Shown here piece after piece: positions 1-30,583 of a stretch of DNA of 30,583 bases. Source of the DNA: a virus; the IMG/VR virus record IMGVR_UViG_3300015360_001096, positions 1 to 30,583 of that record. One strand, given 5' to 3'. Each line of letters opens with the position of its first letter. Position 1 is the stretch's first letter. Both the position numbers and the translations under genes were made by a program. Under the pieces are notes generated by a model. It did not search any database and had not been told where the DNA came from. It saw only the letters and a list, made by a program, of their open reading frames with translations.

Positions 1-271
1 CTTTGATCCTTTGGGCCTCGGCGGATAACGTTTGGAGTTCTCTACGCGACCCCGCCAATAAGGGATCGAGAATTCCCCTACTTTGAAGAGTATTCAGTTG
101 TGTTTGTATACCGGCGATGACACGCTGAACTTGCGCAGCTTCCGCACGGAAACTTCCGAACGGTTGCTTCGTCGTCTCCAGTTGCCGCAACGCCAGTTTG
201 ATCTCGGAGATAGCACGGGTGACCTCCGTCGTATTCATTCCTATATTCAGAAGGAGATTCAGATCTGCCAT
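1..271 (-). CDS. Tape measure protein, N-terminal part (runs off the window)
   Basis: An open frame starts at ATG 271-269 and stays open to the window edge, giving about 90 residues (MADLNLLLNIGMNTTEV...). The stretch is polar and helix-prone, with many Gln, Glu and Arg, as in the start of a tape measure protein, which sets tail length and later helps DNA cross the cell envelope. It begins 2 bases after the stop of the downstream tail chaperone frame, which is the conserved position of the tape measure gene in long-tailed phages. The function rests mainly on this position, because the diagnostic long coiled coil and membrane segments lie outside the window. It could also be another tail protein, but the chaperone pair just upstream makes that unlikely. 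Confidence 0.75.
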   Translation of the reverse strand, partial: MADLNLLLNIGMNTTEVTRAISEIKLALRQLETTKQPFGSFRAEAAQVQRVIAGIQTQLNTLQSRGILDPLLAGSRRELQTLSAEAQRIK

Positions 272-273
272 CT

Positions 274-585
274 TCAACCTCTATTTTTAGCTAACTCATT
301 ACTCATTAACGGGACATCCTCACCGCCATCGTGACTTGAGGACCCACCATATTTAGCGTTCCGTTCCTGCTTAACGTCCTCGAACCAAACCCGTAACTCT
401 TCGTCAAAAGGCCACATCCATTCCGGAGGGACCTCGTCATCTGTCAAATTTTCGTACCAACTCAAAATCTTGTAGGCATGGCTTACGGCCCGGAGGAGGT
501 CACGGGGAACGTTTTCGATACTGATTGTCCCTTCCGGCCATAACATTTGTCCGTTACCAGATTCTTTTGCGATCCGACACGACAT
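274..585 (-). CDS. Tail assembly chaperone, downstream (T-like) frame
   Basis: This frame of 103 residues is probably made mostly as the C-terminal extension of the preceding chaperone. That gene stops in TAATG at 587-583, and this frame is in the -1 register. A slippery GGGAAAA lies 25 bases before that stop, and there is no stop between the slip site and this ATG. The fusion would be 251 plus 112 residues, about 363 in total. In lambda and most siphophages the G and GT proteins coat the tape measure and recruit tail tube protein, with GT providing the tube-binding part. Independent initiation at ATG 585 is also possible. The sequence is acidic and Trp-rich (PPEWMWPFDEELRVWFED), and I recognise no catalytic domain. 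Its place between the tail tube and tape measure genes supports the call. Confidence 0.75.
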   Translation of the reverse strand: MSCRIAKESGNGQMLWPEGTISIENVPRDLLRAVSHAYKILSWYENLTDDEVPPEWMWPFDEELRVWFEDVKQERNAKYGGSSSHDGGEDVPLMSNELAKNRG

Positions 586-1364
586 TATAAAATGGGGGTC
601 GGTTGCGAGTCTTTTCCCTCCATCTCACCCACGTTCAAATGATCCAACGCCGAAATAATGTACGCCAATGTTGGGCCTTGAAGTTCATCCACCTGAGATC
701 TCGAATCGAACAGACGTTCACTTCGATTAACGTTATCGAACACTGACAACCACACCATGCACTTCTCATATTCGATTGACCATGTGAGATCCGCCTGAAT
801 TTTTAACAATTCGGTGAACACATAATCTAAGAGGGCCTCACGGTCCCATGTTGCATATTTGTCCTGCATCATTTCAAGATTAGTGGCGACGACCTCGTCG
901 CACTGATCCTGATATTTTTGGAGTTCACCCTTGACGCGAATAACCTCAACATCTTCTGGGGTTTCCTGCTCTCTTTTCTGAAAGTCGGGGTCGGCTAACA
1001 GTTCGAACAGGCCGTCAAGATAACGGTCCTTCATCCAATCTTTCTCAAAGGCGACTTGTGCCTCTATGACAGGGCGACGTGAAGCCATGTCGGAAGACAC
1101 AGCCCACGTGACAAGCTGATCTTCGTTTAGTTCGTCGACCTGCCCTCGCAGTGCATGATATTCATCTGACGAAGGATCCTCTTTTTTCAAGGACCAGATA
1201 CGCGCCCGCGCAGCGGACGCCTTCGCTATCGCTTTCTCAGCGTCAGTTGGGGACAATTTCTTCACCCAAACCGTGACCGATTCGCCTTTTTCTTTATCTT
1301 CGATGACAAGTTCTTCGCCACGCGCAAACAGGTCCGTCAAACGACGGCGTTCTTCAACCTTCAT
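585..1364 (-). CDS. Tail assembly chaperone, upstream (G-like) frame
   Basis: A protein of 259 residues, acidic and helical, with no membrane segment or enzyme motif. Near its N-terminus it has the pattern KGESVTVWVKKLSPTDAEKAI, common in tail assembly chaperones of actinophages. It lies between the tail tube gene and the tape measure gene, and the heptamer GGGAAAA sits in zero frame eight codons before its stop. That combination is the classic G/GT arrangement, in which a small fraction of ribosomes slip by -1 into the next frame. The start ATG has an AAGGTG ribosome site eight to nine bases upstream. It would act in the host cytoplasm during tail assembly and would not be part of the virion. 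Confidence 0.8.
   Translation of the reverse strand: MKVEERRRLTDLFARGEELVIEDKEKGESVTVWVKKLSPTDAEKAIAKASAARARIWSLKKEDPSSDEYHALRGQVDELNEDQLVTWAVSSDMASRRPVIEAQVAFEKDWMKDRYLDGLFELLADPDFQKREQETPEDVEVIRVKGELQKYQDQCDEVVATNLEMMQDKYATWDREALLDYVFTELLKIQADLTWSIEYEKCMVWLSVFDNVNRSERLFDSRSQVDELQGPTLAYIISALDHLNVGEMEGKDSQPTPIL
612..618 (-). promoter_or_regulatory. -1 ribosomal frameshift slippery heptamer in the tail chaperone gene
   Basis: On the minus strand the bases read GGGAAAA, positioned so that the zero-frame codons are GGA and AAA preceded by a G. This fits X XXY YYZ exactly, so both tRNAs can re-pair after a one-base backward slip. The -1 frame then runs through AGA CTC GCA ACC GAC CCC CAT TTT ATA into the ATG of the 103-residue frame without a stop. 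The lambda G/GT site is the close variant GGGAAAG. I did not identify a stimulatory hairpin or pseudoknot downstream. Confidence 0.85.
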
Positions 1365-1443
1365 ATTTCACCTTGTTTCCCTTAACGTAACAGGAGAGGA
1401 TCTCCCACTACTGCCTTGTTTCCTTAGCCTGGTTGGAGGCTAT
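1365..1443 (-). other. 79-base gap between tail tube and chaperone genes, with small hairpins and a repeat
   Basis: Directly after the tail tube stop, the minus strand can form a six-pair hairpin TAGCCT/AGGCTA around a CCAACC loop (1425-1442), and then a five-pair hairpin GGAGA/TCTCC. Neither is followed by a T-run, so a rho-independent terminator is not supported. The ten-base word GGAAACAAGG occurs twice, the second copy running into the ribosome site of the chaperone gene. The gap may tune the steep drop in expression from the abundant tube protein to the chaperone. Confidence 0.35.
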
Positions 1444-2670
1444 TTAGCTTGCTGTACCATTGAAGACACTCAAGGCTCCACTGTCCGAAGTGAAGTTGAA
1501 TGTTGTTTCAAGTTTGGTTTGGATACGTCCCTGGACTGCAGGGAGAGTAAATCGGGCGTCGTCAAGTTGGAACGATTTCAATGCAACTCCAGTGTCCGGG
1601 TGGTTTACAACCAGACGAACTTGCAACCCGACAGCAGAGTGGGCACCGACAACAACGTTGCTTGCAACGTTGGCTATCGTCGCGATTTTGTCCCACAAAT
1701 CGGTAGCGTCAGCAGATTTCAATACCACTGACCCGGTCACTTCTGGCACGTCATAGTCCTGAGACACATAGTGGGTGTTGCCGAACTCTTCGTCGTTTTC
1801 GAGGTTCACTCTACGACTAATCTCAAACGACTGGACCCCACGCCATCTTTCTAACGTCGGGGTAGCTCCGTTACTTGTAATGTACAAGTCGATATCTTTT
1901 GACCGTACGGCAGCCGGTTTAACCGACGCGGACGGGTGGATACTGGCATTGTAAGTAGCTGCCGTAGCCGATCCGTACACTACATGAAGTTTCGTATACC
2001 CTAAATCGAACCAGTCGGTGATCGTTGAGATTGACGTTGTCGTATTAGTGTAACCATCAGATGCCGTTGTGTCGAAGAACAGTCGCTTATATAGTCCGGT
2101 TGAGACGTTCTTGACGCAGGCACTCAACACGTATAGAGTATTGCCAGCTTCCGCATATGCTAGGGCAGTGTTCGTCAGGTTATATGTTAAAGTGTTGTTT
2201 ACGAGTGTGAACTCTTGGTAGTAGGGGCTACCCGGAAGATAGTATATGGAGTCGCCCCGCAATGTGAACGTTTGGGCGGCGTTCTGACGCACCCCGAACC
2301 TGTAGGTCACATTCTCCAATGTTAGATATGGGACGGCAATCCCAGTCACGATATTGAACGCTCCGTTCCCCGCCTTGAACGGAGAAATAATATCCGTTGG
2401 GTACGTTGTAGCAAACGTAAACTCATGGTTCGCTGGGATAGCCGCAGCGTCGACACCATGGACGAGAGCTTCGAACTCGCAAGACATATCGAACGATTCG
2501 AGTTCAAATGAAAGATCCGGGATGTCCCGTACTGTGGCAACCGTGTTGTAGTTACCCAACTCATAAATTTTCTCTTCTGGGATGTTCAGGTTCGATACAC
2601 CACCGGATTGGATACGGTCAATGACGAATCCATTAGCATCGTGGATAAACTGTCCAGCTTTAATCGCCAT
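1444..2670 (-). CDS. Major tail (tube) protein
   Basis: A protein of 408 residues rich in Thr, Ser, Asn, Val and Ala, with beta-strand-like alternation, few Cys and no enzyme motif. The N-terminus MAIKAGQFIHDANGFVIDRI resembles tail tube subunits. The C-terminal part (TGSVVLKSADATDLW ... FTLPAVQGRIQTKLETTFNF) has the mixed beta pattern of the tube fold. The size is larger than the minimal tube protein of about 200 residues, so the middle (residues 110-230) may be an extra surface domain. The start ATG follows a clear GAGGAG ribosome site, which suits a highly expressed protein. It comes after the connector genes and immediately before the tail chaperones, the usual tube gene position. It would polymerise around the tape measure to form the tail tube. 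Confidence 0.7.
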   Translation of the reverse strand: MAIKAGQFIHDANGFVIDRIQSGGVSNLNIPEEKIYELGNYNTVATVRDIPDLSFELESFDMSCEFEALVHGVDAAAIPANHEFTFATTYPTDIISPFKAGNGAFNIVTGIAVPYLTLENVTYRFGVRQNAAQTFTLRGDSIYYLPGSPYYQEFTLVNNTLTYNLTNTALAYAEAGNTLYVLSACVKNVSTGLYKRLFFDTTASDGYTNTTTSISTITDWFDLGYTKLHVVYGSATAATYNASIHPSASVKPAAVRSKDIDLYITSNGATPTLERWRGVQSFEISRRVNLENDEEFGNTHYVSQDYDVPEVTGSVVLKSADATDLWDKIATIANVASNVVVGAHSAVGLQVRLVVNHPDTGVALKSFQLDDARFTLPAVQGRIQTKLETTFNFTSDSGALSVFNGTAS

Positions 2671-2756
2671 AGACTACTCCTCAACTGTCGATACTGCGCT
2701 ATTCGCGGGATCGTGCGGGTTGTTACAGAAGTAATCGGCTTTTCAACTGGTTTTAT

Positions 2757-3512
2757 TTAAGCACGAGAAATGAATTTTGTAGCCCTGACAGAACCCGTGG
2801 CAATAACACCAGACTCCCGGAAAAATGCCTCATAAACAGGCCGGAATTCTCTAGCGAAAGCAACAAGTCCTTCATCGAGGAATCGGCGGGCACCAATACC
2901 TCTCTTGGAAAATTCGCCGGATACTCTCACGCCACCAGGATTGTAAAACGGATAGAACGACCCGTCACCCTTAAAATGTCCACGTGTAGCGGGAAGCTCG
3001 GGGACCCGGAACGGACCCGAAGGCTGTTGTGCCGACAAATGCGTCAATCGGATAGCACGCCCACGACCAAAACGAACAATCGGTTTCGGAGCAACAATCG
3101 ACTCGGAGGCAGGTAACGCACCAAAATTTAGCCTATACCAATGTCGAGCCTGTGAATCCAACAACTCATCATCGATGAAACTAATACCACGCGGACTCGC
3201 CTCCACCATCGACGGAGCACTCAACGCTTCCAACAAAGCTCCGCCCGAAAACCGATTCTCCCCCACACGATAAACAGGGGCAGAACGAACCGCTAACACG
3301 TTCCGCGTATAAGCATCAATCACACCTCTACGCATGTGTATGGCAAGAGCAGTATTTACTTCCTGGAGTCTCCCAGCGTCCCGGACGGTATGACGGAACT
3401 GTTCCGCCAAATTCTCCAACGTTTTACCAATCCCCTTCTGGAGTCCCTGACGGGTCGCCCTCTCGATTCTCTCCTTCAAGTCAATAGCGACCATACCCCC
3501 AATCGAAGTCAT
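2757..3512 (-). CDS. Head-tail joining / tail completion protein (HK97 gp10-like)
   Basis: From the chosen start the product is 251 residues. The N-terminal helix (DLKERIERATRQGLQKGIGKTLENLAEQFRHTVRD) followed by a Gly-, Pro- and Arg-rich beta region resembles minor capsid or tail completion proteins of the HK97 gp10 type, which act at the head-tail interface. A longer open frame extends to 3605, but its first 31 residues (Arg- and Cys-rich) lie in the frame opposite the end of the upstream gene. ATG 3512 overlaps the upstream stop as ATGA, so I took that start. A further in-frame ATG at 3494 is possible. The assignment is by position and general character, not by a diagnostic motif. Confidence 0.5.
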   Translation of the reverse strand: MTSIGGMVAIDLKERIERATRQGLQKGIGKTLENLAEQFRHTVRDAGRLQEVNTALAIHMRRGVIDAYTRNVLAVRSAPVYRVGENRFSGGALLEALSAPSMVEASPRGISFIDDELLDSQARHWYRLNFGALPASESIVAPKPIVRFGRGRAIRLTHLSAQQPSGPFRVPELPATRGHFKGDGSFYPFYNPGGVRVSGEFSKRGIGARRFLDEGLVAFAREFRPVYEAFFRESGVIATGSVRATKFISRA

Positions 3513-3682
3513 GTCGGCTGGCCGGGAGGCAGCGCAACTCCGGCGAGCGAGACGACGGCACCCTGATCGCTGAAGGCAGCCAGCTCGATCGATCCGCCAA
3601 AACACTTGCGAACTGAATCAACGATGGCGGGAGGGGTACACCAGTCTTTGGTGTTTGAAACGGGTTGGCGTCCTGCGGTCAC
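3509..3682 (-). CDS. Short protein resembling the N-terminus of phage Dam-type adenine methyltransferase (remnant?)
   Basis: A 57-residue product starting at GTG 3682, which has an excellent ribosome site (GAGGAGG, seven bases upstream); the frame is open further upstream but overlaps the previous gene. The stretch SNTKDWCTPPAIVDSVRKCF followed by GGSIEL matches the start of phage N6-adenine methyltransferases of the Dam type, where a D-W-x-T-P-P segment precedes an FGG-I-x-LDP motif. Here the sequence diverges after IEL (AAFSDQGAVV), and the DPPY catalytic motif and the rest of the domain are missing. A catalytic function is therefore not supported. It may be a decayed gene end, or a small DNA- or SAM-site-derived protein kept for another role. 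Its stop overlaps the next start as ATGA, so its translation may still matter for coupling. Confidence 0.5.
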   Translation of the reverse strand: MTAGRQPVSNTKDWCTPPAIVDSVRKCFGGSIELAAFSDQGAVVSLAGVALPPGQPT

Positions 3683-3737
3683 CTGAGTACCTCCTCGCGG
3701 ATATCCCGAAGTCGCAGAAGGCCCTGTTGAAGATCGA

Positions 3738-4013
3738 TCAATACTTCCCATGGACAACAACAGTCTCATAAAGCTCATCCAGTTTATGCAAATATTTTTC
3801 GTTCAAAACAATCTCACCCGTATCTAACGAATTGCAAACATCAATAGCAAAATCGGCGAGTTCGTTCATCTGATCTAAGATAACCTTACGGAGCTTCATG
3901 CTAGATTCTTTAGTGAGGAACTGATCGCATTCTTTTTCCTTCAAACCCAACACGATGGAAATAGCACGATCACGACGACGGGCCAACATCCCATGTAAAA
4001 TCTGACTACTCAT
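3738..4013 (-). CDS. Small helical protein of the connector region, function unknown
   Basis: A 91-residue protein predicted by eye to be nearly all helix (KLRKVILDQMNELADFAIDVCNSLDT...YLHKLDELYETVVVH). It begins in an ATGA overlap with the upstream gene at 4013-4010. Its own stop lies just inside the extended frame of the following short gene. It has no transmembrane run and no recognisable catalytic or metal-binding motif. Position among connector genes suggests a minor structural or assembly role, but I do not recognise a family. Confidence 0.6.
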   Translation of the reverse strand: MSSQILHGMLARRRDRAISIVLGLKEKECDQFLTKESSMKLRKVILDQMNELADFAIDVCNSLDTGEIVLNEKYLHKLDELYETVVVHGKY

Positions 4014-4534
4014 ACGTCGTCCTCAGTCCCATAATAGTCAATAACGTCAAATCGACAAGAATACCAATGTTTCCGATATTCCCTTTCGTATGTAGCGGAT
4101 TTTTCAATGAACACATTTTCAATCTGGCAAACAGTAACAACAGGAGGAGTGGCCTGCCGATAATCGAACACAGAGAACGACGGGTCATCCCGACCAATAG
4201 ACGGGAACCGTCCCCCCAAAATGTCCTTCACGTCACGGATGAGATGCATCCCAATCGCTTCATTCTCAGCAAAGAAATCGACATCGAAAATAGACCGATG
4301 CTCCCCAAATAGGGAACCCAACTCCCAATCTTTGCTACTAGAATCTTCATCTGCTAAACCAAGAGTATTCACAGGAACATCATCCTGAGGATCAACCGAT
4401 TTCGCCGGGAACGTCACAGTAGACCTGTTCACGGAAACATCAAACCAGTCAAGATCATCCAGAGCCTCACGTAACATCTGATATAAACTCTCGCGGATAA
4501 GACGGGCACGTAACCCGCCAACGATGACAGTCAT
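4010..4534 (-). CDS. Putative tail terminator / neck protein
   Basis: About 174 residues. I chose ATG 4534 because GGGAGG lies five bases upstream; an in-frame GTG at 4540 is the alternative. The pattern fits tail terminator or connector proteins: an N-terminal helix (RLIRESLYQMLREALDDLDWFD), then beta strands ending in YRKHWYSCRFDVIDYYG. These proteins form a ring that stops tube growth and joins the tail to the head. It lies three genes downstream of the capsid gene cluster, in the usual connector block (adaptor, stopper, terminator). No catalytic motif is visible. The exact connector role could be swapped with that of the 155-residue neighbour. Confidence 0.5.
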   Translation of the reverse strand: MTVIVGGLRARLIRESLYQMLREALDDLDWFDVSVNRSTVTFPAKSVDPQDDVPVNTLGLADEDSSSKDWELGSLFGEHRSIFDVDFFAENEAIGMHLIRDVKDILGGRFPSIGRDDPSFSVFDYRQATPPVVTVCQIENVFIEKSATYEREYRKHWYSCRFDVIDYYGTEDDV

Positions 4535-4546
4535 CGCCACCTCCCA

Positions 4547-5014
4547 TTAAGACTCATCGAGGGCCTCAATGTTCAACTGGTAGATCGTCACATCAAACAG
4601 TCCGAGAGGAGGCCCAACAAACCGGACCACATAAACATTGCCGTCAATTGTCACCTGATCAGGAGTTCGGCCCCCATGAGCCAACACAACCGTCCAATCT
4701 ACATCTAAAATGGTGACCACCCCACGAGTCGTATCAAAATGGCCGATACTAGTACCGGAACTAACACTCAACGACGAAGCCGTAGCGAACTCGATAGCAA
4801 CATCAGCAGCCAAGTCCGCCGGGGCCACATTCGTCAACGGGCTATCCGTCCACGACAACGGGAAACCGGCAGCATCGTCCGTCGTGTAAGTACGCACCGG
4901 AACCCACCGAAACTTCACCTGCTCCGACAGTGCAGTAGGGGCACCCATTCGCATAGCAAATTTTATTGCCTCGCGGAACCCCGCAGCATCAAATCTACTA
5001 TCAGTACCGGCCAT
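4547..5014 (-). CDS. Putative head closure (stopper) protein
   Basis: A protein of 155 residues, mostly beta-like after a short N-terminal helix (GFREAIKFAMRMG). The strand-rich C-terminal half (TIDGNVYVVRFVGPPLGLFDVTIYQLNIEAL) is compatible with the small barrel fold of head closure or stopper proteins, which plug the portal channel after packaging. It sits between the adaptor candidate and the terminator candidate with gaps of under 15 bases, as in the common connector gene order. There is no sequence motif that proves the role. Confidence 0.45.
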   Translation of the reverse strand: MAGTDSRFDAAGFREAIKFAMRMGAPTALSEQVKFRWVPVRTYTTDDAAGFPLSWTDSPLTNVAPADLAADVAIEFATASSLSVSSGTSIGHFDTTRGVVTILDVDWTVVLAHGGRTPDQVTIDGNVYVVRFVGPPLGLFDVTIYQLNIEALDES

Positions 5015-5023
5015 ACATCACCA

Positions 5024-5518
5024 CTATCCACGGTAAAAATATGTGTCTTCGTAATAAAGACTATTATCGCGGCCGACAAGAGAATCGATATAGGTTGTCG
5101 TCGTAGAACTCAGATCGCTTAAATTGGCTAAAATGAGATCAACTTTACTACGAATATCTCTCAGGACATCACGAAGCAAATTCGCCGAATTTTGGGTTTC
5201 GAACTCCACAGGTCCAGCCTTCGCCCGGAAGCCCGTATTAGTGTTCTTCAACTCGTTTCGTATAACCCGCAAACCGGCAAATAGAACAATCAACTGTTGT
5301 TGATCCCGCGCCAAATCAGCATTACCAACAGTCAGAGGGGAGATCAGCCCATCAGATTCGGTATGATCATCGAAAAACCCGTACAGTTTCGCTTCCCAAA
5401 AAGAGTTCTGTAAGTTACTGACCCATTGATCTTCGGTGGCGTCTGGGAACAGATCAGAACCGGGAGGGTTCACTTCGGTTGTCAGAGCATCTATCAGATC
5501 AGCGAGATCGACTGCCAT
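5024..5518 (-). CDS. Putative head-tail adaptor protein
   Basis: A 164-residue, largely helical acidic protein (MAVDLADLIDALTTEVNP..., QLIVLFAGLRVIRNELKN, NLLRDVLRDIRSKVDLILANLSDL). Helical bundles of this size directly after the capsid gene group are typical of adaptor proteins that bind under the portal ring. The start ATG has an AGGTAGG ribosome site. It follows the 193-residue gene by eight bases and precedes the stopper candidate by nine. The call is by size, secondary structure impression and gene order. Confidence 0.45.
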   Translation of the reverse strand: MAVDLADLIDALTTEVNPPGSDLFPDATEDQWVSNLQNSFWEAKLYGFFDDHTESDGLISPLTVGNADLARDQQQLIVLFAGLRVIRNELKNTNTGFRAKAGPVEFETQNSANLLRDVLRDIRSKVDLILANLSDLSSTTTTYIDSLVGRDNSLYYEDTYFYRG

Positions 5519-5526
5519 ACATTTAC

Positions 5527-6108
5527 CTACCTACGACCCACAGCCGGGTTAGAAGGAGCGGGAGAACCCTCAGTAGGTTTCGTACGGAACGTCTCCCGAC
5601 CGTCCGGCGAATACACGGTCTCAACCTCAGAATAAACAGAAGAATCGGTCACCTCAGCGAGCCGTTCCTGCAACACTGACATTTGCCGGACAGTCGCATC
5701 CACATCGGGTTCCTGGGCAACAGCCAAAAAACGTTGCATCGTCATAGGATTAACAACGGCACTCACAGCCTTGGTCAGATTCTTCAAGCTGCGCCGATCG
5801 GAAAGCAACAAACGCATCTCGTCCTCAGACATAGAATTTGGGTTCAAAGCCAACACTTCCGCATCCTTGTCGTCCTCAAGAAGACGAACCGGGACAAGAA
5901 ACCCGTTCATGAACGGATCGGCATCAGGAGACGATGACATTTCCTGATTTACACGACGTTCATCCGGAGTAATGTGAATAGTTCTCCCCGCCAACACGGA
6001 TTCGAACACAAAGGATCCATTACGGTCATACCGTCGTAGATAAATTCCCCCATTGATAGCGGAACGCCAAACCTCATACTGTTTCGGATCGGTAATAATT
6101 CGCGTCAT
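5527..6108 (-). CDS. Structural-module protein of unknown function
   Basis: A 193-residue protein. The N-terminal third is beta-like and basic (PKQYEVWRSAINGGIYLRRYDRNG). The middle is acidic and helical. The C-terminus is disordered and rich in Pro, Ser and Arg (TKPTEGSPAPSNPAVGRR). It is the first gene after the capsid gene and is separated from it by a strong hairpin. Genes here in actinophages often code for head or connector accessory proteins. I do not recognise a domain. Its ribosome site is GGAAGGTGG. Confidence 0.55.
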   Translation of the reverse strand: MTRIITDPKQYEVWRSAINGGIYLRRYDRNGSFVFESVLAGRTIHITPDERRVNQEMSSSPDADPFMNGFLVPVRLLEDDKDAEVLALNPNSMSEDEMRLLLSDRRSLKNLTKAVSAVVNPMTMQRFLAVAQEPDVDATVRQMSVLQERLAEVTDSSVYSEVETVYSPDGRETFRTKPTEGSPAPSNPAVGRR

Positions 6109-6149
6109 AAACTTCCACCTTCCCTTATCCCCTCTCGGAGATCCATACA

Positions 6150-6181
6150 GGCATAGCCGGGGCTATAGCCCCGGCCATGCC
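6150..6181 (-). promoter_or_regulatory. Strong RNA hairpin after the major capsid gene
   Basis: On the minus (coding) strand a 14-pair stem with a TATA loop forms: GGCAT, one G-U, then GCCGGGGC pairing with its complement. The single non-Watson-Crick position is G-U on the minus transcript but A-C on the plus strand, so the fold is tuned to the leftward message. It lies 19 bases after the capsid stop and is not followed by a T-run. It looks more like a stability, processing or attenuation element than an intrinsic terminator. Confidence 0.7.
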
Positions 6182-6200
6182 TCCTATTCAACCAACGTTA

Positions 6201-7154
6201 CTATGCCGACTGGCTAGAGTCCACAATCCGCCGAACACGTTCCGGACGGTGAACAACTCCACCGAACTCACGCCGTGCGAGATAATGCCAATACCAGTTA
6301 TCCAACTCTTCATATTCCTTACTCATCAACCCACCCCAGAATGCGAACTTCGCAGCATCACGGGAAATCACAAACATCTCGTTCGCAGGGAAGAACGACA
6401 CATTACGGTCATCCTTATAGTTCACGAGAGTAACAATTTTGGCTCCCCGATACGTTCCAAGCACACCCTGACGAAGAAGCGCCTCATTAGTCTCCGGGAG
6501 GAAACCAGTATAGGTGCTGTTCGATGTCAACTCGTCGATAATCAAATCGGTCATAGTTGCCCGACCAACAATCGACAACTCCCGGGTACGAGATGAGTCT
6601 CGTACCTGACGAAGCGCAGTGTCCAACGCAGTAAGAGACAACCCCGACGCAGTGACATAATAAGCACTCGACGAAGGGATAGCCGCCTGAAGAAGCCGCA
6701 AGAACCGCGAGTTCACCTCGGCATCAAGACGCTGCACACCAAGATCAATCAACGTCGATTGAGTCTCCGAGAAGTTCGCAAGGAACTTATCAGTCATCTC
6801 CTGAACGTGGAAACCAATGATGTCCCGTTCAATCTCCATAACCTCACGGTTCATGGAGCTTGCCTCAATGTAACCACCACGTGCGATCCAGAAAGCACGC
6901 AAACCGCGAACTTCCTCAACGAAAACTCGTCCATCCCACGGAGCGTTCTCAACCTCTGTCAACAAGGACAGAAGGTTCTCGTGCTGGAACCCTTCGAAAA
7001 TCACTTCCGTGACCTCTTGAGCCATTTCAGCACGCCACTGTGGGTTATCCCAGTTCTCACGAGCCTCACGGTTCGCCGCCTGAATTTTCTCACGGATTGC
7101 CCGAGTCTCTTCCAAGGATCGACCGTACCGATCGACTGTTACAGAAGTACCCAT
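6201..7154 (-). CDS. Major capsid protein (HK97 fold)
   Basis: A protein of 317 residues, the usual length for a capsid protein made with a separate scaffold. The C-terminal region is characteristic of actinophage HK97-fold shells: a YRGAKIVTL strand, an FFPANEMFVISRDAAKFAFWGG segment (P-domain) and the ending WYWHYLARREFGGVVHRPERVRRI. The central part (residues 120-200) is helical, like the spine and A-domain. It is preceded by scaffold and decoration genes and followed by the hairpin and connectors, the standard order. The ribosome site is GGGGAGGTGG. It forms the icosahedral shell around the phage DNA. Confidence 0.85.
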   Translation of the reverse strand: MGTSVTVDRYGRSLEETRAIREKIQAANREARENWDNPQWRAEMAQEVTEVIFEGFQHENLLSLLTEVENAPWDGRVFVEEVRGLRAFWIARGGYIEASSMNREVMEIERDIIGFHVQEMTDKFLANFSETQSTLIDLGVQRLDAEVNSRFLRLLQAAIPSSSAYYVTASGLSLTALDTALRQVRDSSRTRELSIVGRATMTDLIIDELTSNSTYTGFLPETNEALLRQGVLGTYRGAKIVTLVNYKDDRNVSFFPANEMFVISRDAAKFAFWGGLMSKEYEELDNWYWHYLARREFGGVVHRPERVRRIVDSSQSA

Positions 7155-7171
7155 TATGTAGCCACCTCCCC

Positions 7172-7750
7172 TTAGAAGAGCATCACAGCTTCGAGTTCAT
7201 CATTGGCGTTATCCACCGCAGTGACTCGAAGCCATCCATTAGATGCAGTTGCAGTTTCCGCCCAATAACCGTCCGCGTCAGTGCCAACACCAGGTGTCAG
7301 ATAATCGCCGACTGCAATGGTCGCTGTAGCGCCCGTAATCCCTGCCACCATGACCCGTCCAGTATAGGAACGGGTCTGCAAGAATGTCCGGTCGTAAGTA
7401 TTCGTAAATACAACCTTTACGGTAGTGCCATGTACAACCTGAACAAGTTTTCCCTTGTCTGCCTTATCCATATCACTGTAACGAGTTAAGAATGGATCGT
7501 TCCCAGCATAACCTGCCGGGGCATTCTCATAAACAAGCACACCAGACTGCGTAACCACAGGAGCTTGTGCGGTTGTTGCCAATACGACTCCCAGGACACC
7601 ACTACCATAGGCAGTGGTGTCAACAGACGAATCGTATTTTACTGGAACACCGATAGGACGATCAGCAGTGGTGGAAAGCATGAACCGCGATCCTCGCTCA
7701 CCCCCGTGCGGTGCAACCCGAAAGTCGAAGTTACGACCATAGGATCCCAT
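7172..7750 (-). CDS. Head decoration / capsid stabilisation protein
   Basis: A protein of 192 residues rich in Gly, Thr, Val and Ala with many predicted short beta strands and no charged catalytic cluster. The segment SGVLGVVLATTAQAPVVTQSGVLVYENAPAG and the later TATIAVGDYLTPGVGTDADGYW are typical of small beta-barrel decoration proteins that cap the capsid lattice. It lies directly between scaffold and capsid genes, where decoration genes usually sit, and has a GGGGGG-containing ribosome site, pointing to strong expression. Position and composition support the call; the copy number on the head cannot be judged from sequence. Confidence 0.65.
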   Translation of the reverse strand: MGSYGRNFDFRVAPHGGERGSRFMLSTTADRPIGVPVKYDSSVDTTAYGSGVLGVVLATTAQAPVVTQSGVLVYENAPAGYAGNDPFLTRYSDMDKADKGKLVQVVHGTTVKVVFTNTYDRTFLQTRSYTGRVMVAGITGATATIAVGDYLTPGVGTDADGYWAETATASNGWLRVTAVDNANDELEAVMLF

Positions 7751-7765
7751 TAGTTTTGACCCCCC

Positions 7766-8494
7766 TTATCGGATGTCACGAGGATCGACACCGAGTTGCC
7801 GTAAAGCCAGCACTTCCCGGACAGCCGATCCAACTTTGCCATTACCAGAACCATTGGTCTCACGCGTTGCATGCATGGCAGCAACATGTGGGATGCCCTG
7901 ACTTTCAGGCTTCTGACCGATTTTCTCGGCGAGGGCCTTATAGTCAGCCAACGTGGCATCGAAATCTTCGTCGCTGAGAGCAGCCCACTTCTCGGCTCTT
8001 TCAGTTACATACTCTTCTGGGAAGGTGACAATCGCTGCCACCCGCAAGGCGCGCTCTTCCTGACGAGATTCGATCTCTGCTTTCATTGCTTCAGCAGCTT
8101 CAACCTCGGTGAAATACGCTACGATTTCGTCTCGCTCCTGCTTCACTTGCTGAGCTTCGATCACAGCCTCATCGAGCCGTTTCTGAATCTCAGTAACCTG
8201 AGCATCAGCGTCAGCCTTAGCAGCAGCGATCTTCCCTTCGGTATCAGCCGATTCTTTCGTGACTTTAAGTTCACTCAATTCTTGGCTGAGATCCTCAGTA
8301 GACTTCGCGACAGCGGCAGCAACGAGCGCCTCGACCTCTTGAGATGTATAGGTCTTTTCGCTCACTGGAATACCTCCATTAGTGGTGATTTCAGTCGCGG
8401 TTTCGATGAGGCAAAGAGGGCAGTCATCAGGATGCATAGCATCCTCAGGTTTGCACTCAAGGACACGATCGTGTAACGACTTCAAACTCATCAT
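7766..8494 (-). CDS. Capsid scaffolding protein
   Basis: A 242-residue protein dominated by a long charged coiled coil (about residues 50-160: repeated E, K, A and Q runs) with a basic, disordered C-terminus, the pattern of scaffolds that bind capsid subunits and are then removed. It lies between protease and decoration genes. Two starts are possible: ATG 8494, preceded only by a weak ribosome site, and GTG 8365, preceded by GGAGG at seven bases. The 43-residue leader between them has a Cys cluster (C14, C25, C28, in a HPDDCPLC context), which could bind a metal. Both forms may be made. The leader is unlikely to be chance, because its frame continues without a break into the scaffold and begins six bases after the protease gene. 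Confidence 0.75.
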   Translation of the reverse strand: MMSLKSLHDRVLECKPEDAMHPDDCPLCLIETATEITTNGGIPVSEKTYTSQEVEALVAAAVAKSTEDLSQELSELKVTKESADTEGKIAAAKADADAQVTEIQKRLDEAVIEAQQVKQERDEIVAYFTEVEAAEAMKAEIESRQEERALRVAAIVTFPEEYVTERAEKWAALSDEDFDATLADYKALAEKIGQKPESQGIPHVAAMHATRETNGSGNGKVGSAVREVLALRQLGVDPRDIR

Positions 8495-8499
8495 TAAAG

Positions 8500-9378
8500 T
8501 TATCGAATGTTCCTAGAAATACCTTTAATCCCTCGTGCAACATGTAGGGCACGATGTACCAAATCCTGTTCGCTTTCCACAGAGAACGTCGCGGTATCTG
8601 CGACATCAAACTGCTCCTCGCGTTTCTGCTCCAGCAGAATCAGTTCACCCATGATCCCCTCCCACTGTTCCGAAGTTAAATGAGGGGATTCCTTTTTTAC
8701 CCCTTCATAAATATCTTCAGCAGTATCGAACTGCTCAGTCAGGAATTTCGAGATCTGTTTAATCTCAGCCTTTTTCCATCCTGGGCGGGCCGGAGGAATC
8801 ACCAATGCGCCACCAACAAAATGGGGCTGATGCATCAGAACTCCAGTACAAGAACGATCGTTGATCTCATCCGGATAATTCGATGAGGTTCTCCCTTCAT
8901 ATGGATAAAGTTTCGAGTCGTCCGCCCCCCCGATGCTAGAAAGTGCCCGAGGTAACGCCTCCATTGAATAACTAAGGCTCCCTTCGTTATGTGCCTTTTT
9001 TACCATCCCGTAAGAATCTGGGAAATAGTAACGCCAAAACGCCGAAAGTGCTTCAATGTGAGAATTCATTGACTCTGACGCCGCGACCATTTCAGTCGCG
9101 ATAAACGCCCCAATGATTGAACGTTGATCATGGTTGATATTCAAAGGAGCATAAGAGATCGTTGGTTTCGCTGCTATCAGATCAGCAAGACTGAACGTCT
9201 GCTTGTTTTCATTAGGACGATCGGCCTCAACGAATCGGCCCACCACATAAGAATTGGCCGGGTTATCGTTAACGAAGCCAGCAGTCCAATCAGAATCGTT
9301 CGCTACTTCATGTTCGGAAGGGTCGATGAGTTCACCGAGACCAGCAATCCAAATTCTTCCCTTACCCTCATATAGCAT
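8500..9378 (-). CDS. Capsid maturation (prohead) protease
   Basis: A 292-residue protein with the hallmark of herpesvirus-type serine proteases of phages. A YAPLNINHD segment carries the catalytic His (about residue 83), and a GSLSYSME segment (residues 133-140), about 50 residues later, provides the catalytic Ser. The region between is helical (SHIEALSAFWRYYFPDSYGMVKKAHNE). The C-terminal 80 residues are charged and helical and may be a scaffold-like tail. It starts directly after the portal stop (TAAATG) with GGAG inside the portal's last codons. It would cleave scaffold and the capsid precursor during head maturation. Confidence is high for the family. Confidence 0.8.
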   Translation of the reverse strand: MLYEGKGRIWIAGLGELIDPSEHEVANDSDWTAGFVNDNPANSYVVGRFVEADRPNENKQTFSLADLIAAKPTISYAPLNINHDQRSIIGAFIATEMVAASESMNSHIEALSAFWRYYFPDSYGMVKKAHNEGSLSYSMEALPRALSSIGGADDSKLYPYEGRTSSNYPDEINDRSCTGVLMHQPHFVGGALVIPPARPGWKKAEIKQISKFLTEQFDTAEDIYEGVKKESPHLTSEQWEGIMGELILLEQKREEQFDVADTATFSVESEQDLVHRALHVARGIKGISRNIR

Positions 9379-11007
9379 TTAGTCTCCTGCTTTCCGCCGC
9401 GGATCTTCGGGCATCCCCTGCCCACTGCCAGGAGCACTCCCCCCACCGTTTCTATTACCGCCACCACTACGTCCCGCGCTTTTAGGATCGGCTTTCTGAT
9501 CTTTCATTTGCAGTTTCGGATCATTCAAAGGAGTCAAACTATTGAACGTGTCGTCATAATGATCCGATTCGCGTTCACGGCGACGCGACTCTTCGTCTTG
9601 ATCCAGGTCAATCTGTTCAAGAAGAGTGGCCCGCGAGATTTCGCGACGGTCCCTCAAGTCCATGAAGAACGCAGCAAGACCAGGGTCAAAGTCAAGACTG
9701 ATTTGCTTCGGATGGAATACAAGAGTCGGGATCTGAACCAGTTGCTCATTCGCCTCCCAGATAGGCCGAAGAACTTTTCGTTCCACTGCCTTCTTAAGAA
9801 GAGCACGGCGCGATTCCAGCCCTCGTGCCACGATACGAATAAGTTTTAGTGAGTCATCGCCCTTAGTGCCAGCACTGAAGTTACCACTCATGAAAATTTG
9901 GTAAAGACGAGCAGTGATCCGAGCGTCGATAGCATTATATTTTTCGGGTTGGAGAACATACTCAGTGCTCGGAGTAATGATTTCGATTGAGAGTCGATGG
10001 TCTCCCACGATCACAGGGACCCGAGAAAGTGCTCTGATCTGACCCTGCAACTGGTTAATCTCTTCCTGTTTCGCTGGTTTATCATCGGTCCCACGCTTCA
10101 CCAACACAATAAAGTTGGTCGCTCCTAAGAGATGGGCTCGGTCCATTTCTCGCAGAAGATGTTTTAGATCCAGGAGTTCAAACACTGAGCGCATACGCAC
10201 TTCGGCGATAGGTTTGTATTGTGGTCGTGTAGCCGTGTGTCTCCACGTTAACTCTGGGTTCAGTAAGAAAAGGTTCCTTGTTGGTACGCCCAACGCCGAC
10301 AGACGCTTTTCCTCTTGCAAGGTTGGGGTATATTTGGATACCAACAATCGAGATTCAACCGACGTATTGTCTGATTTGTTTTCTAATAGAGCAGTGATTT
10401 GCCGTCCCTCGTCGGCGTCGGCAACCCATGCCAACTGTTCGCGGTTAAACATGAAATCCCCGACAGGGACCACCTTCAGAGGGTCCAGCAATGATAGTGA
10501 CGAAATGCTGTTAAGGTTCCGGAACTCTTTCTTCCTACGAACGCCTTCTTTGGTCCGGCCTGTCACCTTGAACGATTCGTTACCCCACCAATTCGCCACA
10601 TAAAAATTGGAGACAATTGAAAGTTCCCGCCACATTTCCCGCATCCGGGTTTCCAAATCAAAACTTTCGATGATCTGATTCCAAATGTTTTCTTCGTCTT
10701 CGTCGTCACATTGGATAGACATATGGTTAAAAGCAAGAGCTTCGGTAGCGTCGATTACTCCAGCAACGACATCATCGCTGTCTGCCGCGTCCTGCGCTAC
10801 GGCCATCTGTTCATACAACTTCGTGGGGGTTACGTAACGGTCTCGTTCGAATATGCCCCCACGGCGGATCTGTGAACCCCACCGGACCATTGAAGCTATC
10901 TCCGGGTGCTGCTCGGTCAACGCAGACATAACCATCTCTGTTGCTGTTTCTGTCTCGTTATAGACAGCGGTACCCGACTCGGAGTCGACCCATACTTCCG
11001 TTGTCAT
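9379..11007 (-). CDS. Portal protein
   Basis: A protein of 542 residues, the usual portal length. The N-terminal region (VVAGVIDATEALAFNHMSIQC) and the helical stem/wing region with RARLYQ-like segments (DARITARLYQIFMSGNFSAGTKGDDSLKLIRIVARGLESRR) resemble actinophage portals. The last 50 residues are a disordered Gly-, Asn- and Arg-rich tail (RSGGGNRNGGGSAPGSGQG). It overlaps the upstream small gene as ATGA and leads straight into the protease gene. Twelve copies would form the ring at one capsid vertex through which the terminase drives DNA and to which the tail attaches. Confidence 0.85.
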   Translation of the reverse strand: MTTEVWVDSESGTAVYNETETATEMVMSALTEQHPEIASMVRWGSQIRRGGIFERDRYVTPTKLYEQMAVAQDAADSDDVVAGVIDATEALAFNHMSIQCDDEDEENIWNQIIESFDLETRMREMWRELSIVSNFYVANWWGNESFKVTGRTKEGVRRKKEFRNLNSISSLSLLDPLKVVPVGDFMFNREQLAWVADADEGRQITALLENKSDNTSVESRLLVSKYTPTLQEEKRLSALGVPTRNLFLLNPELTWRHTATRPQYKPIAEVRMRSVFELLDLKHLLREMDRAHLLGATNFIVLVKRGTDDKPAKQEEINQLQGQIRALSRVPVIVGDHRLSIEIITPSTEYVLQPEKYNAIDARITARLYQIFMSGNFSAGTKGDDSLKLIRIVARGLESRRALLKKAVERKVLRPIWEANEQLVQIPTLVFHPKQISLDFDPGLAAFFMDLRDRREISRATLLEQIDLDQDEESRRRERESDHYDDTFNSLTPLNDPKLQMKDQKADPKSAGRSGGGNRNGGGSAPGSGQGMPEDPRRKAGD

Positions 11008-11486
11008 GCAAACTGTCCACCTGCCAATTTGGCATCCATTTCCTTAACTGCCTGGATACGGGAATGTATTTTGAATTGACGTTCACATTCTTCTATGAAC
11101 GGGTCAATGATCCGAATTCGGAACGATGCCTCTTTTTTTGTTTCCGTAGTCCCCAATTGGGAACGTAGCTCAGAAGCACGCGCCGAAAATTGGGAGAGGT
11201 GAAGGAACGTGTCGACCACGTCCATAACATCAAAGTTTTTCATGGTGTGGTAATACTCGGCGAATTCTCTTCGCCAAGCGATCAGACGATCTTCGGCTCC
11301 CGCGGCAGTGCTTGGGATCTCAGTTGGTGCAGGTCCGGCGAACGCGGGCACAGGTCCTTCGGAGCGACGGGGAGTCTCGACCTGGGGCTGTACTGCACGT
11401 CGGAAACCGCCGCGGTCATCTTCCACCCTGCAGTCGTCGACCCGGGGGCCGGATGCATGATTCGTTAAGCTAAAAGTTTCACCCAT
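11004..11486 (-). CDS. Unknown protein between RNA ligase and portal
   Basis: A 160-residue protein with two parts. Residues 1-65 are low-complexity, rich in Pro, Arg and acidic residues, and likely disordered. Residues 66-160 are a charged helical region (RLIAWRREFAEYYHTMKNFDVMDVVDTFLHLSQFSARASELRSQLG). No catalytic motif or membrane segment is visible. It ends in an ATGA overlap with the portal start, so it is probably co-translated with it. It might be a packaging or head assembly accessory protein; I do not recognise the family. Confidence 0.55.
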   Translation of the reverse strand: MGETFSLTNHASGPRVDDCRVEDDRGGFRRAVQPQVETPRRSEGPVPAFAGPAPTEIPSTAAGAEDRLIAWRREFAEYYHTMKNFDVMDVVDTFLHLSQFSARASELRSQLGTTETKKEASFRIRIIDPFIEECERQFKIHSRIQAVKEMDAKLAGGQFA

Positions 11487-11512
11487 AATAAGTTAGTCGA
11501 CCTTCTTCACAG

Positions 11513-12094
11513 TTAGATGGAGTTCATATGTTCCATTTCCCGTCTCCACCCGTCGAAATCTCGTCTCTTCAACTTAGCTAACCCTCCACCCAAATTCCCA
11601 GGTTCACGCCACCACACAATCCCCTCGAACGAACAGGTAGAAAAAAACACTGAAAGCTTCCCGTAGGTACGAGGAGCGGACATTTCCACCACCCCATGTT
11701 TTACGAACGTATGTTCGGGATAACCCTCAGGGTTCCCATTAACTTTCGGGCCAACCAACTCGTACGTTCCGTCACCCAAACCCTCGGAGTTAGAGAACGC
11801 TTCCCAATGGCGGGCAAATTCGGGACCATCATTAACGGGTATCCACCCTACGCTTTTCCCTGTCAGGTCATCATGGTCGACTTCCTCAAAATTTGAGGGT
11901 ACATGCTTACCGGGGACAACCTCCCGGCGCGAGAACATGACACCATCGCGGATCAACACGCACGTCCCGTCGAATTTCCGTGTAGCTATACCTTCTCCAT
12001 CGGCAACCCACTGACAGGCGGGATTCACATCATCAGTGACATACCGAAAATTTGTATTCGGATCACGAACAAAGAAGGTAGGTATTTTCTTCAT
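11513..12094 (-). CDS. RNA ligase-like nucleotidyltransferase (DUF5565 / RNA ligase 1 type)
   Basis: A 193-residue protein with all core motifs of the covalent nucleotidyltransferase (ligase/capping) superfamily. Motif I is RKFDGT with the likely nucleotidyl lysine K40. Motif III is YELVGPKV (residues 111-118), motif IV FEGIVWW (156-162) and motif V LAKLKRRDF (172-180). The length and the spacing match the small DUF5565 RNA ligase family as I remember it. Such enzymes use ATP to seal RNA ends; in phages they usually counter host tRNA cleavage or repair RNA. No polynucleotide kinase partner is visible here. It starts two bases after the terminase stop with a GGAG ribosome site, an unusual place in a packaging operon and close to the inteins, so it may be a later insertion. 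Confidence 0.75.
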   Translation of the reverse strand: MKKIPTFFVRDPNTNFRYVTDDVNPACQWVADGEGIATRKFDGTCVLIRDGVMFSRREVVPGKHVPSNFEEVDHDDLTGKSVGWIPVNDGPEFARHWEAFSNSEGLGDGTYELVGPKVNGNPEGYPEHTFVKHGVVEMSAPRTYGKLSVFFSTCSFEGIVWWREPGNLGGGLAKLKRRDFDGWRREMEHMNSI

Positions 12095-12096
12095 CG

Positions 12097-15000
12097 TTAA
12101 TCTCCCATGAACAATACTTGTGTAGATTCCTGATCATCTTTCTGGATGAACTCCTCAATAGAGAACTGTGCCCAACCCAAAGCTGCCATACGGGCAGCAT
12201 CAAAAGCGTGGAATTTTCCGGCGCTCACCTCACGGCGACCGTACTGGTTCAACGTTGTTTTCGTGATCTTATAGGTTTGTCCCTGAAGTTCCTTCAATAG
12301 ATCCTCATCCCATGGGAGCCACAACCGTCCCTCGTCAACCAATTTTCGTAACGTGTCCGTAGCATACTCTACGACATCACGTCTGATCCCCGTCTGATTG
12401 ATCAGTTCCTCTTTGTCTATGAAATCATCTACCTCTATTGTTAGGTCTAAATCAACGATGATTTTACCGGAGAAGTTATAACCCTTAATGACCGTTTTGA
12501 TCTGCTCTAAATCTTCCACTTCTTTCTGAAGGTCCTGGAACATTGGGAGCCCCAACCCGGTTTTGTCAAGAGCAAAAACGCGAGGATGGTAATGGTTGAT
12601 CACGTGCATGATCGCAGTCTTCTGGTCTGGTGAACTGATCTGTTTCATGTTGATCCGCGTAATGAGCTTCAGTCGAGTTGCAGTCTCGAACGGAGTCTGA
12701 TGTATCAGGCTGGGCATAGTTTTCTTCTGGGTTTTGCTTTTGGTGTAGAAATCGTACTCGGTTTTGGATATTCGTTCTTCTCCGAACACTAAAATTTCGG
12801 AGGGATGGTTTGTGTTCCCAGTAAAATAGACCGAGCCCTCCCGTCGCGCTAACCAGTTCCCAAATTTCAAGGTAGGGCACCAAATACGTCCGCGATAATC
12901 CACAGTCTTTATGGTCATCGCTTGCCACGCCACCGACTCAACAAAGTTATCCTTGTGTGTAGGCACCAATGGAGTGTCCGAACGTTCCACGGTCAAAGGG
13001 ATGCGATCTTTTGTGTTCAGCGTTTCTGTGGTTTTCCATCGCCAATTGTTTTCCCCGTCTCCCATCACTAACCAGCGATGATTTGGTGTCGTCAGAGAAT
13101 CAAAAGATTGTCCCTCCATATGAATCATGGATCTTTTCCGTGCATCGAAAACATGTACGTGATCAATCATCTGCCATTCGCTCATACCAGTGGTCGGGTC
13201 AATCGACAGCGTTAAATCTCCCTTTTCGAGATCAGGCCAGCTAAGCCAACCTCTTTGAGTGAAGATTTCCGTTGCTTCATCGACACAGAAACCGACATCC
13301 ATGCCTACCCAGAACGTTTTATATTTGTCAAGATGGGAGACTGGCAAGAACATTTCATCCAAAATAGAAGAGTTCGTTTCCCGTAACCATGAGTCACTGA
13401 TTCGTAGATGTGTGTATTCTTCTGAATTGTAAGAGGATTCTTTGTCGTCGTCAACGATTGACATTAGGCGATGTAGCACGAAAATGGGGGAAGTGGCATC
13501 ACCATGTTCGCCGAGGATGTTCCGCCGATAGTCGGCGTCTTCGCGTCCGCCATACTGGGCGATTTTCTCTTCGCGTTCATCGTCGCTCCAGGTTGGACGA
13601 TGCATCCCTGTCCATCGGTGGACAGTCCAACGCGTGTTTGGGTCGCTGGTAAATTTGAAGAAGTGGTCGCGAACTCCGCGTGTTACCCCGTGAGATCGCC
13701 ACACTGCCCCATCTACGCCTCGTTTTAGCGTTTCGGTGAGTTCGACCCAGCCCGGCGAAGGGTAGTCAGACGCCTCGTCTTGTTCCAACCATAACGGATG
13801 CGAGTTATGACAGACGATCCCGTCAGCTATGTATGATTGATCTGCCGTAACGATGTTTACGACTGTTCCGGTACCCTTTTCTTTGATACCACGTACTTTG
13901 GTGTATACGAATTGGTTGTCGAACCATCCGTATCCGTCGGTGATTTGCAGCCGCCACGATAATTTCGGTTTCTTTTTCAGATCCCTTTCACGGATGACTT
14001 TAACGTTTGGTTGCATCACAGTAACATTGGAAGTGTAACCTAAAGACTGTGCTAAAAGTTTCACCCCAAAGATAATGCGACGTGAAGCTGAACTAACTGT
14101 CAACCTTTTTCGTCGTTTATCGACGTGCCCGTCCCCAAATGCATAGCCTTCAAGGAATGCCCGTTTGATTCTTGGATGTTGAAACAGAAGCCATGACGGA
14201 AGGAATTTGCCGTCTGCTAACATCCCAAAATGGGTATCGAGCCATCTAGCAAATGACGTTTTCCCGACTTTTATAATGTTCGCCGATGAGTGGGATCTGA
14301 CATGTTCCGAATAAAAGAGAGAGAGGGAGTCGAGTCGAGCAACCAGTTCGTTTTGTTTGACGTTATTGATCGCAAAGTTAACGGCACGACAGGCATACTT
14401 CCCATTTTTTTTGATTCCACTGGTCGACGTGAACCCGTCAGCGACGAAGAGTCCCACTATCCACCAGAAATCCTCGTCCAATGTAAGATCACCACAAGGA
14501 GGGATTGCAATGTCGCCGTCGAATTTGGCTGGGCTTGCCCAATAGAAATTGTCCAAATCTTCTGGCCCGGCCCACAGTTCAGGACCGAAACGACGGTTCT
14601 GTTTTGAATTTCGGGCAATGTTTCGTCGTCCATAGAACCTGTGCTGTTCAGAAACCATAAGATCCGGGATGCCTTGACCCGAGACATAACAGACATCATC
14701 GACGAAACGTTGGACATGCAAAACCGGCATCCAACGAGACTCGTGAGTCCACACCCGATCGTCAGTAGTCACATCCTTAGCAGAAACAAATCCTCGTTCA
14801 GCCAACACGATGGCATTTTCGTCAACGCAGCCCTTCACTCCACGTCCATCGCGTTGGGGGATACGCCCAATTATTCGGGCGCCGTTCTTGAAGGAACATT
14901 GGAATGGACGATGATTTACAGCACTACGACCAGATTGGAGCAGGTGTCTGCCAAGTTGAGATCGGTAAAATTCGTGTTCGATCATTGTTGTGATCGGTTC

Positions 15001-15312
15001 GAGGTGAACAAGTTCAGGGGCAGTTATGAGCATCTCCTGCCCCGGATATATAAACGGGAATGCGAAAGCTCGAATCGCTATCGATTGGCTTTTGCCGACC
15101 GCACGGGCACAGTGCGAAATTTGCAACGGGTCCATACATCGATACCATTTCCATTGAAATGGCCACGCACGCCAAATAGCATCTCCGTTTTGCTCATCTA
15201 CACGGGAAAATTCTGCGAGGTCCAACCCAGATTCGTCGGACAGAATACACCAAAGATACTTTTCATCTTCGGAAAGATCTTCAATGATTTTTGAGGCTGT
15301 CGACTTCGCCAT
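12097..15312 (-). CDS. terL: Terminase large subunit interrupted by two inteins
   Basis: The frame codes for 1071 residues, but removing two inteins (residues 162-503 and 676-833) leaves 571, a normal terminase length. The ATPase half has a Walker A-like CARAVGKS (68-75) and a Walker B LWLEQDE (507-513). The nuclease half has the RuvC-like acidic residues: D672 in VGMDVGF, D916 in VFALDKTGLG and D1038 in FHAFDAAR. The enzyme cuts concatemeric DNA and pumps it into the prohead through the portal. It starts in a TAATG overlap with the HTH gene upstream and is followed at once by the RNA ligase gene. Splicing of both inteins is needed to join the Walker motifs and to restore the sequence around the first nuclease Asp. 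Confidence 0.92.
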   Translation of the reverse strand: MAKSTASKIIEDLSEDEKYLWCILSDESGLDLAEFSRVDEQNGDAIWRAWPFQWKWYRCMDPLQISHCARAVGKSQSIAIRAFAFPFIYPGQEMLITAPELVHLEPITTMIEHEFYRSQLGRHLLQSGRSAVNHRPFQCSFKNGARIIGRIPQRDGRGVKGCVDENAIVLAERGFVSAKDVTTDDRVWTHESRWMPVLHVQRFVDDVCYVSGQGIPDLMVSEQHRFYGRRNIARNSKQNRRFGPELWAGPEDLDNFYWASPAKFDGDIAIPPCGDLTLDEDFWWIVGLFVADGFTSTSGIKKNGKYACRAVNFAINNVKQNELVARLDSLSLFYSEHVRSHSSANIIKVGKTSFARWLDTHFGMLADGKFLPSWLLFQHPRIKRAFLEGYAFGDGHVDKRRKRLTVSSASRRIIFGVKLLAQSLGYTSNVTVMQPNVKVIRERDLKKKPKLSWRLQITDGYGWFDNQFVYTKVRGIKEKGTGTVVNIVTADQSYIADGIVCHNSHPLWLEQDEASDYPSPGWVELTETLKRGVDGAVWRSHGVTRGVRDHFFKFTSDPNTRWTVHRWTGMHRPTWSDDEREEKIAQYGGREDADYRRNILGEHGDATSPIFVLHRLMSIVDDDKESSYNSEEYTHLRISDSWLRETNSSILDEMFLPVSHLDKYKTFWVGMDVGFCVDEATEIFTQRGWLSWPDLEKGDLTLSIDPTTGMSEWQMIDHVHVFDARKRSMIHMEGQSFDSLTTPNHRWLVMGDGENNWRWKTTETLNTKDRIPLTVERSDTPLVPTHKDNFVESVAWQAMTIKTVDYRGRIWCPTLKFGNWLARREGSVYFTGNTNHPSEILVFGEERISKTEYDFYTKSKTQKKTMPSLIHQTPFETATRLKLITRINMKQISSPDQKTAIMHVINHYHPRVFALDKTGLGLPMFQDLQKEVEDLEQIKTVIKGYNFSGKIIVDLDLTIEVDDFIDKEELINQTGIRRDVVEYATDTLRKLVDEGRLWLPWDEDLLKELQGQTYKITKTTLNQYGRREVSAGKFHAFDAARMAALGWAQFSIEEFIQKDDQESTQVLFMGD
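12814..13287 (-). other. Mini-intein in the terminase nuclease domain
   Basis: An intein of 158 residues (676-833 of the precursor). Block A begins CVDEATEIFTQRGW after extein VGMDVGF. Block B is the TPNHRW motif. The C-terminal block is RGRIWCPT...WLARREGSVYFTGN, ending in Asn before the +1 Thr of the extein (TNHPSEIL). The usual penultimate His is Gly here (GN), a known variation in splicing-competent inteins. There is no LAGLIDADG or HNH endonuclease, so it is a mini-intein. Splicing would join VGMDVGF to TNHPSEI, placing the insertion three residues after nuclease Asp 672. Confidence 0.9.
13804..14829 (-). mobile_element. Full-length intein with LAGLIDADG homing endonuclease in the terminase ATPase domain
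   Basis: An intein of 342 residues (162-503). Block A starts CVDENAIVLAERGF after extein GRGVKG. The block B region includes VSEQHRFYG with the conserved His. Two LAGLIDADG-type motifs are visible (FWWIVGLFVADGF at about 282-294 and RAFLEGYAFGDGHV at about 384-397). The C-terminal splicing block is VVNIVTADQSYIADGIVCHN, with the canonical His-Asn end followed by +1 Ser of the extein. The endonuclease would spread the element into intein-free terminase alleles. The host site is eight residues ahead of the Walker B Asp-Glu, a highly conserved spot, which suits homing. Confidence 0.92.
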
Positions 15313-15899
15313 TAGCCCACCCTTTCGTTGCGGGCAGCACGCGACAAAAGTTTGTATAAGTCAATTGAAGTTTCGGGAGATCTATCTAGTTGATCTCCAA
15401 ATGCTCCAAGGATGTAAGCGATCCTATATTCAACAAAAAAAGAAGGATGTTTTTTGAACGCTATAGCTATCTGTTCCAATAGCCAAAGATCCGGTTCGCG
15501 ATCTCCATTGAGGAGCCGGTGTACCATCACGTAAGAGATGCCAACTTTGGTGGCAATGTGCCTCAGAGAACGGGTTCCAGACAGAGAACGGAACGTCTCC
15601 CGGAACGGAAAATCTGAGAAGTCCTCCCCGCGGATTTGTTGCAGTCGGTTCCATCCCGTTTTTTCATCGAGGACAGGGCGGGGACCGGGACCAGTTTTCT
15701 GGTTTACCTGGTCGATTCTCATGATGTCCCGGTGTATTCTCCCAAAAAGATCTATGTCTTGGGAGAAAGACTTTGCCCAGTCAATGGACGTCACTGACGG
15801 AAATTGACTTACGATAAGGTCATAACGTTCTTTCCAGGGAGTTTTCTTCTCTTTGTTGTATTCGTGGAAGATCTCCAAGTTTCGTTTTGTTCGAACCAT
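15312..15899 (-). CDS. HTH DNA-binding protein next to the terminase (regulator or packaging factor)
   Basis: A 195-residue protein with a Cro/C1-type helix-turn-helix at about residues 100-150 (RSLRHIATKVGISYVMVHRLLNGDREPDLWLLEQIAIAF). The surrounding sequence is charged and helical, and the region before the HTH (GPGPRPVLDEKTGWNRLQQIRGED) is basic. Its stop overlaps the large terminase start as TAATG, so the two are co-translated. DNA-binding proteins in this position are often the recognition component of packaging. It could equally be a regulator of late genes. With the 208-residue neighbour there are two candidates for the small terminase. Confidence 0.65.
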   Translation of the reverse strand: MVRTKRNLEIFHEYNKEKKTPWKERYDLIVSQFPSVTSIDWAKSFSQDIDLFGRIHRDIMRIDQVNQKTGPGPRPVLDEKTGWNRLQQIRGEDFSDFPFRETFRSLSGTRSLRHIATKVGISYVMVHRLLNGDREPDLWLLEQIAIAFKKHPSFFVEYRIAYILGAFGDQLDRSPETSIDLYKLLSRAARNERVG

Positions 15900-15902
15900 A
15901 GG

Positions 15903-16529
15903 CTAAATTTTCCTGATCCAATATTTCTGCTCTGTTTCGCGGAAATCTGCGTCCACGAGATCAAACTCGGGGATTGCTACGTCAACCAGGAATTTTATGA
16001 CATCTTCCACTTGGCATTTTTGTTCGACTTGCTCTTGGTGGTCACAGTTCAAATGTAACGTTATGAGTCCTTTAAGTTCCATGAAGAGTTCTATGGCTTT
16101 ACTGGCCTGCTGGTTCCTCATGTACCCGAAGTGCTTTGCTCTCTGCCTCAACAACATCAGGTAGTTCTCGGGGGAGTCTTCCCCTCGCGTCTTTTCGCGA
16201 GTTTCTCGGTCTAAGCCGAGACTTTTTTTGATTTGTCTGATCTCGGTGGATCCGTCTTTGAGTGCGCGTTGTAGTTGGGGTTCGTCAACGGGTTCGCCCC
16301 AATAATCTCGTTCTTGGGAGATGTATGTGGCCCATCGATGGCAGAGAAGTTCGATCATAAGGAGCCGATCTACGTCTTGTAGGTCGGAAATGTTTGAGAA
16401 GTCGTTGTCTCCCATATAGCGGCGGGCGCGTTCCTGAAAGTAGGTTGATTCTCGTTCGTGGACTTGGAAGAGTGCACCGGAAGGGAGAGTTACTGTCCTC
16501 ATTCCTTCATCTGGTTCTATTTTCGTCAT
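15903..16529 (-). CDS. Putative terminase small subunit
   Basis: A protein of 208 residues, helical and charged, with segments such as DLQDVDRLLMIELLCHRWATYISQERDYWG, EIRQIKKSLGLDRETREK and NYLMLLRQRAKHFGYMRNQQASKA. These are similar to proteins called terminase small subunit in actinophages with this gene order, as I remember them. The small subunit recognises the packaging site and loads the large subunit. It is the first gene of the packaging block, three bases before the HTH gene. A C-terminal CDHQEQVEQKCQVEDVIKFL stretch has two Cys and one His but no full zinc motif. The assignment is moderate because the neighbour also has a DNA-binding domain. Confidence 0.55.
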   Translation of the reverse strand: MTKIEPDEGMRTVTLPSGALFQVHERESTYFQERARRYMGDNDFSNISDLQDVDRLLMIELLCHRWATYISQERDYWGEPVDEPQLQRALKDGSTEIRQIKKSLGLDRETREKTRGEDSPENYLMLLRQRAKHFGYMRNQQASKAIELFMELKGLITLHLNCDHQEQVEQKCQVEDVIKFLVDVAIPEFDLVDADFRETEQKYWIRKI

Positions 16530-16545
16530 CGCCTCATCTATCGTT

Positions 16546-16662
16546 TCATGGTTTGGATCGCTGAAGTTTCGGTATCTGTTTAACCTGACGTTTCTTCAAT
16601 GTATTCATAATAAACGCCGGGCGGATCTTCTTTCCACAACCCAAACAAGGGGGTGATCTCAT
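16546..16662 (-). CDS. Micro-ORF, 38 residues, with one CxxCG knuckle
   Basis: It begins with an ATGA overlap onto the preceding zinc-ribbon micro-gene and has AAGGTG about seven bases upstream. The N-terminus SPPCLGCGKKIRPAF is a half zinc knuckle (C6, C9) and the rest is basic (KKRQVKQIPKLQRSK). It ends 17 bases before the small terminase candidate. It may be a small nucleic-acid-binding protein, or may serve mainly to couple translation. It is short enough that chance cannot be excluded. Confidence 0.4.
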   Translation of the reverse strand: MRSPPCLGCGKKIRPAFIMNTLKKRQVKQIPKLQRSKP

Positions 16663-16766
16663 TGTGGTTCACCTTCACAACAATGCATTTTGAGTTTGCA
16701 GAACGGACAGAGCCAATGGGTGGCAACGGGATCAAATTCGTGGCCACAATTATCGCAGGTCAGCAT
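16659..16766 (-). CDS. Micro-ORF, 35 residues, zinc ribbon
   Basis: The product begins MLTCDNCGHEFDPVATHWLC and continues PFCKLKMHCC. C4, C7, C20 and C23 form a C-x2-C, 12-residue gap, C-x2-C zinc ribbon, with a further CC pair at 29-30. The start ATG lies inside the last codons of the epimerase gene, and the stop overlaps the next micro-gene as ATGA. Small zinc ribbons are frequent in phages and may bind nucleic acid or a host protein. The four-Cys spacing makes it much more likely to be real than the next micro-ORF. Confidence 0.6.
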   Translation of the reverse strand: MLTCDNCGHEFDPVATHWLCPFCKLKMHCCEGEPQ

Positions 16767-17722
16767 GTCATCTGATCATAAATCCATGCGTACGTTTCAA
16801 CGAGTCCTTCACGTAACGTGATCTGCGGTTCCCAATCGAACAAAGAACGAATTAGTGTATTGTCACTGTTCCTTCCTCGCACCCCCTGGGGGGAGTCGAG
16901 GTCATAACGACGTTTGAGTCTCACTCCGGCGATGTCTTCAACAATATCGACTAACTGGTTCACGGTAACTAGATCTGACCTCCCAAGATTAACGGGGTCT
17001 GAGTATCCGCCGTGCATGATCAGATCAATACCAATGACACAATCGGCCACATGCATGTACGACCGGGTTTGTTGGCCGTCTCCCCATATTTCGATCTCAT
17101 GGGATCCGGACAGTTTCGCTTCGATAACTTTCCGGCAGATCGCGGCCGGTGCCTTCTCGCGGCCCCCATTGTAAATCCCGTAGTTTCCGTAGACGTTATG
17201 TAGACGCCCGATTCGGGTTTCCATACCCATCTCTAATCTATAATATTTAGCCAGTTCTTCCCCGAATAACTTTTCAAGGCCATAAGCGGGTTCCGGATCG
17301 GCGGGCCAAGCGTCTGCTTCCTTGAGTGAAACAACATCCGGGTTTGTTTGTAGATTGTTAGGATAAACGCAGGCCGACGACGCATACCAGAGTCTTGCTC
17401 CGGCATCGTGTGCCGCACGTATCACAGAGGACGTGATGTCCACAGAATGCAACGTAGCAACTCGATGACTAGATATGTATCCCATCCCGCCCATGTCGGC
17501 AGCAAGGTTGTATATCTCATCTGCTCCCTCAAAGGAGTCGAGGGCCGAGGCGGAGTCTTTGAGGTCAACTGTCCGGTTGTCAGCATCCACATAGATTTGG
17601 TGCCAATCATACGCTAACTTTCTATCAACTGCTGTTACATTGTAACCTTTGCTGAGAAGGTAACCGACAAGATGTCCACCAATGAACCCTCCGGCTCCTG
17701 CTACCACTGCTCGAAGTGTCAT
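16760..17722 (-). CDS. GDP-mannose 3,5-epimerase homologue (extended SDR family)
   Basis: A 320-residue SDR-type nucleotide-sugar epimerase. It has the NAD-binding GAGGFIG (residues 9-15), LAADMGGMG, YASSACVYP with C118, KEADAWPADPEPAYGLEK with the Y147/K151 pair, GGREKAPAAICRK with K190, WGDGQQTRSY and GVRGRNSDN. These match plant GDP-mannose 3,5-epimerase. C118, Y147, K151 and K190 are each 27 positions below the Arabidopsis C145, Y174, K178 and K217 as I remember them, so the active-site spacing is kept exactly. The enzyme would turn GDP-D-mannose into GDP-L-galactose (and GDP-L-gulose) in the cytoplasm. It is the last sugar gene of the minus-strand block and would feed the glycosyltransferases. 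A different GDP- or UDP-sugar substrate remains possible. Confidence 0.8.
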   Translation of the reverse strand: MTLRAVVAGAGGFIGGHLVGYLLSKGYNVTAVDRKLAYDWHQIYVDADNRTVDLKDSASALDSFEGADEIYNLAADMGGMGYISSHRVATLHSVDITSSVIRAAHDAGARLWYASSACVYPNNLQTNPDVVSLKEADAWPADPEPAYGLEKLFGEELAKYYRLEMGMETRIGRLHNVYGNYGIYNGGREKAPAAICRKVIEAKLSGSHEIEIWGDGQQTRSYMHVADCVIGIDLIMHGGYSDPVNLGRSDLVTVNQLVDIVEDIAGVRLKRRYDLDSPQGVRGRNSDNTLIRSLFDWEPQITLREGLVETYAWIYDQMTC

Positions 17723-17795
17723 GCAACATCGATCGTCCTTCTAAGTTAGGATCCTTCTTATAATCTACACCTTAAAGATACTCTTTGTCTATCCC

Positions 17796-18608
17796 TCATC
17801 TCCCTTTCGCTTCGATGAGGAGGTGCCACCCAAGGAGTTTTTCGACTGGCCGAAACCCAGGCAATGACGCCCACCATTGTTTCTCATATTTCCATTCCCT
17901 GTACGGTTCGATCTTGTATGGGAAGATATGTTCAATGTTCACACTCTCAATATTAAACCACCGGGAAAGCAACTTCCGAACTCCCCACGGGGTGTAACTG
18001 TATGTCACAGGACAACCCGACTGCGCTTCGCTTTGTTGAGAGATCAAGTCGTCCCTCCACAACCGACCATGAGTGAGCGCCATGGATTTGGTCGACAACT
18101 TGTTGTAAAGCATTAACTTTACGACAGTGTCGTTCCGTGCGACGGCGGAGAGTTGCCCAAACGCGCGACTCGGATGAGGGGAGTGGTGGAGTGCCCCGAA
18201 GGAGTAGATCAGATCGTATGTCCCCGGGTCGACATCCCGGCACATTGTCATCGTCTCGGCATCAACACAAGCGAAACGAATATGATCCTGCACTCCGTAC
18301 TGCATTGCACGCTGTTGGGCGATATCGATTGACCGTTGCGAAATGTCAATAGCTGTAACGTGCGCACCAGCCAATGCGAACTCAACCGTATCGGTTCCAA
18401 TACCGCACCCGACCTCCAGAATATTCTTCCCTGCCCACCGTTCAAACTGGGCAAACGCTGGGATGTGAGGTTCAACCGTATATTTCCGTGCCCGTACTTG
18501 CTCGAAATACTCACGGGTCCCCACCTGCGATGACGAGTGGCGGATGTTGCATGGACTCCGGTCCCAGTACACTGCGACGTCCCCTATGGAGACATTGCTA
18601 AACGTCAC
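17796..18608 (-). CDS. SAM-dependent methyltransferase, class I
   Basis: About 270 residues. The SAM-binding motif ILEVGCGIGTD is followed by HVTAIDISQRSIDIAQQRA (motif II Asp) and DLIYSFGALHHSPHP (motif IV). The N-terminal stretch VYWDRSPCNIRHSSSQVGTREYFEQVRARKY then EPHIPAF is typical of a family found in surface-polysaccharide clusters. The frame is open to GTG 18734, inside the dehydrogenase gene. I chose GTG 18608 because the conserved domain starts there; no good ribosome site marks either start. It may methylate a sugar or a glycan end. It lies between the dehydrogenase and the epimerase in the same direction. Confidence 0.7.
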   Translation of the reverse strand: MTFSNVSIGDVAVYWDRSPCNIRHSSSQVGTREYFEQVRARKYTVEPHIPAFAQFERWAGKNILEVGCGIGTDTVEFALAGAHVTAIDISQRSIDIAQQRAMQYGVQDHIRFACVDAETMTMCRDVDPGTYDLIYSFGALHHSPHPSRAFGQLSAVARNDTVVKLMLYNKLSTKSMALTHGRLWRDDLISQQSEAQSGCPVTYSYTPWGVRKLLSRWFNIESVNIEHIFPYKIEPYREWKYEKQWWASLPGFRPVEKLLGWHLLIEAKGR

Positions 18609-18684
18609 GATGGCAACCCAACCCACGATGATGGGATGAAAAATTGTTGAGAGTCCCGCTGGAGTTGTGGGTAGGCCAGGCCAA

Positions 18685-20001
18685 TCATAGCGAGACCCCA
18701 AACCGTATAATATTCGTGTCATCCCACGGACCACGAGGCAACAAATCCCACGGGTCGAGGATCAAACCAGACTGACGTTCTGTCGATTCCAACAGTTCAG
18801 GGAACCCGGACCGGAACGACTCGTCATTGTTTGCTATGACAGTAATGATATCGTTTCCTACACACCCAGCCCAGAATTTTTCCCATTTCACATACGGAAA
18901 TGTTGGTCGGTATAGGGACCAATCAACCATAGGGTCATGGACCGAGACGACAAACCCTTCCTTCCCTAGAGTTTCCATTAACTCAAAACCGAAGGATTCA
19001 TTGACAACAGCGGTGCCAGGTTTATAGGAAAGGCCCACGATGCCAACATGGGGACGACCCGACTGCAAGACAAATCCGATAAGTTGTTTTCGTTGTTCTT
19101 CGTTAACAAGATCTGTAGCTATCGCTAACGGGGCGGGAACCCCAAATGCTGCCGATAACGTCCTGAAAGCACGTTGATCTCTAGGGAAACAGGGTCCGGC
19201 ATAACTCGTTCCAGGATTCAAATATTTATGTCCGATACGACGATCGAGCCCGATGGCTTTTGTTACCGTGAACGCATCCCCGCCAGGGATTTTATTGCAC
19301 AATTGGCTCAACATGTTAGCGAATGAGATCTTCATTGTAACATAAGAATTGACTGAAAGTTTCGCGAGTTCTGCGTTCACCAAACTCATCCGTCGCACCG
19401 GAGGGAACGGGGTTGAATCAATGGCCACATGCAACGCGAGCGACATATACTCGTCACCTGCCCTGGAATCTGATTCGCCAATCAGAATCATGTCAGGGTA
19501 TCTCATGTCCTCCAGTACGGAACCGAGGGCAATAAATTCGGGGCTGAACACCAAACCTAAAGTTTCGCCCACGACACGCCCAGAAGATTCTTCTAACGCT
19601 AAACGTATTGGCCCATCACACGAACCGGGCATCACTGTGGAGGAAATAACCACAAGAAACCAGTCTTTGTCTTTAGGTATGTTTTCGCCTATCGACCGGC
19701 AGGCTTCGGCGACGTAACGGTTCGTGAACGCTCCGTTATCCAATGATGGGGTTGGGACAAGAACAATTGCCGCATCAGATTCTCCAATGGGTTCATAATT
19801 GTCGTGAACTGTTAAGCTCCCACTGTCAATGACTTGTTTCAGCAGTGGTTCAAGTTCGGTCTCTGTTATTAGACAGTTACCTTCCTGTATTGTTTCCACA
19901 GTCTGTTTATTCAGATCTATGCCGAACACACGGTTAAATTCGGCGTGGAGACAAGCGAGCGGTAACCCTAATTTACCTAATCCAATGACGCTGACATTCA
20001 T
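18685..20001 (-). CDS. Nucleotide-sugar 6-dehydrogenase (UDP-Glc / GDP-Man / UDP-ManNAc type)
   Basis: A 438-residue NAD-dependent dehydrogenase. It has the N-terminal Rossmann motif VIGLGKLGLPLA, then LVPTPS, VFSPEF, a middle helical segment (ELAKLSVNSYVTMKISFANM) and the catalytic Cys C271 in GTSYAGPCFPRDQRAF. The C-terminal domain has VGIVGLSYKPGT. The family oxidises the C6 alcohol of a nucleotide sugar to a carboxylate in two steps, giving a uronic acid donor. The exact substrate cannot be read from motifs; UDP-glucose and GDP-mannose are the main options. If GDP-mannose, it would compete with the epimerase for the same substrate. It starts in an ATGA overlap with the glycosyltransferase upstream. 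Confidence 0.8.
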   Translation of the reverse strand: MNVSVIGLGKLGLPLACLHAEFNRVFGIDLNKQTVETIQEGNCLITETELEPLLKQVIDSGSLTVHDNYEPIGESDAAIVLVPTPSLDNGAFTNRYVAEACRSIGENIPKDKDWFLVVISSTVMPGSCDGPIRLALEESSGRVVGETLGLVFSPEFIALGSVLEDMRYPDMILIGESDSRAGDEYMSLALHVAIDSTPFPPVRRMSLVNAELAKLSVNSYVTMKISFANMLSQLCNKIPGGDAFTVTKAIGLDRRIGHKYLNPGTSYAGPCFPRDQRAFRTLSAAFGVPAPLAIATDLVNEEQRKQLIGFVLQSGRPHVGIVGLSYKPGTAVVNESFGFELMETLGKEGFVVSVHDPMVDWSLYRPTFPYVKWEKFWAGCVGNDIITVIANNDESFRSGFPELLESTERQSGLILDPWDLLPRGPWDDTNIIRFGVSL

Positions 20002-20741
20002 GTTATGGTTGATAGTATAGTGGTATTAGGCAGAATGTCCAGCTTTGGTGGCAAGATAATTGATTGAATATGTCGCGCTCCATGTCCCGACCTACCCTGG
20101 TAGCGTTCGTATTTTAGTTGTCTATCTTTTTCGGAATAGTAGCCGAGGTGAGCGATCTCAAATTGGTTTGTGTAAGTGACCTGGGTTACGTAGGAGGGGA
20201 CGCTCCCCCCTCCCATTTTTTTGGATTGGAAGTCGCCATTGGGTTCCCAGGCTACGACTCGTAGGGCTTTGATTTTTCCCCATTCTCCATCCACTCGGAT
20301 TTGTGGTTGGTTGTCGGGAGTTCGCCCCCAGATTTCGTGGACATGACACCATATTCCATTCGAGTGGATCTTCTCGGCATCTTCACAAACTGATCGTAAT
20401 GTTCTATCAATGCCCTTTTCCGTCTCGGGAAGGAGAAGAAGTTCGTCGGCATCGAGGCTTACAACCCAGTCGCCCGGGACGGGTTCACATGCTATCTCTA
20501 AAGACCTCCAAGCTGCTTCTCTGAAAGCAGATTCATCTTCGAGGAAAGATGGCACGGAATCTGGTCTAAGAAACCAATCTATCCCACTAATACCCGAAAC
20601 GATGTCTTGGGTTGCATCGGTGGACTGGTCGTCATAGACGACGATTCTGTCAGCCCACGATCGGGCATTATCTAATGTTGATTCGAGATAACGGTCAGAT
20701 TCGTTGCGAGTGACCATGTATAAGAGAATACGAGAGCGCAC
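19998..20741 (-). CDS. Glycosyltransferase family 2-like
   Basis: About 247 residues with a GT-A fold. The N-terminal ILLYMVTRNESDRYLESTLDNARSWADRIVVYDDQSTDAT contains the nucleotide-binding Asp pair, and VVSLDADELLLL carries the DxD motif for metal and donor phosphate. An ATG exists at 20753, but GGAGG lies five bases before GTG 20741, so I took the GTG. It would transfer a sugar from a nucleotide donor to a glycan or protein; donor and acceptor are unknown. It is the first gene of the left block, after the 330-base intergenic region, and so probably near the promoter. Translation of the dehydrogenase is coupled to it. Confidence 0.75.
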   Translation of the reverse strand: MRSRILLYMVTRNESDRYLESTLDNARSWADRIVVYDDQSTDATQDIVSGISGIDWFLRPDSVPSFLEDESAFREAAWRSLEIACEPVPGDWVVSLDADELLLLPETEKGIDRTLRSVCEDAEKIHSNGIWCHVHEIWGRTPDNQPQIRVDGEWGKIKALRVVAWEPNGDFQSKKMGGGSVPSYVTQVTYTNQFEIAHLGYYSEKDRQLKYERYQGRSGHGARHIQSIILPPKLDILPNTTILSTIT

Positions 20742-20773
20742 CTGCACCTCCATGTAATTAAGCTGGTAAAATG

Positions 20774-20779
20774 ATCATA
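20774..20779 (-). promoter_or_regulatory. Possible -10 promoter box (TATGAT)
   Basis: One mismatch to TATAAT, about 33 bases before the GTG of the left-block glycosyltransferase and inside an AT-rich stretch. The upstream 17-base spacing leads to AAGAAT, a poor -35. It is the best promoter-like site I found for the left sugar block. Confidence 0.25.
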
Positions 20780-20934
20780 ATGTCGAAATATAAACCATTC
20801 TTACCTGAAAGGTAACCGCCGTTTTCTGTACCTGCTGGGTAAACCCGCAGACCACGAGACTAAAGGTAAGTTTTATGGTTTGTTACTAAGTTTTTATTGT
20901 TTTGGGTAGTTCGACTGGGACTAAACCCCATTTT

Positions 20935-21066
20935 ATGGCCCGTCGATATCGCGGCAAATGCCGTTCGTGTCAGGATCAAGGCTTCCTGGAGTATCGGATG
21001 ACAGTCACACCGCTCGACGCTGCGCAGGATGTTCTCGATCGAGCTCGCGCCAGAAGGTACTGTTGA
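20935..21066 (+). CDS. Possible small plus-strand protein, 43 residues, with a CxxC pair
   Basis: MARRYRGKCRSCQDQGFLEY and on to VLDRARARRYC. It has an N-terminal basic segment with C9 and C12 and a second half that may be helical. It is oriented opposite to the genes on both sides and does not overlap either. The ribosome site is poor, with no GGAGG within 12 bases of the ATG. Its richer GC compared with the preceding AT-rich stretch hints at coding. It could be real or chance. Confidence 0.3.
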   Translation: MARRYRGKCRSCQDQGFLEYRMTVTPLDAAQDVLDRARARRYC

Positions 21067-21073
21067 AGTTCGC

Positions 21074-21865
21074 TCAACAAGGTCTCTCTAATCGACTTAC
21101 CCCACTACCAATGCCCAGCGCAGGAATGCCGTTTCCGCCCCAGCCATAGCACGGGGACACCATGGGGGCATCGTGATACTTCCATTGGTGCTGCGGAAAC
21201 AGATAGAACACATCTCCGGTGTACGTCGTACAAGCGTACACAAGGACTTGGTTACTTGGATCGAACAGTTCGTAAAGATCCGTCTCCATATCCTCAAACA
21301 TGTGAGCGTATTCATTGAGCACAAAAAAGGCATTGATAGGAGACATTCCTACGAATGTGTACCCCTTAGCCTTAGCCACGCGCACCAATGCCGCCGCTGA
21401 ACACCCAATCTGCTGGTTCTCTAGGAGAGGCCATACATCCAAGAACACTGGGATCGTTGGAGTAAACTCAACGATAAGAACAACTGGTTGAACCAACAGA
21501 CCCTCTAGCACAAAATAATCATCACCATCGATATCGATCGACATCACGGTTACATTCACATTGGCTAAGCGCGCGTTTAGAACCTCAGATGTGATGGCAA
21601 CGCATTCAATAGTAACTCCCGGGTATCCCTCTGTAGTTAACTGTAGATCCCCAAATCGACGCGGGCTGCTTTCGTACAGATAAGCATTCCATCCACCGTC
21701 TTTCCAAAGATGCGCAGTGTTCGAAGCAAATACCCCGTCCCACGCCCCAAACTCAACACACGTATTCCCAACGCTATCCCCAAGACGTTCCAGCACAAAC
21801 GCCAACATTCCATCTTCACCAAACTGGGAGTAAATGTTCGATTGATAATCGATAAGACGTTTCAT
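21074..21865 (-). CDS. FkbM-like methyltransferase, SQFGEDG type (paralogue 1)
   Basis: 263 residues from ATG 21865. That start overlaps the upstream stop as ATGA and has GGAG nine bases before; an upstream ATG at 21895 is less likely. The N-terminal NIYSQFGEDGMLAFVLERLG and CVEFGAWDGVFASNTAHLW (SAM-binding motif I) and later MSIDIDGDDYFVLEGL are typical of FkbM-related proteins found in surface-glycan clusters. The C-terminal 70 residues are variable. It is clearly related to the plus-strand protein at 26419. It probably methylates a sugar hydroxyl, though catalytic activity is not proven. It is co-translated with the FkbM gene upstream. Confidence 0.7.
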   Translation of the reverse strand: MKRLIDYQSNIYSQFGEDGMLAFVLERLGDSVGNTCVEFGAWDGVFASNTAHLWKDGGWNAYLYESSPRRFGDLQLTTEGYPGVTIECVAITSEVLNARLANVNVTVMSIDIDGDDYFVLEGLLVQPVVLIVEFTPTIPVFLDVWPLLENQQIGCSAAALVRVAKAKGYTFVGMSPINAFFVLNEYAHMFEDMETDLYELFDPSNQVLVYACTTYTGDVFYLFPQHQWKYHDAPMVSPCYGWGGNGIPALGIGSGVSRLERPC

Positions 21866-22539
21866 GTTCGAAGACTCCAACTCTCCCATACCCACGGTAT
21901 TCCCCAGTCTCGCTGATGCGTTTGTGCTAGTGCGGTAGTTACTTGCACATATCGTTCTAACGCATTAGGGACTTCGAACAACGCTCCGTCTTCCATAAAC
22001 ACCCAGTGATGAAACTGCACCTGTAGATGCTTAACTAGCACAATCTTATCGGCATCAATCAAATCATCGATAAGGTCGTACTCTCCGCCCTCGATATTGA
22101 CCTTCATAAGTGCAATGGGTTCATGAAGTATGCCAGAAACCCGTCGAATGGTCACCATCTCTTGCCATGGATCCGGTAGCAATAGAGACGTGCGGTCCCC
22201 GTTGTCATCAACCCGTACATCAAGATCAGATGCCCCTAACCCGTAGCCCTCAATCTTAAAAGCCTCAAGAGTGAACCGTCGAGTCAACAGTTCGTGAAGT
22301 CTTGGGAGAATCTCAAACATTCGAACGGTACATCCGTATTGACAATGTATGCGAGCTGCAAACTCTCCTTCATGCGCCCCGACATCCCATACAACATCCT
22401 CCGGAGTTAAAACATGGTCGTAACGAAGATCCTCGTCCCATCCACGATTCTTTTGTACGTCAGATACCCGCAAGTCGTTCCACTCAACACGAAATTCTTC
22501 GAGCGTACGCTGAACAATAGAGAACAACTCAGGTTCCAC
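21862..22539 (-). CDS. FkbM family methyltransferase
   Basis: 225 residues from GTG 22539, which has GGAGG six bases upstream; the frame is open to 22617 but overlaps the upstream gene. SAM motif I is VVWDVGAHEGEFAARI and the family signature is ALMKVNIEGGEYDLIDDLI. FkbM-type enzymes O-methylate sugars or polyketides. In glycan clusters they often cap or tailor chains. It lies between the GT-B-like transferase and the SQFGEDG protein with stop-start overlaps on both sides, so the three are one translation unit. Confidence 0.75.
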   Translation of the reverse strand: MEPELFSIVQRTLEEFRVEWNDLRVSDVQKNRGWDEDLRYDHVLTPEDVVWDVGAHEGEFAARIHCQYGCTVRMFEILPRLHELLTRRFTLEAFKIEGYGLGASDLDVRVDDNGDRTSLLLPDPWQEMVTIRRVSGILHEPIALMKVNIEGGEYDLIDDLIDADKIVLVKHLQVQFHHWVFMEDGALFEVPNALERYVQVTTALAQTHQRDWGIPWVWESWSLRT

Positions 22540-23506
22540 TGATCGCCTCCAGCGCCCGTAAAATGTTCCGCACTTTAAAGTCGTACCCCTGGTTAGTAAT
22601 ACATTTCTGCTGCGCACGAGTCATCTCGACATAGTCGCTATCACTCAACGAAAATGCTTCCTCAATCAACCCCGCAATGGAATCTGATTGAAGAGAACAA
22701 CCATCAAAAATACTCCGAAACATTGGAACGTTGGTGATCCCTAGCTGTCCGTACGAGACATTCTTGAACGCTCTACATGGCAAATAGTTATGTTCAACGG
22801 CCCACCTCCCAGCGATGGCCGGAGCAAGTCGAGATGAGCGCACTAACTCAATGTTCTCTTCAGTCGTTGCTCTTCGGACCTCAAAGTCAACCCCGCAACT
22901 CCGCAGCCCCAGACGCATCTCTTCAACCTCACCCAAGTTGCCTTGATTTTCCTCGTTATTCCACACCGAACCAACCCAATAAGATGCGTCTCCGGAAGGC
23001 GCCACTGGATCTCGGAACTCCGCTGAAGTTAGGTCCGTTCCCCACGGCTGATAGAGGCATCTCTCCTCCTTTGAGAAGAACGTCGTGTTATCCCATCGTT
23101 CTCGCGCAGGCGATACGTCTCGCCCATGTCCATCCGTGTGTATTAGTGAATCATAAGGGCACACGTCAATGTGGTCCCGGTCATACACCGGAGCACATGT
23201 GACTTGAAGGACTAAACGGTCTTCCGGTGGAATCTCGGACGTCCACGGCTTGCTGCCCAGATTGTACGTAACAAATTTCGCTCCCGGCACGTATCGCAAG
23301 TGTGTGTCATACAAATCTGATACGATGACAATATCCCCAGGTTGAATGACTTTCAGCGACTCGGGAGTTGCATCCACCCACGCAACGGGGACCCCCATCT
23401 TTTTGAGGGTTCGATCAAACGCTTCCCAAATCCAATACAGATCGGGCCGCTGAGTTAGAGGCACAGCATTTAGATTCCAAATGACGAACTTTCCGAACTC
23501 AATCAA
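22529..23506 (-). CDS. Putative glycosyltransferase, GT-B-like
   Basis: A 325-residue protein starting at TTG 23506, with GGAGG eight bases before. Alternating alpha/beta segments run through the protein (VIWNLNAVP, IVIVSDLYDTHL, FVTYNLGSKPW, SYWVGSVWN). The C-terminal part (LAPAIAGRWAVEHNYLPCRAFKNVSYGQLGITNVPMF), with an acidic/Arg pattern, resembles the donor-binding half of GT-B enzymes related to CgeB-like proteins. I see no DxD motif, as expected for GT-B. Donor and acceptor are unknown. It is the first gene of the middle minus-strand block and diverges from the plus-strand block. Confidence 0.55.
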   Translation of the reverse strand: MIEFGKFVIWNLNAVPLTQRPDLYWIWEAFDRTLKKMGVPVAWVDATPESLKVIQPGDIVIVSDLYDTHLRYVPGAKFVTYNLGSKPWTSEIPPEDRLVLQVTCAPVYDRDHIDVCPYDSLIHTDGHGRDVSPARERWDNTTFFSKEERCLYQPWGTDLTSAEFRDPVAPSGDASYWVGSVWNNEENQGNLGEVEEMRLGLRSCGVDFEVRRATTEENIELVRSSRLAPAIAGRWAVEHNYLPCRAFKNVSYGQLGITNVPMFRSIFDGCSLQSDSIAGLIEEAFSLSDSDYVEMTRAQQKCITNQGYDFKVRNILRALEAISGT

Positions 23507-23554
23507 AGCCCTTTCCTCCTAAATATAGCGACTATCTCTATCCGATAGGATAAC
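23507..23554. promoter_or_regulatory. Divergent control region with a small palindrome
   Basis: A 48-base gap between two genes that diverge. It holds the inverted repeat TATCC-GATA-GGATA (23539-23552), which also includes a shorter CTATC-C-GATAG repeat, next to the plus-strand ATG. Two RBS-like words (GGAGG on minus, AGGA on plus) flank the region. A repressor could bind here and control both directions. No good -35/-10 pair fits in the short gap, so promoters may lie inside the genes. Confidence 0.35.
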
Positions 23555-23992
23555 ATGACAGTCAACAGACCCAGTGACCTTAATGTATCCTATGAGATAG
23601 GCAGTCCTGTAACCGACTCGACCGCCTCGGCGATCCGCCAGCGGCGTGACGCCGCTTGGTCGGGCGATCAGCCCGTCTCATGTTTAGGTGGGCATCTAGT
23701 AACAGGGAAACTCGTCGAATACGCAGACGGGCTATTTGTAGCGAACTGCCAAACATGTGGGGAAAGGATAAAGATAGAACGAATCCCCGGTGGAGTTTCC
23801 TGGCGACAAGCGTCTGCATTCTTAGCCCGTTCACTGGACCTCGACGGCGAAAACATTTCTGAACTTCTCGGGCTACTCAAAGAACTTGAATGTCAACTAG
23901 ACGTCGAAAAAAGAAAACTAGATCATGCGCAGCAACTTATAAACATCTCCCGTTCAACCATAATAAAACGGGCTCTGGTCGGAGACCAGTAA
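23555..23992 (+). CDS. Unknown protein with possible zinc site and C-terminal coiled coil
   Basis: 145 residues. C43 and H47 (SCLGGH) with C65 and C68 (CQTCGE) could form a zinc-binding knuckle around two beta strands. Residues 98-140 are a heptad-like helix (ISELLGLLKELECQLDVEKRKLDHAQQLI). It is the first gene of the plus-strand block and is coupled by TAATG to the PD-(D/E)XK nuclease. A nucleic-acid-binding or assembly partner of the nuclease is a reasonable guess but is not shown. Two adjacent hairpins (23640-23656 and 23661-23675) lie in its early coding region. Confidence 0.6.
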   Translation: MTVNRPSDLNVSYEIGSPVTDSTASAIRQRRDAAWSGDQPVSCLGGHLVTGKLVEYADGLFVANCQTCGERIKIERIPGGVSWRQASAFLARSLDLDGENISELLGLLKELECQLDVEKRKLDHAQQLINISRSTIIKRALVGDQ

Positions 23993-24414
23993 TGCCAGGT
24001 CCAGTCTATCGATTCAAATCTGGATGGCGTGAAGATCTGCAAATAAAGGTTAGAAGCGGATGGGAGGCAAAAGTTCTCAGATGGCTTACTAGCCAACAGG
24101 AAACATGGGAGTACGAACCGAAACGATTCGAATTTCCAATCAAAAGAGGAACCCGTTCTTACACCCCCGACATCTACCTGAAAGACAAAGATATCTGGAT
24201 TGAGATAAAAGGGGCTCTCTCCTCAACTGACAAAACGCGAATTCGCCGGTTCAAGAAGTATTATCCAGACGAATTCGCCAAACTGGTTGGCATTCCGGGG
24301 ACGCCAACCACCGAGGCTGCAGTGTGGTTCAGCACAATGGGAATTCCCATCATGGCACACGTCCTGGAGTTGGATAAAGAATTCCGTGACGTGATCCCCA
24401 ACTGGAACGACTAA
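23992..24414 (+). CDS. PD-(D/E)XK family endonuclease
   Basis: 140 residues from ATG 23992, which has GGAG about seven bases upstream; the open frame begins earlier but the conserved domain starts here. The motifs are WEAKVLRWL (E25), RSYTPDIYL (D60) and IWIEIKG (E71, K73), the D...ExK catalytic triad plus a helix before it. The segment WEYEPKRFEFPIKRGTRSYTPD is the typical N-terminal signature of phage nucleases of the T7 endonuclease I-like type and VSR-like families. It may act in DNA recombination, restriction of rival DNA or insertion of the cassette. It is coupled to the preceding zinc/coiled-coil protein and to the following glycosyltransferase by TAATG, which is odd company for a nuclease. 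Confidence 0.75.
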   Translation: MPGPVYRFKSGWREDLQIKVRSGWEAKVLRWLTSQQETWEYEPKRFEFPIKRGTRSYTPDIYLKDKDIWIEIKGALSSTDKTRIRRFKKYYPDEFAKLVGIPGTPTTEAAVWFSTMGIPIMAHVLELDKEFRDVIPNWND

Positions 24415-25157
24415 TGAAAATAGTTGTCGGTTGCCCGATCCGCGATCGCGAATGGGTATGGGAGTCTTGGCTCGAACATGTCCTAGCGGCTTTTGCCGTA
24501 ATAGACATTACCCCACACTTCGCGTTCGTTATCGGAGACAGCCGAGACAACACGCAAAACATTGTTACCAGTATATTTAGAGAATATTCTGGTATGTGGA
24601 CAGAGGAACGAGAACCAGAAGGTTCCCATTTGGCTCCCGGAGAAAGAAAATGGGAGGCAAAAAGGTACCATCATATGGTATATCTCCGCAACCGTCTCCT
24701 TGATCTAGTCCGGGCATTACAACCCGATTTTTTTCTATCAATAGATTCAGATATCTTGCTACACCCCTCATCCATCGGCGTACTCCTTGACCATATGAGT
24801 TCAGGGATCCCACACAACAAAGAACGCCTATACCCTAATGCTATTAGCAGTAAAGTGTACTTAGCAACCGAGGCCCGTACCGTCAACTACGGGTTTTTCA
24901 ACAGTCACGGTGGCGTATCCCGCCAAGACCAAGAAGGAGTTTTCCCCGTCGACATACTGATGGCGTTGAAACTCATGGACGAAAAAGCATACCAAATTGA
25001 CTACAATTTCCATTGTTGGGGAGAAGATATCGGATGGTCTAGCGCGTGCAAAGACGCCGGGTTGAATCTAGTTTGGGACGGCCGGGACGTTTTGGCATCG
25101 AAACATATCATGTCTCTAGAAAGACTAACTCAACAAGACGTACGCATAGGTTGGTAG
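24414..25157 (+). CDS. Glycosyltransferase, GT-A fold
   Basis: 247 residues. It has VVGCPIRDREWVWESWLEHV at the N-terminus, DSRDNTQNIV, FFLSIDSDILLHP (DxD) and the acceptor-side motif HCWGEDIGWSSACKDAGL (W-G-E-D, as in several GT-A enzymes). Donor and acceptor are unknown. It starts in a TAATG overlap with the nuclease and is followed three bases later by another transferase gene. The GC level (about 45 percent by eye) is like its neighbours. Confidence 0.75.
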   Translation: MKIVVGCPIRDREWVWESWLEHVLAAFAVIDITPHFAFVIGDSRDNTQNIVTSIFREYSGMWTEEREPEGSHLAPGERKWEAKRYHHMVYLRNRLLDLVRALQPDFFLSIDSDILLHPSSIGVLLDHMSSGIPHNKERLYPNAISSKVYLATEARTVNYGFFNSHGGVSRQDQEGVFPVDILMALKLMDEKAYQIDYNFHCWGEDIGWSSACKDAGLNLVWDGRDVLASKHIMSLERLTQQDVRIGW

Positions 25158-25160
25158 CTG

Positions 25161-25955
25161 ATGGGTGTTGATCTGATCGTCGTTAACTATAGATCCCCTC
25201 ACGATCTCAACCATTTCATACTTTCCCTTCAAAGAAACCAACCAACCATACCTTGGGATCTGGTTGTGGTGAACGTCGACCCGTTACAAGACGATGTGCT
25301 TATTGCTCAACACTCGATTGAGGTTCTCCCTGGGCGGGTAGTCGTCTACCAGTTCGACTCTAATGTCGGGTACGCAACGGCAGTGAATATGGCCTCTACG
25401 TTTGGATCTAATGAAGTGTTAGCTATCTTCAATGCTGACACTCGCTTAACTCCAAATGTTATAGATGAATGTCATAATGTTCTCATGTCCCGTGAAGAGT
25501 GGGCAGTACTAGGACCACGCCAAATCGACAACAGTGGAAAAATTACACACGGCGGAATTTTCGGTTCGATGAGCAAACGTGTTGAAAGGGGATTCCATCA
25601 TCGTAACGACGATGGAATTTACGGTGACGTGAGGGACGACGCCACAACAGTCTCCGGCGCTTGTTTCTTTGTGAAACGAGCAGTGTGGGACGAGTTGACA
25701 TCTTGTCCTATTTACCGTTCTCGATTCCCTGACGTTAAAGGCGCGTTTTTGCCCACTATGCACTATTGGGATGAAACGTGGTGCGCTGTTCATGCTATAA
25801 CGCACGGGTATCGTTGCGTGTACTATGGTCCTATGACAATGATTCATCTTTGGCATAACGCCTCACGCGTCGGGGGATGGGCGGAACGTCAGATAACAAA
25901 ATCACGGAGCCTATTCGCAGAGATGTGCGACCTGCACGACATCCCCCATGAATAA
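25161..25955 (+). CDS. Glycosyltransferase family 2, rhamnosyltransferase-like
   Basis: 264 residues with the classical GT2 order: LIVVNYRSPHDLNHFILSL, QFDSNVGYATAVNMA, VLAIFNADTRLTPN (the DxD is NAD-T here), VSGACFFVKRAVWDEL, and a C-terminal helix-rich part. The NVGYA-A-N and GACFFVKR patterns are shared with bacterial rhamnosyl- and other sugar transferases of O-antigen clusters. The substrate is unknown. It is the third gene of the plus-strand block and precedes the GC-rich iron-sulfur gene. Confidence 0.8.
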   Translation: MGVDLIVVNYRSPHDLNHFILSLQRNQPTIPWDLVVVNVDPLQDDVLIAQHSIEVLPGRVVVYQFDSNVGYATAVNMASTFGSNEVLAIFNADTRLTPNVIDECHNVLMSREEWAVLGPRQIDNSGKITHGGIFGSMSKRVERGFHHRNDDGIYGDVRDDATTVSGACFFVKRAVWDELTSCPIYRSRFPDVKGAFLPTMHYWDETWCAVHAITHGYRCVYYGPMTMIHLWHNASRVGGWAERQITKSRSLFAEMCDLHDIPHE

Positions 25956-25974
25956 GACCGACAAAGGGATAGTT

Positions 25975-26004
25975 ATGGACATGAACAAGGAGCCTTTCGC
26001 ATGA
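25975..26004 (+). other. Nine-codon leader ORF overlapping the start of the iron-sulfur carrier gene
   Basis: ATG 25975 gives MDMNKEPFA and stops in the ATGA at 26001-26004, which includes the carrier start. Its AAG GAG codons are also the ribosome site for the carrier gene. It may couple translation of the carrier to upstream genes, or be accidental. Confidence 0.25.
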
Positions 26005-26351
26005 GTGCCATCGAGGTCACAACCACACCCGTCATCAACCTCACCGACAGCGCCGCGGCCAAAGTCGCCGAGCTGCTGGCCCAGGAGGGCGACGACCAGC
26101 TCGCCCTGCGCGTCGCCGTCAAGGCCGGCGGGTGTTCAGGGATGTCCTACGAGATCTTCTTCGACACCGACACCGGCCCCGGGGACCATGAGGTCGTGTT
26201 CGGCACGGTCAAGGTGAGAGTCGATCCGGCCAGCGCCCCCCACCTCGCCGGTGCCACCCTCGACTACAAGGACAGCCTCAAGGACGCCGGGTTCCACATC
26301 GAGAACCCCAACGCCCAACGCTCCTGCGGCTGCGGGCAGTCGTTCTCGTGA
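26001..26351 (+). CDS. A-type iron-sulfur cluster carrier (IscA/ErpA/HesB family)
   Basis: A 116-residue A-type carrier. The three ligand Cys are all present: C45 in KAGGCSGMSY, and C109 and C111 in SCGCGQSFS, with the family core in between (TLDYKDSLKDAGFHIENPNA). Such proteins bind and deliver [2Fe-2S] or [4Fe-4S] clusters to apo-enzymes in the cytoplasm. The length and C-terminus agree with the complete family. The ribosome site AAGGAG sits eight bases before the ATG. It is strongly GC-rich: 44 of 60 bases in 26041-26100, against 23 of 60 in 25441-25500 of the preceding gene. Codons end almost always in C or G. This points to recent capture from a high-GC actinobacterium. The likely role is support of an iron-sulfur enzyme during infection. 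Confidence 0.93.
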   Translation: MSAIEVTTTPVINLTDSAAAKVAELLAQEGDDQLALRVAVKAGGCSGMSYEIFFDTDTGPGDHEVVFGTVKVRVDPASAPHLAGATLDYKDSLKDAGFHIENPNAQRSCGCGQSFS

Positions 26352-26422
26352 CGCGTGACGCTCCTAGCGAGGCGGATCCCGTGAAGATCGTCGGGGTGTC
26401 TGTTTATGTGGGGCCTAAATGA
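26348..26422 (+). other. GC-rich tail of the captured segment, with a 24-codon frame
   Basis: A frame from GTG 26348, overlapping the carrier stop, reads VTRDAPSEADPVKIVGVSVY then VGPK and ends TGA in an overlap with the next start. The high GC continues to about 26400 and then drops, so the boundary between captured and phage DNA probably lies near 26395-26410. The fragment may be the beginning of the gene that followed the carrier in its source genome. No function is assigned. Confidence 0.35.
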
Positions 26423-27054
26423 AGCCCCAACTTCGTGCGTATGCTAGCCCGGGTGTGCCGAACCAGTTTGGGGAGATCAACTCTGTTTATTCGCAGTTTG
26501 GGGAAGATGGAATGCTCGCCCACTTGCTGGGGAACATCGGAGTTAAATACCGAACGTGCGAAGAATTTGGAGCTTCGGACGGGTTGAGTGGCTCGAATAC
26601 TGCACTGTTGTGGCGAGATCAAGGGTGGCGTTCGGTGCAGATTGAGCCCATGCAGGATCGTTTTGAATCGCTTTGCATCGTGACGACTGGGTATGACGTC
26701 GATGTCTATCAGGCGTATGTGACACCTGAGAATGTCGATGAGTGGGTGACTCTGATTGGTCCGCTTGATGTATTGTCTATTGACGTGGATAGCGTCGACT
26801 ATCAAATCTTCGAGGCCATGACGGAGCGCCCACGTGTGGTAATCATAGAGTTCAACCCAGAGCTTTCTCCGCACATTGATATCGGTCCGACCGATGACCT
26901 TATACAAACGTCGGCGCTTGCTATAAAGCGTTTAGCTGAACGTAAGGCATATTCGGTGGCGGGGACTACGCTTGCTAACTTGATCCTCGTAGCGGACGAG
27001 GCAGGCGATCCTAGTGATTACTATGACACATCGTGGGAGTGCCTTTTTCCTTGA
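26419..27054 (+). CDS. FkbM-like protein, SQFGEDG type (paralogue 2)
   Basis: 211 residues. SVYSQFGEDGMLAHLLGNIG, CEEFGASDGLSGSNTALLWRDQGW and LSIDVDSVDYQIFEAM are shared with the minus-strand protein at 21074-21865 (identical SQFGEDGMLA), so the two are paralogues. Relative to that protein the motif I context changes (EEFGAS) and the C-terminal 60 residues are missing. It probably acts as a sugar methyltransferase or a related modifying enzyme. It follows the iron-sulfur gene, is the last gene of the plus-strand block and ends 14 bases from the converging minus-strand gene. Confidence 0.7.
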   Translation: MKPQLRAYASPGVPNQFGEINSVYSQFGEDGMLAHLLGNIGVKYRTCEEFGASDGLSGSNTALLWRDQGWRSVQIEPMQDRFESLCIVTTGYDVDVYQAYVTPENVDEWVTLIGPLDVLSIDVDSVDYQIFEAMTERPRVVIIEFNPELSPHIDIGPTDDLIQTSALAIKRLAERKAYSVAGTTLANLILVADEAGDPSDYYDTSWECLFP

Positions 27055-27068
27055 GGTTAAAATCCATG

Positions 27069-27719
27069 TCAGTCCAGTTCTAATAACGGGTTCTCTAAAT
27101 GTCCTGAGTTGTTTCTATGTATACGATAATACGCCAGTACCTCGGGGATGATCTCAAACCTGTAGTTCCCAACCTCCCTGCGCCACAATTCAAGGTCTTC
27201 CTGCGGAACCTGCTGCGGCCAATAACGCGAGCACCCCCGCCAAAACTCTCGTGTGTACGCAATGACCGGATGACACATCGGATTACGTCGAGCCGCTAGC
27301 TCCACTGCGATGTCAACATGACTAACCACAGCGGAGTCGACCACTCGCCCCGACTCATCAATGAATTTATAATCACTCGACACGAGTTGCGCTCCATTAA
27401 ACACCCTAGCTAGCTGACGTTCAAAGCGATGCAGAACGTACGTATCATCGATATTTGTGTTGAACACAACCTCGTAGTCATTGTCCCAAAAACAATAATC
27501 AAGAAGATGGTTCATGGCATCAGCATAACTGTCTAACTTAATGATACTGAACTTAGATCCCATGTAATACTGCGGGCCTACCCCATCATAAGCTAACTCA
27601 ACAACGTCGAAGTCGGCGAATGTTTGCCCACGAATCGACCTCATGCACATCTCAATCCATTCTTGAGCATAGACCTCAGAGGCATTGCTGTGATACACAA
27701 TCACCGCCACCCGATTCAT
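27069..27719 (-). CDS. Glycosyltransferase family 2-like
   Basis: 216 residues from ATG 27719, which overlaps the upstream stop as ATGA. The GT-A signs are VAVIVYHSNASEVYAQEWIEMCMRSIRGQTF, then VVFNTNIDDTYVLHRFERQL (the donor-binding region with NIDD), NPMCHPVIAYTREF and VPQEDLELWRRE. The nucleotide-sugar motif is a variant DD rather than DxD. It is the last gene of the right minus-strand block. The substrate is unknown. No terminator is visible in the 14-base gap to the convergent gene. Confidence 0.7.
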   Translation of the reverse strand: MNRVAVIVYHSNASEVYAQEWIEMCMRSIRGQTFADFDVVELAYDGVGPQYYMGSKFSIIKLDSYADAMNHLLDYCFWDNDYEVVFNTNIDDTYVLHRFERQLARVFNGAQLVSSDYKFIDESGRVVDSAVVSHVDIAVELAARRNPMCHPVIAYTREFWRGCSRYWPQQVPQEDLELWRREVGNYRFEIIPEVLAYYRIHRNNSGHLENPLLELD

Positions 27720-28459
27720 AACCCAACCCACGAACTCGAAATGAAATCACTCTTGAACGAACATCTCAATGCGGGATACGCAACGCCATACCAATCCTCG
27801 GGGTAAACCACACGAGGATTACCCGATAGCCATGATCCCCACCACGAAAACGACGAGTTGGCAATGATGTGCTCCGAACACAGTCTCATCAGCAGAAGTT
27901 CTTCGTGATCCACAACATCGGCGATTGCGACATGCTCAGGCGATACGAATATGAAGTCCGCAGGAAAGTTCTGCTTGCACCAATCAATCCCATCCGAGAA
28001 CACAATGAAGACTATGCCAGGCTCCCACTCTTTCACTATCTCTATGGCATGTTGGTAATATTCGATTGGTTGAACTGGATGCCACTGCTCCTTCCCGATA
28101 GCATCTCCTCGACGGACGTGCACGGCGCATACCGGAACATCAATCTCAAAAAACCACGCGTACTTATCTACCATATGCGAATGGGTGGTTACCGACGCCG
28201 AAAACCAGTCTCTGACTAACCCCTCGGACCCAAAAAAATGCCGCAGTTCTTGCAAGTGCACAAGCCCAGGATCATGATCGCCATCCATCGGCACGTGACC
28301 GAACTTCTCCTTTGGAACGTTAAAGAACGATGCATAGCGCCACGAGGGAAAGGCGACATTTGCCCCATCATGGCTCGCCATCCCAACTGTCGACGCGATC
28401 TGCCAGAGCTGATTACCGAGACGGCCGTACATTCCAAGCTCCATAAACGTGCGTCTCAT
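27716..28459 (-). CDS. Alpha-1,2-fucosyltransferase-like enzyme (GT11)
   Basis: 247 residues with the GT11 signatures: GRLGNQLWQIAS (residues 12-23, N-terminal nucleotide region), CAVHVRRGD (111-119, the HxRRGD donor-binding motif) and EHIIANSSFSWWGSWL (196-211). The family adds L-fucose from GDP-fucose to the 2-position of galactose, making H-type antigens. GDP-L-galactose is a close analogue that fucosyltransferases can use in plants lacking fucose, so L-galactose may be the real donor here. The start overlaps the GT6 stop as ATGA. The two genes are therefore co-translated and probably act in sequence. Confidence 0.85.
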   Translation of the reverse strand: MRRTFMELGMYGRLGNQLWQIASTVGMASHDGANVAFPSWRYASFFNVPKEKFGHVPMDGDHDPGLVHLQELRHFFGSEGLVRDWFSASVTTHSHMVDKYAWFFEIDVPVCAVHVRRGDAIGKEQWHPVQPIEYYQHAIEIVKEWEPGIVFIVFSDGIDWCKQNFPADFIFVSPEHVAIADVVDHEELLLMRLCSEHIIANSSFSWWGSWLSGNPRVVYPEDWYGVAYPALRCSFKSDFISSSWVGL

Positions 28460-29205
28460 AGCCTGCCCCTATCGAATGCCAACGTCGTTGGATCAGGCTG
28501 TAGGTTCTTGTTTAAATCAAACTCCGCACCCTTAACTAAGCACAAAATCTTCAAGTCATGCCCGACAGTGTGCTCCGGGTAACAGTAGGTGGGAGGTAGC
28601 ATCGTTACGTCGTTGGCTCCACCTGTATGGATGAACTTATTGAGGTGACTCTCGTCATGCCACCTGGCGATTACTCCATTATCCAAATCAACGTCAACGT
28701 GATGTTGGCAGTAGCGCATCCACTTCAAGTAGCTCTCGCGAGTACCTCCATTAAATCCCCCGACCACGTAAAAATACCGATCAGTTTCTTCTAGTGATAC
28801 ATACGCCGTAGATTCCGGACGGTTCTCCCAGCTACCTGTCCCTTTAGTGACAAACGAGGCATGCTGCACCACAGTGAACTCATTGAGGATCTCATTACCG
28901 ACAGGAGATGCCACACGGCAATCGACATCAATGTAGAAAACATAATCCCCAGTTATCAGACTTTCCCGAGAGAGAAACACATGATGTCGAAACAATGTCG
29001 CCTCAGGAAAACCAAGTGATTGCACGGGAACCCTTCGCACATTCACACGATCAGATTTCTCGTTTGAACCACCCTCAACGTCAGTGAACAACAGCACCGA
29101 CACAGCATGCTCGACTAAGAAATAATCTCGGACAGAGCGTAAAAGTTGCGGCACCCACTGGGAGTACTTACCTGTAGCAATGCAAAGAAGAGTTACGTCA
29201 CTCAT
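28456..29205 (-). CDS. GT6 family glycosyltransferase (ABO / alpha-1,3-Gal(NAc) transferase-like)
   Basis: 249 residues with the GT6 core: YVFYIDVDCRVAS (DVD, residues 93-95, the metal and donor site), SWENRPESTAYV, YFYVVGGFNGGTRESYLKWM (146-162) and ARWHDESHLNKFIH (180-193), then PPTYCYPEH. These are diagnostic for the ABO and alpha-1,3-galactosyltransferase family. Human ABO enzymes add GalNAc or Gal to fucosylated galactose. Bacterial and phage members are short forms like this one, without a membrane anchor. It overlaps the neighbouring genes on both sides. The exact sugar and linkage are unknown. Confidence 0.85.
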   Translation of the reverse strand: MSDVTLLCIATGKYSQWVPQLLRSVRDYFLVEHAVSVLLFTDVEGGSNEKSDRVNVRRVPVQSLGFPEATLFRHHVFLSRESLITGDYVFYIDVDCRVASPVGNEILNEFTVVQHASFVTKGTGSWENRPESTAYVSLEETDRYFYVVGGFNGGTRESYLKWMRYCQHHVDVDLDNGVIARWHDESHLNKFIHTGGANDVTMLPPTYCYPEHTVGHDLKILCLVKGAEFDLNKNLQPDPTTLAFDRGRL

Positions 29206-29918
29206 CTGTTCCCACCGATAAGTTCCCGCATTGACTCCGGGTTCATGTTCGCAGAGCGGTACCGCAACATCAGAGCCTTATTCTCCAGAATATGAGGCTG
29301 CTTGAAATTTTCGGCATCGCTACGCGGATGCCACAGATGGACGACAAAACTCTCTAACACTCGCACAGGTTTCCCTACCAACGTCCACAGTGCGTACCCG
29401 AATGCATCGTCCTCATACCCCCACCCGATGAACCGTTGGTCCATACCGCCGGCAGTTACGAACGCATCTCGCGACATGACGAGCATTCCCGAGATGGTGT
29501 TCTTTAGTGCGTGTTCATGATGGAGTGGATGAACTATCGAACGTAGTTTCTGCTCTCGATTCTTCTGATCACAAGCGTAGAAGTCCTGAGTCCACTCACG
29601 TGTAGCATTGTAATACATATCGTGGGGAACTACCCACGGAGCCCCGTTCGTAACAGCCGCCGTCGCTAACGTAATCGCATTGGGATCGAAGAGAGTGTCA
29701 GCGTCAGCAATAGCGATCAAACTGCCAATAGATCCATCGAATGCGTCGTTACAAGCCTCCGACCGATTAAACGGTGAGTCTGCGGAACAACTACCGAGAA
29801 TGACTTCTCCGGTGTCCCCAAGAGCACTGCGCCAGTGATCCATAACGGTATTGAGATGTCGATCACGCCAACCACCCTGTTCTCGATATGGGATTAGAAC
29901 ACTAACAACAGTCGTCAC
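29202..29918 (-). CDS. GT-A glycosyltransferase with galactosyltransferase-type C-terminal domain
   Basis: 238 residues. VVSVLIPYREQGGWRDRHLNTVMDHW (N-terminus), LIAIADADTLFDPN (DxD) and the C-terminal block ISGMLVMSRDAFVTAGGMDQRFIGWGYEDDAFGYAL, which is the GWGxEDDxF acceptor/catalytic motif of the GT27 and beta-1,4-GalT type (Glyco_transf_7C). It resembles chondroitin polymerase-like and GalNAc transferase domains. It could add Gal or GalNAc to a glycan core, giving an acceptor for the GT11 enzyme. It overlaps the GT6 gene and the next gene by stop-start overlaps. Confidence 0.8.
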   Translation of the reverse strand: MTTVVSVLIPYREQGGWRDRHLNTVMDHWRSALGDTGEVILGSCSADSPFNRSEACNDAFDGSIGSLIAIADADTLFDPNAITLATAAVTNGAPWVVPHDMYYNATREWTQDFYACDQKNREQKLRSIVHPLHHEHALKNTISGMLVMSRDAFVTAGGMDQRFIGWGYEDDAFGYALWTLVGKPVRVLESFVVHLWHPRSDAENFKQPHILENKALMLRYRSANMNPESMRELIGGNR

Positions 29919-30580
29919 CGCACACCCCGGTACATTTGACGGATCTGTGAAGCGACACGGTTGTGCACCTCGATTTTCCCGGAGTTGCGTCCAGTCCGAC
30001 CATCGTCCACATGAACGCGGTATACCGCAGAGGGCACCTGCACTACCGAAGCCCCTAGCCTCGTCGTAGCGTGCAACCAGTACGCCCAGTCCTCAAGTAC
30101 TGACCACTCGGAGAACCCCCCGATCCGTTCAAATAGGTGAGCACTGTGCACGCACCCTATGTGCAGATAGTTCTGGGACAATAAGCCCCCCCGGGGCTCA
30201 CTTCCAATCCAGGGACTCGACATGTCATCACCGTTGAGAACCTCAACTACTGCCGGTTGGAATATCGAATACTGCGGGTCCTTGCCACGGCCCGCAGTAT
30301 TCGATATCGTCTGCTCTTTTTCAATCCCCCGTTGCATCTGTTCGATGAATGAGGGACCCAACTCATCATCGGCATCAAGGAACACCAAGAAATCACAACC
30401 GTGTTTAGAGATGAGCAACGCGGCTGCCGCGTTGCGCGCCATAGCCAACGTATCGTGGTGTACCCACTCCCACTGGACATCCACCCCCTGCTGATTTCCA
30501 ACGCTCTCGATAGCGCGCGCAGCAAGAACCTCCCACACATTCCTATCGTCGTACGTCCCGATAGCGACACCGATGTTCAT
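29915..30580 (-). CDS. Glycosyltransferase family 2
   Basis: 221 residues. MNIGVAIGTYDDRNVWEVLAARAIESV, HDTLAMARNAAAALLIS, FLVFLDADDELGPSFI (DxD), and GGFSEWSVLEDWAYWLHAT (ED-W motif). It is the first gene of the right block within this window, with its ATG at 30580-30578. The frame contains a perfect 17-base inverted repeat (30262-30307) coding for residues around TISNTAGRGKDPQYSIF, in a loop region after the DxD. Donor and acceptor are unknown. Confidence 0.8.
   Translation of the reverse strand: MNIGVAIGTYDDRNVWEVLAARAIESVGNQQGVDVQWEWVHHDTLAMARNAAAALLISKHGCDFLVFLDADDELGPSFIEQMQRGIEKEQTISNTAGRGKDPQYSIFQPAVVEVLNGDDMSSPWIGSEPRGGLLSQNYLHIGCVHSAHLFERIGGFSEWSVLEDWAYWLHATTRLGASVVQVPSAVYRVHVDDGRTGRNSGKIEVHNRVASQIRQMYRGVR
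30262..30307. repeat. Perfect 17-base inverted repeat inside a glycosyltransferase gene
   Basis: Arms at 30262-30278 and 30291-30307 are exact reverse complements (ATATCGAATACTGCGGG), separated by 12 bases. It lies within coding sequence, in frame. It could fold as a long hairpin in RNA or single-stranded DNA. Confidence 0.9.
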
Positions 30581-30583
30581 CGC

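Follow-up and report, generated by a model that had tools for sequence, protein, structure and literature searches.

Does this phage carry the two enzymes that build an H-type and then an A/B-type blood-group antigen, and would they act on one glycan? The question is raised by two neighboring genes in the IMG/VR record IMGVR_UViG_3300015360_001096, the whole of which (30,583 bp, linear; hereafter the window) was analyzed. Being linear, the record is probably a fragment, and it breaks off inside a sugar gene cluster. The initial annotation had read the two genes, at positions 27716-29205, as a coupled GT11 and GT6 pair in which the fucose added by GT11 is the acceptor for GT6. The open reading frames have exactly these limits, both on the minus strand (Table 1).

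Organization of the sugar region

The pair lies in a minus-strand run of overlapping genes, which reads, in order, GT2-like, GT7C-like, GT6, GT11, and the gene at 27069-27731. The reported ATGA overlap of GT6 with GT11 is indeed found on the coding strand at 28456-28459. Four-base overlaps are also present at both junctions farther upstream (GTGA at 29915-29918 and ATGA at 29202-29205), and the next gene after GT11 overlaps it by 16 bases. The overlap is thus operon-wide rather than pair-specific, which rules out ATGA as the sign of a unit formed by the pair. Moreover, GT6 is transcribed ahead of GT11, the reverse of the "H then A/B" order that had been proposed.

As for the neighbors, Pfam and PHROG searches with the product of 27069-27731 returned no match, and tblastn with the GT7C-like gene matched galactosyltransferases of Mycobacterium, Gordonia, and Streptomyces phages. 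Past the run lies a plus-strand block with glycosyltransferase genes, erpA, and an FkbM-like gene, followed by a second minus-strand block (FkbM methyltransferases, GT2, nucleotide-sugar dehydrogenase, and epimerase), after which structural genes are encountered. We found no polytopic membrane protein among the 18 proteins of the sugar region, and hence nothing there that would suggest a flippase or polymerase.

Table 1. Coordinates of features in the window and the evidence for each
Feature	Coordinates	Strand	Evidence
GDP-mannose 3,5-epimerase (GME; GDP-L-galactose/GDP-L-gulose synthesis)	16760..17722	-	320 aa; bits to plant GME, motifs
Nucleotide-sugar (UDP-glucose type) dehydrogenase	18685..20001	-	TIGR03026 1.8e-80, above its cut-off
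GT2-family glycosyltransferase	19998..20753	-	PF13704 8.2e-12
Two FkbM-type methyltransferase genes	21074-21895, 21862-22617	-	PF05050 0.0021 (below cut-off), 2e-5
GT2-family glycosyltransferase	25161..25955	+	PF00535 3.6e-7
erpA (Fe-S cluster insertion), host marker	26001..26351	+	identity to Aquihabitans MAG erpA, GC
Gene without family, glycosyltransferase-like by eye, 16-base overlap with GT11	27069..27731	-	sequence only
GT11-type (alpha-1,2-fucosyltransferase family) glycosyltransferase	27716..28459	-	247 aa; Pfam PF01531, PHROG 2644, predicted fold
GT6/GT11 stop/start overlap ATGA	28456..28459	-	read from sequence, coding strand
GT6 (ABO/alpha-1,3-Gal(NAc)T-type) glycosyltransferase	28456..29205	-	249 aa; Pfam PF03414, PDB 4ayj, predicted fold, residues
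Glycosyltransferase with GT7 C-terminal-like domain (GT7C-like)	29202..29918	-	PF02709 2e-8; overlaps GT6 by ATGA
GT2-like glycosyltransferase that opens the run in this fragment	29915..30583	-	PF00535 4.2e-4, under gathering cut-off

The GT6 enzyme retains its donor- and acceptor-site residues

The product of the GT6 gene matched Pfam PF03414 at 5.8e-26 (91.4 bits versus a family cut-off of 25) and PHROG 3317 at 4.2e-38, and its best PDB sequence match, BoGT6 (4ayj, 1.4e-26), was far beyond chance; human ABO transferases were matched in the PDB as well. Against the bacterial GT6 subfamily model NCBIfam NF041524 (Gltr_6), it scored 153.6 bits, under the cut-off of 250; we therefore regard it as a member of the GT6 family that lies outside that subfamily. 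The predicted model (pLDDT 87) aligned with Bacteroides BoGT6a (4ayj) at Z 31.1 and rmsd 1.7 over 218 residues, and with human GTA (3ioj) at Z 29.1, the predicted fold being GT-A of the ABO/BoGT6a type.

At the position that we take to correspond to GTA 268, the protein appears to have Gly, as do GalNAc-transferring forms, and at that presumably corresponding to GTA 235 it has Ser, as does GTB. With such mixed states, the donor may be either UDP-GalNAc or UDP-Gal.

The key residues D93-V-D95, H115, W182-H-D-E185-S, and K225 vary little or not at all across 36 viral GT6 proteins, with H115, E185, and K225 invariant across all of them; cyanophage GT6s likewise share the DxD and catalytic residues. 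In the sequence alignment E185 falls on E192 of BoGT6a, and K225, with which the structural alignments end, falls on GTA K346 and on BoGT6a K231, the latter being a UDP-binding residue (PMC3961637). The window GT6 thus has the His, Glu, and Lys sites of human GTA/GTB and BoGT6a together with their GT-A fold, as predicted, at about 27-33% identity to these enzymes. It differs from BoGT6a in that D93-V-D95, which is the same as the vertebrate DxD, aligns with N-A-N of that enzyme. Since the DxD/NxN motif has been linked to metal dependence in GT6 and BoGT6a, with NxN, is metal-independent (PMC3961637), metal dependence is predicted for the window GT6. The ABO-type GT6 assignment of the initial annotation is supported, with DxD, the nucleophile Glu, the acceptor His, and the Lys that binds UDP all retained.

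The GT11 enzyme is divergent at two conserved sites

GT11 family membership was supported by Pfam PF01531 (1e-20 over residues 112-217; 74.6 bits versus a cut-off of 23.9), by PHROG 2644 (1.1e-40), by sequence motifs, and by a predicted fold (mean pLDDT 83) with Z values of 11-13.7 to FUT8, POFUT1, NodZ, and AtFUT1. The best fold matches were thus GDP-fucose enzymes, with no GT11 structure among those listed. A phmmer search of the PDB yielded no GT11 relatives, and a single-protein scan of viral contigs yielded no close ones.

The initial annotation credited this protein with all GT11 signatures, which holds for GRLGNQ, for H114-V-R-R-G-D119 (the HxRRGD donor-site motif), and for NSSFSWW, but not for the remaining two: the FSDD motif is FSDG here, and Ala replaces the near-invariant Tyr that follows RRGD, each being kept in at least 90% of GT11 alignment rows. 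Neither FSDD nor this Tyr is known to be catalytic, and we therefore take the changes as divergence rather than as grounds for exclusion from GT11. These substitutions at near-invariant sites, together with a long branch in the GT11 tree, might instead mean that GT11 is inactive or degraded and that GT6 works alone. We consider this very improbable, given an open frame of normal length, a confidently predicted fold, and intact HxRRGD and NSSFSWW motifs.

GT6 and GT11 genes are neighbors in many viral genomes

A single IMG/VR scan returned 543 GT6-encoding stretches. The search of other phage genomes that had been called for showed that the pair is recurrent: GT11 was present within 8 kb of GT6 in 64 of the 81 viral loci seeded with GT6 (40/50 after clustering at 90% identity), in a set that is rich in cyanophage and whose clusters are not phylogenetically independent. 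The converse was much rarer, GT6 lying near GT11 in 12/80 GT11-seeded loci (11/57 clusters), and a set seeded with GDP-mannose 3,5-epimerase contained GT11 in 3/21 loci and GT6 in 0/21. The asymmetry between 64/81 and 12/80 fits a GT6 that depends on the product of GT11.

Mere co-presence is less telling. In GT25-seeded cyanophage clusters both enzymes were common (55 and 46 of 80), and their joint occurrence (odds ratio 2.8, p 0.05, without significance when longer loci were taken) was hardly above the base rate, so we rely on proximity and asymmetry instead. More specifically, GT6 and GT11 were adjacent in 14/36 clusters versus 7.5 expected under random gene order (permutation, p ~0.008), and within two genes of each other in 25/36 clusters versus 14.4 expected (p ~0.0001). 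The two genes are thus placed non-randomly with respect to each other in viral genomes.

These data bear on whether the two enzymes serve different glycans or residues and stand together only through the build-up of glycosyltransferase genes in modular, fast-shuffling clusters. Such an explanation would accommodate the weak co-presence in the GT25-seeded control, the similar overlaps of glycosyltransferase genes throughout the run, and the variation of gene order between lineages. It sits poorly with the above-random proximity, with the strong asymmetry of the seeded sets, and with acceptor-site His and Glu residues that the window GT6 shares with an enzyme using fucosylated acceptors, and we judge it improbable.

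Across viral loci, GT11 more often lies upstream of GT6; the window order (GT6 first) was found also in loci L057, L049, and L086. In the annotated cyanophages S-CAM9, S-8S56, B23, Bellamy, DSL-LC02, and DSL-LC03, GT11 is located directly upstream of GT6, and in P-SSM2 and ACG-2014f the two genes are near each other; GT11 had already been annotated in phages such as P-SSM2. The window is therefore not the first phage with the coupled pair, a novelty that the initial annotation had suggested. The cyanophage pairs resemble that of the window in belonging to the same families and in lying on the same strand, neighboring or overlapping, within a glycan cluster. They differ in having GT11 before GT6, in protein sequence (about 28-35% identical), and in host, that of the window being likely an actinobacterium rather than a cyanobacterium.

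Phage GT6 and GT11 have been treated together in a 2025 paper (PMC12016548), in which the soil-phage genes were regarded as carbon-sequestration genes of one glycolipid pathway, glycosphingolipid synthesis and carbon storage being inferred. Both families occur there on phage contigs, as in the window; unlike in that reading, we found no evidence of a lipid acceptor in the window. Within the openly licensed literature, our search found no paper giving an ABO-like two-step reading of the pair, or its link to GME.

A possibly mixed ancestry of the pair

The closest counterpart in layout is IMG/VR 3300021479_000013 (L057), which has the same GT6-then-GT11 order and the same ATGA overlap. In the GT6 tree, the window groups with L048, L057, L086, and L091 (91/89). 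In the GT11 tree, it falls into a 56-row group (100/98) that leaves the GT11s of these four loci outside. The window branches are long in both trees. This discordance speaks against a pair inherited jointly with these closest relatives and is compatible with repeated pairing, which may have arisen more than once. A pair of H- and A/B-antigen-type enzymes recurs in unrelated phages with differing gene orders, one of them probably a phage of actinobacteria, which makes phages a large reservoir of GT6 and GT11 enzymes and suggests that the two-step logic has been recruited repeatedly.

The host is probably an acidimicrobial actinobacterium

The erpA gene of the window has a GC content of 66.7%, versus 49.5% for the rest of the record, and its protein is 92% identical to the erpA product of an Aquihabitans MAG, the next best match being 62%. 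The likeness to the MAG extends ~30 bases beyond the stop codon, and the MAG gene is flanked by chromosomal-type genes. This suggests that erpA was captured from an Acidimicrobiia host; a single captured gene is a strong hint rather than proof, and on this basis the phage probably infects a freshwater actinobacterium of the Acidimicrobiia. Acidimicrobial actinobacteria are not known to make LPS. The comparison with E. coli O86 in the initial annotation is thus not directly transferable.

The Aquihabitans MAG encodes a gmd gene product (446 bits, over the cut-off) and an Fcl-like protein (288 bits, below the strict cut-off). No GME was detected in this MAG, which may be incomplete, the best match being 30% identical. 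As GME is present in the phage and was not found in the host MAG, the phage would bring a donor activity that the host apparently lacks.

Proposed glycan and its target

We propose that the run encodes a line of soluble glycosyltransferases making a short H/A-like glycan, with GT11 acting before GT6, on the virion or on a host-surface glycan, a reading that we hold about equally likely to be right or wrong. In this scheme, soluble glycosyltransferases encoded by about five overlapping genes would assemble a single short glycan in the cytoplasm of the infected host. GT11 would add an L-fuco- or L-galacto-type sugar alpha-1,2 from a GDP donor onto a galactose-like residue, and GT6, with a UDP donor and a metal ion, would then attach alpha-1,3-GalNAc or Gal to that galactose, forming a trisaccharide end of H-to-A/B-like type, which may resemble a mammalian antigen, as the initial annotation suggested. 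The product would probably be placed on a protein of the virion or on a glycan of the host surface. We infer the dependence of GT6 on GT11 from the asymmetry and proximity described above and from the acceptor preference of BoGT6a, its nearest relative of solved structure, which uses 2'-fucosyllactose with UDP-GalNAc as donor (PMC3961637).

With regard to the target, the pair may remodel the host surface rather than the virion, changing an exopolysaccharide or wall glycan so as to block other phages or grazers, and this would be compatible with either GDP donor. It is the literature view of cyanophage sugar clusters (PMC9602691), and we regard it as a serious possibility that falls a little short of an even prospect. 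Arguing against it, the cluster contains no export, flippase, or polymerase gene, one of which the fragment may hide, and the matches of the GT7C-like neighbor are genes of actinobacterial phages, virion glycosylation having been reported in mycobacteriophages (Freeman 2023, as cited in PMC11256854).

A phage-encoded epimerase and the choice of L-sugar donor

The gene at 16760-17722 scored 278 bits against plant GME (8sg0/2c59), versus 96 bits for the next family. Its product contains all of the features given for GME in PMC6678494, namely the NAD motif GAGGFIG (GxxGxxG), SACVYP with the catalytic Cys, YGLEK (YxxxK), GGREKAPAA with the catalytic Lys, and GVRGRNS with the conserved Arg. Judged by its sequence, it is a complete, true GDP-mannose 3,5-epimerase. 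It resembles the plant enzyme in all catalytic residues and differs from plant and bacterial GMEs in being phage-borne and accompanied by GT11 and GT6; it stands 10 kb from GT11 on the same strand, with plus-strand genes between. A phage GME has been reported earlier in S-SCSM1 (PMC9602691), and for bacterial GME a role in making L-sugars of LPS and antibiotics has been hypothesized (PMC6678494).

In cyanophages S-8S56, S-CAM9, and Bellamy, a gene with the same GME motifs is located directly upstream of GT11-GT6, the S-8S56 epimerase scoring 275 bits to plant GME versus 79 for the next family. In ACG-2014f and DSL-LC03, genes for GDP-mannose dehydratase (GMD) and GDP-fucose synthase adjoin the pair instead, and in the GT6-seeded viral loci these two occur in 35/81 and 28/81, respectively. 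The L-sugar may accordingly be L-galactose in some phages and fucose in others. In the record of L057 no GME was found, only a weak SDR match.

For the window, the GT11 donor would be either host GDP-L-fucose or phage-made GDP-L-galactose, the presence of GME making the latter somewhat more likely. In the latter case, the epimerase of the phage would convert GDP-mannose of the host into GDP-L-galactose. Extended to a self-supplied pathway, in which the phage would make a donor beyond the reach of its host, GT11 would transfer this L-galactose alpha-1,2 onto galactose and GT6 would cap it, as a GME-GT11-GT6 unit recurring in phages of cyanobacteria and actinobacteria, the proposal is a tentative one that we think more apt to fail than to hold. 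The pair itself is already known in cyanophages, and the L-galactose variant is a proposed addition to it. If true, the product would be an H/A-like epitope bearing a 6-hydroxyl.

Two points weaken the L-galactose reading: the 10-kb gap between GME and GT11, and the probable capacity of the host for GDP-fucose synthesis, by which L-galactose is not required. Under an ordinary H/A pathway, GT11 would use host GDP-L-fucose to make Fuc-alpha1,2-Gal for capping by GT6, and the epimerase would feed another, unrecognized transferase of the cluster. Consistent with this, the GT11 family is one of fucosyltransferases, gmd and an Fcl-like enzyme are encoded by the likely host, and genes for GDP-fucose synthesis occur with GT6, or beside the pair, in the loci noted above. 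We nevertheless regard this pathway as rather unlikely: the phage carries a GME that was not found in the host MAG, no other transferase of the GDP-L-hexose type was recognized in the fragment, and S-8S56, S-CAM9, and Bellamy join GME to GT11-GT6. The linkage of GME to the pair offers a direct biochemical handle on whether L-fucose or L-galactose is the first sugar.

In addition, several cyanophage GMEs carry the label UDP-glucose 4-epimerase or nucleotide-sugar epimerase in their records, and their identity as GME would correct several of the UDP-glucose 4-epimerase annotations.

Sugar gene arrangements in the comparison viral loci

We found the complete GDP-mannose 3,5-epimerase (GME) motif set in genes of three cyanophage loci (L013, L014, and L016), in each of which GT11-GT6 follows immediately after the GME-motif gene; the database names of these genes are UDP-glucose 4-epimerase, nucleotide-sugar epimerase, or NAD-dependent epimerase. 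Other arrangements were also observed, namely, (i) a 505-aa open reading frame (ORF) in viral contig L001 with GT11 as its N-terminal domain, fused to another domain that resembles a glycosyltransferase, with GT6 also present in this contig; and (ii) consecutive GT6-GT11-GT6 in viral locus L086, where a single GT11 lies between two different GT6 genes.

Further genes of the window

One protein encoded in the sugar cluster of the window and one in that of IMG/VR contig 3300021479_000013 (L057) resemble each other by eye. Pfam and PHROG searches with the window protein returned no match, and the two proteins possibly represent an undescribed glycosyltransferase family. The window cluster also encloses an endonuclease I-like gene, which overlaps ORF 23555-23992.

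The window erpA has a GC content of 66.7%, and its likeness to the Aquihabitans MAG, the genome of the probable host, runs ~30 bases beyond the stop codon. It is likely a recently captured host Fe-S cluster gene and a host marker.

The terminase-like ORF seems to contain two intein-like inserts. A LAGLIDADG domain (Pfam PF14528) lies in one of them, and the other, recognised by eye at approximately residues 690-860, is shorter; formal support for the splicing domain is weak. The RLIG1-matching gene adjoins this ORF.

Coordinates of the features described
Feature	Locus	Position	Strand	Remark
RNA ligase 1 family (RLIG1) match	window	11513-12094	-	PF17720, 3.1e-8
Terminase-like ORF	window	12097-15312	-	1071 aa
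Look-alike protein	window	22529-23506	-	by eye
Look-alike protein	L057	14071-15003	+	by eye
Phage endonuclease I-like gene	window	23890-24414	+	PF05367
erpA, Fe-S cluster gene	window	26001-26351	+	protein 92% identical to Aquihabitans MAG
GME-motif gene	L013	6032-7183
GME-motif gene	L014	6062-7183
GME-motif gene	L016	6110-7195
GT11-fusion ORF	L001	2756-4273
GT6-GT11-GT6	L086	7992-10083
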